The position numbers and the translations under genes are program-made. A model generated the notes under the pieces. That model ran no database searches and was not told where the DNA came from. It saw nothing but the letters and a program-made list of their open reading frames with translations. Positions 1-64,000 of a stretch of DNA of 64,000 bases are shown in pieces. Position 1 is the first letter of the stretch; each line of letters opens with the position of its first letter. Source of the DNA: Robiginitalea sp. SC105 (lineage in GTDB: Bacteria; Bacteroidota; Bacteroidia; Flavobacteriales; Flavobacteriaceae). The stretch spans positions 1,240,001-1,304,000 of the forward strand of contig NZ_JACLZF010000002.1 in assembly GCF_014243345.1 (NCBI RefSeq). Reading direction: 5' to 3'.

Positions 1-2772
1 GACAGCCCCGACGTGCAGCAGGAAGTAATCGATGTCATGGATTTCTGGTGTGAACTCGGCGTGGATGGTTTCCGGCTGGATGCCGTACCCTACCTCTTCG
101 AGCGGGAAGGCACCAATTGCGAAAACCTGCCGGAGACCCATGCCTTCCTTAAAAAACTTCGCGCCCACATCGACAGCAAGTACGACAACAAGCTCTTCCT
201 GGCCGAAGCCAATATGTGGCCGGAAGACAGTGCGGCTTATTTTGGCGATGCCGACGAATGCCACATGAACTACCATTTTCCTATCATGCCCCGCATGTTC
301 ATGGCGTTGAAAATGGAGGACCGCTACCCCATCATCGACATCATCGACCAGACCCCGGACATCCCCCCTACCTGCCAATGGGCCATCTTCCTTCGCAACC
401 ATGACGAACTGACCCTCGAAATGGTGACCGATGAGGAACGCGACTATATGTATAAGGTATATACCAAAGACCCCCAGGCCAAAATCAATGTCGGGATCCG
501 CCACCGCCTGGCCCCCTTGCTGGAAAACAACCGCAACAAGATCGAGTTGATGAATGTCCTGCTATTCTCCCTGCCCGGTACGCCGGTGATCTATTACGGG
601 GATGAAATCGGGATGGGGGATAATTTTTACCTTGGAGACCGGGACGGGGTCCGCACCCCCATGCAGTGGACCGGTGACCGCAACGCAGGCTTTTCCACGG
701 CCAACCCGCACAAACTCTACCTCCCTACCATCATAGACCCTGAATACAAATACGAAGCTGTCAATGTAGAGTCCCAGCAGATCAACAGTTCCTCCCTCCT
801 TTGGTGGATGAAGCGCATCATCGGGATGCGGAAGCGGTTCAAGGCTTTTGGCCGGGGAAACATCCAGTTCCTGGCTCCGGCCAATGCCAAGATCATCGCC
901 TTCACCAGGACGTATGAAGACGAACGGATCCTGGTGCTTTGCAACCTTTCCCGCTTTGCCCAGGCAGCAGACCTCGAACTGGATGAACTGGAGGGGTATA
1001 CGCCTGTGGAGGTTTTCAGCCGGAACCGGTTTCCACGCATCGGGAAAGACCCCTACCTCTTTACCATGGCGCCTTATGGGTATTACTGGTTGTCCCTGGA
1101 GAAAGACGAGCGCCCGGCAGAAACCGGCCCGTTGCCCGTATTGAAGGCGACCAACTGGCAAAGTCTCCTGTCCAAGCCCAATAAGAAGAAACTCGAGGAC
1201 CAGGTGCTTCCCCGCTACCTGGACCGGGTCGAATGGTATGCGGGCCGGAACCGAATCCGTCAAAGCCTGGAAATTCGCTATACGGCGCCGCTTCCCTTAA
1301 GCGACCTGCCCAGCCGCTGGTTGGTGGTGGAGACGGGGTACAATGATGGCTTGCCGGAACACTACCAATTGCTTGTGGCCTGGATACCAGAAGCCCGGGC
1401 AGAAGCTATCCGGGACCTTCCGGAATCCGCTATCCTGGCGGAGATGGACCTGGGTTCCGAACCCGGTATCCTGTTTGACGCGATCTATGAAGAGCGTTTC
1501 CGTACGGCCCTGCTGCATTGGGTCCGTCAGGGGAAACGATTTGAAACCTCCGGTGGTGAGCTGCAGTTCAGCAGGGGCAAGCGGGCATTTCCGTCCCTGG
1601 ACAAAGTGCTCAAATCGCGCATTCTGCCTTCGGGCCAGACATTCAGCTCCCTCGAATATGAGGACCGTTTCCACCTGAAACTCTACAGGCGCCTGGACGA
1701 TACCCTCAACCCGGACCTGGAGCTCGCCCGTTTTCTCTCTGAAGAAACGGATTATGAAAATGTGCCGGATTACCTGGGGGCCGTCACCTTTTCCGCAGAA
1801 GGCCGCAGGACGCTCGCCCTCGGACTCGCCCAGCAACTGGAACCGGGACAGGGTACGGCATGGGAGTACACGCGGGATGCCTTTCAAATGTTTTTTGAAC
1901 GCGCCCTTGCGGTAAGCGAAGAAACCCGTTTGAAGGCCCCGAAAGGCTCCCTGACGGACCCCCTGGGGTATGAAGACCTTCCCGAATTGCTGAAAGACCT
2001 GATGGGAAGTGCGCTTCCCGAGCGGATAGTCCAACTGGGGGAACGTACTGCAGGCCTCCACCGCGCGCTGGCGTCCCGTCCGGGACAGGCCGGTTTTGAG
2101 CACGAAGACTTTTCCCTCCACTACCAGCGATCCGTGTACTCCTCCCTGCAGGGGCTTACCCGGAACTCCTTTGACCGCCTTCGCAAATCCCTGCGGACCC
2201 TCCCCGAACCCATACAGGACGAGGCCCGGGAGATCCTCGGATTAAAAAACGAGGTGCTCCAGTGTTTCAAACGGATTTTTGCACACAAGATGGAGGCCCT
2301 GAAGATCCGTACGCATGGGGATTTCCACCTGGACCAGGTAGTGTGGACGGGGCGGGACTTCCTGATTCGGAATTTTGAGGGGGAGCCCATGCGTCCTTTC
2401 AGCGAAAGGCGGCTCAAGCGTTCCCCCCTACGGGATGTGGCAGCAATGATACGTTCCCTGCACTACGCCGTATACGGAGCGCTGCTGGAAAGCGACCTGT
2501 TGGGCGGGGAGCGGAACGAATCCCAGGAGTTCTGGGCAAGGACCTGGAACCAGGCCAGTACACGCCTTTACCTCAGCGGGTACCTGCAGGCCCTGGATGG
2601 CCCCGGTTTTATCCCCCGGGATAAAAAGGACTACAGGATCCTGTTGGAAACTTTCCTCCTGGAAAAGGCGGTATACGAACTGGGATATGAGCTGGAACAC
2701 CGGCCGGAATGGGTGCTGATCCCACTGAGGGGAATTCGGGAAATCCTCGAGGAATCCGGCTTTATCAAATAA
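1..2772 (+). CDS. treS: Trehalose synthase-maltokinase fusion (5' end outside window)
   Basis: The frame is open from base 1, so the N-terminus of the GH13 domain lies outside. The first part is a trehalose synthase (maltose-trehalose interconversion, GH13). DGFRLDAVPYLF holds the nucleophile Asp at about nt 64-99, LFLAEANMWPED holds the acid/base Glu, and RNHDELTLEM holds the third carboxylate. The C-terminal ~450 residues resemble maltokinase (Mak/Pep2), which makes maltose-1-phosphate for GlgE glucan synthesis. HGDFHLDQV (from nt 2314) matches the kinase HGDxHxxQ catalytic loop, and NFEGEP (nt 2371) sits where maltokinases have DFEGEP. That Asp normally binds metal, so Asn there is odd and may weaken kinase activity. 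The family assignment is firm; the activity of the kinase half is uncertain. Confidence 0.93.
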   Translation, partial: DSPDVQQEVIDVMDFWCELGVDGFRLDAVPYLFEREGTNCENLPETHAFLKKLRAHIDSKYDNKLFLAEANMWPEDSAAYFGDADECHMNYHFPIMPRMFMALKMEDRYPIIDIIDQTPDIPPTCQWAIFLRNHDELTLEMVTDEERDYMYKVYTKDPQAKINVGIRHRLAPLLENNRNKIELMNVLLFSLPGTPVIYYGDEIGMGDNFYLGDRDGVRTPMQWTGDRNAGFSTANPHKLYLPTIIDPEYKYEAVNVESQQINSSSLLWWMKRIIGMRKRFKAFGRGNIQFLAPANAKIIAFTRTYEDERILVLCNLSRFAQAADLELDELEGYTPVEVFSRNRFPRIGKDPYLFTMAPYGYYWLSLEKDERPAETGPLPVLKATNWQSLLSKPNKKKLEDQVLPRYLDRVEWYAGRNRIRQSLEIRYTAPLPLSDLPSRWLVVETGYNDGLPEHYQLLVAWIPEARAEAIRDLPESAILAEMDLGSEPGILFDAIYEERFRTALLHWVRQGKRFETSGGELQFSRGKRAFPSLDKVLKSRILPSGQTFSSLEYEDRFHLKLYRRLDDTLNPDLELARFLSEETDYENVPDYLGAVTFSAEGRRTLALGLAQQLEPGQGTAWEYTRDAFQMFFERALAVSEETRLKAPKGSLTDPLGYEDLPELLKDLMGSALPERIVQLGERTAGLHRALASRPGQAGFEHEDFSLHYQRSVYSSLQGLTRNSFDRLRKSLRTLPEPIQDEAREILGLKNEVLQCFKRIFAHKMEALKIRTHGDFHLDQVVWTGRDFLIRNFEGEPMRPFSERRLKRSPLRDVAAMIRSLHYAVYGALLESDLLGGERNESQEFWARTWNQASTRLYLSGYLQALDGPGFIPRDKKDYRILLETFLLEKAVYELGYELEHRPEWVLIPLRGIREILEESGFIK

Positions 2773-2829
2773 GGGAAGCTGGCCCTTCCGGGCTTACGCG
2801 GATCCAGGCCAGCAGAAGAAATGAATGCT

Positions 2830-3885
2830 TTATTCCTTCAGGGACTTCATGTCAATCACAAAGCGGTACTTAACGTCCGAATCGACGACCCGCTCGTAGG
2901 CCGTGTTGATTTCCTGCATATCGATGAGTTCGATATCGGAGGTGATATTGTGTTCTCCGCAGAAATCCAGCATTTCCTGTGTTTCCGCAATGCCTCCGAT
3001 CAGGGATCCCGCAACCCGTTTGCGTCCCATGATGAGGCCGCCCCCGTGAAAGGGCTTCAAGGGCTCGACCGCTCCTACCAATACCATGGTGCCGTCAATT
3101 TTCAACAGTTGTATGTACGGATCCATTTCGTGGCCTACCGGGATGGTATTCAGGATGAAATCGAAGGAACCGACCTGTGCTTCCATGGCTTCCTGGTCGG
3201 TTGACAACAAGACCTCATGGGCGCCCAGGGATTTACCGTCTCCCGCCTTATCGGGAGAACGGGTAATCATTACCACATGTGCCCCGAGGGCGTTGGCAAA
3301 CTTGATTCCCATATGCCCCAGCCCGCCAAGGCCCACGACCCCTACCTTGTCCCCTTTTCCCACCTTCCAGTGGCTCAGGGGCGACCAGGTGGTGATCCCG
3401 GCACATAACAGCGGAGCAGTCGCTTTTTCGTCGAGGTTTTCCGGGATGCGAAGCACAAAGTCCTGCTGCACCGTTATCAGGGTGGTATAGCCCCCATACG
3501 TTCGCCCTCCAAGATGGGGGTCCGGGCTGTTATAGGTAAAGGTTGCCCCCTTCTGGCAGAATTGCTCCAGGTCCTTGTTGCAGGAATCGCATTCCTGGCA
3601 GGAATCCACCATGCATCCCACCCCAACGCGGTCACCTTTTGAAAAACGCGTAACCTCCGAACCGGTTTCCAGCACCCTGCCGATGATCTCATGGCCGGGT
3701 ATAACCGGATACACCGAATTTTTCCAATCGTTTCGCACAGTGTGGATATCGCTGTGGCAGACCCCGCAATAAGTGATCTCGATAAGAACGTCCCGGGGTC
3801 CCGGATTCCGGCGTTCAATGGTCATGGGTTCAAGGTCCGCATCTGCGGCTTGGGCCCCGTAGGCTTTGGCCTGTTTGGTTTGCAT
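2830..3885 (-). CDS. Zinc-dependent alcohol dehydrogenase, YahK/cinnamyl-alcohol type
   Basis: A 351-residue medium-chain dehydrogenase that probably reduces aldehydes with NADPH in the cytosol. Catalytic zinc ligands are visible in CGVCHSD (Cys40) and GHE (residues 64-66). The structural-zinc lobe has cysteines at 96, 99, 102 and 110 (CxxCxxCx7C). The Rossmann fold carries GLGGLGHMG. Full length for the family. Its 3' end faces the trehalose synthase gene, and it lies 10 bp downstream of the OsmC gene on the same strand, so the two are probably co-transcribed as a small aldehyde/peroxide detoxification unit (inference). The natural substrate cannot be told from sequence. Confidence 0.93.
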   Translation of the reverse strand: MQTKQAKAYGAQAADADLEPMTIERRNPGPRDVLIEITYCGVCHSDIHTVRNDWKNSVYPVIPGHEIIGRVLETGSEVTRFSKGDRVGVGCMVDSCQECDSCNKDLEQFCQKGATFTYNSPDPHLGGRTYGGYTTLITVQQDFVLRIPENLDEKATAPLLCAGITTWSPLSHWKVGKGDKVGVVGLGGLGHMGIKFANALGAHVVMITRSPDKAGDGKSLGAHEVLLSTDQEAMEAQVGSFDFILNTIPVGHEMDPYIQLLKIDGTMVLVGAVEPLKPFHGGGLIMGRKRVAGSLIGGIAETQEMLDFCGEHNITSDIELIDMQEINTAYERVVDSDVKYRFVIDMKSLKE

Positions 3886-3895
3886 AAAATGGGTT

Positions 3896-4315
3896 TTATT
3901 GGATGAGCTGCGCGTCCAGGGTGATTTCCGTGTCGAGGAGCTTGGAAATAGGACAGACTTCCTTGGCTTTTTGGGCTGTTTTTTTGAAGTCTGCCGGATC
4001 CATTCCAGGCACTTTCCCTTTCAGGTTAAGTTGGATATGGGTAATTGCCCCGTCCTCGAATTTTACCTCTGCCGAAACATCCAGGCTATCCGGGGTGTGG
4101 CCTTCTTCCCCGATCAGGAAACTGAGCTGCATGGCAAAACACCCAGCAAGGGCTGCTCCAACCAGTTCCTCCGGGTTGGTCCCCTTGGCATCTGTAAACC
4201 GGGTATTGAATGAATACGGGGTGCTGTCAAGTACCCCGCTGGCACTGCTAAGGGTGCCGCTGCCTTCTTTGCCGCTACCCTTCCAGAGGGCACTTGCTTT
4301 TCTTGTAAATTTCAT
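3896..4315 (-). CDS. OsmC-family peroxiredoxin
   Basis: A 139-residue OsmC/Ohr-fold protein, a thiol peroxidase that reduces organic hydroperoxides. The two redox cysteines expected for the family are Cys59 (in AGCFAMQLS) and Cys121 (in KEVCPISK). The length is typical of the OsmC branch rather than Ohr, and the TNPEELVGAALAGC stretch is characteristic of OsmC. It is the first gene of a likely two-gene unit with the alcohol dehydrogenase. A 315-bp divergent region separates it from the fasciclin lipoprotein. Confidence 0.92.
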   Translation of the reverse strand: MKFTRKASALWKGSGKEGSGTLSSASGVLDSTPYSFNTRFTDAKGTNPEELVGAALAGCFAMQLSFLIGEEGHTPDSLDVSAEVKFEDGAITHIQLNLKGKVPGMDPADFKKTAQKAKEVCPISKLLDTEITLDAQLIQ

Positions 4316-4630
4316 AATAGCTTCTTTTTATCTTTTAAACATCGGTTACTTTAAAATAGGAAGATCCACCAAGATATAAAAACAACCTCCGGAAAAGAAC
4401 CCTGTACACTGTTTGGTATCTCCTCAGGGTGGATAAGGCACAATATAGGGGAATCCGAATCCGGAAGGATGCCCTCCTAATACCCCAGTTGTGCAAACCT
4501 TTTGTGACTCTTTGTGAGTTTTTCTTATATGTTTAACAAATATATGCAAAGTTTAAACATTTCTTATGATACTGGTGGGTATCGTATAGGTATCTTTAAT
4601 CATTATTATAAATCAAAAAAGAAATTGTAA
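4316..4630. other. Divergent intergenic region, osmC / fasciclin
   Basis: 315 bp with no convincing ORF, AT-richer than its neighbours. It must hold promoters for both flanking genes. On the + strand TATCTTTA (4591-4598) differs at one position from the TAnnTTTG -7 box and would give a leader of roughly 25 nt for the fasciclin gene. A short direct repeat, TTTGTGA, occurs twice near 4500-4520, and GGTATC occurs twice near 4577-4593. No hairpin terminator was seen. Confidence 0.4.
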
Positions 4631-5260
4631 ATGAACACTATGAAAACCACCTTTACCCTTTTGACCGCCGGAATCCTGATGTTTTCCTGCGGACAGGAAA
4701 AAAAGAATGACACCGATGTAGCCACGGATATGGCAGCTAACACAGAAATGTCGGCCGCCGCTGAGTCTGCCGAAAAAAGCTCCTGGGATTCGGAAGCTTC
4801 CAAAACAGAGGCAGATCCGACTATCGTGGAAATTGCCACCGGCAATGAGCAATTTTCGACCCTGGTAACTGCACTCGGAGCGGCTGAATTGGTGGGAACA
4901 CTGAGCAGTGAAGGACCTTTCACCGTATTTGCTCCCACAAATGCCGCATTTGAAAAGTTGCCAGCCGGAACTGTTGAAGCATTGCTGAAAAAGGAAAACG
5001 CCGCAAAGCTGACCAAGGTACTAACCTATCACGTGGTAGCCGGTGAATACAAAGCGGAAGCCGTGATCAAGGCCATCAACGACAACAACAATGCCTTCCC
5101 CGTTAAGACCGTAGAAGGGACTGTCCTGACACTGAGCCTGAAAGATGGCAATGTGATGCTGACGGATGCAGCCGGCAACATGAGCACGGTAATCCAGCCC
5201 GATGTGGACGCCTCCAACGGGGTAATCCACGTAATTGATTCCGTGGTAATGCCAGAATAA
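4631..5260 (+). CDS. Fasciclin-domain lipoprotein
   Basis: A 209-residue surface lipoprotein. The signal peptide ends in a lipobox (ILMFSC, Cys20) and is followed by a low-complexity acidic/Ala linker. One fasciclin (FAS1) domain covers residues ~75-207 with the typical FTVFAPTNAAFEKLP and YHVVAGEY blocks and the GVIHVIDSVVMP ending. FAS1 domains mediate adhesion or matrix contact, but the partner here is unknown. A second ATG three codons in could be the true start. The gene stands alone and ends in a strong terminator. Confidence 0.9.
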   Translation: MNTMKTTFTLLTAGILMFSCGQEKKNDTDVATDMAANTEMSAAAESAEKSSWDSEASKTEADPTIVEIATGNEQFSTLVTALGAAELVGTLSSEGPFTVFAPTNAAFEKLPAGTVEALLKKENAAKLTKVLTYHVVAGEYKAEAVIKAINDNNNAFPVKTVEGTVLTLSLKDGNVMLTDAAGNMSTVIQPDVDASNGVIHVIDSVVMPE

Positions 5261-5281
5261 GTTTCATCGCTTAAAAGAAAA

Positions 5282-5309
5282 ACCGCCCGAAATCGGGCGG
5301 TTTTTTTTT
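5282..5309 (+). terminator. Intrinsic terminator after fasciclin gene
   Basis: ACCGCCCG-AAAT-CGGGCGGT hairpin followed by nine T residues, 21 bp after the fasciclin stop codon. The A residues on the 5' flank are too few for efficient use in the other direction. Confidence 0.9.
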
Positions 5310-5318
5310 GGGTTTATG

Positions 5319-5366
5319 TCAGGGATCGGACTTCTCAGGGATCAGACTTCTCAGGGATCAGACTTC
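5319..5366. repeat. Three tandem copies of a 16-bp unit
   Basis: TCAGGGATCAGACTTC is present three times head to tail; the first copy has one change (G for A in the middle). The last copy contains the stop codon of the small minus-strand gene that ends at 5358, so the gene's 3' end lies inside the array. The exact 16-bp period suggests recent slippage or duplication. Confidence 0.9.
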
Positions 5367-5585
5367 GATGCGCCCCTGCAGGCGTTTCTCCACCTTTCGC
5401 TTGATGGCGGTAAGGCTTTTCATTACTTCCATCAAGTGTTGATCTCGCGTTTTCTTATAAACTTCATTGATATCGAGAATGAGTTTTTTAAGATCCCGGG
5501 AAGCCTGCACCCGATCGCTGGTCGTAATACGCGACCATTTGCGATTCTCGAATTCAGAGGCTTTTTGGAGTAATTCGGTAGTCAT
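5358..5585 (-). CDS. Small basic hypothetical protein, 75 aa
   Basis: A 75-residue, strongly charged, probably all-helical cytosolic protein. Basic and acidic residues alternate (RKWSRITTSDRVQASRDLKKLI... KRKVEKRLQGR), giving a coiled-coil look. It has no signal peptide and no cysteine. I do not recognise a family. An ATG start, a clean frame and codon use like the neighbours support a real gene. Its last codons lie in the 16-bp tandem repeat. It may bind nucleic acid or a protein partner, but nothing in the context shows a role. Confidence 0.6.
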   Translation of the reverse strand: MTTELLQKASEFENRKWSRITTSDRVQASRDLKKLILDINEVYKKTRDQHLMEVMKSLTAIKRKVEKRLQGRIEV

Positions 5586-5720
5586 GATTCAATTGCAATT
5601 TTTATGGTTCGGGAACCCGCTGATTTCTGCAGTGATTCCTCATACAGTTCCTCGAATTTAATTATTCTCCCAAGACAGCTAAACACATTAACAAAAGTTT
5701 AATGTATTCGCCCTGAGGAT

Positions 5721-5741
5721 TGTAAAAGGGGACCCTTTACA
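5721..5741. repeat. Short inverted repeat between genes
   Basis: Arms TGTAAAAGGG and CCCTTTACA are complementary over nine pairs with one bulged A and only two bases between them. No T-run follows on either strand, so it reads more like an operator-type dyad than a terminator. It lies about 135 bp upstream of the 75-aa gene and 50 bp downstream of the dehydrogenase gene. Confidence 0.5.
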
Positions 5742-5790
5742 GGATTAGTCGAAGAAGGAAACCGGGCATTACAGCCGGCCCGTTTTGCGA

Positions 5791-6546
5791 TCAGTGCATA
5801 TAACTGCCGGCATTCATATCGATGGTGGTCCCTGTTGCATGGTCCATCTGACCGGAGCAGATAAAGGTTGCCAGGGGCGCTATATCCTCCGGTATGGTCA
5901 AAGCCGGAAGCGCTATTTCTTCCAGGAGGGGTTTTTCCCCTTTCTCCCGGATAAAAGTTTCAGCCATTTCGGTCCGGGTAAAACCGGGCGCGATGGTAAA
6001 TGCCTTGATATTGTATCTGCCATAGGAGCGGGCCACGGACCGGGACAGGGAAGTGAGGCCGCCCTTGGAAGCTGCGTAGGCCAGAAAGGCGTCCGTTTCG
6101 CCCCGGAAGGCTGCCCGGCTGCCGATATAGAGCAGGCGTCCGCCAGAGCGCTCCATGAAGTGATCCAGCGCCAGCTTGGTGAGGATTCCGGCTGCATCCA
6201 GGTTGACCGCCAGGGTGGTACGCCAGATTTTCCACCATTCCGCCAGATCGGATCCGGGCGGATGCGGCAGGAATACCCCGGCATTCAACACCACAGAATC
6301 CAGGTGCCCCAGTTCCTGCAGGCTCCTGTTGAACAGCTCGCTTACCTCCCTGGGTAGTTCCAGGTTGGCACCCAGTGCGACGGAGGCCGATCCCGGAAAT
6401 TCCTCCAGGAGTGCTTCGGCACCGGCCCGGTTGCGGTTGTAATGTACCACCAGCCGGGCCCCGCTGGCCATCAAATGCCTGGCGATGGCCGCCCCGATGC
6501 CCCGGGATGCCCCGGTTACCAAAATATGTTGTCCGTTGAGATCCAT
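5791..6546 (-). CDS. Short-chain dehydrogenase/reductase, FabG-like
   Basis: A classical SDR of about 251 residues, counted from the ATG that starts MDLNGQHIL. It has the cofactor motif TGASRGIG, the NAG motif (VVLNAGVF), the catalytic Ser in YIGSRAAF and YAASK, and the APGFTRTEM loop. It is a likely NAD(P)H-dependent ketoreductase; the substrate is unknown. A longer start 15 codons upstream is possible but precedes the normal beta-strand start of the fold. It is a second FabG-like gene in the window and diverges from the housekeeping fabG at 57352. Confidence 0.88.
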   Translation of the reverse strand: MDLNGQHILVTGASRGIGAAIARHLMASGARLVVHYNRNRAGAEALLEEFPGSASVALGANLELPREVSELFNRSLQELGHLDSVVLNAGVFLPHPPGSDLAEWWKIWRTTLAVNLDAAGILTKLALDHFMERSGGRLLYIGSRAAFRGETDAFLAYAASKGGLTSLSRSVARSYGRYNIKAFTIAPGFTRTEMAETFIREKGEKPLLEEIALPALTIPEDIAPLATFICSGQMDHATGTTIDMNAGSYMH

Positions 6547-6641
6547 GTTGCTCTTTAACCGGAATGTATGCAGAAACCGCCAATTATCCAATGTGATCTC
6601 CTGTTATCCAATGCGCAATCCTGGAACTGTCCCAGGAGTAT

Positions 6642-6675
6642 AAAAAAAAGAAGGAGCCGCTGCTTCAGCGGCTCC
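6642..6675 (-). terminator. Intrinsic terminator after DUF4382 lipoprotein gene
   Basis: On the minus strand a perfect 10-bp stem (GGAGCCGCTG / CAGCGGCTCC, 3-base loop) is followed by eight T residues. It lies about 30 bp downstream of the stop at 6707. Confidence 0.9.
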
Positions 6676-6706
6676 CTCAAGGACATCAAAAAAAGGAACT
6701 GAAAAC

Positions 6707-7642
6707 TTAATTTTCGGCAGGGATGGCAACCAGCTCAAAATTAACGCTGGTCCGGTTGCCGGCCACGACGGTTACTTCGGACGCTTCCGCGGCCTCATAT
6801 CCATCCAGCTCGGCCAAAACGGTATAGGTACCCGCATCCAGGCCCATGACTGCATAGGCTCCTTCGGGGTTCGTAGCCGTTGTAGTAACCACTGTACCGT
6901 CTGGGGCAATGATCGAAATTTGCACATCTTCCAGCACGGGGGCCTCCTCCGCATCGGACAGTTCTGTCACAAATCCGGAAATGGTTCCGGCAACGGACAT
7001 ATTGGAGGCCTTGATCACGGGCTTGAAATTAAATCCTGTGATACTTTCAAGCGTATTCCCTCCCTTGGCGACAAAGGAACGGCTCACGTCAAAATCGAGC
7101 AGTAAATCGGTACTCAGGCCACCCGCAACCACCAGTGAGGGCTCAATGAACACCTTGATGCCCGTCTGGCTCCCGCTGGGGACTTTCAGGTCAAAGGTGC
7201 CCCCATCGTCCTTCAGCACCACGCTGATACCTTGGACATGGACCCTTACCAGGTCGTAGGCACCCGCCGGTATATCTATATCGGCCAGGAGTTCCAGGTT
7301 GCCGTTGGTTAGCGTCAGGAGGTTCAGGTCCGTTTCCGTTTCCATCAGCGTAATAAAACCACCCTGGTTTTCCGGGGTATCCGATTCAGGGTCGCTTTCT
7401 TCGGTTCCCTCCATGGAATCCTCCATTTCGTCCATCCCGTCTCCCTCATCGGCCAGCCGGGCATCTATTTTGGTGATGGTGACATTAACCTCCGATACCA
7501 AATCATAGGGGAATGGGGCATCAGTGAGGTACACATTGAGGTGGCCTTCCCCGGCCATCCGGTCATTTTCATCAGAACACCCGGTAGCCAGCAGCAATAA
7601 AGCAGCAGCAAAAGCCAGGAATCCATTTAACTTACGTTTCAT
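6707..7642 (-). CDS. DUF4382 lipoprotein with carboxypeptidase-regulatory-like domain
   Basis: A 311-residue exported lipoprotein with lipobox LLATGCS at about Cys22. Residues ~30-205 form a DUF4382 domain (GHLNVYLTDAPFPYDLVSEVNVTI opening). A low-complexity acidic insert of Glu, Asp and Ser falls near residues 73-95. Residues ~215-305 form an Ig-like carboxypeptidase-regulatory fold (GTVVTTTATNPEGAYAVMGLDAGTY). Such proteins sit on the cell surface; the function is unknown. Single gene with its own terminator. Confidence 0.85.
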   Translation of the reverse strand: MKRKLNGFLAFAAALLLLATGCSDENDRMAGEGHLNVYLTDAPFPYDLVSEVNVTITKIDARLADEGDGMDEMEDSMEGTEESDPESDTPENQGGFITLMETETDLNLLTLTNGNLELLADIDIPAGAYDLVRVHVQGISVVLKDDGGTFDLKVPSGSQTGIKVFIEPSLVVAGGLSTDLLLDFDVSRSFVAKGGNTLESITGFNFKPVIKASNMSVAGTISGFVTELSDAEEAPVLEDVQISIIAPDGTVVTTTATNPEGAYAVMGLDAGTYTVLAELDGYEAAEASEVTVVAGNRTSVNFELVAIPAEN

Positions 7643-7846
7643 GTATTAAAAGATTTTAGGGTTCATGCAATTAAACAACAAAGAAGACAAATACCCTACC
7701 CCCTAACCGACTTTTTCGATGAACTGCACCCCCGGGGGCCGCAATCCGCAGGAAGGCGTGCTTTATCAGCCTGAAACCCGGTAGCCCGGGATTTATTAAT
7801 CGGGGAATTCGTATCCTTCAAAATCCGAAAAGCCTGCAAATTAACT

Positions 7847-8395
7847 ATGGATCACCTGATACCCGATTTCCTGGTGGTGCCTTTCCAAAAAGCACTGTCC
7901 CACTACCCGGAGCTGCATCAACTCGAAATCCGCCTGAAAATAATGCATCGCCCGGGTACCTCCACCATGTCGGCAAGGCCTACCCTCGCAACCTTACTGC
8001 TTGGGCCGCAGTCCCGTACCTATCTGATACGGGTGAGCCCGGCCGTACGGCTTGGCAATAAGCTGGAAGAACTGCCTGCCCTGCCGGAAGATGTTCTTAT
8101 CGGCTGGTTCGGGCATGAGCTCGGGCATATAAAGGACTATACCCATTGCAGCGGGATAGATATGGCGGGCTTTGGCCTGAAGTATTTACTTTCGCCCTCT
8201 TTCCGGCGGGCTGCAGAATTCCGCGCCGACTATTTTGCGGTGGAGAACGGGCTGCAGGAATATATACTCAGAACCAAGCACTATATCTTGCATGAGGCCG
8301 ATATTCCCCCCGCCTACAAAGCGCGCATCCGAAAGTACTACTGCTCCCCCGAGGAGATCGAGGCCCTGGTTCAGGAATTGGCCGGGGAGGCCTGA
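7847..8395 (+). CDS. HELGH-motif metallopeptidase-like protein
   Basis: A 182-residue protein with no signal peptide or membrane span. HELGH at residues 90-94 is a zincin HExxH motif. About 30 residues on, AAEFRADYFAVE supplies an Glu/Asp third-ligand candidate (E124, D128), the arrangement of M48-like gluzincins. It is much shorter than HtpX or Ste24 and lacks their membrane segments, so it may be a minimal cytosolic zincin or a regulatory derivative. Its last 25 bp overlap the end of the convergent GH3 gene. Confidence 0.7.
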   Translation: MDHLIPDFLVVPFQKALSHYPELHQLEIRLKIMHRPGTSTMSARPTLATLLLGPQSRTYLIRVSPAVRLGNKLEELPALPEDVLIGWFGHELGHIKDYTHCSGIDMAGFGLKYLLSPSFRRAAEFRADYFAVENGLQEYILRTKHYILHEADIPPAYKARIRKYYCSPEEIEALVQELAGEA

Positions 8396-9918
8396 TTTTC
8401 CCCGAGTCGGTTCGCAAAATCTTCCCACTCGGCAAACTTTTCGGGATTCATGACGCGCTCCACCTTCACCTGCCCCCCCTTTTTCTTATTTGCCTCGCTC
8501 CATGCATAGAAAACCTCCGGGGCCACTACCCTGACCCGAACCCCTTTTAACGCCTTGGACCGTGCAACCCGGTAATTCTTATTGGCTTCCTTTAGGTGCT
8601 GGTCGAGGGCGTTTGCCAATTTACCGGTATCCTGGCCATCGCGGCTCCCCAGGTACCAGCAATGGTGGAAACCGTTTTCGCGGCGCACAGCGGCCAGGGT
8701 GTATTCGGGGATGGCCATGCCAAATGTTTCTTCAACATGCTGTACGGCCCGGTCCAGCTTTTGTACGGATAGTTGGGATCCCACCGTATTGAGAAAAAAT
8801 TTGGTCCTGCCGGTTATCTCAATTTCCGCCCTGCCGGTGTCCGTAAAGGCAATCGTGTCCCCGATCAGGTACCTCCAGGCGCCGGCAACGGTACTGATGA
8901 TCAGTGCATAATCGGTACCGGCTTCTACCTCCTCAAGCCCCAGGGCTGGTGCATCCTGGCGGATACTGCCGTCCTCTTCCAGGTTCTCCGGCTTAAAGGG
9001 TACGAATTCAAAATAGATGCCATTATCGGTCAGCAATTGCATGGCATCGGTTTCAGGCCTGGTCTGCAGGGCAAGGAAGCCTTCCGAGGCCAGGTAGGTG
9101 TCGATTACCGCAATATCCTTTCCGAGCAGGGACCGGAAGCTTTTCTCATAAGGTCCGAACGCAACGCCCCCCGAGGTATATACCTGCAGGTTGGGCCAGA
9201 TTTCATGGATGTGCTTCAGGCCGTGGTGATTAATCACCTCCCTGAGCATCAACTCAATCCAGGACGGGATGCCGCTCAGGGCGCCAATATCCCAGTCTGC
9301 GGCTTTCTCCGCAATTCGTGCCACCCGGTCGTCCCAGTCATCAATTTGCGCAATTTCCTCCCCCGGTTTGTAATAGCTCCTGAACCAGAAGGGAATGTTG
9401 CCCGCACTGATACCCGAGATCTCCCCTTCCCGGAAGCCATCTTTTTCCTCCAGATCAGTTGAACTTCCGAGCATCAGGATTTCCGTTTCAAAAAACGAAG
9501 GGGGAAGGTCAAAATTCTTGAGCGAAAGCACTTGCCGGACCCCGGCCCGCCGGATGCTGCGGATCATTTCTTCGGTTACGGGGATCCGCTTGCTGCTGCC
9601 GGTGGTGCCGGACGAAAGGGCGTAATAATCAGGGTTCCCGGGCCAGCTAACCCCGGACTCCCCTTCCAGTTGTCGCTGCCACCAGCTTTCGTGCATCCGC
9701 TTGTAGTCATGGAACGGAACTTTCACGGCGAAAGCCTTCTGGATATTTGAACTTCGCAGGATTTCCGCGAATCCGTAATGTTTTCCGAATGCACTTTCAC
9801 GGGCTGTTTCCAGCAGGTATCGCAACTGGTCCTCCTGCTGGGCCAAATGGTCCTGTTCGCGGTTCAGGATCGCCCCTGCCTCGATGGCTTTTTTGATTAT
9901 GGATCCAAGAAGTGGCAT
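8371..9918 (-). CDS. GH3 auxin-responsive promoter family acyl-adenylating enzyme
   Basis: A 515-residue protein of the GH3 family (acyl-AMP ligases related to plant JAR1/GH3). The typical ALSSGTTGSSKRIPVT phosphate-binding loop is at residues ~100-115, TSGGVAFGPYEKSF is central, and YRYLIGDTI-like AWRYLIGDTIAFTD carries the adenylate-binding Asp. Plant members conjugate amino acids to acyl acids; the bacterial substrate is unknown. Full length. The 3' end overlaps the HELGH gene tail to tail by 25 bp. Confidence 0.9.
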   Translation of the reverse strand: MPLLGSIIKKAIEAGAILNREQDHLAQQEDQLRYLLETARESAFGKHYGFAEILRSSNIQKAFAVKVPFHDYKRMHESWWQRQLEGESGVSWPGNPDYYALSSGTTGSSKRIPVTEEMIRSIRRAGVRQVLSLKNFDLPPSFFETEILMLGSSTDLEEKDGFREGEISGISAGNIPFWFRSYYKPGEEIAQIDDWDDRVARIAEKAADWDIGALSGIPSWIELMLREVINHHGLKHIHEIWPNLQVYTSGGVAFGPYEKSFRSLLGKDIAVIDTYLASEGFLALQTRPETDAMQLLTDNGIYFEFVPFKPENLEEDGSIRQDAPALGLEEVEAGTDYALIISTVAGAWRYLIGDTIAFTDTGRAEIEITGRTKFFLNTVGSQLSVQKLDRAVQHVEETFGMAIPEYTLAAVRRENGFHHCWYLGSRDGQDTGKLANALDQHLKEANKNYRVARSKALKGVRVRVVAPEVFYAWSEANKKKGGQVKVERVMNPEKFAEWEDFANRLGENQASPANS

Positions 9919-10213
9919 CCTCCCAAAATTACAACAGTCCTGAGTGTACCATGCGCCATGGTAACGGAAAAGCGCCCTTTATCCGTTTTTTGGGAAAGGA
10001 ATGTGCACTCCTGTCAACTAGCCCGGAGGCTGAATTATTTTTTTGACAGGCCATCATTCTTTTAAAATACTGTAGGACAACGACTTGATACGATAACAAA
10101 TAACAGGATATGTTAAAAATTGTTTAAAACAGTACCTTTTATAGCATAGTACTGTAACAATCCTTTTTCTCTGTCGTCTTATAGGTAAACAACATCAATT
10201 AAAAACAAAGATC
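9919..10213. promoter_or_regulatory. Divergent region, GH3 gene / small-ORF group
   Basis: 295 bp, AT-rich toward the right-hand side, with no ORF. It must drive the GH3 gene leftward and the small-ORF group rightward. TACCTTTT (10133-10140) is one base off a TAnnTTTG -7 box for the + strand and falls inside an inverted repeat described separately. Confidence 0.35.
10129..10155. repeat. Inverted repeat ACAGTAC-N13-GTACTGT
   Basis: Perfect 7-bp arms at 10129-10135 and 10149-10155 around a 13-bp AT-rich spacer, about 60 bp before the first small ORF. It overlaps a candidate -7 box, so it could be a repressor operator or, if transcribed, a 5'-UTR hairpin. Arms and spacing are seen directly; the role is inferred. 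Confidence 0.55.
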
Positions 10214-10345
10214 ATGACAGCCAGGGTTAAACGAATCGAATTTATTTACGAACTGCTGGTCATGGGTTTCGGCTGGAATCATCATCAGGAACCCGCGACA
10301 AATGCCTCTTCAAATCAAAGGAACCACAAAAAAGTAGGGTTATGA
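10214..10345 (+). CDS. Small ORF A, 43 aa, first of small-ORF group
   Basis: ATG-started frame of 43 codons. It begins MTARVKRIEFIYELLVMGF and ends in a polar, Asn/His-rich tail with HKKVGL. It has no signal peptide and no recognised family. Its TGA stop overlaps the ATG of the next small ORF (ATGA), the pattern of translational coupling, which supports it being read. The arrangement suggests it leads a short polycistronic message ending at the terminator near 10700. Confidence 0.45.
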   Translation: MTARVKRIEFIYELLVMGFGWNHHQEPATNASSNQRNHKKVGL

Positions 10346-10446
10346 ATACCACAACGCCAACTGAATCGAGGAGTTTCAGAAACCTCTCGAATTCTAAATT
10401 GAGCCACCGGGTGCGTTGGTCCGAATTCCGTAAGAGCGCCTATTAA
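10342..10446 (+). CDS. Small ORF B, 34 aa, RVRW family
   Basis: 34-codon basic peptide, coupled to small ORF A by an ATGA overlap. Residues 7-34 align without gaps to small ORF C with 13 of 28 identities: ESRxF, SN, SxRVRW, a later Arg and a final Tyr. Many of the matched codons differ only synonymously (for example the Arg-Val-Arg codons), which argues for selection on the peptide. The preceding bases GGTTATGAA are shared with ORF C. Function unknown; a basic RNA/DNA-binding or secreted peptide are both open. Confidence 0.6.
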   Translation: MNTTTPTESRSFRNLSNSKLSHRVRWSEFRKSAY

Positions 10447-10466
10447 AGGCCGGAATCACAGCCAGG

Positions 10467-10508
10467 CATCAGTCATCAAGGAACGAGCATCAATCATCAA
10501 AGAACGAG
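10467..10508 (+). repeat. Two tandem 21-bp direct repeats between small ORFs
   Basis: Two adjoining 21-bp units (10467-10487 and 10488-10508), both of the form CATCA.TCATCAA.GAACGAG, differ at two positions. A decayed third copy follows to about 10535. They lie in the 91-bp gap between small ORFs B and C and look like a duplicated leader segment. Confidence 0.8.
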
Positions 10509-10537
10509 TCAATCAACAATCATCAAATCGAACGGTT

Positions 10538-10651
10538 ATGAAACTAGTTATCAATCCATCCCCATCCGAATCCAGGAGGTTTGCCATCTTCTCCAACTTC
10601 AGGGACAGCAAACGCGTAAGGTGGGAAGGACAACGCAATTATACGTACTAA
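10538..10651 (+). CDS. Small ORF C, 37 aa, RVRW family
   Basis: 37-codon basic peptide, paralogous to small ORF B. It shares ESRxF, SN, SxRVRW and the C-terminal Tyr in a gapless 28-residue alignment, with synonymous differences at conserved codons. It starts with the same GGTTATGAA context. It ends 31 bp before a strong terminator. No database family is recognised. The duplication with conserved protein sequence is the best evidence that both are real small genes. Confidence 0.6.
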   Translation: MKLVINPSPSESRRFAIFSNFRDSKRVRWEGQRNYTY

Positions 10652-10681
10652 TGCAGTTCCCGCCCTACCCCGGATACAAAT

Positions 10682-10710
10682 AAAAAGGCCCGTAATCAAC
10701 GGGCCTTTTT
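10682..10710. terminator. Bidirectional terminator
   Basis: AAAAAGGCCCG-7 bases-CGGGCCTTTTT: an 11-bp stem including the flanking A and T runs, usable on both strands. It ends the + strand small-ORF group and the minus-strand transcript coming from the molybdenum/amidohydrolase region. Confidence 0.88.
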
Positions 10711-10731
10711 TATGATTAACAAGTTATTCTC

Positions 10732-10957
10732 TTAAAGTTCATAGGTTTCCATCATCCCGTTCGGATAGGTCAGGATTGCCTCGTTGTCACAACTGCCATC
10801 CCCGAAATCAACGGTCATGGAAAGGCCGTTTTTCCCAACGATCATTACCCCGCTTACCAGGTAGGTGCACTCAAAATTGCCCGTGAGCGGGCTGGTTACG
10901 TTAACTGTGTAGGTATTGCCGTCTCCTTCATCAGGGGCAGCTGCCTGATATTCAGGG
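10732..10957 (-). pseudogene. 3' remnant of a secreted-protein gene
   Basis: An open frame of about 75 codons with no own start. It merges upstream into the end of the amidohydrolase gene in another frame, and the only in-frame start is a GTG inside that gene. The peptide (ECTYLVSGVMIV ... DFGDGSCDNEAILTYPNG) has two conserved cysteines. It resembles the C-terminal module I recall from Flavobacteriia lipoproteins, with a CxY-x-VxG / DYGDGxCDN pattern. The rest of that gene is missing, so I call it a truncated remnant left by deletion. A coupled small protein is the alternative. Confidence 0.5.
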
Positions 10958-12040
10958 GTTGGGGAAGAGCGAACGGTCCACACCAGGTAGCAGTTTCAGG
11001 GCATTTTCGTAATACAGTTTGCGCAGTACCGGATCCGGCAGGTCCAACCCGTACATGGCCCAGAATGCGTGGTACTTTTTGTAATAAGGGAAATACTCAT
11101 CGGCAGTTTCCAGAACCCTGAAATAGGTAGGGTATTCGCCAGGTTGCCAGGCATCCTTTCCAAATACCACCCGGTCCTGGTAGGCGATAAAAAACTCCCT
11201 GGCGCGCCGGGGCTGCCGGCCCAGTTCGGCAATCACTGCCCCAATACCCACATACATGTTCGGTATTTCATCCAGCAGGGTGGAAAGCGTCCCCAGGTCG
11301 TTGGCATACCATCCCATATGTGCATTGATAAACCGGGTTTCCGGGTGTTTTTTGAACATGCGGTGCTGCTCGTCAATGATTTGCTGCCAGGGTGCGGGGT
11401 CCGTATCGCTCCGTTTGCGACGCGGCCTTAATTTAAGCTCCAGCCAGCGCTCGTTCAGGGAATCCATTGGATCCCAGAATGAACGGGGGTCGGCGGAATG
11501 GATGAGTACGGGAATCCCCAGTTCGCCACATTTTTCCCAGATGGGATCCAGGCGGGGATCATCGACAGCGATCCGATTGCCATTGATATCGTTATTCCTC
11601 AGGCCCAGGCTCTTGTAGATCTTCAGGCCTGAAGCCCCGTTGGCTACATCGGCCTCCAGCTGGGCTGCTGCCCTTTCCCCCCATCCCGGTGTGCCCACGC
11701 TGTCAAAATCTACATTGGCAAAAACCACAAACCGGTTCGGGTAATGCTTTTTCACATTTTCCATAGCCCCTTTCAGGTGATCCCCCGAACCCCCGCTGAG
11801 ATTAACCATAACGGCCATGTTCAGCGTATCCATGGCCGCTACCAACTCCGACAGGTCCTGGGTGGGCATCCGGAAATGGTGGCTGTGCACATCGATAAAG
11901 GGAAATTTGGCCCTGGTCACGGGATTTCCCGGCACCACCAGGGTGGATTCCGGGTTGTACTCCTCGAAGCCCATTTCCTGGGAAGCCAAAAAGCTACTGA
12001 ACAGGGCTGCGCTGAGGGTTAAAAGTACTTTTCTGGTCAT
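10952..12040 (-). CDS. Secreted amidohydrolase (Amidohydro_2)
   Basis: 362 residues with a cleavable signal peptide (~20 residues ending LAS-Q). A TIM-barrel amidohydrolase follows: IDVHSHHF (H52, H54) is the first metal motif, LIHSADP and INAHMGWY supply the later His ligands, and VVFGKDAWQ the catalytic-Asp region. Related enzymes hydrolyse or decarboxylate cyclic acids; the substrate is unknown. It follows mocA by 26 bp on the same strand and may be the last gene of the molybdenum operon. Confidence 0.88.
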   Translation of the reverse strand: MTRKVLLTLSAALFSSFLASQEMGFEEYNPESTLVVPGNPVTRAKFPFIDVHSHHFRMPTQDLSELVAAMDTLNMAVMVNLSGGSGDHLKGAMENVKKHYPNRFVVFANVDFDSVGTPGWGERAAAQLEADVANGASGLKIYKSLGLRNNDINGNRIAVDDPRLDPIWEKCGELGIPVLIHSADPRSFWDPMDSLNERWLELKLRPRRKRSDTDPAPWQQIIDEQHRMFKKHPETRFINAHMGWYANDLGTLSTLLDEIPNMYVGIGAVIAELGRQPRRAREFFIAYQDRVVFGKDAWQPGEYPTYFRVLETADEYFPYYKKYHAFWAMYGLDLPDPVLRKLYYENALKLLPGVDRSLFPNP

Positions 12041-12066
12041 TGTACGGTTTTTACTTGTTGTTCATA

Positions 12067-12678
12067 CTACTTATCGAGGCCGGCCCTTTTCCTGAGAGCC
12101 TGGTAGGCCTCTGGCGTGTCCATATCCTGCCCCGCCGGGCCGGGATCTAGCAGTATAGCCGTGCCAGCCTGCTGCCTGATCAGATTTTTTGCGCCACTCT
12201 TGAAGGGCAGTGCCTGCAGAGAATCAAAAAACTGCTGCCCGAACAGGGCGGGGACGCCGGGACCCTGTGGATAGGCAGATGCCACCAGGCCACCTGCTGC
12301 CCCGGAAAATTCCCTGAGCATCCGGGTCAGGTAATCGCTACCAATCATCGGTTGGTCTGCCAACAGGACCAGCAGGCCCGATGGCCTGACCTGTGAAATC
12401 CCTAACGCAAAGTCAACTCCCCGGCGGATACTGGACCCCATCCCCTGTTCCCAGTCCGGATTATGGCATATCTGTGCGTCTCCCAGGTCCGTTTCCCCGG
12501 TGATTTCCCGGTGGTGAGCGCCGGTAACCACCACAGAGGAAACCAGGCCCGCTGCCCGTACCGCCCCCAGTACAGATTGAAGCACATTGCCTCCTGCCCA
12601 GGGCAGGAGGGATTTGGGCTGCCCCATTCGGCTGGATTCCCCTGCGGCCAGTATGATGGCGCTTACAGCCTGTCCCAT
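12067..12678 (-). CDS. mocA: Molybdenum cofactor cytidylyltransferase-like
   Basis: A 203-residue NTP-transferase that probably adds CMP to Mo-molybdopterin to form MCD. It begins with the nucleotide-binding motif AIILAAGESSRMGQPKSLLPW and has LLVLLADQPMI carrying the metal Asp. The pairing with xdhC, whose stop it overlaps by one base, is the usual context for MCD enzymes of the xanthine-dehydrogenase family. That makes CTP more likely than GTP as donor (context inference). Confidence 0.85.
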   Translation of the reverse strand: MGQAVSAIILAAGESSRMGQPKSLLPWAGGNVLQSVLGAVRAAGLVSSVVVTGAHHREITGETDLGDAQICHNPDWEQGMGSSIRRGVDFALGISQVRPSGLLVLLADQPMIGSDYLTRMLREFSGAAGGLVASAYPQGPGVPALFGQQFFDSLQALPFKSGAKNLIRQQAGTAILLDPGPAGQDMDTPEAYQALRKRAGLDK

Positions 12679-13685
12679 CAGCTGTGGATCCTTCCTTCCT
12701 TATCCCGCAGGGGGATAGCGTCCTTCTGCCTGGCAACCGCCAGGATTTCGGCCAGGATGGACAGGGCGATTTCCTGGGGTGTTTCGGCCCCGATATCGAT
12801 CCCCGCAGGGCCATGGATCTGTCCGAAAAACTCGTCGTCCGGCTCGGGCATCCGATCGAGGAGGTCGCTGAGCAGGCGCTCTCTCCGGGAAGCGGGCCCG
12901 AGTATCCCGAGGTACCCAGGACGCGCGCCCGACAAGCGGAGTAAGTATTTCAAATCCTTGGTATAGCTGTGGGTCATCAGGACCACTGCCGTTTGCCGGT
13001 CCATTTCAGGAGCTTCCCACTGTTCGGGGATTACCGAGCGAAAATCGGAAGCCCCCGGAAAATAGTCCCTGTTTTTGGATTCGTCCGCTGCAACAGTTAC
13101 ACAGACCTCCCATCCCGCCTGGGCTGCAAGGCCTGAAAGCTGCACGGTGTCATGCTCCCCCCCAAACAATTCCAGGCGGAGCCTCGGGGGAAGCACCTGT
13201 CTGAATTCAAGGTTTCCGTGAGCCTTTTTGCCTTTTCCGGCCGGATGGTTGCCGCCCGGGGTGATTAGTTGGGTCATCAGGCCCTCCCGGGCACCGTCCT
13301 CCCTCCGGTAGGTGGTGGTCAATTCCAGGGGTAGCCTGTTGGCGATACGCTCCTGGAAGGCATCCAGGAAAGAGTCTCCCGGCTCAAAAGGCTCCAGCAG
13401 GATATACAGGGTGCCTTCGCACCCCAGGCGGAACCTGCCGTCGTAGGTCATCATCCGCGGGATACCGGTTTCAAAAACTTCCCGGGCCTGTCGGTGAACT
13501 TCTTTTTCCACGCATCCCCCGCTTACCGCCCCGAAGGCGGCCCCGTTTTCCAGCAGCAGCATCCGGACCCCCGGCCTGCGGTAGGAGGAGCCATCGAGGT
13601 CCACAACGGTCGCCAGAACGCTCTGTTGCCCGATTTCCCGGGCTTTCCGATAGGCCTCTACGATATGTATCACTTCATGCGTCAC
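12678..13685 (-). CDS. xdhC: XdhC/CoxI-family molybdenum cofactor insertion chaperone
   Basis: 335 residues. The N-terminal XdhC/CoxI domain has GSSYRRPGVRMLL and GAVSGGCVEKEV; the C-terminal half is the Rossmann-like XdhC_C domain (ILGPASRRERLLSDL, HGPAGIDIGAETPQEIALSILAEI). The family binds sulfurated Mo cofactor and loads it into xanthine dehydrogenase/CO dehydrogenase-type enzymes. It overlaps moeA by 4 bp and mocA by 1 bp. No such molybdoenzyme is present in the window. Confidence 0.92.
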   Translation of the reverse strand: MTHEVIHIVEAYRKAREIGQQSVLATVVDLDGSSYRRPGVRMLLLENGAAFGAVSGGCVEKEVHRQAREVFETGIPRMMTYDGRFRLGCEGTLYILLEPFEPGDSFLDAFQERIANRLPLELTTTYRREDGAREGLMTQLITPGGNHPAGKGKKAHGNLEFRQVLPPRLRLELFGGEHDTVQLSGLAAQAGWEVCVTVAADESKNRDYFPGASDFRSVIPEQWEAPEMDRQTAVVLMTHSYTKDLKYLLRLSGARPGYLGILGPASRRERLLSDLLDRMPEPDDEFFGQIHGPAGIDIGAETPQEIALSILAEILAVARQKDAIPLRDKEGRIHS

Positions 13686-14884
13686 GTCAACTCAGTTTTA
13701 AAGGGCAGGAGCGGGACAAGGGTTCCCTCTTCGTAGGGCTCAGCGGCGGGTTCCAGCCGGATAAACCCTTCTGCCCGGGCAAGGCTCAGGAAATCCCCCG
13801 AACTGTTCATGGGGATTTCCTCTGCCCACAGGGTGCCTGCCTCTGTTTTCAATTTAACCAGCCTGAACTGGGTCAGTTCCGAGGTATTGACAGTGGCAGC
13901 AGCCAACCGCGCCTGATGCGACCCCGGGACAACCCCCATTCCGGATAACAGCCAGTCCCTAAAATACAAATGATAGTTTAAAAAAGTCGAAACCGGGTTA
14001 CCCGGAAATGAAAACACCACACAATCCTTTTTCTCACTGGCTCCAAACCAAAAGGGTTTCCCGGGCCGCTGGGCAACCCGGTGAAATAGTTTCCGGACGC
14101 CAAGTTGTTCCAGGGCCTCGGGTATGAGGTCGAATTTGCCTTTTGAGACCCCTCCGCTGAGCATCAGCACATCTGCTTCCGACAGCGCTTTCTCAAGGCT
14201 ATTGCGTATCGAATCGGCATTGTCTGCCAGGTGGAGCAGCCGCGGTTGGATTTTAAATTCCTCCAGGGCTGCCCGGAGGGACCAGGTATTAGATTTTCGG
14301 ATCTGGTGGGGTTCCGGCCGCTGGTCCACCTCCACCAACTCGTCCCCCGTTGAGACCAATATGATAACCGGGAGGCGGAATACCTGTGGGCGATGTATGC
14401 CCACTGAGGCGAGTACCGCAATTTCTGCAGGGCCAATGCGGCAGCCTTCCCGGAGCAGCAATTCCCCTTCAGGTGCATCGCTGCCGGCAGGGTGGATGCT
14501 CTGACCGGGTTTGGGTTCGGACAGGATCCGAAAGCCCTTTTCGGATTTTTCCAAATCCTCGTAGCGTATAACCGTATCGGCCCCTTCGGGTACGACGGCC
14601 CCTGTGGCGATCTCGATACAACCATTGCGGCCCTCAAGGCGCTGCCCGGACTCCCCTGCCCTGGCCATTCCCAAAACCGAGAATTCCCTGATCCCATCCC
14701 GGAAGTCTCCATGACGGATGGCAATGCCATCCATGGTAGCCCTGTCGTAGGGCGGCAGCGGGCGGTCTGCGTAGACGGGTTGCGCCAGATACCGGCCACA
14801 GGCGTCGGCCAGGTCGATGGATTCTTTCCCTGGATTGGTTTTCCGGCCGGTGACAATCTGTAGGGCTTCCTTAGACGAAATCAT
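13682..14884 (-). CDS. moeA: Molybdopterin molybdenumtransferase
   Basis: 400 residues, full length. MoeA inserts molybdate into adenylylated molybdopterin. Diagnostic motifs are PPYDRATMDGIA near residue 45, VLMLSGGVSKGKFD (the usual SGGVSVGxxD) and FSFPGNPVS. It sits between tauE (2-bp gap) and xdhC (4-bp overlap) in the molybdenum-cofactor operon. Confidence 0.94.
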   Translation of the reverse strand: MISSKEALQIVTGRKTNPGKESIDLADACGRYLAQPVYADRPLPPYDRATMDGIAIRHGDFRDGIREFSVLGMARAGESGQRLEGRNGCIEIATGAVVPEGADTVIRYEDLEKSEKGFRILSEPKPGQSIHPAGSDAPEGELLLREGCRIGPAEIAVLASVGIHRPQVFRLPVIILVSTGDELVEVDQRPEPHQIRKSNTWSLRAALEEFKIQPRLLHLADNADSIRNSLEKALSEADVLMLSGGVSKGKFDLIPEALEQLGVRKLFHRVAQRPGKPFWFGASEKKDCVVFSFPGNPVSTFLNYHLYFRDWLLSGMGVVPGSHQARLAAATVNTSELTQFRLVKLKTEAGTLWAEEIPMNSSGDFLSLARAEGFIRLEPAAEPYEEGTLVPLLPFKTELT

Positions 14885-14886
14885 GG

Positions 14887-15660
14887 TTAGAAGTTTAGGC
14901 CAAGTCCATTGATAAACAGGACGCGGACGCCCACTACTAATACGAGGACTGCGGTGACAAGTCGGATTCCCTGGGCCGTCAGGCGGTTCAGGGTGAGCCG
15001 GATCCCGATCTGCCCGCCTGCAAGGACGGCCAGTATCAAGGCCAGGGCAGGAAGCCAGGTTAAACTGAAGGTGCCCGCTGTGAGCAGGCCGGCAATACCC
15101 GAAATGGAATTGACCAGGATGAAAAAGCTTGCCAGGGCGGCAATCTTAATAGGCAGGTCCCACCGGAGGTGGTTCAGGACTGGCGCCAGGAAAATACCCC
15201 CGCCGATCCCTACCAGCCCGGAGAGCATGCCGATTGCCCCTCCCAGCACATAGGTCAATATCCGGGCGTACCGGTGTTTCCGGGGTTCGCTGAATTGCTG
15301 CCGCAGGGATTGATAGCCCAGGGCCAGGGAGGATACGATCAACGCGCTTCCCAGGATCCCGAAGAACAGGCTTTCTTCCAGGCGGAAACTGGCACCAATA
15401 TAGGCCATGGGGATGCTTGCCAGGGTAAAGGGGATGCAGAGCTTCCAGTCCAAATAGCCCTTGCGGTAAAAGAGCCAGACGCTTCCGGAAACCACCACCA
15501 GGTTGCACAGGAGCGCCAGGGTCCGGATTTCATAGAATTCGGTAAAGCTCAGGCTGAGGATGGCCAGGTAGGAGGACCCGCCGCCGAAACCGGCCGAGGC
15601 GTAAAGCAGGGCGATCACAAAAAAGGCGAGTGCCAGCCAGATCAGCTCGGGATTTGTCAC
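14887..15660 (-). CDS. TauE/SafE-family anion exporter
   Basis: 257-residue inner-membrane protein with about eight hydrophobic spans and the repeated TSUP signature, GFGGGSSYLAIL in the first half and GLVGIGGGIFLAPVL in the second. TSUP proteins move sulfite, sulfonates or related anions. Its place between moeB and moeA (4-bp overlap and 2-bp gap) suggests a link to sulfur or oxyanion handling in cofactor synthesis, possibly molybdate or sulfite. This is inference from position only. Confidence 0.88.
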   Translation of the reverse strand: MTNPELIWLALAFFVIALLYASAGFGGGSSYLAILSLSFTEFYEIRTLALLCNLVVVSGSVWLFYRKGYLDWKLCIPFTLASIPMAYIGASFRLEESLFFGILGSALIVSSLALGYQSLRQQFSEPRKHRYARILTYVLGGAIGMLSGLVGIGGGIFLAPVLNHLRWDLPIKIAALASFFILVNSISGIAGLLTAGTFSLTWLPALALILAVLAGGQIGIRLTLNRLTAQGIRLVTAVLVLVVGVRVLFINGLGLNF

Positions 15661-16727
15661 AGGATTTCGACTTTAAACTGTCGCATCCCGCCCGATACCC
15701 AGAAAAAGGCCCTGCCGGGGAAACGGCTTTGGAGCTGGACGCAGGCTTTCCTGCTCCTTGGGCCGGTCTCGCATATCAGGTAAACTGGCAGGTTGTCTTC
15801 TGATTCCAAAGATGCCGATCCCAGTTGCCCCAGGGGGATGTTGCGGGCACCCGGTAAATGGCCTCCCCCGAATTCGTCAGGTTCCCGGACGTCGATAAGT
15901 TCATGCGGCACTTGTTCCCTGCGGAGCCGGTTGTAATCGTTTGCGTTCAGGGCATCCGCCTCGTCCCTGCAGGACAGCTGGTATGTTGGGGCCAGTTGAT
16001 CGGGAACCTGTCGCTCCGGGTCCCGTTTGAAGGCCATTTGGTGTATGAGCTGTTGGCGGGCATCGTACATGATCAGCCTGCCCGAACAGACTCCCTCCGT
16101 GCCGCTGAGCACCTTGGTGGCTTCCAATGCCTGCATGTTCCCGATAAGCCCTGGAAGCACCCCCAGGGTCCCCAGGGTGTCACAATCCGGGATTTCGCCC
16201 GAAGGCGGGGGTTCCGGGAACAGGCAGCGGTAGGTGGGTCCGCCTTTGTAATTAAAAACGCTCACCTGCCCTTCATACCCATGGAGCGCACCGTAGACCC
16301 ATGGTTTATCCAGCATCAGGCATGCATCGTCTATCAGGTAACGGGTCGGCAGGTTATCCGTGGCATCCACCACCAGATCGTACTGCTTAATAAGTTCCAG
16401 GGCATTGTGCGTATTGAGGTAGGTGTCATGGGTTTCCAGCCGGGTTTCAGGGTTCGCCTTTTGCAACCAGGCGGCTAATTGGAGCACCTTGCTTTTACCT
16501 ACCTGTGACGGGCCATAGGCGGGCTGCCTGTGCAGGTTGCTGGTCTCCACGATGTCCCCGTCTACCAGTCCGAGCCTGCCAACCCCCATGGCATTGAGGT
16601 ACTGGGCTGCGGGCACACCCAGGCCGCCGGCACCGACGATCAGCACAGCGCTTCCGTACAGCGCTTCCTGCCCCCCGGGGCCGAATCCTTCCAGCCGGAT
16701 TTGTCTGTCGTAGCGACCCGCTGTCAT
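15657..16727 (-). CDS. moeB: MoeB/ThiF-type adenylyltransferase fused to rhodanese
   Basis: 356 residues. Residues ~1-245 form an E1-like domain that adenylates the Gly-Gly tail of MoaD (GAGGLGVPAAQYLNAMGVGRL, DGDIVETSNLHRQ, DATDNLPTRY). Residues ~265-356 form a rhodanese domain with active-site Cys319 in ICETGPRS, so the protein can also supply sulfur for the MoaD thiocarboxylate, as in MOCS3/MoeZ. The structural-zinc cysteines of E. coli MoeB are absent: TYRC has one of the first pair and the second CxxC is missing. Overlaps mobA and tauE by 4 bp each. Confidence 0.92.
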   Translation of the reverse strand: MTAGRYDRQIRLEGFGPGGQEALYGSAVLIVGAGGLGVPAAQYLNAMGVGRLGLVDGDIVETSNLHRQPAYGPSQVGKSKVLQLAAWLQKANPETRLETHDTYLNTHNALELIKQYDLVVDATDNLPTRYLIDDACLMLDKPWVYGALHGYEGQVSVFNYKGGPTYRCLFPEPPPSGEIPDCDTLGTLGVLPGLIGNMQALEATKVLSGTEGVCSGRLIMYDARQQLIHQMAFKRDPERQVPDQLAPTYQLSCRDEADALNANDYNRLRREQVPHELIDVREPDEFGGGHLPGARNIPLGQLGSASLESEDNLPVYLICETGPRSRKACVQLQSRFPGRAFFWVSGGMRQFKVEIL

Positions 16728-17329
16728 AATTGATTTAGTTTTTCCAGAATGGCTTCCCGTTCCTGAGGGTCATTTGCATTGGCAAGCACCGTATCATCGG
16801 TTGCCGTTACCAGTCGGGTATCAGACCGGATCAGGAATTTTCGTGGACAGCTGGATTCGGCGTTTTCCATATAGGAAATTGCGTGACGTAGGCCCCTGGG
16901 CTCCCAAATCGCGGCCAGGGGTTCCGGAAGTCCGGATTTCCCTGTTGCAAAAGCCGTTGCCATACGGGAAGGATCCCGCTCATCAATCAGGAGCCTCAGC
17001 GAGTCGCGATCCATGAGCGGCAGGTCACAGGCCAGCACCAGCCATGCAGCCTCCGGGTACAGCGCGTGGGCAGACAGGATACCGTTGAGGGGGCCCCGGA
17101 ATCGGTCCTGGTCGGTCACGGTTTGGAAAGCTTCCGGGATATCCGCCTCCTGGTCTGAGCGGAGGCTTAGGAACGTCCTTTCGCAAAGGGTTTCAAGCAA
17201 GGCGTAGGCAAACTCCCGCTGGGGTTTCCCGTGGTATTCGATTTCACCTTTGTCCTGTCCCATCCGGTTGCTTTTGCCCCCTGCCAGGACCAGGCCGTAA
17301 ATCGGTGGAATCGCTTTTCCAATTGCCAT
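16724..17329 (-). CDS. mobA: Molybdenum cofactor guanylyltransferase
   Basis: 201-residue NTP-transferase with GLVLAGGKSNRMGQDKGEIEYHG, the classic LAGGxSxRMGxDK of MobA, and LVLACDLPLMD as the metal site. It makes the guanine dinucleotide form of the cofactor. It is the second nucleotidyltransferase of the operon besides mocA, so both dinucleotide branches are covered. It overlaps moeB by 4 bp. Confidence 0.88.
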   Translation of the reverse strand: MAIGKAIPPIYGLVLAGGKSNRMGQDKGEIEYHGKPQREFAYALLETLCERTFLSLRSDQEADIPEAFQTVTDQDRFRGPLNGILSAHALYPEAAWLVLACDLPLMDRDSLRLLIDERDPSRMATAFATGKSGLPEPLAAIWEPRGLRHAISYMENAESSCPRKFLIRSDTRLVTATDDTVLANANDPQEREAILEKLNQL

Positions 17330-17349
17330 GATAGTACGTGTTTTTCCCT

Positions 17350-18333
17350 TTAACCGCCGATGGAGGTCATTGAACTCCCAGTTACCGGCCCAAAGCGTTC
17401 CTGCGCTTCAAAGCCATCTTTTGAGCGCTGCCCGAGGATCTCCTCGAGGATCCCGCGCATTTCAAGGGTGGAGGCGCCCTGCCTCAGGGGTTCGCGGATA
17501 TTGGCCACTGGTTTCCCGTACAGGCAGGTGATCAGGTCCCCGGTGGCGGTGATCCGCAACCTGTTGCAGCTTCCGCAAAACGTGCGGCTGAATGCGGGGA
17601 TAATGCCAAAGGACCCGGCATGCCCGGGAATCCGATAGTTTACCGAAGTCGCGGTCATCGGTGCAGGTACCTTTTCGAAATCCGGGTAGCGCTCCCGGAT
17701 ATGTCCGAGTATTTTTTTATGGTTCCATTCCAGTCCCTTGAAATCCCGGCTGCCCCCATTGAAGGGCATTTCCTCGAGAAACCGGACGCGAACCGGATAT
17801 TTTTCCTGAAACTCCATCATCGGGTAGATTTCCGATATGTTCTGTTCGCCGAGGACCACGCAATTGATCCGGACCTCAATCCCAGATGCTATCAGCTTCA
17901 TCAGGTTGCCGTAGACCTTATCGAATTCGTCCCTGCGGGTTATTTTAGCAAAGGTCTCGGGCTGGATGGCGTCCAGGCTGATGTTCACGCACTTTATACC
18001 CATCCGCTGCATCTCCCCGATATGCGGGCCGATCAGTGTGGCATTGGAGGTCACCGAGATCTCCCTGAGGGAGTCGAGCTCGGACAAGTGGCCGAAAAGT
18101 TTCATAACTCCTTTACGGACAAAGGGTTCTCCCCCGGTAATCCGTATTTTATCCACGCCGAGTTCTGCAAGCACCGTGCAAAGCCGCTGCATTTCAGGGA
18201 TGCTCAACAGATCAGAGCGCCGCGCAAACGCAATGCCTGATTCTGGCATGCAGTAATTGCAACGGAGGTTGCACCGGTCAGTAACCGCGAGCCGCACGTA
18301 ATTGATTACTCTGTTGTGATTGTCGATCAGCAT
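17350..18333 (-). CDS. moaA: GTP 3',8-cyclase
   Basis: 327-residue radical SAM enzyme for the first step of molybdopterin synthesis. The N-terminal 4Fe-4S cluster ligands are C21, C25 and C28 (DRCNLRCNYCMP) and the SAM motif is ITGGEP. The C-terminal cluster ligands are C253, C256 and C270 (FCGSCNRLR, ITCLYG). The protein ends in Gly-Gly, which MoaA needs for activity. The partner moaC is not in the window. Confidence 0.96.
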   Translation of the reverse strand: MLIDNHNRVINYVRLAVTDRCNLRCNYCMPESGIAFARRSDLLSIPEMQRLCTVLAELGVDKIRITGGEPFVRKGVMKLFGHLSELDSLREISVTSNATLIGPHIGEMQRMGIKCVNISLDAIQPETFAKITRRDEFDKVYGNLMKLIASGIEVRINCVVLGEQNISEIYPMMEFQEKYPVRVRFLEEMPFNGGSRDFKGLEWNHKKILGHIRERYPDFEKVPAPMTATSVNYRIPGHAGSFGIIPAFSRTFCGSCNRLRITATGDLITCLYGKPVANIREPLRQGASTLEMRGILEEILGQRSKDGFEAQERFGPVTGSSMTSIGG

Positions 18334-18342
18334 GGATACGTT

Positions 18343-18606
18343 TTAACCCCCGCTTACGGGAGGTATTAATGCAATTTCGTCAAAATTGCTGATTTTGTCC
18401 CCATCCCGGGCATAGGATTTATTTACAGCCACCGCGAGGGAACTGAGCCCCCCCAGGTCGGGGTACATCTTCTGCAGGTAGGATTTAAGGTCGGCCACCG
18501 TCTTTAAACTGCCGGCCTGGTTCAGGGGAATCGACAGGGAGCCGTTTCCGACGATATCGCGGGTGACGCCAAAAAGGAGAATAGTCATTTGTTCGGATTT
18601 GGGCAT
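18343..18606 (-). CDS. moaD: Molybdopterin synthase small subunit
   Basis: 87-residue ubiquitin-fold sulfur carrier ending in ALIPPVSGG; the C-terminal Gly-Gly is the site of thiocarboxylation. First gene of the eight-gene molybdenum-cofactor operon, 9 bp ahead of moaA. The large subunit gene moaE is not adjacent, which is unusual. Confidence 0.93.
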   Translation of the reverse strand: MPKSEQMTILLFGVTRDIVGNGSLSIPLNQAGSLKTVADLKSYLQKMYPDLGGLSSLAVAVNKSYARDGDKISNFDEIALIPPVSGG

Positions 18607-18623
18607 AAACAGCTTAAAATTAC

Positions 18624-18631
18624 CAAAAATA
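18624..18631 (-). promoter_or_regulatory. Candidate -7 box of the molybdenum operon
   Basis: TATTTTTG on the minus strand matches the Bacteroidetes TAnnTTTG -7 element exactly and lies 17 bp before the moaD start, which would give a leader of about 10 nt. No clear -33 TTG-type partner is visible, so confidence is limited. Confidence 0.4.
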
Positions 18632-18785
18632 ATCCCCAGGCCCGAACCTTTAACGTTTTCTTTGGAGCATGCCGACCGGGTTTCCGGGAGGCATTTGTGG
18701 ACGGTGAGAGATGGTAGTTCGAAGCCGCGCCTGAACCCCGGGGCCTATGTTACCAAGGTTACTGACCGCGGCCTTATTCATTCCC

Positions 18786-18793
18786 TACATTTG
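18786..18793 (+). promoter_or_regulatory. Candidate -7 box of the cytochrome-porin genes
   Basis: TACATTTG matches TAnnTTTG exactly, 44 bp upstream of the TTG start of the dihaem cytochrome. The -33 region is not well conserved. Confidence 0.38.
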
Positions 18794-18837
18794 GCACGTT
18801 TCCCTTTTAATGTATTTGTTTAACCCAGAACCATTAC

Positions 18838-19872
18838 TTGGAACGCATCGAACTATTGGCCCGAAGGCTTTTCCTGATCTTTTCAGTTAGTTTCGCCCTG
18901 TTGGCCATCGCTTTTATCGGTATGCTGGGCTATAAAACCCAGGCGCCGCCTGCTGCCGTACCTGTGGCCACCCAACAATTGCCAGTCTGGCATCCCCGGG
19001 ATTTTGAAGCGGAGGTTGCCTCCGCCCCATCCCTGGTCCGGGAAGGATACCTGCTGGTCACCCGGAGTGCGGAGCTCATGGGCCCCGGCAATTCGGATCC
19101 GGCTCATCGCTTTTCGGGAAATAAACTCTCCTGTTCAAATTGCCACATGCTTGCGGGCACCCGGGCCGGGGCGGCCTCCTGGGTCGGGGTCTCCGGGCGG
19201 TTTCCGCAATTCGGGGGACGTGCGGGCAGCACGGGAACCCTCGAAGACCGAATCAATGGCTGTATGCAGCGGAGTATGAACGGGAAGGAGATTCCCGTGA
19301 ATGCCACTGAAATGCAGGCGATGGTCGCCTATATGGAATGGCTTGGGGAAGGCCTGCCGGATGAAAGGGAACCGGAGTTTAAAGGCTTCCCGCCCCTGCT
19401 TGTCCCGGACCGTCCGGTTGACCTGCATGCAGGCGAATCCCTGTTCAAAAGAGAGTGTGCCGTATGCCACGGTGTTGAAGGCCAGGGAATAAAAAGGCAT
19501 GGACAGGAAGGTGTCGGCTATATCTATCCCCCGCTTTGGGGACCCGACAGCTATAATGACGGGGCCGGAATGCACCGGGTCCTTACCGCTGCGGCCTTTA
19601 TCAAAGGCAACATGCCATTTGGCCTCGCAACTCCGGGACAACCGAAACTCTCGGATGCGGAGGCATATGATGTGGCCGGTTACATCAATAGCTTTGAAAG
19701 GCCCCATAAAATCGGATTGGAAGCGGATTACCCCGACAAAACCCTGAAACCTGTATCCACACCTTATGGCCCCTGGGCGGACCCATTTCCGGCCTTGCAG
19801 CACAAATACGGCCCGTTTCCCCCGATTATTGCCTATTATAAAGAAACCTATAACCTGATAAAGAACAAGTAA
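18838..19872 (+). CDS. Membrane-anchored dihaem cytochrome c, TsdA-like
   Basis: 344 residues. An N-terminal membrane anchor (residues ~10-31) is followed by two haem-binding motifs, CSNCH (99-103) and CAVCH (207-211). Between them RINGCMQRSMNG (Cys142) matches the conserved block of thiosulfate dehydrogenase TsdA, where such a Cys is an axial haem ligand. YPPLWGPDSYNDGAGM and QHKYGPFPPI near the end also fit TsdA. The likely role is periplasmic thiosulfate-tetrathionate chemistry. The chosen start is TTG, since the next Met lies inside the anchor. The porin gene follows 9 bp downstream. Confidence 0.85.
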   Translation: MERIELLARRLFLIFSVSFALLAIAFIGMLGYKTQAPPAAVPVATQQLPVWHPRDFEAEVASAPSLVREGYLLVTRSAELMGPGNSDPAHRFSGNKLSCSNCHMLAGTRAGAASWVGVSGRFPQFGGRAGSTGTLEDRINGCMQRSMNGKEIPVNATEMQAMVAYMEWLGEGLPDEREPEFKGFPPLLVPDRPVDLHAGESLFKRECAVCHGVEGQGIKRHGQEGVGYIYPPLWGPDSYNDGAGMHRVLTAAAFIKGNMPFGLATPGQPKLSDAEAYDVAGYINSFERPHKIGLEADYPDKTLKPVSTPYGPWADPFPALQHKYGPFPPIIAYYKETYNLIKNK

Positions 19873-19881
19873 GTGGCACGG

Positions 19882-21213
19882 ATGACCCTGATAGCTTTCC
19901 TCTGCCTCTTTGTCCTGCCTGTCGCCGGCCAGGACAGCAACATGCAGTACCCAAAAAGCCTGCTGTCCGGACAATGGAGGACCTATTACATGGCGACCGT
20001 CAACAAAGGGAGCCTGAAGGATTTTAACGCCCTGGCCACCGGCGGGTATGTGCGGTACGAATACCGGATCGCAAAGTCGCTTCGTATCGGGGGCGCACTG
20101 TACAACTCCACCAACCTCGGTATTCAGGACCTGCAGATTGCAGATCCACAGACCGGGCGACTCAGCCGATACGAAGAGGGGCTTTTTGACCGCCTGGACC
20201 TGGCCAATGACGTGGTGATCATACTCGGGGAATTATATGCTTATCTCGCCCTGGCAGATCACGATTTCCGTCTGGGCCGGATGAAAATCAATTCGCCCCT
20301 GATCAACCCGCAGGACGGGAGGATGATCCCCAGCCTGGTCCAGGGGCTGTGGTATCGTTACCGGCCCGAACCGGGCAGGCAGTTGCAGCTGGGCGTGATC
20401 AACCGGATGGCACCCCGGTCTACAGTTGAATTCCTGAAAATCGGCGAAAGTATCGGCCCCTATCCTGCCGGGCGGGGGGTGGATGGTGGACCCGCCCGCT
20501 ATCCGGGGAATACGGATTCGGGATATGTGGTTCTTTTCAATGCAGATGTGGAGATTACCCCGGCCGTACGCGTGAATCTCTGGAACCAGTATACCGATAA
20601 CATCTCCAACAGTTTCTATTTGCAACCGACCCTGGAACTTTCGCCAACCATTCAGTTGCAAGGGGAATGGCTGCACCAGAACCGGGTCGGTGAGGGTGGA
20701 AATTCCATCGACAGCCTTCGTTACTTCACTCCGGTGCATTCCGATATCCTGGGGGCGCGGATCCGCTATATGGAGGGCACCTCCGGCATTTCGCTGTCGT
20801 ATACCCGGATACTTCCGGGCGGTATGTTCCTCTCCCCCCGGGAATGGGGCCGGGAAGACCTCTTCAGCTTCCAGAAGCGGGAACGGAGCGAGGGCACCGC
20901 AGACAGCCATGCAGTGGTAGCCTCCTACCAGCGCGTATTCGGGGAAGAGAAATTAAAGGTTCGGTCCATTGCCAGTCTGGGGCACCACTGGAAACCGGAC
21001 ATCGGGAACGCCTCTCTGAACAAATATGCCATGCCCGATTATACCCACGCCAATCTTGATTTGTTTTTTGATCTGGCTGCCCTCCCCAACCTGAAACCCG
21101 AACTCCTGCTTACCGCCAAGTTCTCCGATCACCGGAACATGGGGGTACCCGAGGTCTTTATCAACAAGGTCGGGTTATTCCATCTGAGCCTGGTCCTGAA
21201 CTACAATTTTTGA
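19882..21213 (+). CDS. Outer-membrane porin-like beta-barrel protein
   Basis: About 443 residues from the ATG at 19882. A signal peptide ends near VAGQ and is followed by alternating hydrophobic/polar strands typical of a 16-18-stranded barrel, ending in Phe (VLNYNF). The overall pattern resembles OprD-type porins annotated in Bacteroidetes. Directly behind the TsdA-like cytochrome, it probably admits that enzyme's small anionic substrate (inference). Confidence 0.75.
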   Translation: MTLIAFLCLFVLPVAGQDSNMQYPKSLLSGQWRTYYMATVNKGSLKDFNALATGGYVRYEYRIAKSLRIGGALYNSTNLGIQDLQIADPQTGRLSRYEEGLFDRLDLANDVVIILGELYAYLALADHDFRLGRMKINSPLINPQDGRMIPSLVQGLWYRYRPEPGRQLQLGVINRMAPRSTVEFLKIGESIGPYPAGRGVDGGPARYPGNTDSGYVVLFNADVEITPAVRVNLWNQYTDNISNSFYLQPTLELSPTIQLQGEWLHQNRVGEGGNSIDSLRYFTPVHSDILGARIRYMEGTSGISLSYTRILPGGMFLSPREWGREDLFSFQKRERSEGTADSHAVVASYQRVFGEEKLKVRSIASLGHHWKPDIGNASLNKYAMPDYTHANLDLFFDLAALPNLKPELLLTAKFSDHRNMGVPEVFINKVGLFHLSLVLNYNF

Positions 21214-21326
21214 AATATGCGGCTCCCGTTATACGTCCGGCATACATATTGTCCGGGAATTTTGGATCCTGGAATACTAGAATCTCCAATTCATCGTTTT
21301 CCATGGAAATCAAAAGAACCACTATA

Positions 21327-22418
21327 ATGAAGATAATCCGCTCCCTGTTTCTTATGCTTACCCTGGCCAGCCTGGCTCTTTCCTGTGGCAATGCCGATGA
21401 CGATGTATCCTTTGACCTGAATGGCAACGGAGACCTGGGCCTCGGCAAGCCGGTGGACAACTGCCTGAATTTCGGCGAAAACGAACTCATCCTATCCATT
21501 CAGGATCAATATACAACACTGCCTGGCAAGGTTTCCGTCTTTTTCAGGGTCTCCGATGAATTCGGGAATCCGGTAGCCGGCCTGACCGCAGACAAATTTA
21601 CTATTTACGAGCAGGGGCGGAACGACGATTGTTTCAGTACGATTTCCTCCTCCGAATCCCAGTCCAGGATTTCCCCGAATTCCCAGATTTTTCAAAACCA
21701 TACGCTCCTGGTCCTCGACCTGAGCAACAGCGTACTCAGCGGAAGCCTTACGGAACTCAAGTCGGCCTCCGCCAGTTTCATCAACAACGTCATGCCTGCG
21801 GTGCCGGCTGAATCCTTCAAGATGGCCATTTACTGGTTCGATGGAGAGGACATCCTGCACGAACTCAACCCCCTCACCACTTCCCGGGAGGAGCTGATCT
21901 CTGCCGTGGAAGGGATTACCCCCGATATCAGTAACGACCCCTCCACGGATTTATACGGGGCGGTCATCAAGAGTACGGACATCGCTTCGGACCTGCTCCG
22001 GGAAAGCGAGCAGAACAATACCATCGGGGCGGCTTCGGTGGTCCTGTTCACTGACGGTACCGACCAGGCTTCCCGCTATTCGCAAAACCAGGCCCTTGAC
22101 AAGGTCAATAAGGCCAATTCCAATATTTCGTTTTTCACCATTGGCCTTGGGGCCGAAATCGACACGGAAGTCCTGGAGGAAATCGGGAAGACTTTCAGTG
22201 TTTTTGCGGGGAACAAGGAGGAACTCGAGGCGACTTTCAACCAGCTTTCTCAGAAAGTATCGGAAAGGGCCAACAGTTTTTACCTCTTCGAATACTGCAG
22301 CCCCAAGCGGGACGGAAGCGGGGTCAACAACCTGGCCATCCGGGTCCAGAACGGCGGCCTGCAGGGCGCGGTACAGACTTCTTTCGATGCTACGGGCTTC
22401 ACAGCCGGGTGCCAGTAG
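21327..22418 (+). CDS. VWA-domain lipoprotein
   Basis: 363 residues from the ATG starting MKIIRSLFLM. Lipobox LALSC (Cys20). A beta-sandwich segment spans residues ~55-105, then a von Willebrand A domain with a complete MIDAS start DLSNS (131-135) and TDGTDQAS later. A final extracellular module has paired cysteines (EYCSPKR ... GCQ). It probably binds a protein or matrix ligand at the cell surface through a metal ion. A longer frame from 21210 would lack a signal peptide at its start, so I reject it. It may be co-transcribed with the porin (113-bp gap). Confidence 0.82.
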   Translation: MKIIRSLFLMLTLASLALSCGNADDDVSFDLNGNGDLGLGKPVDNCLNFGENELILSIQDQYTTLPGKVSVFFRVSDEFGNPVAGLTADKFTIYEQGRNDDCFSTISSSESQSRISPNSQIFQNHTLLVLDLSNSVLSGSLTELKSASASFINNVMPAVPAESFKMAIYWFDGEDILHELNPLTTSREELISAVEGITPDISNDPSTDLYGAVIKSTDIASDLLRESEQNNTIGAASVVLFTDGTDQASRYSQNQALDKVNKANSNISFFTIGLGAEIDTEVLEEIGKTFSVFAGNKEELEATFNQLSQKVSERANSFYLFEYCSPKRDGSGVNNLAIRVQNGGLQGAVQTSFDATGFTAGCQ

Positions 22419-22447
22419 CCCGCGATTTACAATCCGATAAAATATTA

Positions 22448-22473
22448 AAAACTCCCGCCCCGGGAGTTTTTTT
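22448..22473 (+). terminator. Intrinsic terminator after VWA lipoprotein gene
   Basis: ACTCCCG-CCC-CGGGAGT flanked by A and T runs, seven T residues at the 3' side. A second perfect hairpin (CCAGCCT-GGC-AGGCTGG, 22479-22495) follows six bases after the T-run. Confidence 0.85.
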
Positions 22474-22624
22474 ATGCCCCAGCCTGGCAGGCTGGCGGCT
22501 GAACCGGGTATTTCGGCGAAATCGGGTAGGGTTTCTGAAGCCGGGCTTGTTTTAATGGTAACAACACAACCTGCAACATCCATCCTAAAAACAAACGCGA
22601 AGTGTAACTTTAAAACACCCCGTC

Positions 22625-22792
22625 ATGGATGTACTTACTCAAATCGTAAAGGAAAGTGCCATTGGCCCGCTTACCGCCTGGTTCAAAAGCCTGGTGATCA
22701 GCCTCTTTATCGCAATCGTCGTCACCCTCGCAAGTATGCTCGTGCTCCTGCTGATGCACGGATCCCAAACAGTGATCACTTTTGGTTATTGA
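22625..22792 (+). CDS. Small single-span membrane protein, 55 aa
   Basis: 55-codon ATG frame, MDVLTQIVKESAIGPLTAW at the start. It has an amphipathic N-terminus, one strongly hydrophobic span (about residues 24-45, SLVISLFIAIVVTLASMLVL) and a short polar tail. It looks like a mechanosensitive-channel-like or regulatory micro-protein, but no family can be named. It ends 8 bp before the convergent M14 peptidase gene. The uninterrupted hydrophobic span and ATG start support coding; there is no homology evidence. Confidence 0.5.
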   Translation: MDVLTQIVKESAIGPLTAWFKSLVISLFIAIVVTLASMLVLLLMHGSQTVITFGY

Positions 22793-22799
22793 GGAACCT

Positions 22800-24266
22800 T
22801 CAGCGGAGTATCATGCTGTTTTTCCCGGATCCTTCCCGGCTCCCGGGTTTATAGAGGAACCCGTTGACCACCACGTATTTCACCGCGCCCTCGCGCGTGA
22901 GGGCAAATGTCGGGTTGTCCCCTACCTCCCACCGGGCCTCCGGCGCCTTGAAGGACGGTGCCACAAGGTGGACGGGAAATGGGGTTGAAGGGGTTTTCTG
23001 CGGAAGGCCGGTAACCCGGACATAGGTGATGCCCTTTTCAAGCAGGGACCAGAAATCGAGTTTTGCCACGGCCTTCATGTCGGGCAGTACCTGGTCATAT
23101 ACCTTTCCTGCCTGCAACCGATACCCCGACCCGTCCAGGGTTTCGTACCCATAAAAAGTCGAGAGGTCCCCCTGGTCCGCAATCCGGCTGCTGTACCAGA
23201 AATCCGAATGGTCCGGCGTATCCACCTCAAACCGGTGGATCCCCAGGTCAATGATGTAATCTTCCCCCAAAAGCGGATAGGTCACCCGTTCGAGTTTCAG
23301 GTCGAAGAGCTTCCGGTCGTTTTCCGGGATGCCTTCATAGGTGTCCAGCCCCATTTCCCGGTAACTGCCGGAGCCGATGGCATAGATGGCCGACAGGATG
23401 GACACGTAATTCAATTTCCGGATTTCCTGTTTTTCGGGGTCGTTGCTATACCCCCCGGACTCAATCAGGATGGCGCTTGTACCCCATTTCTGGATATTGT
23501 CGCCAAAGGCTCTGGGTTCAAAATCATCGTTGTATTTGCCCACCTGCCCTGGCGCATAGCGCTGGATGATCCGGTTCATGTAGCCGATCACCTGCATGGC
23601 GCGGCTGCGGACCTCGTTGATATCCTTTTCATAATTATAGGCCGGAGCCAGGTAGGAGATGGTTGCCGGTTTCGGCGTCCGCTCTGCATTGTAATAAGTA
23701 CTCTGGTCGTGGAGGTTGAAGCCGAATTCGGCCTCCAGGCTGTCCCTTACCCGCTTTAGCGCCTGCCCCTCCGGCGATTGCAACCTGAGGGCATCCCGGT
23801 TGATGTCGATCCCGAGGGTATTGCGGCGTTGGAATACCTCTGCCCCGTCCGGGTTCAGCATTGGCAGGAAGTGCAACCGGAGGGAATCCAGGAGCCGGGT
23901 TTTTTCGGAGGCGTATTCCGGGGCCGCAAAAAAATTGAGGATGTCGAATATCGCCTGGGTTGCAGTAGGCTCATCCCCGTGCATCTGGGACCAGAGGAAA
24001 ACATCCGTTTCCCCCCTCCCCAGGCTTATCAGGCGCAAGGGGCGTCCCTCTATCGAGGCCCCCACCCGGCGGACCTCAATTCCAGGCTTATCAGCCAGGG
24101 CGTCGATGAGCGGCTGAATATCGGCATGTTTGATCCGGCGTTCGGCGATGGATGGTTCCCGGTAGTCTTCGTAGCTCTCGTAAAACCGTTCCGTAAAGGA
24201 CTCGGTCTGGGCGGTCAGCGGTATTGCAAACAGGCCCGTCAGGGCGATTAGTATCAGTCTTTTCAT
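22800..24266 (-). CDS. M14-family zinc carboxypeptidase
   Basis: 488 residues with a signal peptide cleaved after LTAQ. The M14 domain shows MHGDEPTA (HxxE zinc ligands, residue ~95), the third ligand in FNLHDQS, and the catalytic Glu in ILIESGGYSND. The C-terminal ~150 residues form a beta-rich extension. It probably trims peptides or peptidoglycan stems in the periplasm. The stop codon of the upstream amidase gene overlaps its start by 4 bp, so the two form one unit. Confidence 0.9.
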   Translation of the reverse strand: MKRLILIALTGLFAIPLTAQTESFTERFYESYEDYREPSIAERRIKHADIQPLIDALADKPGIEVRRVGASIEGRPLRLISLGRGETDVFLWSQMHGDEPTATQAIFDILNFFAAPEYASEKTRLLDSLRLHFLPMLNPDGAEVFQRRNTLGIDINRDALRLQSPEGQALKRVRDSLEAEFGFNLHDQSTYYNAERTPKPATISYLAPAYNYEKDINEVRSRAMQVIGYMNRIIQRYAPGQVGKYNDDFEPRAFGDNIQKWGTSAILIESGGYSNDPEKQEIRKLNYVSILSAIYAIGSGSYREMGLDTYEGIPENDRKLFDLKLERVTYPLLGEDYIIDLGIHRFEVDTPDHSDFWYSSRIADQGDLSTFYGYETLDGSGYRLQAGKVYDQVLPDMKAVAKLDFWSLLEKGITYVRVTGLPQKTPSTPFPVHLVAPSFKAPEARWEVGDNPTFALTREGAVKYVVVNGFLYKPGSREGSGKNSMILR

Positions 24267-24943
24267 GGTGCAGTTTTTTCAGGTGCCGGTTCCAATCCCA
24301 GGTCACGGACCGAATTTCGGATTTTTTTCATGAACCCCACCCCCGGATCCGTTTTTTCCGTCCGGTATCCGCTATCCTGCTCCAGCCAGAGCGGGTGCCC
24401 TTCGAAGCGGGTATATTCATAGTGGCCGATCAGGTAGCGGATGGGGTATTTAGCCGCCAACCGTCGCACCAGCCATTCATTGGCCTGCAACTGGGCTTTC
24501 GTCAGGGGTGTTTCCGGGGTACCCCCGACATTTTCGATGCCGATGGCACAATGATTCAGCCCGATTACATGCCGCGCCATGACCGTATCGGGCATCAATT
24601 GCAGGATGGTGCCGTCCCGATCGACCAGGTAGTGGGCCGATACGTTCAGGGCACCTGCGGAAGTGATATCCCCACGCGAATCCGGCAGCTCCGATGGATA
24701 AAAGGCATCGAAGGAAGCCTCGACGGTCGGGATGGCCGTCCAGTGGAGTACAATCATTTCCGGTTGTATGCCCACCCCTTCCTGACGGATGCCGTACCGG
24801 TCCTGCAGGTAGGCCCGGGTCAGTTCCCGCCGGTTTTGGTCAAAGCGGATGGGACGATCTGCCAGGAGTGGCTGGTAACTGCTGCACCCGGTAAACAGGG
24901 CAACAAGTAGGAGTACAATAAAGATTGGTAGTTTCTTCGTCAT
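24263..24943 (-). CDS. N-acetylmuramoyl-L-alanine amidase, lipoprotein
   Basis: 226 residues with lipobox LFTGCSS (about Cys20). An Amidase_2/PGRP-type domain follows: MIVLHWTAIPT (zinc His), VSAHYLVDRDGTILQLMPD, ARHVIGLNHCAIGIENVGG and LIGHYEYTRFEGHP, with a TDPG ending where the last zinc ligand is expected. It cleaves the muramoyl-peptide bond for wall turnover or recycling. A 4-bp overlap with the M14 gene makes joint action on peptidoglycan peptides plausible. Confidence 0.9.
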   Translation of the reverse strand: MTKKLPIFIVLLLVALFTGCSSYQPLLADRPIRFDQNRRELTRAYLQDRYGIRQEGVGIQPEMIVLHWTAIPTVEASFDAFYPSELPDSRGDITSAGALNVSAHYLVDRDGTILQLMPDTVMARHVIGLNHCAIGIENVGGTPETPLTKAQLQANEWLVRRLAAKYPIRYLIGHYEYTRFEGHPLWLEQDSGYRTEKTDPGVGFMKKIRNSVRDLGLEPAPEKTAP

Positions 24944-24958
24944 TGGAGGTCAGGTATA

Positions 24959-25402
24959 TCAGGGGGTTTCAGGAATCTGTAGGGAATCTGCAGGCAGCGG
25001 TACCTTGAATCTGATAACCCGCCTTTTCCGGCCCCATTCCCGGGCACCTGCCACATCTTCCCCCATGTACAGGTCGATATGCCTTTTGAACCGGCGGTGC
25101 ATCTTGTCCTTTACCAGGAAGGTTCCCGGGAGCCCCTCTATTACGACTTCTTTGTCGTGGTCCAGGCCCAGGGGGATCAGGTCGCGGGAAACGGCGATGC
25201 ACCGCATCCCCTCCCTCAGGGTATCCCCCCAGGCCGTAACGGTCGGGTTACCTTCTGTTTGCCAGTGCACCGAATTATAGGCGGTCACCGTCACCTCCAT
25301 TTCCTTCCAGGTATAGGCTTCCGCTTCCGGTACCCTTTTACAGGATCCGGCATATAATAAAAAAGCCAGAAGGCAGGCTGCGCCGCATCGCATTCCCATC
25401 AT
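24959..25402 (-). CDS. 3D-domain lipoprotein
   Basis: About 147 residues from the MMGMRCG start. Hydrophobic leader with lipobox-like YAGSC, then a 3D (three-Asp) double-psi barrel: VTVTAYNSVHWQTEG, CIAVSRDLIPLG, FLVKDKMHRRFKRHIDLYMG. 3D domains occur in MltA-like and Rpf-type wall enzymes, so a peptidoglycan role fits the adjacent amidase gene 15 bp downstream. The long upstream frame is discarded because it lacks a signal sequence at its own start. Confidence 0.82.
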   Translation of the reverse strand: MMGMRCGAACLLAFLLYAGSCKRVPEAEAYTWKEMEVTVTAYNSVHWQTEGNPTVTAWGDTLREGMRCIAVSRDLIPLGLDHDKEVVIEGLPGTFLVKDKMHRRFKRHIDLYMGEDVAGAREWGRKRRVIRFKVPLPADSLQIPETP

Positions 25403-25519
25403 AACCACGAATGTAATCCATTCCCGAGAATCGCTCAAATCCGGGATTTTTACGAGTTGTTGGGTTGGTAAATGGGTTTTAAATAATAGTATCTTAGTTT
25501 TCCAAGCGAACAGAAACTC

Positions 25520-26857
25520 ATGAAATACCTGAAACGATTCTGGTTTATACCCGTCCTGCTGGTACTTGGGCTCATTTGGAGTCAATATCCCAAACTGACC
25601 ATGATCAGCGGCTATGCCGCCAAGAACATGGCCTCTACCGTATTTCTTTCTGGTCGCTCACCCGCTTCCGTCAACCAGGACGACCATCAGGTCCCCCTGA
25701 TTTCTATGGCCTCCAGCCGGTATGACAGCACTATTTCCGGGGCGGTATCCAGCGTGCTGGGGATGCAGAAGCGGACGGCACGTTGCCGGGAGGGCCTCGG
25801 GTGTTACCTGGTCATGGGTGACTACCAGGTGCCATCGGAAGAGATAAAGCCCAGGCGGCAGTTTGCGTTCGATTCCCTGCCCTACCCCCTGGGCGACCTG
25901 AAACCCAGGGACACGATTTTCCCCGAGGTGGATTACGCCGCACTGGAAGCGGGTATGGAGCAGGCCTTTTCCGAACCGGAGGTCCAACGCACGCGTACCG
26001 TATTGGTGCTGTATAAGGACCATGTCCTGGCAGAGCGGTACGTGCCAGGGTTTGGCCCGGATACCCGCGTGCTCGGCTGGTCCATGACCAAAAGCGTCCT
26101 GGCTACGCTATTCGGCATCCTCGATTTCCAAAGACGCCTGGACATTACATCCCCCACGGGCCTGGAGGAGTGGCAGGGAGACGGGCGGAGCCGCATTACC
26201 TTTGAGCATTTGCTCCGGATGCAGAGCGGCCTGGCCTGGGAAGAAGACTATACCCGTATTTCCGACGTGACCGAGATGTTGTTCCTGAAGCCCGACATGC
26301 CAGCGATACAGGCCGCCAAACCCCTGGAGTCGGAGCCCGGGACGGCCTGGAATTACTCGTCTGGCACCAGCAACTTGTTGTCCGGTTTGTTGCGCAGGGA
26401 GTTCAACACCTATCAGGAGTACCTGGATTTTCCCTATTCCGCACTTATCGACCGGATTGGGATGCACAGCATGCTCATTGAGACGGATGCTGCCGGTAAC
26501 TTTGTCGGCTCTTCCTATGGTTGGGCTTCCACCCGCGATTGGGGGCGCTTCGGATTGCTATACCTGCATCGGGGCAACTGGAAGGGGGAACAGATCTTCC
26601 ATCCCGACTGGGTGGACTGGGTGTCGCGCCCCACTGCCCACTCCGGTGATCGCTATGGTGCCCATTTCTGGCTCAATGCCGGGGGGCAGTACCCGGATGT
26701 TCCCAGGGACCTCTATATGGCCAACGGGTACCAGGGGCAGCACGTGTTTATCATCCCCTCCAAAAACCTTGTGGTGGTACGGACCGGTCTGGCGGAATCC
26801 CCGGATTTTGATGTAAATGCCTTCTTAAGCCAGATTGTAGCGGCCATACCCGGCTGA
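25520..26857 (+). CDS. Beta-lactamase-family serine hydrolase
   Basis: 445 residues. An N-terminal hydrophobic anchor (9-20) is followed by a class C beta-lactamase/DD-peptidase-type fold. The SxxK motif is GWSMTKS (Ser188, Lys191), the Tyr motif AWNYSSGTSNLLS, and HFWLNAGG fits the third box. These are often esterases or peptidases rather than antibiotic resistance enzymes. It is divergent from the 3D-domain gene, with about 118 bp between. Confidence 0.88.
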   Translation: MKYLKRFWFIPVLLVLGLIWSQYPKLTMISGYAAKNMASTVFLSGRSPASVNQDDHQVPLISMASSRYDSTISGAVSSVLGMQKRTARCREGLGCYLVMGDYQVPSEEIKPRRQFAFDSLPYPLGDLKPRDTIFPEVDYAALEAGMEQAFSEPEVQRTRTVLVLYKDHVLAERYVPGFGPDTRVLGWSMTKSVLATLFGILDFQRRLDITSPTGLEEWQGDGRSRITFEHLLRMQSGLAWEEDYTRISDVTEMLFLKPDMPAIQAAKPLESEPGTAWNYSSGTSNLLSGLLRREFNTYQEYLDFPYSALIDRIGMHSMLIETDAAGNFVGSSYGWASTRDWGRFGLLYLHRGNWKGEQIFHPDWVDWVSRPTAHSGDRYGAHFWLNAGGQYPDVPRDLYMANGYQGQHVFIIPSKNLVVVRTGLAESPDFDVNAFLSQIVAAIPG

Positions 26858-27044
26858 AACCGGGTCGCTTTCCGTCAGGGGACGGGTGCCTTTTACCGGG
26901 AGAAATACGCCTTTTATTTCTTTCACCACATCCCAGGACAGTTTCACAACAAATTGTTTCTACTTCCGAATCGCCGATGTATGTTTACACTGTTCAAATG
27001 AAACAACGGAGTTAATTTTTTTCATTTTCATATAGTGTTCTCGT

Positions 27045-27078
27045 AAAAGAGTCCTGGTCGCAAGATCAGGGCTCTTTT
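27045..27078. terminator. Bidirectional terminator between hydrolase gene and menB
   Basis: A 15-bp stem (AAAAGAGTCCTGGTC / GATCAGGGCTCTTTT, with two G-T wobble-type positions) and GCAA loop. It ends in T runs on both strands and serves menB and the + strand hydrolase gene. Confidence 0.85.
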
Positions 27079-27082
27079 TAGT

Positions 27083-27925
27083 TCAGGGTATCCACTGATC
27101 CTTTCCGAAGTCGGGTTTGCGCTTCTCCAAAAAGGCATTGCGCCCTTCTTTGGCCTCATCGGTCATATAGGCCAGCCGGGTGGCTTCCCCGGCAAATACC
27201 TGCTGCCCCACCATACCGTCATCCGTGAGGTTCATCGCAAACTTGAGCATCTTGATGGAGGTGGGCGACTTTGCGAGGATTTCCTGTGCCCACTGATAGG
27301 CCGTCTGCTCAAGGTCCTTATGGGGTACAACTGCGTTGACCATCCCCATTTCAAATGCTTCACGGGCGCTGTAATTCCGGCCTAGAAAGAAAATTTCCCG
27401 GGCCCGCTTCTGGCCGACGAGTTTGGCGAGGTAGGCAGAACCATAGCCGCCGTCAAAGCTCGTCACATCTGCATCGGTCTGTTTGAAAATGGCGTGTTCC
27501 TCACTGGCCAGGGTCAGGTCGCAAACCACGTGGAGGCTATGCCCCCCTCCCACGGCCCAACCCGGGACCACTGCGATGACCACCTTGGGCATAAACCGGA
27601 TCAACCGCTGTACCTCCAGGATATTCAACCGGTGGTACCCGTCTTCCCCAACATAACCCTGGTGCCCCCTGGCGCGTTGGTCGCCCCCGCTGCAAAAGGC
27701 ATAAACCCCATCCTTTGGGGAAGGTCCCTCCCCGGTAAGCAATACGACGCCGATGGAACGGTCTTCCATGGCATCGTAAAACGCCTTGTAAAGTTCGCTT
27801 GTGGTTTTGGGACGGAAGGCGTTGCGCACCTCCGGGCGGTTAAAGGCAATTCGGGCCACGCCGTTGGCCTTGCGGTAGGTAATGTCCTCAAAGTCTCCGG
27901 CAGATTTCCAGTCGGGTGATTTCAT
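27083..27925 (-). CDS. menB: 1,4-dihydroxy-2-naphthoyl-CoA synthase
   Basis: 280-residue crotonase-fold enzyme of menaquinone synthesis. FCSGGDQRARG forms part of the oxyanion region, PGWAVGGGHSLHVVCDLT is the second oxyanion block, and QTDADVTSFDGGYGSAYLA is diagnostic for MenB. The C-terminus RKPDFGKDQWIP is also typical. No other men genes lie beside it. Confidence 0.96.
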   Translation of the reverse strand: MKSPDWKSAGDFEDITYRKANGVARIAFNRPEVRNAFRPKTTSELYKAFYDAMEDRSIGVVLLTGEGPSPKDGVYAFCSGGDQRARGHQGYVGEDGYHRLNILEVQRLIRFMPKVVIAVVPGWAVGGGHSLHVVCDLTLASEEHAIFKQTDADVTSFDGGYGSAYLAKLVGQKRAREIFFLGRNYSAREAFEMGMVNAVVPHKDLEQTAYQWAQEILAKSPTSIKMLKFAMNLTDDGMVGQQVFAGEATRLAYMTDEAKEGRNAFLEKRKPDFGKDQWIP

Positions 27926-28051
27926 GGGTTTGATTTACGTGTTGACAATCGGAATTTGCAGATAAAGATACGCCATGATCCAATTTTGGAGGCAATGGCG
28001 GAATTCAAGGGGTCAGGGGCTCTGCTCCAAACCAAACAGGATACGGATTCC

Positions 28052-29563
28052 CTACATGCGGGCGGCGAACAATTGCGAAATCTTGAGGCGCAACCGCCGC
28101 TCGTAATCTTCCTGCAGCCAGTCGCGGTAATTTTTGGTGTTGTTCATAATGCAATAAGAGTATTGCTTAATGCGGTATTCAATTTCCTCCCGGAGTTCCT
28201 TGGCCAGAATGCGTGCATCAAAAACGTCTTCGCTGTTTTCCACGCAGATCTGCGCGTGTTGCTCAATGCTTTTTTCCAGTACGAGTTTCGATTTTTTTCC
28301 TGCTGCAAAAACTTTCTTGTATTCCTCCTTGACGTCAAAGTCGATATTGTCGGAACGCCGGAATTTCTCCCGGAGTTCCCTGGGCATCTCATAGACGAAT
28401 TCCCGTTCGATCTCATCATCGTTCCGGATGTTCTCCAGGTAGAAATCGGGGAAATGGAAGATCTCCTGCCAGTCTACCGGGGCATCCCAGGGGCCGAATC
28501 GGGCAATGTTGTTCCCCAGGTCAATCACGGTAAATTCCTCCTTGTCCTTCAGGATACGCGAACCGCGGCCGATCATCTGGAAATAGAGGGTCAGCGAGCG
28601 CGTGGCCCGGTTCAGGATGATGGTTTCCACACTGGGCTCGTCGAAGCCGGTGGTCAGGATGCTCACGGAGGTGAGGATGGCATCCGGCGTATTGGCAAAC
28701 CAGTCCAGGATCTCACGCCGTTCCGAAGCCGTGTTCTTATTGTCCAGGTGACGGATCGGGTACCCGGCCCGTTTAAAGGTTTCGTAAACGTATTTCGAGG
28801 TGCTGATCCCGTTGTTGAAGATGAGCGTTTTGGTCCCTTTCCCCAATTCTTCGTAGGCCCCCATCAATTTCCCGAGCATCTGCTGGTTCCCGTATAGGGC
28901 ATCGGAGGACTTCACGGTATAGTCTCCGCTGATCCCGAGTTTCAGCGACTTCAGGCTGACATCGTAATTATAGAGGTTGGCCCGGGCCAGGAATTTCTTT
29001 TCGATCAGGGAAGCGATGGATTCCCCTACGATGAGTTTTTTGTAGTGGTCTTTCATCGGGAGCTTGATGTTCGAGCTCAGCGGCGTGGCCGTCACCCCGA
29101 GGATAACCGATTTCTCAAAATACTTGAATAATTTCCGGAACGAATTGTAGTGGGCCTCGTCGATGATTACCAGGCCTACCCCCTCAATGGTGATGGCCTT
29201 TTCCTGCAGCCGGTTGTTCAGGGTTTCCACCATGGCCACGAAGCATTCATAATCATCCGATTCGTCCAGTTCCTTGACTTCGCTGTTGATGATTTTGTTC
29301 CGGACCCCGAAACCGTGAAGCATCCGGGAGGTTTGCTGGCTGAGCTCGATGCGGTGCGTCAAAACCACGACCTTCTTGCCGGTCTGCCGAATATACCGCC
29401 TGGCGATTTCTGAAAAAACTACGGTTTTCCCGCCTCCTGTCGGCAACTGGTAGAGCAGGTTGATATCCTCCGGGGATTCCTCGAGGCATTTAAAAATCTT
29501 GCCCAGGTCTTCCAGCTGATAATCATACAGGGTTTTTTCGGTAGACTCGGTTTGTGCGCTCAA
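28052..29563 (-). CDS. DEAD/DEAH-box superfamily 2 helicase
   Basis: 503 residues. Motif I is LPTGGGKT (41-47), motif II IIDEAH (DEAH 135-138) and motif III GVTATPL. The second RecA domain has TGFDEPSVETIILNRATRS and QMIGRGSR (motifs V and VI). The C-terminal ~140 residues are basic and helical. It resembles the ResIII/SSL2-type helicases found alone in Bacteroidetes. No nuclease or methylase gene is adjacent, so a DNA-repair or general role is more likely than restriction. Confidence 0.88.
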   Translation of the reverse strand: MSAQTESTEKTLYDYQLEDLGKIFKCLEESPEDINLLYQLPTGGGKTVVFSEIARRYIRQTGKKVVVLTHRIELSQQTSRMLHGFGVRNKIINSEVKELDESDDYECFVAMVETLNNRLQEKAITIEGVGLVIIDEAHYNSFRKLFKYFEKSVILGVTATPLSSNIKLPMKDHYKKLIVGESIASLIEKKFLARANLYNYDVSLKSLKLGISGDYTVKSSDALYGNQQMLGKLMGAYEELGKGTKTLIFNNGISTSKYVYETFKRAGYPIRHLDNKNTASERREILDWFANTPDAILTSVSILTTGFDEPSVETIILNRATRSLTLYFQMIGRGSRILKDKEEFTVIDLGNNIARFGPWDAPVDWQEIFHFPDFYLENIRNDDEIEREFVYEMPRELREKFRRSDNIDFDVKEEYKKVFAAGKKSKLVLEKSIEQHAQICVENSEDVFDARILAKELREEIEYRIKQYSYCIMNNTKNYRDWLQEDYERRLRLKISQLFAARM

Positions 29564-29680
29564 AAGCTTTCTTTTTGCAAAATTTTTTACCCCTGCCGTT
29601 GCGGGAGGTTCAATTTTGCAAAACTAGCCGTTTTTTAAGGTTTGATGAAATTTACAGGCAGGATTTCTTAACAGGGTCCG

Positions 29681-30610
29681 TTAATAACCCCTCAGTCGCG
29701 ACACCTGGTTTTCGGGAGAATCACCACGGAGCAAGGCCCGGTAGTTGCCGATGATCTGGCCGGCCACTGAGGCAGGCTCGGAAACACTGGCCACGTGGGG
29801 GGTGATCTGAATGGAAGGGTGGTTCCAAAAGGGATGCGCATCGGGTAGCGGCTCGGTGGAAAATACATCCAGGCAGGCCCCGGACAGTCTTCCGGTATCC
29901 AGGGCCCGGATAAGTGCCCCCTCATCCAGCAGGGGCCCCCTGGCCACATTGATCAGGAAGGTTCCCCCCGGGAGGCAGTCAAAAGTCTCCGCGTTTAAAA
30001 TTCCCCGGGTATCCGGCGTAAGTGGCAAAAGGCAGACCAGGATATCCGTCCCGGCGAGGAAGGCTTGTTTTTCTTCAGGACCCGTGAAAACCGTGTAACC
30101 GGTTTGGGGCCTGGAATGGCTGGTCCAACCGGTAACTGAAAAACCCGCCCGGACCAGCAATTCCGCCACGGCTTTGCCCAGCGTGCCAAGTCCCATGATG
30201 CCAACGCGGAAGTCCCCGATACGCGCGTAGGAAACCGGATGCCACGCCCGGTTGGCCTTATCGAGTGTATACCGGGGCAGTTGCCGGAGGTACGACAGGA
30301 TCTGTGCCAGCACATACTCGGCCATATCCCCGGCCAGGAAGGGGTCCACTACCCGGAGGACCGGCAAATTCTCAGGCAGGCCGGGGTCTTCCAGTATAAA
30401 ATCCACCCCTGCGCCCAGGCCGTGCACCCCGAGAAGGCCGGGATATTCCCCAAGACTTCCTGACGGATGTTTCCAGACCCCGGCCATCCGGACGGTTTCC
30501 CTGGGATGGGGTTTGTGGTAATCAAAGACCGGGATGTCCGGGGCCTGTTCGCGGATTGCGCGGATCCAGGTTTCGGTTTTGTCGTCGTTTCGAATGATGA
30601 CCAATGCCAT
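29681..30610 (-). CDS. ghrA: Glyoxylate/hydroxypyruvate reductase A
   Basis: 309-residue D-2-hydroxyacid dehydrogenase. The cofactor loop is GIMGLGTLGKAVAELL. Catalytic residues are Arg in INVARGPLLDEG, Glu in DVFSTEPLPDAHPFW and His in ITPHVASVS. The order and spacing are those of GhrA rather than SerA or LdhA. It probably recycles glyoxylate or hydroxypyruvate in the cytosol. The gene starts 11 bp after the stop codon of the DUF6155 gene. Confidence 0.88.
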   Translation of the reverse strand: MALVIIRNDDKTETWIRAIREQAPDIPVFDYHKPHPRETVRMAGVWKHPSGSLGEYPGLLGVHGLGAGVDFILEDPGLPENLPVLRVVDPFLAGDMAEYVLAQILSYLRQLPRYTLDKANRAWHPVSYARIGDFRVGIMGLGTLGKAVAELLVRAGFSVTGWTSHSRPQTGYTVFTGPEEKQAFLAGTDILVCLLPLTPDTRGILNAETFDCLPGGTFLINVARGPLLDEGALIRALDTGRLSGACLDVFSTEPLPDAHPFWNHPSIQITPHVASVSEPASVAGQIIGNYRALLRGDSPENQVSRLRGY

Positions 30611-30621
30611 TGTTGAGAGGG

Positions 30622-31134
30622 TTAAAGGGTCATTTGTTCACTGCGGGCCAGGAAATCCTCCAGATTGGGCCAGTCTGCCATCTCCAGGGCCCTAAGGAAA
30701 TTGTCGTGCCTCAGTTGAAATTCCATAAAGATCCCATGGTGGACCATATGTGCCGTCCATTCCTCATACGATTTGTAGATGCTCCTGTAAAAGGCCTCCG
30801 GGCAATTCCTGGTTTTCTCGAATTCGGCTGTCGTTTCCAGGTTGAAAGCCATCAGGTCTGCCAGCAGGTGGGGTTCCATGCCGAGCGTTTTGAAGTGGCG
30901 GATATATTTCTGGGCTATTGACCTCCGGGCTTTGGGTCGTTTGCGGCGTTGCGGGAAAAATTCCCGGCGGATTTTTGACTTGGCCTCCTGCAGAAGCCGG
31001 TCCTCCCTGGGGTTGAATACAAAATCGTAGTAGGTTTTTACCTGTGGAAACCGGTCGTAGAGGTCCAGTAATTGCCCGGCCAGGGCTTCCTGGTCCAGAC
31101 CGGCGAGGTACTTCTTCAGGGCGCGTTTGCTCAT
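30622..31134 (-). CDS. DUF6155-family protein
   Basis: About 170 residues from MSKRALKKYL; an upstream ATG ten codons earlier is less likely. A helical, basic cytosolic protein with LDLYDRFPQVKTYYDFVFNPRED, the block I associate with DUF6155, and a basic stretch (PQRRKRPKARR) near residue 65. Function unknown. Probably co-transcribed with ghrA. Confidence 0.72.
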   Translation of the reverse strand: MSKRALKKYLAGLDQEALAGQLLDLYDRFPQVKTYYDFVFNPREDRLLQEAKSKIRREFFPQRRKRPKARRSIAQKYIRHFKTLGMEPHLLADLMAFNLETTAEFEKTRNCPEAFYRSIYKSYEEWTAHMVHHGIFMEFQLRHDNFLRALEMADWPNLEDFLARSEQMTL

Positions 31135-31308
31135 CGTGTGCTTAATATACGCGTTCCCGGCCAAAATATGGGCTTCCCCGGGAGGCCATAATCTTAAAAC
31201 TTTGCGAAATTCTCATAAAATATGTATAAGTAGGATGCCCGTCTTTTGGAAAAGAGCGCAGAAAAGCTTATAATGAGAAGATGTTAACTTAAAATCCTAT
31301 ATACGTAC

Positions 31309-32172
31309 ATGAGGCAATTAAAAATTGTCAAGCAGGTTACAAACCGGGAGTCCAAATCGCTTGACAAGTACCTGCAAGATATAAGTAAGATAGATTTAAT
31401 AACCGCCAATGAAGAAGTAGAACTCGCGCAGCGAATTAAACAGGGAGACCAGGTCGCTTTGGAAAAGCTTACCAAGGCCAACCTGCGCTTTGTGGTATCT
31501 GTTGCCAAGCAGTACCAGAATCAGGGCCTGAAACTGCCTGACCTGATAAATGAGGGGAATGTCGGCCTGGTAAAGGCTGCCAAACGCTTTGATGAAACGC
31601 GCGGTTTCAAATTTATCTCGTATGCTGTTTGGTGGATCCGCCAGTCAATCCTTCAGGCGCTTGCCGAACAGTCCAGGGTGGTACGCCTTCCTTTGAACAA
31701 GATCGGTTCCATTAACAAGATCAAAAAGACATTTTCCTACCTGGAACAGGCCCATGAACGGCCACCTTCAGCAGAGGAAATCGCCAAGGAACTCGATATG
31801 ACCGTCAGTGAGGTCAAACAATCCATAAAAAATTCCGGGCGCCATGTCAGTATGGATGCCCCGCTGCGCGAAGGGGAAGATTCCAACCTCTATGACGTCC
31901 TTCGTTCGGGCGAGTCGCCCAAGCCGGACAAATCCCTGATGCTGCAGTCGCTGAATACTGAAATCAACCGCGCTCTGGAGACCCTGTCACCCAGGGAAGC
32001 CGATGTAGTTAAGCTCTACTACGGGATCGGGGACCAGCAATCCATGACCCTTGCAGAAATCGGGCAAACCTTTGACCTGACGCGGGAACGCGTCCGGCAG
32101 ATCCGCGAAAAGGCGATTCGAAAATTGCGGCATCATTCAAGGAGTAAATTGCTCAAAGCGTATTTGGGATAA
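31309..32172 (+). CDS. rpoD: RNA polymerase primary sigma factor
   Basis: 287 residues, the short SigA form of Bacteroidetes without a large region 1.1. Region 1.2 has [16 protein letters not shown]. Region 2 has [21 protein letters not shown] for core and -7/-10 contact, region 3 follows, and region 4 has [29 protein letters not shown] as the helix-turn-helix for the -33 box. It is the housekeeping sigma that reads TTG/TAnnTTTG promoters. A strong terminator follows directly. Confidence 0.97.
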
Positions 32173-32173
32173 T

Positions 32174-32203
32174 AAAAAAAAGCGGCATTTCTGCCGCTTT
32201 TTT
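32174..32203. terminator. Bidirectional terminator after rpoD
   Basis: AGCGGCA-TTTC-TGCCGCT hairpin with an A run before and a T run after. It ends rpoD on + and the small-ORF pair on minus. Confidence 0.92.
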
Positions 32204-32219
32204 CTTTACACACTAAACA

Positions 32220-32321
32220 TTAAGAACAGCTAAGCCTGCTGATATTAAAATCGAGCAGCATTTCATTCAGGGCCTGTATAAAGTCCATATAGGCCGCATT
32301 GTCTTCATTGTAGTTTGCCAT
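32220..32321 (-). CDS. Small acidic ORF, 33 aa, Y-F-LNE family (copy 1)
   Basis: 33-codon ATG frame, MANYNEDNAAYMDFIQALNE at its start, ending in LSCS. A gapless 27-residue alignment with the next small ORF gives eight identities plus five conservative matches: Y, then YxxF, LNExL and a final Leu. Synonymous codon differences (CTG versus TTA in the LNE block) suggest the peptide is under selection. It ends 17 bp from the rpoD terminator, which would also stop its transcript. The family is not recognised and there is no signal peptide. Confidence 0.55.
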   Translation of the reverse strand: MANYNEDNAAYMDFIQALNEMLLDFNISRLSCS

Positions 32322-32361
32322 AATATTGGGGATTTGGGGTTCAGGTAACCAACTGACCTGT

Positions 32362-32460
32362 CTACAGGTAATCCAGTTCGGCCAGTTCGTTTAAACTTAA
32401 TATTTCATTTAATTCTCGGAGAAATGTCAGGTATTCCTCCCCGTAGGTATCGTATAACAT
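32362..32460 (-). CDS. Small acidic ORF, 32 aa, Y-F-LNE family (copy 2)
   Basis: 32-codon ATG frame, MLYDTYGEEYLTFLRELNEI at its start, acidic and Leu-rich, predicted as one amphipathic helix. It is paralogous to the 33-aa ORF 40 bp downstream. It may share a message with the histidine-kinase and HEAT-like genes upstream, or have its own promoter in the 260-bp gap. Function unknown. Confidence 0.55.
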   Translation of the reverse strand: MLYDTYGEEYLTFLRELNEILSLNELAELDYL

Positions 32461-32720
32461 GGTAAGTTTGGTTTCGGTTACGCTTCGTCTAATGATTCGG
32501 GATACTCAATAACACTGGATTAAACCTAATTTAATTCCCATGGCCCGCCAAGATTTTGTGGTGAAAGAGGCCATTGTTGTTGACAAGGAGGTTTTAGGGG
32601 TGGTTAATACCCGGAACCAATACCGGCAGTGCAATCCGGCGCCAGAAGCCGGGAAAAATCGCGATATTAAACACTTGGGTCTCGGCTCATTGACAATTTT
32701 ACCAGTAATGGAACCACATA

Positions 32721-33257
32721 TTACCCGGACGCCGGGATTTCACGAATATTTTTGAAATCCGGGGTGAAATTTGCAAATCTGCTGCCATAACTCCGCGTTC
32801 CTGCAGGCATTTCCGGAGATTCTTCTGATCCGACCGGCTCGCCGCACAAAAGCCCCCCCGTTTGGTTTCGCAGGCGGTTTTCCAGGATATTGCAGGATTC
32901 CAGGGCCTTCGCCCTTATTTCGGGGATCTCGTCCTCTGTCAGTGACCTGAGAAAGGCCAGTTCCTTGGATTCCCCTACTTCCGGGATCGCATCGATCAGG
33001 ATGAGCCTGGACTCCAAGTCACATTTTTCATAGAATTCCCGTACAATCGAAAACCTTTCCGCCGAGGTGGTTCTGTTCAGGTCTGCCCTGAAATAGCCGG
33101 GTTCGCCTGTGGCCTTTGCAGGGAGGCCATTGAGTTCGAATAGCGGGCTGCTGGACCTTCCGCCACCTTCTCGCCTTCGGGTCCCAACATGTGGGTTTTC
33201 AACGCGGTTGATACCGGTCTTTGATACCCGGGAGACTTTGATCTTTTCATCCTCCAT
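32721..33257 (-). CDS. Hypothetical protein with a HEAT-like helical segment
   Basis: About 178 residues from MEDEKIKVSRV, 14 bp after the kinase stop, so translation-linked to it. Residues ~55-115 (REFYEKCDLESRLILIDAIP, ALESCNILENRL) look like two HEAT-type helical hairpins. The flanks are polar, low in complexity and probably disordered. No catalytic motif. As partner of the soluble kinase it could be a docking or output protein (inference). A longer frame starting inside the kinase gene is rejected. Confidence 0.55.
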   Translation of the reverse strand: MEDEKIKVSRVSKTGINRVENPHVGTRRREGGGRSSSPLFELNGLPAKATGEPGYFRADLNRTTSAERFSIVREFYEKCDLESRLILIDAIPEVGESKELAFLRSLTEDEIPEIRAKALESCNILENRLRNQTGGLLCGEPVGSEESPEMPAGTRSYGSRFANFTPDFKNIREIPASG

Positions 33258-33271
33258 AACATGAATCTTTT

Positions 33272-34684
33272 TCAGCTGCCGCCATGGCGTTTGCGAAGGA
33301 TTTCCAGTTCCTGGTCCATGAAGCGTTCCAGTTGCGGATACCCCAGCACCAGTTCCCGGTGGCTGCTGGCAATTTCTTCCAGACCCCGGTTTTGCAGGCT
33401 TAGGCGGTGGATGCGCTCCACGTCTTCCAGCCACCTGCCGGCCCGGATCAACTTCAGGTCCTCCTGTACCTTGCGGGAAGCCGCCTGGATTTCCCTGAAA
33501 TCCCCATTAGGGATATGGATCCTGAGTCTTCCCAGAAATTCCAGCAGGTTGTTTTTAAGCAGTGCCATCAGGTCTTTCAGCATCCCCAAATCCCCCTTAC
33601 ATTCTTCCCAGAGCAGCAGCAGATCGGCTTCGCCTTCGGTATATGCGGCCTTGTTTTGATGCGTCCCTGGTTGCTGGCTGTTTTTGATGGTGCGGCAGAT
33701 TTTATCATGTAATTCATCCGGGGCATAAGGCCTGACTCGCATCTTATCCACCGGGTAGGGAATCCGGAACACAAAGCATGTGCCCTTGCCCGGTTCGCTT
33801 TCGACCCAGATGCTCCCCCCCTGCCGTTCGATGAGTTCCTTGACAATGCTCAGCCCCAGCCCATGGCCCGGTAAACGGGTTTGCAGGGGATGGGATGTCT
33901 GTTGGAAAGCATTGATAATCCCCGGGGTGTCGCTTTCGGAGATCCCCGTCCCAATATCTTTCACCTCCCCGTGAAGCGTACAGATTCCCATCCGAACTTC
34001 GGAGCGGACCCGCAATGCGATGTTTCCTTTATCGACGTTTTTTATGGCATTACCCAGCAGGGTCATCAAGATTTTGGAAAGCTCGGAGGGGTCTCCAATG
34101 AGGGTCCCTGGAAGCATGGGATCAATCTCCGCATGGAAGGCGACACTCTTTCGGACAATCAGGGTCCGGCAAAGGTAGGCCACTTCTTCAAGGACCTGCT
34201 TTGGGCTGAAAGGGATAGTGACGGTATTTTCAATCCCAGCTCGGAGCCTGGAATAATCCTGGAGCTCGTTGATGATTTCGAGCATGGAGTGAGCTGCAGA
34301 ACGGATGGCGCTTGCAAACTCTTGTTGTTGGGGGTTCAGCCCACTCTCCGCAAACAGGTCCGAAAAACCGATGATCCCGTTTAGCGGTGTCTGGATTTCA
34401 TGGCTCACTGAAGCAATCAGCAAGTGGGCATCCTTCCCGTTGTTTGTATCCGTATCCGGGGTTTCCCAGGAACCGGGATTCCAGATTTTCTCTTCGAGCT
34501 GCTTTCGGAATGATTCAAAGCGCATTTTGAGGGACTTGGCTTCTTCGATGCTCAATTGATCAAAAGAAAATTCTTCGAGGGAAGTTCGCAACGCGGCGAT
34601 CTGATGGAGCAGGCCATGGGAATTGGTTGTCATGGATTGGGTTTTACCGGTTGGTTTTTCTGGGGTTCTGGTAAAAATCCGCAT
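33272..34684 (-). CDS. Soluble sensor histidine kinase with degenerate Hpt-like tail
   Basis: 470 residues, no membrane span. A short coiled N-terminus (about 20-70) is followed by HisKA with phospho-acceptor His95 in SVSHEIQTPLNGIIGF and a HATPase domain with the N box at 212 (LLGNAIKN), DIGTGIS and GHGLGLSIV. Residues ~350-465 are helical like an Hpt domain, but where an AHKxK phospho-site is expected there is AASRKVQED (about 401-409), with no His. No receiver domain. The input is probably a cytosolic protein contact. An alternative start is at Met18 (34633). Confidence 0.85.
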   Translation of the reverse strand: MRIFTRTPEKPTGKTQSMTTNSHGLLHQIAALRTSLEEFSFDQLSIEEAKSLKMRFESFRKQLEEKIWNPGSWETPDTDTNNGKDAHLLIASVSHEIQTPLNGIIGFSDLFAESGLNPQQQEFASAIRSAAHSMLEIINELQDYSRLRAGIENTVTIPFSPKQVLEEVAYLCRTLIVRKSVAFHAEIDPMLPGTLIGDPSELSKILMTLLGNAIKNVDKGNIALRVRSEVRMGICTLHGEVKDIGTGISESDTPGIINAFQQTSHPLQTRLPGHGLGLSIVKELIERQGGSIWVESEPGKGTCFVFRIPYPVDKMRVRPYAPDELHDKICRTIKNSQQPGTHQNKAAYTEGEADLLLLWEECKGDLGMLKDLMALLKNNLLEFLGRLRIHIPNGDFREIQAASRKVQEDLKLIRAGRWLEDVERIHRLSLQNRGLEEIASSHRELVLGYPQLERFMDQELEILRKRHGGS

Positions 34685-34771
34685 TAGCCCCAGGGCCTAC
34701 AATTAAATGTTCCCTATCTTGCCCATGGTGTTGTAAAACCCAGTTATTTGTTGGTAAAACCATTTCACTTT

Positions 34772-36061
34772 ATGAAGCTCTCGCGCATACTCCCCCTGTT
34801 ATTGCTGGCAGCAGCCTGCGGAAAATCGGATAAAACACCTGAACTCTCCCTGGAGGAAAGGGCCCGTGCCATCCACGACGCGGTAATCACTATCGACACC
34901 CACGACGATATTGACGTAGCTAATTTTACGGATAGCATCAACTATACCCAACGCCTTGAAAACCAGGTAAACCTTCCCAAAATGGAGGCGGGAGGACTGG
35001 ATGTGGCCTGGTTCATTGTATACACCGGCCAGGATACCCTTACCCCGGAAGGTTACGAACAGGCTGCTGAAAATGCGATGTCCAAGTTCGCGGCCATCCA
35101 CCGGCTCTGTGAGGAAATCGCTCCCGATCAGATCGGTTTGGCCCTCACCGCGGCGGAGGTTCGGGAAATCCATGGCTCCGGACGTAAAGTGGCAATGATC
35201 GGCGTCGAAAATGCCTACCCCATGGGGACGGACCTGGCAAATTTTGAACGCTACCATGACCTGGGGGCTCGTTATGTATCCCTGGCGCATAACGGGCACA
35301 GCCAGTTTTCGGATTCCAACACGGGAGAAGAAGACGGAATTTGGTTGCACGATGGCTTAAGTGACCTTGGCAAAGAAGCTGTAAAAGAGATGAATAGACT
35401 AGGCATCATGATTGATATTTCCCATCCCTCCAAAGCGGCCTCCCTGCAGATGATGGAATTGTCCGAAGTCCCGCTGATCGCCTCCCACTCTTCTGCTCGG
35501 GCTCTTTGCGATCACAGCAGGAACCTGGATGATGAGCAACTGCTCAAATTAAAGGAAAACGGAGGAGTGGTCCAGACAGTGGCATTTGCCAGCTACCTAA
35601 ACGAGTCAAAGAGTGCGGCCCGGGCCGATTATTTGCGGGACCTGCAGCGGGAAATTGCGGATTCCCTCGGGCTGGAATGGTATGAGCGCTCCCAGTTGAG
35701 GAGTCTAACCAGCGAACAGCGTAAAGCCTTTAGGGAATCCTACATGCGCGTCCGGAACATGGCTGACAGCCTGGCCAATACGCGTGAAGATGCCCCCCCT
35801 GCGGTCAATGTGGCCGATTTTGTGGACCATATCGACTATATGGTCGCGCTTATAGGGATTGACCATGTGGGCATAAGTTCCGATTTTGACGGTGGCGGCG
35901 GTATCGAGGGCTGGTCCGATGCATCCGAGACGTTCAACGTTACCCTGGAACTTGTAAAGAGGGGCTATACGGAGGATCAGATACGGAAACTCTGGGGTGG
36001 AAACCTGCTTCGGGTGCTCGAAGAAGTACAGGCTTTTGCAGCATCCCGGAATCAGGACTGA
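34772..36061 (+). CDS. Membrane dipeptidase (peptidase M19) lipoprotein
   Basis: About 429 residues from MKLSRILPLL. Lipobox LAAAC (Cys16). Renal-dipeptidase-type TIM barrel: ITIDTHDDID (metal His44 and Asp46), the bridging Glu in MIGVENAYPMG, MIDISHPSKAA and PLIASHSSARAL with the later His ligands, and IGISSDFDGGGG near the end. It hydrolyses dipeptides, including D-residues, at the periplasmic face. The TTG start 24 bp upstream is less likely. It overlaps the convergent thioesterase by 10 bp. Confidence 0.92.
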   Translation: MKLSRILPLLLLAAACGKSDKTPELSLEERARAIHDAVITIDTHDDIDVANFTDSINYTQRLENQVNLPKMEAGGLDVAWFIVYTGQDTLTPEGYEQAAENAMSKFAAIHRLCEEIAPDQIGLALTAAEVREIHGSGRKVAMIGVENAYPMGTDLANFERYHDLGARYVSLAHNGHSQFSDSNTGEEDGIWLHDGLSDLGKEAVKEMNRLGIMIDISHPSKAASLQMMELSEVPLIASHSSARALCDHSRNLDDEQLLKLKENGGVVQTVAFASYLNESKSAARADYLRDLQREIADSLGLEWYERSQLRSLTSEQRKAFRESYMRVRNMADSLANTREDAPPAVNVADFVDHIDYMVALIGIDHVGISSDFDGGGGIEGWSDASETFNVTLELVKRGYTEDQIRKLWGGNLLRVLEEVQAFAASRNQD

Positions 36062-36453
36062 TTCTCCCTGGCCAACCGGTCCTTCACGAACTCCACCCGG
36101 GTTTTCCCATGGGGCTTTGGTTTTCCGTTTTCATCCAGGTTGACCACGATAAGCTGATCGACCGTTACGATGGTTTCGTGGTTCATTTTATTGCGAGCCT
36201 CACAGCGCAGGGTCAGTGAAGACTGGCCGAATTTGACCACCTCGATGCCGATCTCCACGATGTCCCCCGATTCGGCGGTACTCATGAAGTTTATTTCCGA
36301 CATGTACTTGGTGACGATCTTTTTATTTTCGAGCTGGATAATACTGTAGAGGATGGCTTCTTCATCGATCCAGGAGAGCAGGCGACCCCCGAAAAGGGTC
36401 CCGTTGGCATTCAGGTCCCCTGGCTTGACCCATTTTCTCGTATTGAAACGCAT
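36052..36453 (-). CDS. Acyl-CoA thioesterase, hotdog fold
   Basis: 133 residues of the YciA/BFIT-type hotdog family. NANGTLFGGRLLSWIDEEAI contains the conserved helix with the catalytic Asp, followed by INFMSTAESGDIVEIG. It probably forms oligomers and hydrolyses acyl-CoA in the cytosol. Single gene. Confidence 0.88.
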   Translation of the reverse strand: MRFNTRKWVKPGDLNANGTLFGGRLLSWIDEEAILYSIIQLENKKIVTKYMSEINFMSTAESGDIVEIGIEVVKFGQSSLTLRCEARNKMNHETIVTVDQLIVVNLDENGKPKPHGKTRVEFVKDRLARENQS

Positions 36454-36805
36454 AATTGGCTGATTTTACAGTAAAGATATCCCAAGGCAGATGGCATTGA
36501 TGTTGCGGTTATGTTAATTCCGGCGCGAATTCAATATTCATAAATTTTGTTAAGCTCAAAATAAAGTTTTCACAAATCCACTGGTCCCGGGATGAAGAGT
36601 TCATACCTTAAGGGAAACTTAATCGCAATAAACAATGTATACGCTGGTCAAAATGGCCATCGCCCTGGCCTTGTCCTTGCTCTCCTTCCTCTTCTGATCG
36701 GGAAACCCTGTACGAACCGCCTTTGTTCATAAAGCCGTTAACAACTCTGGGTATTCGGATTCGTCACCGGAAGCAGAATGCCTAATTTTATAGAAACTTC
36801 GCGTC
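36454..36805. other. Intergenic region with one micro-ORF
   Basis: 352 bp, AT-rich for the first 150 bases. It carries the promoter of the thioesterase gene (leftward) and of the gene at 36806 (rightward). The only coding candidate is a 20-codon hydrophobic frame at 36635. No repeat or terminator was seen. Confidence 0.4.
36635..36697 (+). CDS. Hydrophobic micro-ORF, 20 aa
   Basis: ATG frame encoding MYTLVKMAIALALSLLSFLF: a short charged start and then an uninterrupted hydrophobic stretch with an ATC/CTG-rich, non-random codon pattern. It could be a membrane micro-peptide, a leader, or chance. No paralogue was seen in the window. Confidence 0.25.
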   Translation: MYTLVKMAIALALSLLSFLF

Positions 36806-37216
36806 ATGAGCACCCGATCATCCGATTGCCTCGGGATCCGGCCGCACATATCCCAAGCCGCCTCGCATCCCGGCATGTCCCAGGACGAACAATTTCAGAA
36901 TACCACCCTGCGACCTGTCATCAAACTACAGAATGACCTCCTCCTTGCCGCATTCCGCAATTATGCGGTAAAGCACAAAGGGCACTTTTTTGAGCTCGGG
37001 GTGGAAAAAAAGCTCCATTACATTGAAAATGCCATCCAGAAGGACATCAAATTCCGAAACTCCCTCAAGGGGATGGTTATTGGCCAGTTTACCCTCGAGG
37101 AATACGGCGCTTATACTTCCAACTCCTCTGCGCTCAACAAGCGTATGATGCAGATGGTTATCGAGCGGATCAAGGATCAGGTGCAGCTCCTGGAAGTACC
37201 CTCACTGGTCCAGTAG
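36806..37216 (+). CDS. Conserved flavobacterial protein of unknown function
   Basis: 136 residues, helical and cytosolic. The core (FQNTTLRPVIKLQNDLLLAAFR ... KDIKFRNSLKGMVIGQFTLEEY ... NSSALNKRMMQMVIERIKDQ) is one I recall from small Bacteroidetes proteins sometimes mislabelled glyoxalase. It has no glyoxalase metal ligands. The first ATG is kept because the IRPHI...MSQDEQFQN segment also looks conserved. The 3' end overlaps the convergent DUF2461 gene by 15 bp. Confidence 0.72.
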   Translation: MSTRSSDCLGIRPHISQAASHPGMSQDEQFQNTTLRPVIKLQNDLLLAAFRNYAVKHKGHFFELGVEKKLHYIENAIQKDIKFRNSLKGMVIGQFTLEEYGAYTSNSSALNKRMMQMVIERIKDQVQLLEVPSLVQ

Positions 37217-37885
37217 GGACTCCCCGTTCAGATTCGTTGTAAGGATTTGGCTCATCAAGTCAAACCAGGGGCGGACAGCACGGTAGTACCCGTCCAGGGT
37301 ATCGGCAAATGCGGAATCGGTTACTTCCCCATCGCTCAGTTCCCTGACAAAGATAAATTGCTTATGCCGGATCAAATCGATATCCGGGTGGTCCCTGCCA
37401 AACCCTTTAGGGGCGGTTTTTACGGCATCTCCTTTCAGGTTTCCCCAAGCTTGCCGGAAGCCCGGTTTTTCGATACACTCCCGGAATTCGGACGCATCCT
37501 GTTCGAGTTCCTGCCGGATACGCAAGAGGTCCGGGGGGCGCGGGTCCCAGAAACCAACGGCTGCAAAGGATTCCCCGGGGCGTATCCGGAGGTAATACCC
37601 GCCACGCAAATGGGCCCCGGCCCGGGAAAAAGACCCGGCAAAATGCGCTTTGTAGGGGGTTTTATCTGCAGAAAAACGCACGTCCCGGTAAATACGGAAA
37701 AGCTTGACGCGTTCTATTTCATCGTGTTCCCGCAGCCGGTCGGCGATATCATTATAAAAATTTTTAACCTGGCCCTGAACCTTCCGGAACCGGGGTTTGT
37801 GTTTCTCAAACCAATCCCGGTTGTTGTTGGTTTTCAGTTCGCTCAGGAAATCCAGTACCCCGGGTGTTATCCCTGTATTTTCCAT
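37202..37885 (-). CDS. DUF2461-family protein
   Basis: About 227 residues from MENTGITPGVLDFL. Family blocks are FLSELKTNNNRDWFEKHKPRF, RIYRDVRFSADKTPYKAHF, GGYYLRIRPGESFAAVGFW and KGFGRDHPDIDLIRHKQFI. Function unknown; the fold is found across bacteria and fungi. A longer frame of 60 extra codons lacks similarity and is discarded. Confidence 0.88.
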   Translation of the reverse strand: MENTGITPGVLDFLSELKTNNNRDWFEKHKPRFRKVQGQVKNFYNDIADRLREHDEIERVKLFRIYRDVRFSADKTPYKAHFAGSFSRAGAHLRGGYYLRIRPGESFAAVGFWDPRPPDLLRIRQELEQDASEFRECIEKPGFRQAWGNLKGDAVKTAPKGFGRDHPDIDLIRHKQFIFVRELSDGEVTDSAFADTLDGYYRAVRPWFDLMSQILTTNLNGESLLDQ

Positions 37886-37981
37886 ACGACCAATACTTGT
37901 GCGCCCTTGCTGGCAGCAGCATGACCGGGCATAGAGTGCTAAAGTTACGCAAATATGGCGGGGGTCGTAAATATTAATACC

Positions 37982-37989
37982 TACATTTG
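37982..37989 (+). promoter_or_regulatory. Candidate -7 box of cysE-cysM
   Basis: TACATTTG, an exact TAnnTTTG match 21 bp before the chosen ATG, giving a leader of roughly 12-14 nt. It overlaps a TTG that could be mistaken for a start codon. The -33 box is weak. Confidence 0.4.
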
Positions 37990-38010
37990 AGAAGCATAGC
38001 GATAGGAATA

Positions 38011-38805
38011 ATGGATAAAAAAGCAATTGTTCGAGAGATTGAAGCACACAAGGATAATCCCGCATTAAGATTTCGGTTGAAAAAAAGGACCGAACAGTTT
38101 ACCGACCTGCTATTTCTCACACTTTTTGACCAGGAAACCCCGGTTTCGGAAAACCTGGACCGGCTGGAGGTGGCGTTCCGGGAATTGGTGGACCTGGCGT
38201 GCTGGGAAAAGGAGAAACCCTGTAAGGAAATTTGGGCGAGCTACGTTGGGAAACTACCGGAGATCCTGGAGAAACTGAACCTGGATGCCCGCGCCATCGC
38301 AGCCTGCGACCCGGCTTCCCTGTCGCTGGAAGAAGTCTACATGGCGTACCCGGGCTTTTACGCGATAGCTATTTACCGGTTGTCCCATGAGCTTTACGGC
38401 ATGGGGTTCCCGATGGTGCCCCGCCTGATGACCGAATACGCGCATAGCCGCACCGGCGTGGATATCAACCCGGGGGCCCGGATCGGGCGTTCCTTCTTTA
38501 TCGACCATGCCACGGGCGTGGTTATCGGGGAAACTGCCATCATCCACGACAATGTGAAGATCTACCAGGGGGTAACCCTTGGGGCGCTCTATGTGGCCAA
38601 AAAATTACAGCAGACCAAACGGCACCCCACCATTGAAAACAATGTAACCATCTACGCCAACGCCACCATCCTGGGGGGCGACACCGTCATAGGGGCCAAC
38701 TCAGTAATTGGAGGGAACGCCTGGCTGACTGCCTCTGTCCCTCCGAACTCAACCGTTTTTCATTCCCCCGAAATCCGGATCAAAACCGAAAAGCATGCGG
38801 GGTAG
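38011..38805 (+). CDS. cysE: Serine O-acetyltransferase
   Basis: About 264 residues from [11 protein letters not shown]. Helical N-terminal domain, then the left-handed beta-helix with hexapeptide repeats: [20 protein letters not shown] (catalytic His), [39 protein letters not shown]. It makes O-acetylserine, the acceptor for the cysM product next door. The 3' end overlaps cysM by 11 bp, so the two are translationally coupled. Confidence 0.93.
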
Positions 38806-39679
38806 CCTCGAAGACCTGGTGGGGAATACCCCACTGGTACGCTCAAGAAAACTCGTCACAAAACCGGGGGTTTCCCTGTATTTCAAGCTGGAGGGACAGA
38901 ACCCGGGGGGCAGTGTAAAGGACCGGGCTGCACTGAATATGATCCGCGGCATGCTCGACCGGGGGGAAATCGGGCCCGAAAGCAAATTAATCGAAGCGAC
39001 CAGCGGCAATACGGGGATTGCCCTGGCGATGATCGCCCGGCTGTACGACCTGGACCTGGAACTGGTAATGCCGGAAAACGCAACCGCCGAAAGGGTTCAG
39101 ACCATGCGGGCCTACGGGGCAAAAGTAACCCTGACCCCTTCGGATATCGGAATTGAGGGAGCCCGTGATTATGCGGAGGAACGGGTCCGCGAGGCAGGCT
39201 ATAAAATGTTCGACCAGTTCTCCAACCCGGATAACTGGAAGGCGCACTACAAATCCACCGGACCGGAAATCTGGAGGGACACGGCAGGCGAAATCACGCA
39301 TTTTGTCTCCTCCATGGGCACTACAGGCACCATTATGGGTACCAGTACCTACCTGAAGGAACAAAACCCGGATGTCCAGATCGTAGGGGTACAACCCGAT
39401 GACCAGGCGAGCATCCCCGGTATCCGCAAATGGCCCCAGGCCTATCTGCCAAAGATCTACCAGCCCAACCGGGTAGACCGAATCATGGAGGTGACCGAAG
39501 AGGAAGCCCGTTTAACGGCCCGTGCCCTTGCCTCGGAAGAAGGCATTTTCGCGGGGATGAGCAGCGGCGGCGCTACTTCGGCAGCCATGCGACTGGCTGC
39601 TGAATTAGATCAGGGGTGTATCGTCTCCATCGTCTGCGACCGGGGGGACCGCTACCTATCGTCCGACCTGTTTGAATAA
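38795..39679 (+). CDS. cysM: Cysteine synthase B
   Basis: 294-residue PLP fold-type II enzyme. [10 protein letters not shown] has the PLP Lys at about residue 42, [12 protein letters not shown] the substrate loop, and [15 protein letters not shown] the phosphate loop. The short length and lack of the usual C-terminal extension fit CysM. It makes cysteine from O-acetylserine and sulfide or thiosulfate. The thiosulfate option is interesting beside the TsdA-like cytochrome of the same window. A terminator follows. Confidence 0.92.
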
Positions 39680-39680
39680 A

Positions 39681-39704
39681 AAAAACGCCCGAAGGCGTTT
39701 TTTT
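39681..39704. terminator. Bidirectional terminator after cysM
   Basis: AACGCC-CGAA-GGCGTT hairpin within A and T runs of seven or more, between the convergent cysM and the secreted-protein gene at 39742. Confidence 0.92.
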
Positions 39705-39741
39705 CTGGTCAAAGGCGGTTTGGTTATTCAGGCAGGGGAAA

Positions 39742-40311
39742 CTATTTGGAGGACGTGGTTTCTGAGGTCATCCTTTCATAGGTATCTATGTAAAAGTTGA
39801 TCGTATTCCCTTCGTTGTCCGTATAAATCAGGCTTTCCTTGGCTTCTAACTTCCAGTCGTCCTTCATGATGGAAACCGCTTCGAGGATCTGCAGGGAATT
39901 CCCGTTGTCAACTGCGACAAAGATTTCCTCATTGTTCGTTACAAGCACGAAATCGGAATCGTTATGACTGACGCTCGGCTTGGTATAGCGGAATTTGAGC
40001 GTTTCGTCGTAGTCGCTGTCGGCATCATTGTCAATCCATACCTGCTTGGTCACATGCTTCTCAGGATAGACCCGGTCCTGGTTGACCTGGTTCTCGTCCT
40101 CTTTGCTGAGTGCAAGTTCCTGGGAACGCATGGTTTCGATTTTCACCTTATTGGTTACCTGGGTGTCCCCCTGGTCAATGGTATAGGATTTCATGGTGGT
40201 CTCGGAGCTGATGGTTGCATCTTTCTTGTCCATCATCTCCTTCTCCTGGGCGGTTCCCAGGACAGGCAGTGCTAAAATTGCGGTTATTGCTAGTGTTCTT
40301 AAAATTCTCAT
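39742..40311 (-). CDS. Secreted hypothetical protein
   Basis: About 189 residues from MRILRTLAIT. The signal peptide is cleaved after GTAQ; the mature chain is acidic and rich in Thr, Ser, Asp and Lys. It has a duplicated-looking beta pattern (KQVWIDNDADSDYDETLKFRY, KESLIYTDNEGNTINFYID). No known family or catalytic residues. Starts 71 bp after the dps stop. Confidence 0.7.
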   Translation of the reverse strand: MRILRTLAITAILALPVLGTAQEKEMMDKKDATISSETTMKSYTIDQGDTQVTNKVKIETMRSQELALSKEDENQVNQDRVYPEKHVTKQVWIDNDADSDYDETLKFRYTKPSVSHNDSDFVLVTNNEEIFVAVDNGNSLQILEAVSIMKDDWKLEAKESLIYTDNEGNTINFYIDTYERMTSETTSSK

Positions 40312-40382
40312 ATATATCTGTATTTTCTGATTCGTTAATCTTTGTGTGCGTGTTCGGGCTTGTCCTGACGGCTTACAGGCCA

Positions 40383-40910
40383 TCAGGCAACTGCTTCTTT
40401 CAAGCGCTCGGCTGGTGTCTTATTCCAGGCATCCAGCATCCAGCTCATTTTTTCGAGTTCGCGGATGTATGCGCCAATCAAATCGATGGTGCCTTCATCC
40501 CCTACGGAATCTGCAAGTTCCACCACCCGGGACATTTGCCTGAGCAGCACTTCATGGGCTTTGAGAATCTCATGTACCATTTCAGTATCTTTCAGCGTAC
40601 TGTCACTCTCCTCAATTGAAGAAGCTTCCAGGTAAGCGCTCAAATTGCTCATCGGATGGTACCGAAGCGTAAGGATACGCTCTGCGATCTCGTCGATTTT
40701 GGTTCTGGCATCCTCATACAATTCCTCAAACTTTTCATGCAGGTCAAAGAAATTCTGACCGAGGATGTTCCAGTGGAAATTCCGTAATTTCTGATAATAT
40801 AGGTGGTAGTCCGCCAGTAGCGTATTGAGTTCGACTACTACGGGCAGAAGCTTTTCCTCATTGATATTCAAATAATTCATCTTATTGACTTGTTTAGAGT
40901 TATATTTCAT
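40383..40910 (-). CDS. dps: Dps-family ferritin-like DNA protection protein
   Basis: About 175 residues from MKYNSKQVNK; a later ATG (40880) is possible. Four-helix Dps fold with the inter-subunit ferroxidase ligands in LRNFHWNILGQNFFDLHEKFEELYED (His, His, Asp, Glu) and DEIAERI. It oxidises iron with peroxide and protects DNA in stationary phase or oxidative stress. An AT-rich upstream region with a dyad may hold the stress-regulated promoter. Confidence 0.93.
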   Translation of the reverse strand: MKYNSKQVNKMNYLNINEEKLLPVVVELNTLLADYHLYYQKLRNFHWNILGQNFFDLHEKFEELYEDARTKIDEIAERILTLRYHPMSNLSAYLEASSIEESDSTLKDTEMVHEILKAHEVLLRQMSRVVELADSVGDEGTIDLIGAYIRELEKMSWMLDAWNKTPAERLKEAVA

Positions 40911-40993
40911 TTTTATCGATTTGCAAAAGTTCTCCGGGAAGTTTTCGTTCATTGCCTCCCATAAAACCCAATTGCAACCAACACTTTTAATAT

Positions 40994-41009
40994 AACATTA
41001 TAATATGTT
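40994..41009. promoter_or_regulatory. Dyad AACAT-N6-ATGTT upstream of dps
   Basis: Inverted repeat around TATAAT, 84 bp upstream of the dps start, in a strongly AT-rich stretch. The TTATAAT half resembles a PerR/Fur-type half site. A role in peroxide or iron control is inference only. Confidence 0.3.
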
Positions 41010-41169
41010 GATAACAAGTCATTTAACAAGACTTAACAGGGTTTGTGAAGAATTTGGTTAATAAGTGTTAAGGCCCAAAGCGGCTTTGGGAAAACCTTAA
41101 CGCCAACTAAGGTCCCCTTTAACGCCCTCGGGCGCCTGACAGAAGATTACATCAAAACTGGCTGGAAGA

Positions 41170-42261
41170 TCAGAGCCATCCTTTCCGTCGGAAATAAAGG
41201 ATCAGGGCGATAAAAATCACTCCCATGAGCCCCCAAACGCCGAAGTATCCGTATTTCCATTTCAGTTCCGGCATGTATTCAAAATTCATCCCGTAGATCC
41301 CTGCTATAAAAGTCAGGGGGATGAAAATGGAAGCCATGATGGTAAGGACCTTCATCACTTCGTTCATTCGGTTGCTCACGCTGCTCATATACATATCCAT
41401 CAGGCTGAAGGCCATTTCCCGCTGCAGTTGCAGGGTTTCGTGAATTTCGTTGGCGTGGTCCAGGGCGTCCCTCAGGAACAGGCGGGTATCCTTGGTAATC
41501 AAAGGGGAGTCGGATTCAATCAACCGGGCAATCAGGTCTCGGACAGGAGCCATCCAGCCCCTGAGGGAGATGATCTCCTTTCGGAGTTGCTGGATCTTAA
41601 AAGCGGTATGGGAATTGGGTTTCAGATATATCTCGTCCTCCAGGGCATCCAGTTTTTCCTCGGTCACCTCAAGGACCAGGAAATAATTGTCCACCAGGGC
41701 ATCGAGGAGGGCAAAAAACAGGTAATCGGCTCCCCGGCTCCGGATGCGGCCGGAATGGGCTTCGATACGCTGGCGGACGCCGTCAAAAACGTCTTCCGCG
41801 ATCTCCTGGAAAACAAACACGCGTTTTTCCTGAAGCACCAGGGCGACATGTTCCTTGATAATCCGCCGGTCTTCCGACAGGTAGAGCATTTTGAATACCC
41901 CAAAAATATAGGCCTCGTATTCATCGACCTTAGGTCGCTGATCCGTATTGACGATATCTTCTACAGTGAGTGCATTCAGATTGGCCAACTCCCCCAGACG
42001 GGTCATCAGCGCCTCATCGCTGAGCCCCACCACATTGACGAGCTCCGTGGTGGACGTGGGAATATTTTCCAGCATCTCGGGGCGCGTCAACTGTTCCTTC
42101 CGGTATTCTTCCTGGTTGTAGGTGAGCAATTCAATGCTGGAAACACCTCCTGAGCGCTCCCCCAGATAAGTGATCGTACCGGGAGCCTTACCGATTTTCC
42201 TGCGGCGTTGTTTGGATTTCCGGTTCTTCAACCCGATGCGGGTAGGAATCTTACGCGCCAT
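41170..42261 (-). CDS. corA: CorA-type magnesium/cobalt transporter
   Basis: 363 residues. A large cytosolic funnel domain precedes two C-terminal spans. The first is followed by the signature GMN in IYGMNFEYMPEL and the second is GYFGVWGLMGVIFIALILYF, with a basic tail RRKGW. It forms pentameric channels for Mg2+ or Co2+. The N-terminus is very basic (KNRKSKQRRRK). No regulatory RNA was recognised upstream. Confidence 0.94.
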   Translation of the reverse strand: MARKIPTRIGLKNRKSKQRRRKIGKAPGTITYLGERSGGVSSIELLTYNQEEYRKEQLTRPEMLENIPTSTTELVNVVGLSDEALMTRLGELANLNALTVEDIVNTDQRPKVDEYEAYIFGVFKMLYLSEDRRIIKEHVALVLQEKRVFVFQEIAEDVFDGVRQRIEAHSGRIRSRGADYLFFALLDALVDNYFLVLEVTEEKLDALEDEIYLKPNSHTAFKIQQLRKEIISLRGWMAPVRDLIARLIESDSPLITKDTRLFLRDALDHANEIHETLQLQREMAFSLMDMYMSSVSNRMNEVMKVLTIMASIFIPLTFIAGIYGMNFEYMPELKWKYGYFGVWGLMGVIFIALILYFRRKGWL

Positions 42262-42288
42262 GTTCGTCTTTTTTTCAAAGTTAGTAAA

Positions 42289-43089
42289 CTAGGTGGTTCC
42301 GGCCTTGAAGACAGTCCGGACCAAATGCAGCCCGGAGGCAGGTGCCACCCGCTGGCTGCTCCAGCCCTCCCCCGTTTCCAGGCATGACTGCAGGGTTTCC
42401 GGCCGGACCTCCCCCCTGCCAACAGCCACGAGGGCCGCCATGATCAGCCGTACCTGGTTCCGGCCAAATCCGGGGCCGCTGATTTCGAGCATATCTGCCC
42501 TGAATCCTGTTTCAATTCCGGGGACCACCTCCCCTGATACGATCCGGCATTCGTCAATCTGCCGCACATATTTCTTCTCGGGGGTCGGGCTTGCCGTAAA
42601 ACACCGGAAATCGCGGGTGCCTATAAAAAGCCGGGCGGCCTCTTCAAGGGGGTGCAGTTCCGGGATCCCCGGCAGGTAGGCCACAAAAGGGGCCACATAG
42701 GGGTCCGGAGGCCCCTTCCTGTAGAAATAATAGCGGTAGGTCTTTTGCTCGCAATCGCGGATGGGGTTGAATTCCCGGCTGACCTCATGCAGGGAGGAAG
42801 CCCTGATATCCGGGGGCAGATTCGCATTAAGCGCCTCCAGCAGGTTTCCGGCATGCGGTTTTTCAGGGCACCCGGCAATTACCAGTACCGCAAAATCCCG
42901 GGCAGAAACCCGGGCATCTGTACGCCCCGCCCCAATCAATTTTACCTGGGCTTCCGGAAGAGCAAAGCGGAAGGTCTTTTGGAGCATTCCGGAAACCGTG
43001 CGCTTCCCGGGTTGTTCCTGCCAGCCGTGAAAACGGAACCCGAGGAATTCCAGGCGAAGCAGGAAATGGTGTGAAGATGGTCTCCTCAT
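42289..43089 (-). CDS. truA: tRNA pseudouridine synthase A-like protein
   Basis: 266 residues. The N-terminal LEFLGFRFHGWQEQPGKRTV and the catalytic block LIGAGRTDARVSARDFAV (Asp of GRTD) define the TruA family. The usual GRTDxGVHA is modified to GRTDARVSA. It modifies uridines 38-40 of tRNA anticodon arms; a specialised paralogue is possible. It is 27 bp upstream of corA on the same strand. Confidence 0.87.
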   Translation of the reverse strand: MRRPSSHHFLLRLEFLGFRFHGWQEQPGKRTVSGMLQKTFRFALPEAQVKLIGAGRTDARVSARDFAVLVIAGCPEKPHAGNLLEALNANLPPDIRASSLHEVSREFNPIRDCEQKTYRYYFYRKGPPDPYVAPFVAYLPGIPELHPLEEAARLFIGTRDFRCFTASPTPEKKYVRQIDECRIVSGEVVPGIETGFRADMLEISGPGFGRNQVRLIMAALVAVGRGEVRPETLQSCLETGEGWSSQRVAPASGLHLVRTVFKAGTT

Positions 43090-43302
43090 AGGGTTTCGTG
43101 CTACGGATGAAATAGAAAAACCGCATCCTGACCGGAAACAGTCCGTCCGATGAACGGCCCTTTAACCCAGCTTCTTGGATTGGGAAAGGTTTTTTCACCA
43201 CACCCTCGTGGCACTTCGCAACATTAGTGGTCGTTCGTCGAATTCCCTGAAATATAAGAAATCACCAGCCGTTCTTTAAGCAAATCAAAATTCCCCACAT
43301 CT

Positions 43303-43803
43303 GTGAAAGCCTTAAAGAAGCTTTTTACCCCATCCGGATTCATTAACTGGAAATTCTGTTTGTATGCCAGCCTGCTGGTGTTGCCCATGCTGATCGTACT
43401 GAACTTTTACGGGTTGTATTCCAACCAGTTTTACCTGCTCAAAATCGATAATTATATCCTGCCGTTATTCAGCATCCTGCATTTTGTCTACCTCTACGCC
43501 ATCCAGTTCAAGATCCGGGAAAACGAATACCCGGACCCCCAATTGCGGAATGTGGAATACGGGATGTATGCCGTACTTTTTATCTATCTCTTTAAAGGAG
43601 TGGATACCCTCTATATCCTGATGAGTTACGACGATTACGACTCCCACATCATTCCCGCCACGTTCCTGCCTGTAGGCCTGTTTATTTTAGCCCTGCACGT
43701 GGCACTGGTCTTTCTGACGGGAGCGGCCTTTCATTTCCGCCGCAACCTTGTCGGTGCCTTCAATTTTGATCAGATCAACGAAAACATCGATTCCTGGCAA
43801 TAG
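43303..43803 (+). CDS. Four-span membrane protein, unknown
   Basis: 166 residues with four hydrophobic segments at about 20-38, 53-68, 88-106 and 120-142 and basic loops, so an integral inner-membrane protein. It has a cluster of aspartates and tyrosines (YDDYDSH) before the last span. No family recognised. Its end lies 8 bp from the convergent MoxR gene. Confidence 0.72.
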   Translation: MKALKKLFTPSGFINWKFCLYASLLVLPMLIVLNFYGLYSNQFYLLKIDNYILPLFSILHFVYLYAIQFKIRENEYPDPQLRNVEYGMYAVLFIYLFKGVDTLYILMSYDDYDSHIIPATFLPVGLFILALHVALVFLTGAAFHFRRNLVGAFNFDQINENIDSWQ

Positions 43804-43811
43804 GGCAGCCC

Positions 43812-45290
43812 TTAGAGCCCCCGGATATAGCTGCCGTACAGGTCGCCGAAGCGATACCCTTCCGAAAAGCGTTTTTTACTTAGTTTCTGGTAGTTTACGA
43901 GTCCCCAAAGGATAACCTCCTTCATAAAATAGCGATCGGCGGGATCCACATCCGGTTGATATTCCCGCAGCAAATCCTCCAGGGGGCGGACACTGTCCAG
44001 GGCGTCCCGGTAGGCACCGTCGGCCAGGTCGTCATCGAGTTCCAGCCCATCCCCTTCAAAGAACCACTGCACGATGCCATCGTACGGGCTCTCGGCATCC
44101 TTATGCTCCAATTTTTTTATTTCCGGGAAATGGTCTGCAAAAACTGTTTTCACTGCGTCTTCAATGAGCAATTGGGCCACGGAATCCGCTCCTTCCTGCT
44201 CCCCTTCGTAAACCAACTCGATCTTCCCGGTTATTGCGGGGATCACCCCCAAAAAGTCCGTGAGCCGCACGGTCGTTTCTGTATCCCCGTTTCGCAGCAT
44301 CCGGCGTTCTGCGGTGCTGACCAGGTTTTCCAGGGCTGTGATGCTCGTTCGCGCACTCACCCCGCTTTTGCTGTCCACGTACTCGCTGTTGCGGGCTTCG
44401 AAACTAATTTGTTCCAACAAGTTGCGGGCCACCTCCGGGATTCGGATACCGGAAAGCTGATGGGTGTCCAGGGCCGCTTCCTGTTCGGTGATTTTACGGG
44501 CGGTGGGTATGTCTTCAGGATAGTGTGTCAGGATTTGCGACCCGATGCGGTCCTTGAGGGGGGTTACAATACTCCCCCGGTTCGTATAATCTTCAGGGTT
44601 GGCCGTAAAGACAAATTGCAGGTCCAGGGGCAGTCGGACCTTGAAGCCGCGTATCTGCACATCCCCCTCCTCCAGGATGTTGAAAAGCGCTACCTGTATA
44701 CGCGATTGGAGGTCGGGCAACTCATTGATGGTAAAGATACACCGGTTGGCGCGCGGTATCATCCCAAAATGCACCACCCGGTCGTCCGCGTAGGATAACT
44801 TCAGGTTGGCGGCCTTTATGGGGTCCACATCCCCGATCAGGTCGGCCACCGTAACATCCGGGGTAGCGAGTTTTTCATAAAACCGTTCCGAACGGTGGAC
44901 CCACGCGATTTCCGTCTTGTCGCCTTCTGCAGCGATCAGGTCTCTCGCATATCGGGAAATGGGTTTCAGCGGGTCGTCATGGATTTCCGAACCGGCCAAT
45001 TCGGGCATCCACTCGTCCAGGAGCCCCACCATCAGGCGTGCCAGACGGGTTTTGGCCTGGCCCCGGAGTCCAAGCAGGTTGATGTGGTGACGGGAAAGGA
45101 GTGCCTGTTCCAATTGCGGGATCACTGTATTTTCATAGCCCCACACCCCCTCAAAGGCCGGCTGCCCGGAACGGATGCGCTCGATCAGGTTGGAGCGGAT
45201 CTCGTCTTTGATGGACCGGGAGGTGTATCCCGACTTTTTCAATTCTCCGAGGGTACTTATTTCAGGGGCTTTTGATATCTCTTTTGTCAT
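43812..45290 (-). CDS. MoxR/magnesium-chelatase-like AAA+ ATPase
   Basis: 492 residues. The P-loop is NLLGLRGQAKTRLARL (74-81), where GxxGxAKT is the MoxR variant. Walker B lies in CIFTINELPDLQ, sensor 1 in LQFVFTANPEDY, and an arginine finger is likely in TPLKDRIGSQ. The C-terminal ~180 residues form a helical lid extension. It acts with the VWA protein encoded 13 bp upstream, probably as a chaperone that remodels or loads metal into a client (family knowledge). Confidence 0.88.
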   Translation of the reverse strand: MTKEISKAPEISTLGELKKSGYTSRSIKDEIRSNLIERIRSGQPAFEGVWGYENTVIPQLEQALLSRHHINLLGLRGQAKTRLARLMVGLLDEWMPELAGSEIHDDPLKPISRYARDLIAAEGDKTEIAWVHRSERFYEKLATPDVTVADLIGDVDPIKAANLKLSYADDRVVHFGMIPRANRCIFTINELPDLQSRIQVALFNILEEGDVQIRGFKVRLPLDLQFVFTANPEDYTNRGSIVTPLKDRIGSQILTHYPEDIPTARKITEQEAALDTHQLSGIRIPEVARNLLEQISFEARNSEYVDSKSGVSARTSITALENLVSTAERRMLRNGDTETTVRLTDFLGVIPAITGKIELVYEGEQEGADSVAQLLIEDAVKTVFADHFPEIKKLEHKDAESPYDGIVQWFFEGDGLELDDDLADGAYRDALDSVRPLEDLLREYQPDVDPADRYFMKEVILWGLVNYQKLSKKRFSEGYRFGDLYGSYIRGL

Positions 45291-45303
45291 AGGTTTCTGG
45301 CCT

Positions 45304-46446
45304 TTAGCCTCTCAGGCGTTTTTTGCGGTTCGTTTCGTAATCTTCAAAAATCGTCTCCCCCAGTCCTTTCAGACCTGTGAAAAGGGCCTTTCCCTTGTTT
45401 GCCTCGGTAAAATGCCGGACAAACTGCATCAGGTAGGGGTCGCGGGCAATCATGAACGTGGTGATCGGGATATGCAGTTTACGCGCCTGGGCAGCCATGT
45501 TGTAACACTTCTCGACAATGAAATCGTCCAGGCCCACGCTATTCTTGTAATAGGTGCCGTCCTGCATCCTGAGGCAGGACGGTTTCCCGTCCGTAATCAT
45601 AAAAATCTGTTTGTTGGTGTTGCGCTTCCGACGCAGCAGGTCCATGGCCAGCTGCAGTCCGGCCACCGTGTTGGTGTGGTAGGGCCCCACCTTGAGGTAG
45701 GGAAGTTCCCGCACACTGATGGGCCAGGCATCATTGCCGAATACCAGGATGTCCAGGGTGTCCTTCGGGTATCTGGTGGTTATCAGCTCTGCCAGCGCCA
45801 TGGCTACTTTTTTGGCCGGGGTAATGCGGTCTTCCCCGTAAAGGATCATGCTGTGGCTGATATCGATCATTAGCACCGTGCTCATTTGCGCCTTAAAATG
45901 GGTGTCTTCCACCACCAGGTCGTCTTCATCGAGGCGGAAACTATCCATCCCGTGATTGATCTGGGCATTGCGAAGGCTTTCGGTCATCGAAATCTGCTCG
46001 AGTCTGTCCCCAAAGCGGTAGGATCGAAAATCCCCCGTATGCTCATCTCCGGGTCCGGCCTTACCGGTGCGGTGGTTGCCCCGCCCCCTTCTCCGGAGTT
46101 TCCCGAAAATCTGTTCCAGTGCGCGCTGGCGCAACATGCGTTCGAGCTTGGAGGTAATGGAAAGGGCCGGATCTCCGGGCTCCCCTTCCCCTTCTCCGTC
46201 CGGTCCGAACTTGGGTTCCTCGCGAATGAAACCCTTGGCCTTCAACTCCTCGATAAAGTCGTCAATGGTGTATTCCTCGTCGGTGAGGTCGTATTCCTTG
46301 TCCAGTTCCCGAAGCCAGTCGATGGCCTCATCCACGTCGCCCGAGGTATGGGTAATGAGTTCCTGGAAGATATCGAAGAGTTTCTCGAACGGGGTGAGTT
46401 CAGGTGCCTGGTAAGCGGTAAACCGGAATCCTTTTCTTGTATTCAT
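45304..46446 (-). CDS. VWA-domain partner of the MoxR ATPase
   Basis: 380 residues, no signal peptide, cytosolic. An acidic N-terminal half (residues 55-95, Glu/Asp/Gly-rich) and a basic linker (KLRRRGRGNHRTGKAG) precede a CoxE/BatA-like VWA domain. The complete MIDAS is IDISHSM (Asp195, Ser197, Ser199) with MITDGKPS. It is paired with the MoxR gene, as usual for MoxR-VWA systems. The client is unknown. Confidence 0.85.
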   Translation of the reverse strand: MNTRKGFRFTAYQAPELTPFEKLFDIFQELITHTSGDVDEAIDWLRELDKEYDLTDEEYTIDDFIEELKAKGFIREEPKFGPDGEGEGEPGDPALSITSKLERMLRQRALEQIFGKLRRRGRGNHRTGKAGPGDEHTGDFRSYRFGDRLEQISMTESLRNAQINHGMDSFRLDEDDLVVEDTHFKAQMSTVLMIDISHSMILYGEDRITPAKKVAMALAELITTRYPKDTLDILVFGNDAWPISVRELPYLKVGPYHTNTVAGLQLAMDLLRRKRNTNKQIFMITDGKPSCLRMQDGTYYKNSVGLDDFIVEKCYNMAAQARKLHIPITTFMIARDPYLMQFVRHFTEANKGKALFTGLKGLGETIFEDYETNRKKRLRG

Positions 46447-46501
46447 AGCGCAACCCTAAATTAAGACAATTCGGGCAGTCGCGAGAACTATTTAAGAAAT
46501 C

Positions 46502-47122
46502 TTAACGCCGTTCGCGGTGGCGACGGGCAAGAATCGCCTCGACATCCTGCAACCGGTACCCCTTGGCCTGCAGCAGGATCATCCAGTGGAACAACAGGTC
46601 GGAACTCTCCTCGAGGAACAGGCCGTCATCCGAACCCATGGCCTCGATTACGGTTTCCACGGCCTCCTCCCCTACTTTTTGTGCCACCTTGGCCACCCCT
46701 CGTTTCAGCAGGCCCGCCACATAGCTCGAATCATCTGAAGTGGGCGACGCGGCTTGTTGTTTTCTGCGGGCGATGATCGCTTCGAGTTCGGGTAGGAAGG
46801 ATTCAGGAGCGGCATTCGTTTCACCCCAACAAGTATCCGATCCGGTATGGCATACTGGTCCGGTAGGCCGTGCCCTCACCAGGAGGGCGTCCCCGTCGCA
46901 ATCAATCCGGACATCCACGAATTCCAGGAAGTTGCCGCTGGATTCGCCCTTGGTCCAGAGACGCTGCTTACTCCGGCTGTAAAAGGTAACCCGGCCACTG
47001 GAACGGGTTTCCTTAAGTGCCGCGTCATTCATATATCCCAGCATGAGCACCTTATGGGTGGTTGCATCCTGGATGATGGCGGGTACGAGCCCGCCTGCTT
47101 TGTCAAAATCGATAGAATCCAT
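46502..47122 (-). CDS. hisIE: Phosphoribosyl-AMP cyclohydrolase / phosphoribosyl-ATP pyrophosphatase
   Basis: 206-residue fusion. HisI: residues ~1-110, with MLGYMNDAALKET, TFYSRSKQRLWTKGESSG, DCDGDALLVRA and CHTGSDTCW carrying the Zn/Mg ligands. HisE: residues ~112-206, with YVAGLLKRGVAKVAQKVGEEAVET and SSDLLFHWMILLQA. It carries out steps 2 and 3 of histidine synthesis. Last gene of the his operon; no terminator is evident after it. Confidence 0.96.
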   Translation of the reverse strand: MDSIDFDKAGGLVPAIIQDATTHKVLMLGYMNDAALKETRSSGRVTFYSRSKQRLWTKGESSGNFLEFVDVRIDCDGDALLVRARPTGPVCHTGSDTCWGETNAAPESFLPELEAIIARRKQQAASPTSDDSSYVAGLLKRGVAKVAQKVGEEAVETVIEAMGSDDGLFLEESSDLLFHWMILLQAKGYRLQDVEAILARRHRERR

Positions 47123-47132
47123 GAGTATTCGT

Positions 47133-47888
47133 TTAAATTCGCACAGGTATCCCCTGTTGCCTCAGGTAGGCTTTCAATTCGGGGATGGGGATCTCCCCGA
47201 AGTGGAAAACGCTGGCCGCCAGGGCAGCGTCGGCCTTCCCCTTGGTAAATGCATCGGCAAAATGCCCGGGCGACCCGGCCCCACCCGATGCGATGACCGG
47301 AACTTCCACCATTTCCGTCAGGGTCGCGAGCGCCTCATTGGCAAATCCGCCTTTGGTGCCATCGTGGTCCATGCTGGTAAACAGGATTTCCCCTGCCCCC
47401 CGGCTGACGACTTCCCGGGCCCAGCTGAACAATTCCAGGTCTGTGGGCACCTTGCCGCCCACCAGGTGGATTTTCCAGTGGCCCCCGACCCATTTGGCGT
47501 CAAGAGCTGCAACCACGCACTGGGACCCGAATTTGGCGGCCAGGGAATCGATGAGTTCCGGGGAACGCACAGCGGAAGAATTGACCGAAACCTTGTCGGC
47601 GCCGTTGTGGAGCAGGATATCCACGTCTTCCACGGAAGAGATGCCCCCACCCACCGTAAAAGGGATATCGATCCGCTCTGCCACCCGGCGGACCAGCTTT
47701 GCCAGGGTCTTGCGTTTTTCCTCTGTAGCCGAGATATCCAGGAAGACGAGCTCGTCCGCCCCTTCCCGGGCATACGCCTCGGCCAACTCCACAGGGTCCC
47801 CGGCATCCCTCAGGTCTACAAAGTTAATGCCCTTGACCGTGCGGCCGTCCTTTATATCGAGGCAGGGTATGATCCGTTTTGCTAGCAT
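47133..47888 (-). CDS. hisF: Imidazole glycerol phosphate synthase, cyclase subunit
   Basis: 251-residue (beta-alpha)8 barrel. [19 protein letters not shown] holds catalytic Asp11. Phosphate loops are [10 protein letters not shown] and [10 protein letters not shown], and [14 protein letters not shown] holds the second catalytic Asp. It works with HisH, encoded further upstream in the operon. It lies 2 bp after the DinB-like gene and 10 bp before hisIE. Confidence 0.97.
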
Positions 47889-47890
47889 GG

Positions 47891-48394
47891 TCAGGTATTG
47901 TTTACAGTCAGGTCCACCCCGTCATAGAAGCCGAGGTCTTCGTTATTTCGGGCTTTCACCAGGTAGGCCACCTGTCCGGTGTGGTAGCTCAGGTGTTCGA
48001 CGGCATGGATGACGAGCCCCATCCCGCTGAAGGTAAACCCCTGTACCCTGCGTTTTTTGAGCAGGGACCCGGAATCGGCCCTCCGTATCACCTCCCGTGC
48101 CTCCTGCACCGTGGCTGAAAACTGTTTCCAGACGATATCCCTGGACAACTCCCCCCCGGCCCCGAACTCCGCATCCCGATCCCGGTTGTCCGGGCTATCC
48201 CCCAGGCCGCTGATCACATATTGGCGGATGTTCCCCGAAAGGTGGAGCAACAGGTTTCCCATGGAGTTCAGGGAAGGGTTTTCCCGTTCCCAAAACCCCG
48301 AATCCGGGATCCGGCCCATGCAAATCCTCAGCATCCGCACCGATTCATCGATCCGGAACAGGCAATTTTCCTTGAAGTCCTCTGTCCATTCCAC
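47891..48394 (-). CDS. DinB-superfamily protein inside the his operon
   Basis: 167-residue four-helix protein of the DinB/DUF1572 type. Possible metal ligands are His in [11 protein letters not shown] and the pair in [20 protein letters not shown]. It lies between hisA (1-bp gap) and hisF (2-bp gap), so it must be expressed with the pathway. DinB-like proteins include thiol-dependent S-transferases and hydrolases. A housekeeping or repair role linked to histidine synthesis is possible but not shown. Confidence 0.82.
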
Positions 48395-48395
48395 G

Positions 48396-49133
48396 TTAGC
48401 CTGCTTTGATGTAATCCTTCAATTCCTCCAGGCCAATGGCGCCTTCGTAGAGGGCCTTGCCGATGATGGCGCCTTCGCACCCCACCTGCCCCAGTTCCCG
48501 TAGGTCCTCCAAACTTCGAATTCCCCCGCTTGCAATCAACCGGAAACCGTTTCCCGTTTTGCGGGTTTCCCGCAACAGGTCCCCATAGAGTTCCGTGGAG
48601 GGGCCCTGCAACATCCCATCCCTGGAGATATCCGTGCAGATGACATATTCCACCCCTTTGGTAAGGTAGTCCTGTACAAAAGGGAGCAATTCCTGGTCGC
48701 TTCCCTGCTGCCATCCGGATACCGCAATTTTCCCGTCCCGGGCATCAGCGCCCAGGATGATGCGGTCCGGGCCGTATTTGGCAACCCAGCCCAGGAACCG
48801 GTCGGGTTCCTTGACCGCTATGCTGCCGCCGGTCACCTGCCGGGCGCCGCAATCAAAGGCAATCCGCAGGTCATCATCCGATTTCAGCCCGCCCCCGAAG
48901 TCAATTTGCAGGTTCGTACCCTGAGCGATGCGTTCCAGTACCCTGTAATTCACAATATGCGCCGACCGGGCCCCATCCAGGTCAACCAGGTGCAGATAGC
49001 GTATCCCGTGGTCCTCGAAAAGCTTTGCGGCCTCCAGGGGATCCTCGTGGTAAACCTTGCGGGTGGCATAATCCCCCTTGGTCAGGCGGACACACTTCCC
49101 GTCGATGATATCAATGGCTGGAATAATCCTCAT
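48396..49133 (-). CDS. hisA: Phosphoribosylformimino-AICAR ribotide isomerase
   Basis: 245-residue barrel enzyme. [20 protein letters not shown] holds the catalytic Asp8; [13 protein letters not shown] and [16 protein letters not shown] are the phosphate loops; [19 protein letters not shown] holds the second Asp. Step 4 of histidine synthesis. Overlaps hisH by 4 bp. Confidence 0.97.
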
Positions 49134-49717
49134 GTTGGCATTTCTATAAAATTACGCAGCATCCGCGCGCCATCCGCCCCGCTTTTCTCCGGGTGGAACT
49201 GGACACCGAGAAAATTATCCCGGCCCAGGGCCGCACTGTATTCGAACCCGTAGTCGCTGCGCGCAATGGAATCCGGTGATACAGGTGCATAAAAACTGTG
49301 CACCAGGTAGATGTAGGTGGCTTCCGGGATCCCTTCGAACAAGGGCCCCCGAAGGTGGTGGATGCTGTTCCACCCGATCTGGGGCACCTTGAGGCCCCTG
49401 GGAAACCGTTTCACGTCCACCTCAAAAATACCCAGCCCGCGGGTATCCCCTTCCTCGGAGTACCGGCACATCAGCTGCATGCCAAGGCAAATCCCCAGCA
49501 CGGGTTGACGGAGCTCGGGAACAACTTTGTCCAGGCCGCTCTGCACGAGTTTTGCCATGGCGCTGCCGGCCTCGCCCACCCCGGGGAAAATGACCCGGTC
49601 GGCACTGCGGATCCGCTCGGCATCCGAAGTGAGCTCAGCATGGTATCCCAGGCGCTCCAGGGCAAAGCGGATGCTCTGTATGTTCCCGGCCCCATAATCG
49701 ATAATTGCAATGTCCAT
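49130..49717 (-). CDS. hisH: Imidazole glycerol phosphate synthase, glutaminase subunit
   Basis: 195-residue class I amidotransferase. The nucleophile Cys is in [11 protein letters not shown], the oxyanion region in [13 protein letters not shown], and the catalytic His and Glu in [11 protein letters not shown]. It feeds ammonia to HisF. Overlaps hisA by 4 bp and follows hisB by 12 bp. Confidence 0.97.
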
Positions 49718-49729
49718 TTGGTTCCCTTG

Positions 49730-50866
49730 TTAAAGCATTCCCTTGGTCGTAGGCAGGATCATCCGCTCCGGGTCCCGTTTTACGGCCATCTTCACGGCTT
49801 TCGCGAAAGCTTTGAAGATCGCTTCGATTTTATGGTGTTCATTGGTGCCTTCTGCCTTGATGTTGAGGTTGGCGCGGGCACTGTCCGAGAAGGACTTAAA
49901 AAAATGCAGAAACATTTCCGTTGGCATATCCCCGATTTTCTCCCGGTGGAACTCCGCGTCCCAGACCAGCCAGTTCCGGCCGCCAAAGTCCAGGGCGACC
50001 TGGGCAAGGCAATCGTCCATCGGGAGGCAAAAACCATAGCGCTCAATGCCCAGTTTGTTGCCCAGGGCCTCCGATACGGCTGCCCCCAGGGCAATGGCGG
50101 TATCTTCAATGGTGTGGTGCTCATCTACTTCGAGGTCCCCTTCCACGCGTATTAACAGGTCCATTTGTCCGTGACGGGCAAGCTGGTCCAGCATGTGGTC
50201 AAAAAATTTAAGTCCGGTATGGATATCGCTTTTTCCGGTTCCATTGAGCCGCAGCCGTATCTCAATATCCGTTTCGGCCGTCTTCCGGGTGAGGGTTGCC
50301 TCGCGGGCCCCCAGCTTCAGGAATTCATAGATCCCCTCCCAGTGGGTCCCCTCCCAGGCTATAACCCTGGAAAGGCTTTCTGCCGAATCGCTTATTTCCG
50401 AGGCACCCAACTCAGGGTGTGCGTTCAGGAAAATCCCGCGGGCCCCAAGGTTTTCAGCGAGTTTCATATCGGTGAGCCGGTCGCCGATCACATAGCTGCC
50501 CTCCAAATCCCATTCCGGGGCCAGATAGTCCCGGAGCATGCCGGTTCCCGGTTTCCGGGTAGCCGCCCCCTCTTCCGGAAAAGTCCGGTCGATATGGATG
50601 GACCGGAAAATAATCCCCTCATTCTTCAGCACATCAACCATGAATTCCTGTACGGGCCAGAAGGTGTCCTCCGGATAGGATGCCGTCCCCAGTCCATCCT
50701 GGTTGGTAACCATTACCAGTTCATAGTCGGTTTCCCGGGCAATGGCCCCGAGGTACCGGAAGACGCCGGGCAGGAATTCGAGTTTCTCAAAGGCATCGAT
50801 CTGTTCGTCCGCCGGTTCGCGGATCAGCGTCCCATCCCGGTCGATAAATAGTAGTTTCTTTTTCAT
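49730..50866 (-). CDS. hisB: Histidinol-phosphatase / imidazoleglycerol-phosphate dehydratase
   Basis: 378-residue bifunctional enzyme. The HAD phosphatase half (about 1-165) has LFIDRDGT (Asp9, Asp11), MVTNQDGLG and [10 protein letters not shown]. The dehydratase half (about 185-378) has [13 protein letters not shown] and [12 protein letters not shown] (metal His). The zinc loop of the E. coli phosphatase half is altered: [19 protein letters not shown] keeps one His but has no Cys. Overlaps hisC by 4 bp. Confidence 0.96.
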
Positions 50867-51930
50867 TTGGCCGGAATTTTATCGGGCAGTGACGCCAGCA
50901 CCCGGAGCAACCGCGTATTCTCCTCCGGTGTCCCTATGGTCAGGCGCAGCGTATTCTTACAGTTTAATTGCCCGGAACGGTTCCGGACAACAATCCCATT
51001 CTGGATTAATTGGGCGTACCGCTGGTCCGCATCGTCTACCCGCACCAAAAGGAAATTGGCGTCAGACGGAAAAATCTCCTTTACGAAGGATATCTCCTCA
51101 AGGGATTCGGAAAGCAGGCGGCGTTCCTGGTTGAGCTGGGCTACCTGCCGGCGGATGCGCCCTGGATCCGTCAGGTTTTCAAGGGCAAAGCGCTGGGTCA
51201 GTTCATTGACATTATACGGGGGCTTCACGCGTTTGAGGTAGTCAATCACCTTCGGGTTTGCGATGCAGATCCCCAGCCGGATCCCTGCCATGCCCAGGGC
51301 TTTCGAAAATGTCTGGGTCAGCACCAGGTTCGGATAGGTAGCCATCAGGGGTGCGTACCCCGGGTGGTCCGAAAAGTCGATGTAGGCCTCGTCAATGACC
51401 ACGAGCCCCGGAAACGCCTCCAGTAGGGAAACCACGCTTTCCTGATCCAGGGAATTGCCCGTAGGGTTATTCGGGGAGCAGAGAAACAGGAGTTTGGTAT
51501 GCTTCCCGCTTTGTGCAAGGATGGCTGGCACATCGGGCTGAAACCCCGGTCCCAGGGGTACCTGTATATTCCGGACCCCATTGATGTCCGCCAGCACCCC
51601 ATACATGCCATAGGTGGGTGGCAAGGTAATGACGGCATCCGTTCCGGGCTCGCAAAATACGCGGAACAACAGGTCCAGCACCTCGTCGCTCCCGTTTCCC
51701 AAGAGCAGGTGGTCCTCAGGGACCTGTCGGAACTCGGCAATGCGCTTCTTCAGCCTTCGCTGGTGCGGGTCCGGATAACGGTTGACCCCGGTATCGAAAG
51801 GATTTTCATTGGCATCCAGAAAGGACATACCCCCGGTCTCCCCCGTATATTCATCCCGGGCGGAAGAATAAGGCTTCAGTTCACGTACCAAAGGCCGCAC
51901 GAGTTCATCAATGGTATGCCGCCTAGTCAT
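50863..51930 (-). CDS. hisC: Histidinol-phosphate aminotransferase
   Basis: 355-residue fold-type I PLP enzyme. [17 protein letters not shown] opens the substrate site, [12 protein letters not shown] and [11 protein letters not shown] are PLP contacts, and [16 protein letters not shown] holds the PLP Lys. Overlaps hisB (4 bp) and hisD (8 bp). Confidence 0.96.
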
Positions 51931-53248
51931 CTCCCCCGTTTTTATTTCCTTTTTTCGCTTTGAGGTCCTCCAGGCGGATGGATACCGCCCTGGCGTGGGC
52001 GTGCAGCCCCTCGGCTGTGGCCATGGTCGCGATGGCCGGACCGATTTCCCGGATCCCTGTACTGCTCAGGCGCTGGTAGGTGATGCTCTTGGTGTAGCTG
52101 TCGAGGTTGACCCCGCTGTACTGTCGTGCAAATCCGTTCGTAGGGAGGGTATGGTTGGTCCCGGAAGCGTAATCCCCGGCACTTTCCGGGGTGTAATTGC
52201 CCAAAAACACGGAGCCCGCATTGCGGATTTCAGCCAGCAGAAAGGCTTCTTCCCGGTGGCAGACAATCAAATGTTCCGGGGCGTAGGCATTGATCATATC
52301 GGCGAGTTCCCGGACCGAGCCCAGCAGCACAATTTTGCTGTTGCCAAGGGCGTCCGCTGCGATTTCCCTCCGGGGCAGTTCCCGCAATTGCTTCCTCAAT
52401 TCCTCCCGTACAGCGCCAGGAAGTTCGGCATCGTCCGTAAGCAACAGGACCTGGCTGTCCCGCCCGTGCTCCGCCTGGCTCAGTAAATCGGAAGCCACAT
52501 AGGCGGGTTTTGCCGAGCTGTCCGCAACCACGAGGACTTCACTGGGACCGGCCGGCATGTCGATCGCAACGCCTTCTTTGACAGCTCGTTGCTTGGCCTG
52601 GGTAACGTATTGGTTGCCGGGTCCGAATATTTTATAGACTGAAGGGATTTCCCGGGTCCCGTAGGTCATGGCGGCAATGGCCTGGATACCGCCCACCCGG
52701 CAAATTGTATGTACCCCGCAAATACCCGCCGCATAACAGATGGCCGGATGGAGCGCACCCTGGGCATCCGGGGGGGAACAAAGGACAATTTCCCGGCAGC
52801 CCGCCAGCGCAGCAGGGATGGCGAGCATCAGCACCGTGGAAAATAAGGGCGCAGTCCCCCCGGGAATGTAAATGCCTACTTTTTCAATGGGCTTTTTTTC
52901 CTGCCAGCAGGTTACCCCGGGGCGGGTTTCCACCCGGACCACACCGGTGCGTTGGGCCTCGTGGAACTTTCGGATGTTGTCGTAGGCCAGGTCTATTGCG
53001 GCCTTCAGGTCAGCGGGAACCTCTGCCGCCAGCCTGTCGGCCTCCTCCTTTGGAAGCACCAGGCTTTCAGGGGACACCCCGTCGAACCTTTCGGTAAATT
53101 GCCGTACTGCCGGATCCCCGGATTCCCTGACAGCGGTAAAGACTTCGTCCACGATTGCCTCCAGCGACATCGCAGATGCCGTTGGCCGTTGCAGCAATTC
53201 CTTCCAGCGGGAAGGTTCCGGATAAGGGATCAATTGCATCATTTCCAT
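51923..53248 (-). CDS. hisD: Histidinol dehydrogenase
   Basis: 441 residues, full length. YIPGGTAPLFSTVLMLAIPA, KIFGPGNQYVTQAKQ, GPSEVLVVAD and DLLSQAEHGRDSQ (zinc ligands) are all present, and YAPEHLIV supplies the catalytic His region. It converts histidinol to histidine in two NAD+ steps. It starts 3 bp after the hisG stop and overlaps hisC. Confidence 0.97.
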   Translation of the reverse strand: MEMMQLIPYPEPSRWKELLQRPTASAMSLEAIVDEVFTAVRESGDPAVRQFTERFDGVSPESLVLPKEEADRLAAEVPADLKAAIDLAYDNIRKFHEAQRTGVVRVETRPGVTCWQEKKPIEKVGIYIPGGTAPLFSTVLMLAIPAALAGCREIVLCSPPDAQGALHPAICYAAGICGVHTICRVGGIQAIAAMTYGTREIPSVYKIFGPGNQYVTQAKQRAVKEGVAIDMPAGPSEVLVVADSSAKPAYVASDLLSQAEHGRDSQVLLLTDDAELPGAVREELRKQLRELPRREIAADALGNSKIVLLGSVRELADMINAYAPEHLIVCHREEAFLLAEIRNAGSVFLGNYTPESAGDYASGTNHTLPTNGFARQYSGVNLDSYTKSITYQRLSSTGIREIGPAIATMATAEGLHAHARAVSIRLEDLKAKKGNKNGGDD

Positions 53249-53251
53249 TTC

Positions 53252-54109
53252 TTAAAGGACCATTTTCTCTATCGGACACACCAGGATACCTTCTGCACCG
53301 GCTTTTTTCACCTTGTCCAGTACTTCCCAGAAGTGCTCCCTGTTGATCACCGTGTGGACGGAACTCCAGCCTTCCTCCGCCAGGGGGAGGACGGTTGGGC
53401 TGCGCATCCCGGGCAGCAGGGCGATTATCTCCTCCAGCTTTTCATTCGGGGCGTTCATCAGCACGTATTTGTTCTGCCTGGCCTTGAGCACGGATTGGAT
53501 CCGGAAGCGAAGTCGTTCCAGGATGGCCTCCTGGGCCGGGCCTATTTTTGGTGATACCGCAAGGACCGCCTCGCTCTGCAAGAAGACCTCCACCTCCTTC
53601 AGGTTGTTTTTGAACAGGGTACTGCCGCTGGATACGATATCGCAAATAGCATCGGCCAGCCCGATGTTCGGGGCGATTTCCACCGAACCGTTGATGATGT
53701 GCAGCTCTGCTTCAACCCCCGCCTTGTCGAGGAAGTGCCGGACGGTATTCGGGTAGGAAGTCGCAATTCGTTTCCCCTTTAAATCGGCCATGCTGCTATA
53801 GCGTTCCGACTTGGGAAGCGCAAGGGAAACCCGGCATTTAGAAAATCCCAGTCGTGCGCTCACCCCTATGTCCGACCCTTTTTCAAAGAGGACATTCTCC
53901 CCGATGATGGCGATATCCACCACCCCGTCCCTGAGGTACTGTGGGATGTCCCCGTTCCGCAGGTAGAGCACCTCCATCGGGAAATCCCGGGCATCTGCCT
54001 TCAGTTGGTCGCGGCCATTGTCGATGGAGATACCACAATCCTTTAGGATCCGGAGGGAGTCCTCGTTCAGCCTGCCGCTTTTCTGGATGGCGATCTTTAT
54101 TTTATCCAT
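53252..54109 (-). CDS. hisG: ATP phosphoribosyltransferase, long form
   Basis: 285 residues: the long HisG with its own C-terminal ACT-like regulatory domain (about 215-285), so no hisZ is needed and histidine feedback is expected. Key blocks are KIAIQKSGRLNEDSLRIL at the start, RIATSYPNTVRHFLDK, and DAICDIVSSGSTLFKNNL, the PRPP loop. First structural gene after the attenuator. Confidence 0.97.
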   Translation of the reverse strand: MDKIKIAIQKSGRLNEDSLRILKDCGISIDNGRDQLKADARDFPMEVLYLRNGDIPQYLRDGVVDIAIIGENVLFEKGSDIGVSARLGFSKCRVSLALPKSERYSSMADLKGKRIATSYPNTVRHFLDKAGVEAELHIINGSVEIAPNIGLADAICDIVSSGSTLFKNNLKEVEVFLQSEAVLAVSPKIGPAQEAILERLRFRIQSVLKARQNKYVLMNAPNEKLEEIIALLPGMRSPTVLPLAEEGWSSVHTVINREHFWEVLDKVKKAGAEGILVCPIEKMVL

Positions 54110-54145
54110 AGGTTTTGCAAAAATAGTTACCAGTTGTGGTTAAAT

Positions 54146-54175
54146 AAAAAAACCCGCTTGATTGCTCAAACGGGT
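54146..54175 (-). terminator. his attenuator terminator
   Basis: On the minus strand ACCCGTTTGA-GCAA-TCAAGCGGGT makes a 10-bp stem (one G-T) followed by seven T residues. It lies 36 bp before hisG and 33 bp after the leader-peptide stop. A terminator between promoter and first gene is the core of an attenuator. Its 5' arm (54164-54172, CGTTTGAGC) can pair instead with 54215-54223 (GCTCAGGCG) in the leader ORF, which would disrupt the terminator. Confidence 0.9.
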
Positions 54176-54208
54176 CAGAATATGTGGTTTACGACACAAC
54201 ATATACCG

Positions 54209-54262
54209 CTACCTCGCCTGAGCGCAGGAGCCGATATGATGATGTGTGTTGGATTTCTTCAT
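54209..54262 (-). CDS. hisL: his operon leader peptide
   Basis: 17-codon ATG frame, MKKSNTHHHIGSCAQAR, with three consecutive His codons at 7-9. It lies between the SPFH gene and the attenuator terminator of the his operon. A ribosome waiting at the His codons would leave codons 14-16 (GCT CAG GCG) free to pair over nine positions with the terminator's 5' arm. A ribosome that reaches the TAG stop would cover them and let the terminator form. The geometry matches classical amino-acid attenuation. Position, His run and alternative pairing agree, so confidence is high although no experiment is available. Confidence 0.88.
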   Translation of the reverse strand: MKKSNTHHHIGSCAQAR

Positions 54263-54270
54263 TACGACGG

Positions 54271-54298
54271 TAAAAGTAAGCCAAACTTTTTAAAGATA
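54271..54298 (-). promoter_or_regulatory. Candidate promoter of the his operon
   Basis: Two near matches to TAnnTTTG lie before the leader ATG on the minus strand: TACTTTTA (54271-54278) and TATCTTTA (54291-54298), each one base off. The second gives a leader of about 20 nt. I cannot choose between them. Confidence 0.35.
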
Positions 54299-54310
54299 AA
54301 AACCGGGCAT

Positions 54311-55126
54311 TTAATTATTGCCGAGGATTATCGGAAGCCCGTTTTCCCCGGATCCGACCACCACCACTTTGGCGTTGGGGGATTCCGCAAGCTTCAACGT
54401 GGCTTCTATCCCTTTGTCCGTAAGGATTTTATCCGTCAGCGAAGCGCTGAGTATGCGGTTTGCATCGGCCTTACCCTGTGCTTCGATCCGCTGGCGCTGC
54501 GCTTCTTTGTCGGCGCTGATCAGCCGGAATTCATACTCCAGTGACTGCTGTTCCTGTTTCAGTTTCCGTTCGATGGCCTCCTTGATAGTTTCAGGGAGGG
54601 TGACATCGCGGACCAGCACTTCGTTGAGCTGGATATACTGGTCATCCACGATTTTCTGGGTTTCCAAGAAGATCTCCTGCTGGATCGCATCCCGTTTGCT
54701 GGAATAGAGTTGCTCCGGGGTATACCTGCCCACCACCGACCGGGCAGCGGAACGGATGGCCGGAAGGAGGATGCGCTCCTTGTATTCCTCCCCCTTTTCC
54801 TGGTGGAGTTTCCCGAGCTCGTTTGCCCTGGGCTGGAACCAGGCCGAAGCATCGAGCTGTATGTCCAGGCCGTTGCTGGAAAGCACCTTCATCTTCTCGA
54901 AAACTTCCTGTTGCCGCACTTCATAGATGAATACTTTGTTCCAGGGCGCCACCAGGTGGAATCCCTCCCCCAGCGGGGGTTCATCGGTTACCACCCCGTC
55001 CCCGAAGGTCCGGTACAGCACCCCGGCTTCACCGGAGCCGATCGTGATGGCCGATTTGGAAATTAATATGATGAGTAAAATAACTGTGATGATTGCCGGT
55101 AAGGCAATTTTGGGTAATCTGTCCAT
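54311..55126 (-). CDS. SPFH/prohibitin-family membrane protein
   Basis: 271 residues. An N-terminal membrane anchor (about 9-27, IALPAIITVILLIILI) is followed by a Band-7/SPFH domain: SGEAGVLYRTFGDGV, GFHLVAPWNKVFIYEVRQQE and ARSVVGRYTPEQLYS. A long helical stretch with charged heptads (KEAIERKLKQEQQSLEYEFRLISADKEAQRQRIEAQGKA) ends it. Prohibitin-like proteins form large membrane rings that hold proteases or organise the membrane. Starts 12 bp after the VWA membrane gene. Confidence 0.9.
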   Translation of the reverse strand: MDRLPKIALPAIITVILLIILISKSAITIGSGEAGVLYRTFGDGVVTDEPPLGEGFHLVAPWNKVFIYEVRQQEVFEKMKVLSSNGLDIQLDASAWFQPRANELGKLHQEKGEEYKERILLPAIRSAARSVVGRYTPEQLYSSKRDAIQQEIFLETQKIVDDQYIQLNEVLVRDVTLPETIKEAIERKLKQEQQSLEYEFRLISADKEAQRQRIEAQGKADANRILSASLTDKILTDKGIEATLKLAESPNAKVVVVGSGENGLPIILGNN

Positions 55127-55138
55127 AGTTGTATTTAA

Positions 55139-57160
55139 TTATAGCAATCCATTATATTTTCGAATAAACCACTCCGCTGCGAGGCAAAGGGCAATGCCAA
55201 AAAGCAACCAGTGGTAATCTATTAAAGATACGACATTCCTTCGGCTTTTCTGCACCGGCCGGAAGCGGTCGGAATTGAGGAGGCTGTCCCGCAACGCTCC
55301 CGTGGTTCCGGGGAAATACAGGGTGCCGCCGGACTGTCCGGCCAGCTGCCCGAGTTTGCGGGCATCACTGGAAAGCTGCTGGCTTTCCAGGTCAAATGCC
55401 AGGAGGCTGAACGCCCCGGATTCGCTGAAGCCGGAATCCCCGGCACGTACCGTAAACTGGTAGGTCCCGGGGGGGAGTCCTGTCACATCGGCTTCAAAAT
55501 AATCGGTTCGCAGGGCCATGGGCCGCGGTTCCAATGCCCGGCCCGTGCTGTCCGCCAGTTGCAGGACCAGCCGGGCATCCGGATCAAACACAAAGGATTC
55601 GTCGTAATACCGGGCCCGGATGAGGGCGTTTCCGCTGTCTTCGTAAAGGGGCTGGTATTCCAGGCTCAGGCGTTTGCTGCTGCCCCCGGCTGTCAGGAAG
55701 AGAAGGGTCTTGGCCATAAAGGCATCGAAGCCTTCAAAATTCCCTGCTTCTCGATAGGCAGCCATCCGCCATTTCCAGATCCCGCTTCCCATAAACAGGA
55801 TCTCCCGACGGGAACCTTTGATATAGGCGAGTAATGGCTCCTGCATATCGATTCCGCGGACGCGTTGGCCCAACAGGGTCTGGTTGTCGGCTGCAATGAG
55901 GAGGTTCCCCAACCGGCCCTCCAGGGGTGGATATTCCGAGACATCCCAATCCGAAAGGTCAAAAAAATCGAAGGCGGCATTTCGCAGGGGCAACATTTCG
56001 TCATAGGGCCCCATTTCCTCCAGTTCGTAGCTGTTTTGGGCAGTATTCAGGAAGCCCCAGTCGGTCAGGGGGCCGGCCAGGGTGATCTGGGGGATATCCC
56101 TCTGTCTGAGGGCTTCATAGAGTTTTTTGAACCGGGTGTCCGGCTGAAACAACACCAATAAGTCTGCTTCATCCAGCTGGTCCTGGGCTTCTTCCGGGCT
56201 GACCAGGGCCACTTCGCGTTGTTCATTTTTCAAAATGCTGCGCCGCAGGGCCCCGATATCCGGGTGGTTCCTGGTAAATACCAGCAGAATCCGGGTTCGC
56301 TCGTCCACTACCTCCAACCCGGCCAGCCGACGGTTATTGGCTGTATTGCGTTCTGATGGGAGGGGCGCTACAGTGGCTTCCAACCTGTGGAACCCAACAG
56401 AACCGGCCTGCAGTAAAATTTCGAGCTGTCGGGTGGAATTTCCAGGTTCGAGTGTCAGGGTTTCCCTGTGTACGCGGCGGCCATTGTCGCTCAGGGTGAG
56501 AATTGCGGATACCGGTTCCCGGCCCGAGTAGGAAAGCAATATTTCAACCGGGAACTGGTTGTCGAGGAAGGCAAAGCGGTTTACGTTGAGCTGATCCACA
56601 CGGACATCCCGATACCGCGTGGTATCCCCGACAACGACGGGGTAAACGGCTGCACTTCTTTCCCGGGCATGCAGGTAACTGCGGCCCGAATTCTCATTGC
56701 CATCCGTCACCAGCACAATAGAGGCATTTTCAGTGGACAGTGTATTGTCCAACCGGTCCAGGGCGGCACTGATGTCCGTGCGATTAGCTGAAAAATCAAG
56801 GCTGTCCGATAAGGAAAGTTCCCCGCCAAAGGTGTAAACATCCCTGTCGAACCGGGTTTCGAATTCCGGACCCAATCCAAAGGCAGTGCGGATATCCCTG
56901 ACTTGCTGGCGGGCATCCTCTTTGATGGAAGCGCTGTTGTCCAACAGGAGTACCAGCCGGTGTTTTTCCAGGTAGGTGCGTGTTTCGGTTACCCTGGGAT
57001 TAATCAATAGGAGTAGCATCCCCATCAGCGCAAGGAAGCGGAGGGCTGCCAGCAGTACCCGGAACCGGACCTGCTTTGGCTTGAAAAAATACTGAAACCA
57101 AACCAGTCCAAGACTCAGGATGGCACAGAGCACAATCCATAATACCGGGTGGTCGGGCAT
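55139..57160 (-). CDS. VWA-domain membrane protein, BatA-like
   Basis: 673 residues. Two N-terminal spans (about 6-26 and 34-53) are followed by a VWA domain with a complete MIDAS start LLLDNSASIKE (Asp74, Ser76, Ser78). A middle region at ~170-280 is Ig-like, and a later region resembles a glutamine-amidotransferase-fold segment (LLVLFQPDTRFKKLYEALRQ). One C-terminal span is near 645-665. The large domain is probably periplasmic. Such proteins are common in Bacteroidetes; function unknown. It shares its unit with a 48-residue membrane protein and the SPFH gene. Confidence 0.8.
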   Translation of the reverse strand: MPDHPVLWIVLCAILSLGLVWFQYFFKPKQVRFRVLLAALRFLALMGMLLLLINPRVTETRTYLEKHRLVLLLDNSASIKEDARQQVRDIRTAFGLGPEFETRFDRDVYTFGGELSLSDSLDFSANRTDISAALDRLDNTLSTENASIVLVTDGNENSGRSYLHARERSAAVYPVVVGDTTRYRDVRVDQLNVNRFAFLDNQFPVEILLSYSGREPVSAILTLSDNGRRVHRETLTLEPGNSTRQLEILLQAGSVGFHRLEATVAPLPSERNTANNRRLAGLEVVDERTRILLVFTRNHPDIGALRRSILKNEQREVALVSPEEAQDQLDEADLLVLFQPDTRFKKLYEALRQRDIPQITLAGPLTDWGFLNTAQNSYELEEMGPYDEMLPLRNAAFDFFDLSDWDVSEYPPLEGRLGNLLIAADNQTLLGQRVRGIDMQEPLLAYIKGSRREILFMGSGIWKWRMAAYREAGNFEGFDAFMAKTLLFLTAGGSSKRLSLEYQPLYEDSGNALIRARYYDESFVFDPDARLVLQLADSTGRALEPRPMALRTDYFEADVTGLPPGTYQFTVRAGDSGFSESGAFSLLAFDLESQQLSSDARKLGQLAGQSGGTLYFPGTTGALRDSLLNSDRFRPVQKSRRNVVSLIDYHWLLFGIALCLAAEWFIRKYNGLL

Positions 57161-57177
57161 TTAGTCTTTCTTCTCTT

Positions 57178-57324
57178 TTAATTCATTTTCAGGTGCCGGT
57201 CGACACGCTTGTCTACCAGCAGTACGAGCAGCCCGCAAAGGAGGACCACCCCTGTATAACCCAGAATCATAATTCGGTACTTTTGCAGTTCATTCAAAAT
57301 ACCTTCCTCTGAGGGCCCGGGCAT
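57178..57324 (-). CDS. Small single-span membrane protein, 48 aa
   Basis: 48-codon ATG frame, 17 bp upstream of the VWA membrane gene on the same strand. MPGPSEEGILNELQKYRI is followed by one hydrophobic span (about 19-38, ILGYTGVVLLCGLLVLLV) and a basic tail DKRVDRHLKMN. The positive-inside rule places the C-terminus in the cytosol. Tight linkage to the VWA and SPFH genes suggests a subunit of one membrane assembly (inference). Confidence 0.6.
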   Translation of the reverse strand: MPGPSEEGILNELQKYRIMILGYTGVVLLCGLLVLLVDKRVDRHLKMN

Positions 57325-57351
57325 TTCCTGCCGGGGTCCAGAAGCAAAATG

Positions 57352-58098
57352 TCAGGTAAGCATACCGCCGTCCACGTGCAATACCTGACCCGTCACATAG
57401 GCCGACAAGTCGGAGGCGAGATACAGGCAGGCATTGGCCACATCCTCCGGGGTACCTCCCCGTTTAAGCGGAATGGCATCCCGCCAGCCCTGGACGGTTT
57501 TCTCATCCAGTTTCCCGGTCATTTCCGTTTCGATAAAGCCGGGGGCAATCGCATTGCAGCGGATGTTGCGGGAGCCGAGCTCCAAGGCGATGCTCTTGGT
57601 GAAACCAATCATCCCGGCCTTGGAGGCCGCGTAGTTCGCCTGTCCGGCATTCCCCTTGACCCCCACCACGCTGCTCATATTGATGATGGATCCGCTGCGC
57701 TGTTTCAGGAATGTGCGCTGGATTGCCTTGGTCATATTGAATACCGACTTCAGGTTGATGTCTATCACCTTGTCGAAGTCCTCTTCCGTCATCCGCATCA
57801 ATAGGTTATCCTTGGTAATCCCGGCATTGTTCACCAGGATATCCACCCCGCCGAAATCTTCAAGAACACTGTTTACAAGGCTTTCGGCGGCTTCAAAGCT
57901 CGAGGCATCACTCTTGTAGGCCTTTGCTTTTACGCCCATGGCCTTGAGTTTCTTTTCCAACTCCAGGGCCGGCCCGTCGCTGCTGCTGTAGGTAAAGGCC
58001 ACATCGGCACCTTCCCTGGCGAAGACTTCTGCGATCCCGCTGCCGATTCCGCGGCTGGCCCCGGTAATAATTGCTTTTTTTCCTTCTAGGATTTTCAT
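57352..58098 (-). CDS. fabG: 3-oxoacyl-ACP reductase
   Basis: 248 residues from MKILEGKKAII. Cofactor motif ITGASRGIGSGIA, NNAGITKDNLL, catalytic Ser in INMSSVVGVKGN, Tyr and Lys in NYAASKAG, C-terminus YVTGQVLHVDGGM. All FabG features are present, including TKDNLLMRM, so this is the fatty-acid-synthesis enzyme. It starts after the sucD terminator, so it needs its own promoter. Confidence 0.94.
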   Translation of the reverse strand: MKILEGKKAIITGASRGIGSGIAEVFAREGADVAFTYSSSDGPALELEKKLKAMGVKAKAYKSDASSFEAAESLVNSVLEDFGGVDILVNNAGITKDNLLMRMTEEDFDKVIDINLKSVFNMTKAIQRTFLKQRSGSIINMSSVVGVKGNAGQANYAASKAGMIGFTKSIALELGSRNIRCNAIAPGFIETEMTGKLDEKTVQGWRDAIPLKRGGTPEDVANACLYLASDLSAYVTGQVLHVDGGMLT

Positions 58099-58156
58099 GG
58101 ATACTGGTTTAGGATGGCTTTTATTCAAAGATAACGGGTTTGAGCCAAGCCGCCAT

Positions 58157-58180
58157 AAAAAATCCCGCGCAGAGGCGGGA
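58157..58180 (-). terminator. Intrinsic terminator after sucD
   Basis: On the minus strand TCCCGC-6 bases-GCGGGA is followed by six T residues, about 25 bp after the sucD stop. Confidence 0.82.
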
Positions 58181-58202
58181 CTTTATCAATCTCTTAACGG
58201 TT

Positions 58203-59075
58203 TCAGGAGAGGACCTCCGATACCTTTTCGCCAATTTTGGCCGGGGAATCCACCACGTGGATCCCGCATTCCCGCATGATGCGCTTTTTGGCCTGGGCCG
58301 TATCGTCGCTTCCCCCGACAATCGCACCGGCATGCCCCATGGTCCTTCCGGCGGGGGCTGTTTCGCCGGCAATAAAACCGACTACCGGCTTTTTGCTGCC
58401 ACTCTCCTTATACCAGCGGGCTGCCTCGGCCTCCAGTTGGCCACCGATCTCCCCGATCATCACCACGCATTCGGTTTCCGGGTCGTTGACGAGCAGTTCC
58501 ACCGCTTCCTTTGTGGTGGTCCCGATAATAGGGTCCCCCCCGATACCGATGGCTGTGGTGATTCCCAGGCCCTGCCGGACTACCTGGTCGGCAGCCTCAT
58601 AGGTGAGGGTTCCGGATTTGGAAACTATGCCCACATTCCCTTTTTTAAATACAAAACCCGGCATGATTCCCACCTTGGCTTCCCCCGGGGTAATGACACC
58701 CGGGCAATTGGGGCCGATCAGCCGGCTCCCCCTGTCCTTTACATAGCTGTGGGCCTTGATCATATCGGCGACCGGGATCCCCTCTGTAATGGTAATGATT
58801 ACCCCGATTCCCGCACTGGCGGCCTCCATGATGGCATCAGCGGCAAATGCAGGCGGCACAAAGATGATGGTGGTATCTGCCCCGGTTTGTTTGACGGCGT
58901 CCTCAACGGTGTTGAAAACCGGTTTGCCCAAATGCTCCTGGCCGCCCTTGCCCGGGGTAACCCCCCCGACGACATTCGTGCCGTATTCGATCATTTGTTC
59001 CGCGTGGAAAGTTCCCTCGCTGCCGGTAAAACCCTGAACTATAATTTTGGAATCTTTGTTAACTAGAACGCTCAT
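58203..59075 (-). CDS. sucD: Succinyl-CoA synthetase alpha subunit
   Basis: 290 residues. CoA-binding N-terminal domain ([38 protein letters not shown]) and ligase domain with [20 protein letters not shown] and the phospho-His in [14 protein letters not shown]-cycle step. The beta subunit gene sucC is not adjacent. Last gene on the strand after the lipid A cluster, 60 bp downstream of lpxD2. Confidence 0.96.
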
Positions 59076-59135
59076 TTATCCGTTTTTTGGTTTGTACAAA
59101 AATAGGCCTTACCCGCCGATCGGGCCATAGAAATG

Positions 59136-60071
59136 CTATTGTTTTTTGAGTTTCACGGCCAGGGCGGGGATCTGTCTCAGGGCGGCGAGTTGTTTCAGCC
59201 GCTCCCGAGCTTCTTCCGCCGGGCTTCCAAAATAGGTCTTGCCGCCCTCCAGGGATTTGGAGATTCCTGTCTGTGCAAGCACCACAGCGCCTTTTCCGAT
59301 GCGGATCGCACTGGTTACACCCACCTGGCCCCAGAGGGTCACCTCGTCTTCAATCACCACACAACCCGCGATCCCAGTCTGTGAGGCAATCAGGCAGCGA
59401 CTGCCGATAACCGTGTCGTGGCCCACATGGACCTGGTTGTCCAGCTTGCTGCCGGAGCCCACACGGGTATCCCCGGTGACGCCGCGGTCTATGGTGCATA
59501 AAGCCCCGAGTTCCACGTCGTCCTCCAGCACGGCCCGCCCCCCGGAAAGCAACCGGTCAAAGCCCTCGGGCCGTTTTTTGTAATAAAAGGCATCCGAACC
59601 GACCACCGTACCCGATTGCACCACGACCCGGTCCCCGAGGACGCAGTAATCCCCGATGGTTACGTTCGGGTGGATGATGCAGTCCCGGCCAATTTGCACA
59701 TGCGCACCGATCCTGACGTTTGGCCCGATATGCGAGCCTTCGCCTATGGTCGCCGTTTCCGCAATGGCCTCGCCAAACCCTGAAAAGGGCCTGAAATGGC
59801 TGGTGAGCCGGTTAAAATCCCTGAAAGGATCTTCAGAGATCAGCAGGGCCTTTCCCTCCGGACAGTCCACTTCCTTGTTGATCAAAACCGTGGTGGCTGC
59901 CGATTTAAGCGCCTTGTCATAGTATTTCGGATGGTCCACAAACACGATGTCCCCGGGCTCCACCACGTGTATTTCGTTCATCCCGGTCACCGGGAATTCC
60001 TCAGGCCCCACAAAACCGATGCCGAGGATGTCGGCTATTTCACGAAGGGTATGCTTCCTGGGGAATTTCAT
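59136..60071 (-). CDS. Second LpxD-like acyltransferase
   Basis: 311 residues, shorter than the lpxD at 62840. A left-handed beta-helix of hexapeptide repeats (IGEGSHIGPNVRIGAHVQIG) is present, and KLDNQVHVGHDTVIGSRCLIASQTGIAG keeps the catalytic His. The N-terminal uridine-binding part is shortened. It may add a different acyl chain, or act on another UDP-sugar. Same direction as and 12 bp behind efp; a paralogue from duplication is likely. Confidence 0.85.
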   Translation of the reverse strand: MKFPRKHTLREIADILGIGFVGPEEFPVTGMNEIHVVEPGDIVFVDHPKYYDKALKSAATTVLINKEVDCPEGKALLISEDPFRDFNRLTSHFRPFSGFGEAIAETATIGEGSHIGPNVRIGAHVQIGRDCIIHPNVTIGDYCVLGDRVVVQSGTVVGSDAFYYKKRPEGFDRLLSGGRAVLEDDVELGALCTIDRGVTGDTRVGSGSKLDNQVHVGHDTVIGSRCLIASQTGIAGCVVIEDEVTLWGQVGVTSAIRIGKGAVVLAQTGISKSLEGGKTYFGSPAEEARERLKQLAALRQIPALAVKLKKQ

Positions 60072-60083
60072 CTGCTGCTTTAT

Positions 60084-60650
60084 TTATTCTTTCGCGCGTT
60101 CCATATACGCGGCATTGGAAGTATCAATCTTGATCTTGTCCCCTTCGTTGATAAAAAGCGGGACATTGATACGGGCGCCGGTTTCCACTACGGCCACCTT
60201 GGTGGCGTTGGTGGCGGTATTCCCCTTGATCCCGGGCTCCGCCTCGGTCACTTCCAGTACCACGCTGGCCGGCATATCCACGGAAAGGGGCATGCTGTCC
60301 TCGGTATTGAACATGATGGTGACCACCTCCCCTTCCTTCAAAAGGTCCGGGGTATCCAGGGCGCTTTCCTGAAGGGCGATCTGGTTGTAGTCGTCCGTGT
60401 TCATGAAGTGGTAGGTCTGCCCGTCCGCATAGAGGAACTGGTAGGAGCGGGTTTCCACGCGCACGTCATCGATCTTGTGACCTGCCGAAAAGGTGTTGTC
60501 AAGGACCTTGCCCGTGGTGATGCTCTTGAGCTTGGTACGGACAAAAGCAGGTCCCTTCCCCGGTTTTACGTGCAGGAATTCAGTGATTTTATAGATATCG
60601 TTGTTGTACCGGATACAGAGCCCTTTCCGGATATCAGATGTACTTGCCAT
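60084..60650 (-). CDS. efp: Translation elongation factor P
   Basis: 188 residues: three beta-barrel domains with the tip loop VKPGKGPAFVRTKLK bearing the Lys that is often modified, and a C-terminal VPLFINEGDKIKIDTSNAAYMERA. It relieves ribosome stalling at polyproline. It lies inside the lipid A cluster, between lpxA (3-bp gap) and lpxD2 (12-bp gap), an arrangement common in Bacteroidetes. Confidence 0.96.
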   Translation of the reverse strand: MASTSDIRKGLCIRYNNDIYKITEFLHVKPGKGPAFVRTKLKSITTGKVLDNTFSAGHKIDDVRVETRSYQFLYADGQTYHFMNTDDYNQIALQESALDTPDLLKEGEVVTIMFNTEDSMPLSVDMPASVVLEVTEAEPGIKGNTATNATKVAVVETGARINVPLFINEGDKIKIDTSNAAYMERAKE

Positions 60651-60653
60651 AAA

Positions 60654-61439
60654 TCAATTGTTGCTAAAATAACCTTTCATAATGCCCCGTTGCGAATCCC
60701 GGATAAACTGGAGGATCTCGTCTCGTTCGGGGGTTGCTTCCACTTCGGCCTCGATGATCTGTACGGCCTGGGAATTGTTGTAGTTGCGCTGGTAAAGGAT
60801 GCGGTAGATATTCTGGATTTCCCGGATCTTTTCTGCCGTAAAGCCCCGGCGCCGCAGGCCTACGGAATTGATCCCCACATAGGACATCGGTTCCCGGGCA
60901 CCCTTGACATAGGGCGGTACGTCCTTGCGGACAAGCGACCCCCCGGTGACAAAGGCGTGGGTGCCGATGGAAACAAACTGGTGGACTGCCACCAGGCCCG
61001 CCAGCACCACGTACTCCCCGATGGTCACATGTCCGGCCAGGGTAGAGTTGTTGGAAAAGATGCAATTGTTCCCCACGATGCAGTCATGGGCAATATGGCA
61101 GTAGGCCATGATCAGGCAGTTCTTGCCGATGACCGTTTTCATCCGGTCGGTCGTCCCCTTGTTGATGGTGGCGCATTCCCGGATGGTGACATTGTTCCCG
61201 ATCTCGACTGTGGTCTCTTCCCCATTGTACTTCAGGTCCTGAGGGGGGGCCGAGATAACGGCTCCCGGGAAAATATTGCAGTTCTTGCCAATGCGGGCCC
61301 CTTCCATGATGGTCACGTTCGACCCGATCCAGGAACCCTCCCCGATCGTTACATTGTTATGGATGGTCGCAAAGGGCTCAATAACCACATTTTTGGCAAT
61401 CTTGGCACCCGGGTGCACATAGGCCAGCGGTTGATTCAT
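60654..61439 (-). CDS. lpxA: UDP-N-acetylglucosamine acyltransferase
   Basis: 261 residues. Beta-helix repeats (NVVIEPFATIHNNVTIGEGS, SNVTIMEGARIGKNC), catalytic His in MAYCHIAHDCIVGNN, then a C-terminal helical domain (GLRRRGFTAEKIREIQNIYR). First step of lipid A synthesis. Starts 1 bp after the lpxC/fabZ stop. Confidence 0.96.
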   Translation of the reverse strand: MNQPLAYVHPGAKIAKNVVIEPFATIHNNVTIGEGSWIGSNVTIMEGARIGKNCNIFPGAVISAPPQDLKYNGEETTVEIGNNVTIRECATINKGTTDRMKTVIGKNCLIMAYCHIAHDCIVGNNCIFSNNSTLAGHVTIGEYVVLAGLVAVHQFVSIGTHAFVTGGSLVRKDVPPYVKGAREPMSYVGINSVGLRRRGFTAEKIREIQNIYRILYQRNYNNSQAVQIIEAEVEATPERDEILQFIRDSQRGIMKGYFSNN

Positions 61440-61440
61440 A

Positions 61441-62835
61441 CTAGTCGTTTTTGGTTTTTACGATCTGGGCCATCAGTTCCGCCTCGGAAACCAGTTTCCC
61501 GTTCGCATAGGCGTAAGCGGACATATGGCAGATGCCGCGACGAATCGGCGACATCAGATCGCATTTGAAAATAAGTGTATCCCCTGGAACCACCTGTTGC
61601 TTGAATTTTACATTGTCAATCTTCATGAAATAGGTCAGGTAGTTCTCCGGATCGGGAACGGTACTCAATACCAGGATCCCGCCGGTCTGGGCCATGGCTT
61701 CCACCTGGAGGACGCCGGGCATAACCGGGGCGCCGGGGAAGTGCCCCACAAAAAACGGTTCGTTCATGGTGACGTTCTTGACCCCCACCACATGGGTGTC
61801 CGACAGTTCCAGGATCTTATCCACCAGCAGGAAGGGTGGCCGGTGCGGCAGCATCTTCATGATCTGGGTGATATCCATCAGGGGTGTCTGGTGCAGGTCG
61901 TATTTGGGAACCTTGTTCCGCTTCTCCATCTTAATGGTCTTGGAAAGTTTTTTGGCAAACTGGGTGTTCACATAGTGGCCCGGCTTGTTTGCAATTACCT
62001 TTCCTTTGATCCGGGTCCCGATCAGGGCCAGGTCGCCGATCACGTCCAGCAGTTTATGCCGGGCCGCCTCGTTCGGATGGTGCAGGGTCAGGTTGTCCAA
62101 AATCCCATTGGGCTTTACGGACAGTTTCTTTTTCTTGAAGGCCTTTTCCAACTTTTTCATGGTATCCCCGGAAATCTCCTTATCCACGTAAACGATGGCA
62201 TTGTTCAGGTCCCCGCCTTTGATCAGGCCGTTTTCCAATAACATTTCCAATTCGTGCAGGAAGCTGAAGGTACGCGCGTTGGCAATCTCCGATTTGAAAT
62301 CGGACAGGTGTTCCAGGGTGGCATTTTGGGTCCCCAGTACCTTGGTGCCGAAATCCACCATGGTGGTTACCTGGTATTCGTCCGAGGGGATGACCGTGAT
62401 TTCGCTCCCGGTGGCCTCATCCCGATAGGAAACCACATCCGTGATTTCGTAGACCTCCCGTTCGGCATCCTGCTCGACGATCCCTGCATTTTCGAGGGCC
62501 TCGACGAAATATTTGGAGGAACCATCCATAATCGGGGGTTCCGGGGCATCCAGCTCTATCAGGACATTGTCGATATCAAGGCCTACCAGGGCCGCCAGCA
62601 CGTGTTCGGAGGTCTGGATTTTCACCCCTCGTTTCTCCAGGTTGGTGCCGCGCTGGGTATTGATCACATAGTTGGCATCCGCCTCGATAATCGGTTCCCC
62701 CTCCAGATCGACACGCTTAAAGGCAAAACCATGGTTCTCGGGGGCAGGAACAAACTTCATGGTAACCTGCTCGCCGGTATGCAGGCCTACGCCCTGCAGG
62801 GTTACCTCCTTGGCAATGGTTCTTTGCTTGGTCAT
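61441..62835 (-). CDS. lpxC/fabZ: LpxC/FabZ fusion enzyme
   Basis: 464 residues from MTKQRTIAKEV. LpxC half (about 1-305): GVGLHTGEQVTMKF, zinc ligands in SEHVLAALVGLDIDN and AARHKLLDVIGDLAL, ANARTFSFLHE. FabZ half (about 318-464): LPHRPPFLLVDKI with catalytic His, and GHFPGAPVMPGVLQVEAMAQ with Glu. LpxC deacetylates UDP-acyl-GlcNAc; FabZ dehydrates 3-hydroxyacyl-ACP, and the two draw on the same pool. The fusion is typical of Bacteroidetes. Neighbouring gaps are 1-4 bp. Confidence 0.96.
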   Translation of the reverse strand: MTKQRTIAKEVTLQGVGLHTGEQVTMKFVPAPENHGFAFKRVDLEGEPIIEADANYVINTQRGTNLEKRGVKIQTSEHVLAALVGLDIDNVLIELDAPEPPIMDGSSKYFVEALENAGIVEQDAEREVYEITDVVSYRDEATGSEITVIPSDEYQVTTMVDFGTKVLGTQNATLEHLSDFKSEIANARTFSFLHELEMLLENGLIKGGDLNNAIVYVDKEISGDTMKKLEKAFKKKKLSVKPNGILDNLTLHHPNEAARHKLLDVIGDLALIGTRIKGKVIANKPGHYVNTQFAKKLSKTIKMEKRNKVPKYDLHQTPLMDITQIMKMLPHRPPFLLVDKILELSDTHVVGVKNVTMNEPFFVGHFPGAPVMPGVLQVEAMAQTGGILVLSTVPDPENYLTYFMKIDNVKFKQQVVPGDTLIFKCDLMSPIRRGICHMSAYAYANGKLVSEAELMAQIVKTKND

Positions 62836-62839
62836 ATAG

Positions 62840-63862
62840 CTAATTACCGTTTTTCTTTTCAAGCGACTCTACCCGGTTTACCAACCTGGGAAGGTTCTTA
62901 AAATGGACGTATGATTTATTGAAGTCCCCGTAATTGAGGGCTGGGGAACCCTGCAGCACTTCATCATCCCGGACATTGCGGCCAATGCCGGACTGCGCCT
63001 GTATCTTGACCCGGTCACCTATCAGGATGTGGCCCACGATGCCCACCTGGCCGCCGATCATGCAATGCTTGCCGATCTTCGTAGATCCGGCCACGCCCGT
63101 TTGTGCAGCGATTACGGTATGTTCGCCGATTTCCACATTGTGAGCAATCTGAATCTGGTTGTCGAGTTTGACCCCCCGCCTCAGAATGGTCGAACCCAGG
63201 GTGGCCCGGTCGATGGTGGTGCCAGCACCAATATCCACGTGGTCCTCCAGGATAACGTTCCCGGTTTGCGGGATCTTGGAGTAGACCCCTTCGTCATCGG
63301 GGGCAAACCCGAATCCGTCGGCGCCGATGATGGCGCCGCTGTGTACCACGCAGTCGCGGCCAATTTGAGTTTCGGAATAGATTTTGGCGCCGGCAAACAC
63401 AATGGTGTTGTCGCCAATGACCACATTGTCCCCGATATAGGCGTTCGGGTAAATCTTCACATTGTCCCCCAGCCGGACATTGTTTCCCACATAACAGAAT
63501 GCGCCGAGGTAGCAATCCTTCCCATATACGGCCGAATCGGCAATATGGACCGGGCTTTCAATACCGGTCTTGGTACTTTTGACCTGGTCGTAATACGCCA
63601 GGAGTTTTGAAAAGGACTTATAGGCATCCTCCACCTTGATCAGGGTGGTGGAAAGTGACTGCTCAGGCACAAAGTCCTTATTGACAATGATAATGGAGGC
63701 CTCAGTGCTGTAGATATAGGGGGTATACTTGGGATTGGCCAGGAAAGTCAGTGAACCAGCCTCGCCTTCCTCAATTTTTGACAACTTGTGAACGGCAATT
63801 TCGGGGTTGCCCTCAATTTCGCCTTCAAGGATGCCTGCAATCTGACTGGCCGTAAATTCCAA
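62840..63862 (-). CDS. lpxD: UDP-3-O-(3-hydroxyacyl)glucosamine N-acyltransferase
   Basis: 340 residues. N-terminal uridine-binding domain (about 1-100), then a hexapeptide beta-helix ([20 protein letters not shown]) with [19 protein letters not shown] bearing the catalytic His, and a C-terminal helix. Third enzyme of lipid A synthesis. It leads the lpxC-lpxA-efp-lpxD2 block and follows the partial gene at the window edge by 47 bp. Confidence 0.96.
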
Positions 63863-63909
63863 GTGTGCTGCGTGCTAATTGATTTCAGTGGAGACAAAAG
63901 TAAGAAAAA

Positions 63910-64000
63910 TTAGTATACGCCTTTCTTGGGGTAGCAGATATAGTGCTTCACCACATCGGCCGAGAGGGCCTGCAGATTGAGTTGGTCCGAGGTGCTTGCC
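63910..64000 (-). CDS. 3' end of an unidentified gene (truncated by window edge)
   Basis: About 30 codons in one frame end in TAA: STSDQLNLQALSADVVKHYI then CYPKKGVY. In flavobacteria an HD-domain phosphohydrolase gene often precedes lpxD, and this could be its C-terminus. The fragment is too short to confirm it. Confidence 0.5.
   Translation of the reverse strand, partial: ASTSDQLNLQALSADVVKHYICYPKKGVY

Follow-up and report, generated by a model that had tools for sequence, protein, structure and literature searches.

Genes and regulatory elements of the locus

Three small frames, of 43, 34 and 37 codons, lie on the forward strand (+) of the window (the whole stretch of 64,000 nucleotides from Robiginitalea sp. 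SC105 that was analysed), in a gap without long genes that extends from 9918 to about 10732. The first of them, ORF1 (10214..10345; 43 aa), is an optional micro-ORF with a GFGW motif, found in the frame list and by pattern match. It is followed by ORF2 (10342..10446; 34 aa), the upstream copy of a micro-protein with the motif RVRW, and by ORF3 (10538..10651; 37 aa), the last copy; the family profile, which includes both sequences, recovers them at E 6e-14 and E 1.6e-20, respectively. ORF1 and ORF2 overlap by ATGA, and the start context GGTTATGAA is common to ORF2 and ORF3. Upstream of the frames, and on the same strand, an operator model marks a candidate PadR-like operator (10111..10152), composed of a TGTTAA-rich stretch and an inverted repeat, GTAC (10132-10135)-N13-GTAC (10149-10152). 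This is immediately followed by a promoter of the ECF-sigma type (10153..10181), identified by pattern match, with the -35 element TGTAACA at 10153-10159, a 15-nt spacer and the -10 element CGTCT at 10175-10179.

Much of this had been noticed in a preliminary description made from the letters of the window, and direct reading of the sequence bears out the position and size of the three frames, the ATGA overlap, the common start context, the extent of the gap and the presence of a terminator at the end of the group. The composite promoter, its likeness to the ECF and PadR operons discussed below and the wider cassette had escaped it. The terminator, recognised by a terminator scan together with the sequence, is the palindrome AAAAAGGCCCG..CGGGCCTTTTTT (10682..10711), which has T tracts on both strands and is common to the convergent downstream gene. 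The scan scores it on the minus strand only, with one terminator found against 0.7 expected, and on the plus strand the palindrome also ends in six T.

Regarding the flanking genes, positions 8371-9918 (-), divergent from the array, encode a GH3-family protein with all three GH3 domains (Pfam), whereas in G005, G008 and G009 the place upstream of the array is taken by other genes. On the downstream side, 10732-10983 (-) holds an 83-aa frame with a GTG start and no Pfam match, which overlaps the downstream amidohydrolase gene by 32 nt and is possibly a truncated version of a small exported protein. Elsewhere in the window, 12067-18333 and 46502-54109 (-) contain ordinary look-alikes of molybdenum-cofactor and histidine biosynthesis clusters, recognised by eye from the translations.

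The RVRW micro-proteins and their distribution

The kinship of ORF2 and ORF3 had been proposed on the basis of an ungapped block of 28 residues with 13 identities, of which the identities stand and the span is corrected to 27 residues. Using ORF3 as query in its own genome, ORF2 is recovered at E = 0.012, and the only other match (C1:1781950, E = 1.9) was dropped, being antisense to a long frame. Such a pair alone is only suggestive; it is the orthologues that settle the question. The nine genus-sample genomes with a completeness of 90% or more, among them that of the window, all contain the array, with two copies in each and three in G009, and a copy of ORF2 is found at the same place in the genus genomes. 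A tenth genus genome, 74% complete, yields only a weak DNA match (E 0.1). The products, near 37 aa in length, follow the genus consensus MKxxxNxTPTESRRFxYFSNFKxSKRVRWSESRNYVY, with M1, S19, R26, V27, W29 and R33 invariant across 19 genus sequences.

Among nine ORF3 orthologues, pS amounts to 0.76 and pN to 0.20 (Nei-Gojobori counts), and a shift of the reading frame by one or two bases changes the values to 0.21-0.25 and 0.33-0.35, respectively. This large excess of pS over pN, reversed in the shifted frames, argues for a translated protein under purifying selection. Within the window, the comparison of ORF2 with ORF3 gives pS 0.92 and pN 0.36, so that the dN/dS check put forward in the preliminary description yields, between copies and orthologues, ratios that are not near 1. 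The orthologues, the codon test and the promoter rule out an origin of the array by chance or artefact, and, as far as sequence can tell, the micro-ORFs are almost certainly conserved coding genes arranged in tandem. That the transcript itself would be the product, a regulatory RNA with incidental short frames, is exceedingly improbable. This reading has in its favour that the locus is a short stand-alone transcription unit with its own terminator and that low-complexity leaders of the CATCAATCATCAA type separate the copies, but pS far exceeds pN, with opposite or near-equal values in the shifted frames, the length is exactly 37 aa in 106 of the 136 distinct RVRW gene sequences collected, and Rfam has no match within the window.

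ORF1 is a member of a separate, optional micro-ORF family. Since a GFGW/GWGW micro-ORF occupies the same place in only four of the nine genus genomes and its codon signal within the genus is weak (pS 0.59, pN 0.46, over 15 codons), ORF1 is less certain than ORF2 and ORF3. Among the 72 arrays that bear the promoter described below, 22 have an ORF with a GFGW/GSGW core before the first RVRW gene (by pattern, with an alignment of 17), and in Maribacter-type arrays the ORF1-type frame looks conserved, with the form HPHxxRPRIYFxxGxGWxTD.

A profile of the RVRW family was built from the 19 sequences and finds a match, at E <= 0.01, in 59 of the 397 family genomes, which belong to 38 of 237 genera; at least four of these 59 (G101, G246, G326 and G351) rest on E values of 0.004-0.01 and could be accidental. 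The order sample has matches in 7 of 296 genomes, of which two are weak (E 8e-5 and 4e-4) and one of these two has an internal stop. The phylum sample has matches in 4 of 395 genomes, and all four belong to the family. The homologues for which a search of Bacteroidetes genomes had been proposed were found in these Flavobacteriaceae genomes, and they are almost wholly confined to this one family instead of extending over the phylum at large. Robiginitalea, Eudoraea, Muriicola, Maribacter, Pricia, Saonia, Ulvibacterium, Croceitalea and Flagellimonas are among the genera of the 66 named loci. Arrays of one, two, three and four copies number 26, 27, 35 and 9, respectively (97 distinct arrays, grouped by their first gene, such that a locus cut in two may count twice).

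The eight RVRW gene neighbourhoods examined are all different. Lone copies also adjoin other genes, including an Hsp20 gene, as in L093 (G034), and an FMN reductase gene (Pfam on protein parts), and the copy in G117 (L066) appears by eye to lie inside an ABC-transporter operon. In L091 (G089), RVRW genes at 11855-11989 (+) and 4482-4616 (-) form separate arrays, and both carry the same in-frame TGQAG insertion before SPTES, as though a short DNA repeat had been inserted. Tandem short genes that resemble precursors, with a variable N-terminus and a fixed C-terminus, could encode secreted or modified peptides (RiPP-like precursors or signals, the tandem copies serving as multiple precursors). 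This is considered highly improbable: no export signal is visible by eye and, among the eight neighbourhoods, neither a modification enzyme nor a transporter was seen to recur, the apparent ABC operon of L066 concerning one copy.

Searches of family libraries agree with the earlier view that no known family fits. Pfam matches none of 86 RVRW members at E <= 0.1, NCBIfam neither of two RVRW nor of two GFGW members, and PHROGs and PADLOC none of eight each. For six proteins representing the GFGW form and the 28-aa and 44-aa forms presented below, NCBIfam has no match at E <= 1 and Pfam a single sub-threshold one (E 0.21). Against all PDB chains, ribosome chains included, RVRW profile A2 obtains four weak, unrelated matches (best E 0.36), and the 28-aa form none at E <= 1. 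Phage and plasmid collections, searched by tblastn with one 37-aa and one 28-aa member, gave no match, and in the open-licence PMC literature no paper was recognised as dealing with these proteins, the five peptide strings looked for being absent from the full text. Several candidate classes were rejected in this way. The absence of any Pfam match, and hence of a PspA_IM30 domain, discards an output protein of the PspA/IM30 type, and a protein of 37 aa is too short for the PspA_IM30 coiled-coil domain. A type I toxin peptide, hydrophobic and membrane-spanning, is at odds with a net charge of 2 to 9 and few aliphatic residues; a sequence relation to a known ribosome-bound protein was rejected on the lack of a significant PDB-chain match, and a phage- or plasmid-borne gene on the lack of homologues in those collections for the two members tried. 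The description of the family as undescribed, basic and duplicating in tandem therefore holds, with no library match, a mean net charge of +6.2 and arrays of one to four copies.

The charge ranges from 2 to 9 over 202 sequences, with few acidic or aliphatic residues, and K, R, W and R are invariant or nearly so in the family. A structure model is weak (pLDDT 65.7, pTM 0.26) and places a helix at residues 25-33 with low confidence. A division of the copies into position classes, with upstream copies ending in Arg and last copies in His, was abandoned as a trend only (in 63 arrays, last copies end 18 times in His, 17 in Arg and 12 in Tyr, and upstream copies 61 times in Arg and 23 in His). The composition bears on two alternative functions. 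The main rival to the reading preferred below is that the micro-proteins are induced by stress, reach a high dose and bind rRNA or mRNA, slowing or protecting translation much as SRA or RMF of E. coli do. The basic composition, the K, R, W and R residues and the several copies, which suggest a high dose, speak for it; the lack of a significant match among PDB chains, those of ribosomes included, and of a Pfam family speaks against it, as do the promoter parts, which point to the envelope, and it is judged unlikely. In the second alternative, the basic-aromatic C-terminus would bind anionic membrane lipids and seal stressed membranes, in line with its richness in Trp, Arg and Tyr and with the Psp-like promoter likeness. 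The hydrophobic moment of the helix segments lies below that of shuffled sequence, which disfavours a simple amphipathic membrane helix, and by eye there is no hydrophobic stretch of membrane-spanning length, making this option improbable.

A composite promoter resembling those of ECF and PadR operons

The -35/-10 combination TGTAACA-N(13-19)-CGTCTTA has a single occurrence in the window, and likewise a single one in the genome. Across the 97 arrays, GTAACA-N15-CGTC is found upstream of the first gene in 72, with a spacer of 15 in 71 of these; as the pattern demands GTAACA and CGTC, no variation can appear in those columns. In the 72 promoter-bearing arrays, about 66 bits of conservation are found in the 62 nt that precede the -35 element, and the consensus of the whole element is about TGTTAAAaatTgtaTAAaAtaGTACctTTTtataCATAGTACTGTAACA-N15-CGTCTatTagnTgTAA. 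The same -35/-10 pair precedes an ECF sigma gene in 24/24 family genomes, with 10-12 of 12 bases and always a spacing of 15, a score attained by shuffled upstream sequence in no more than 1.5% of the 200 trials run for each genome. The corresponding operon encodes the sigma factor (Sigma70_r2 and Sigma70_r4), a short protein and DUF4252 proteins (Pfam). The short protein, which has no Pfam match and one hydrophobic stretch, is presumed to be the anti-sigma. Other genes downstream of the pair include MacB-like ABC permeases and DUF2807. A short version of the -35/-10 pattern gives 63 matches in ten genomes against 18 for the backward control; in the window's genome alone it is not clearly enriched (6 versus 4).

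The arrays thus carry, by sequence, the -35/-10 elements and the spacing of the autoregulated ECF operon, as members of its regulon would, with the exception of 25 of the 97 in which the pattern finds no promoter (one of them with only 16 nt upstream). Within these 25, CGTCT lies nearby in five and a TAnnTTTG box within 150 nt in five, compared with one TAnnTTTG box among the 72 promoter-bearing arrays, which makes a different control probable for some copies. In Flavobacterium psychrophilum, an ECF-type motif, SM6, has been mapped (PMC9723704), and it resembles the array promoter in its CGT-containing -10 box. According to the excerpts of that paper, an ECF sigma/anti-sigma pair is itself a target of SM6, as in the autoregulated ECF operon here, and the targets they list comprise type IX secretion genes, those for Band-7 proteins and a small number of further ones, with no mention of micro-protein arrays.

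The second component, the GTAC-N13-GTAC repeat, is present in 68 of the 72 promoter-bearing arrays and missing from four. The next three arm bases are complementary (TAT..ATA or CTT..AAG) in only 27 of the 68 repeats, the commonest arm form, CTT..ATA (37 arrays), being non-complementary. A very similar palindrome lies upstream of an operon for DUF4870, PadR, PspC with Toastrack, and DUF2807; PadR is found, and the palindrome upstream of it, in 24/24 genomes. Its PspC contains LiaI-LiaF-TM_PspC and Toast-rack domains, and HAAS appears as a weak match below the cut-off. Scored by an operator pattern that was defined after inspecting the sites, the 24 PadR sites reach 13-16 of 16 and the shuffled control (11 of the 24 loci) at most 12-14, which leaves the site of G136, with a score of 13, weak on score alone. 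A different operator pattern, which allowed three mismatches, was useless for counts, remaining near the control in most of 20 genomes; it served only to point to the PadR operon.

The relationship between both kinds of sites is also seen with a matrix derived from the 24 PadR sites alone, which ranks the array palindrome first in 79/79 RVRW loci (66 distinct promoters) and best in 38/38 loci of the wider arrays. These tests covered only loci with GTAC before the -35 element (79 of 106), with some genomes entering twice, and this placement requirement favours the result. A 50-nt model of both site kinds, R1, finds in the window's genome the array at 10108-10155 (E 7.9e-13) and the PadR operon (E 3e-9); no further site reaches E <= 0.1 among the candidates scored, of which there were at most 150. 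R1, like the promoter model R2 used below, was partly trained on sites of the genomes searched, the window's own included; as the array and PadR sites belong to its training set, the information lies in the absence of other matches, and with at most 150 candidates scored per genome such absences are soft. Two other operator matches were observed: in L342 (G136), a genome without an RVRW match, a PadR-type operator (E 7e-7) precedes a 127-aa protein that has, by eye, a signal-like N-terminus and ankyrin-like repeats, and in L343 (G163) a weak match (E 1.5e-4) lies about 220 bases upstream of a frame that looks Hsp20-like by eye.

The PadR operon is of the kind known from the HAAS-PadR-PspC-Toastrack systems, described from gene neighbourhoods as an envelope-stress system of the PSP response (PMC11237479), given that the operon with the array-like operator encodes PadR, PspC/Toast-rack and DUF2807. 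In the excerpts of that description, unlike here, no micro-protein output appears. The arrays sit elsewhere in the genome and are tied to the PadR operon only by the similar operator, and they carry in this manner, by sequence, a candidate operator of the regulator, as would be expected within a PSP-type regulon. From the two components of the promoter, the cassette is probably controlled by an ECF sigma plus a PadR-like regulator. That the array and the PadR-PspC operon are the only two sites marked by the operator model in the window's genome, which resembles a closed loop, also leaves room for feedback peptides, which would modulate the circuit to which they belong by binding to the PadR-like regulator, to the anti-sigma or to PspC, and a short conserved motif would suit protein docking of this sort. 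G016, G022 and G030, however, have no RVRW or promoter-model match and keep the PadR operon with its operator, so the circuit may run without the peptides, and a feedback role is considered decidedly unlikely. Of the 24 genomes, the eight that gave no RVRW match also have both the PadR and the ECF operons.

The wider cassette and its possible role

The promoter is found more widely than the RVRW proteins. In G034 and G015, R1 led to copies of the promoter and then to shorter frames, MRTTIFKNSKRIRWSEHRNYAIKS (in three near-identical copies) and MRTLNNNQLSGTLNSTKSNRWNTKRRYR. R2, an 82-nt model of the promoter, matches 289 of 397 family genomes at E <= 0.01, where many of the matches near 1e-3 are probably chance. 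With a best E <= 1e-6, it matches 178 of the 397 (counted by hand from the match table), 49 with an RVRW match and 129 without; its absences are soft, as at most 11 candidates per genome were scored under strict filters. All 39 elements inspected, which come from 38 genomes (3 of them RVRW genomes) and were hand-picked, mostly from the top of the R2 ranking, are followed by tandem or single micro-ORFs. A strict motif, [ST]K-x3-W-x3-R-x-[YF] near the end or W-x-G..RYAH, is present in at least one frame in 31 of the 38 loci amenable to scripted analysis, against 0 of 38 on the opposite strand, and the remaining seven have looser versions, that of G274 (L387) being without Trp.

Within this wider set, the commonest form is a 28-aa protein, MRTLNxNQLxxTLxxTKSxxWNxKRRYR, which occurs in 31 of the 38 loci in one to three copies. 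It is often followed by a protein of 43-45 aa, some of which end in WKGTKRYAH. Intermediates exist in G322 and G065, where copies of the 28-aa type precede an RVRW-like copy, and G277 has forms of 35 and 23 aa, e.g. MKTQLNFSKTKRTLWSNYRRYSL. In codon counts from a set freed of one unrelated frame, 28-aa copies within one array give pS 0.37 and pN 0.08 (25 pairs; shifted frames 0.11/0.15 and 0.16/0.12), and first copies across 31 loci give 0.58 and 0.27 (shifted frames 0.27/0.38 and 0.33/0.33). An ExbD-like gene lies directly 3' of the array in 8 of the 38 loci (L390, L393, L394, L406, L409, L411, L412 and L413), identified by Pfam in one and in the others by a common peptide string. On the evidence here, the RVRW family would represent the form taken, in one clade, by a cassette that occurs across much of Flavobacteriaceae. 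Conservation is stronger in the promoter than in the proteins; the promoter would evolve more slowly, so that a promoter search finds the cassette where protein searches fail.

The preferred reading, held tentatively, is that the cassette consists of tandem micro-proteins made under envelope stress that dock to a membrane-stress partner. A disturbance of the envelope would free the ECF sigma from its anti-sigma, the PadR-like regulator would change state, and the cassette would fire under both, with the several gene copies providing a higher dose. In the least certain step, the micro-proteins would not leave the cytoplasm, and their action would depend on the common motif at the C-terminus, [ST]K-x3-W-x3-R-x-[YF], which spans about 13 residues and is predicted to form a short helix. 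As this motif is kept while the length drifts from 23 to 45 aa, it has the appearance of a docking peptide that recognises a single conserved partner, and its constancy favours docking over a general charge effect; even so, the docking component is put forward with more reserve than the reading as a whole. The likeness of the promoters makes the cytoplasmic side of the PspC/HAAS membrane complex the first guess for the partner, and the micro-proteins would then be small output proteins of a Psp-like response. The fullest version, a Psp-like system whose output is arrays of docking micro-proteins of 23-45 aa in place of PspA, with ECF and PadR/PspC inputs joined at a composite promoter, is a doubtful possibility.

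Small basic proteins induced by stress are known from E. coli, SRA and RMF being examples. The array micro-proteins are similarly short, basic and apparently linked to stress, but they differ in the lack of a Pfam match, in the tandem multi-copy layout and in the composite ECF/PadR-type promoter. The protein family and the cassette are regarded as new, and the ECF sigma and PadR regulator parts are of known kinds. The gene set behind a strong promoter match in 178 of the 397 family genomes has no model in the libraries searched, and annotation pipelines usually keep proteins near or above the sizes of these members. For the PadR-PspC-Toastrack signalling outlined in the excerpts of PMC11237479, the array promoter would constitute a concrete candidate target, which makes the circuit directly testable. 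More generally, a search that starts from the promoter offers a way to find micro-proteins that evolve fast.
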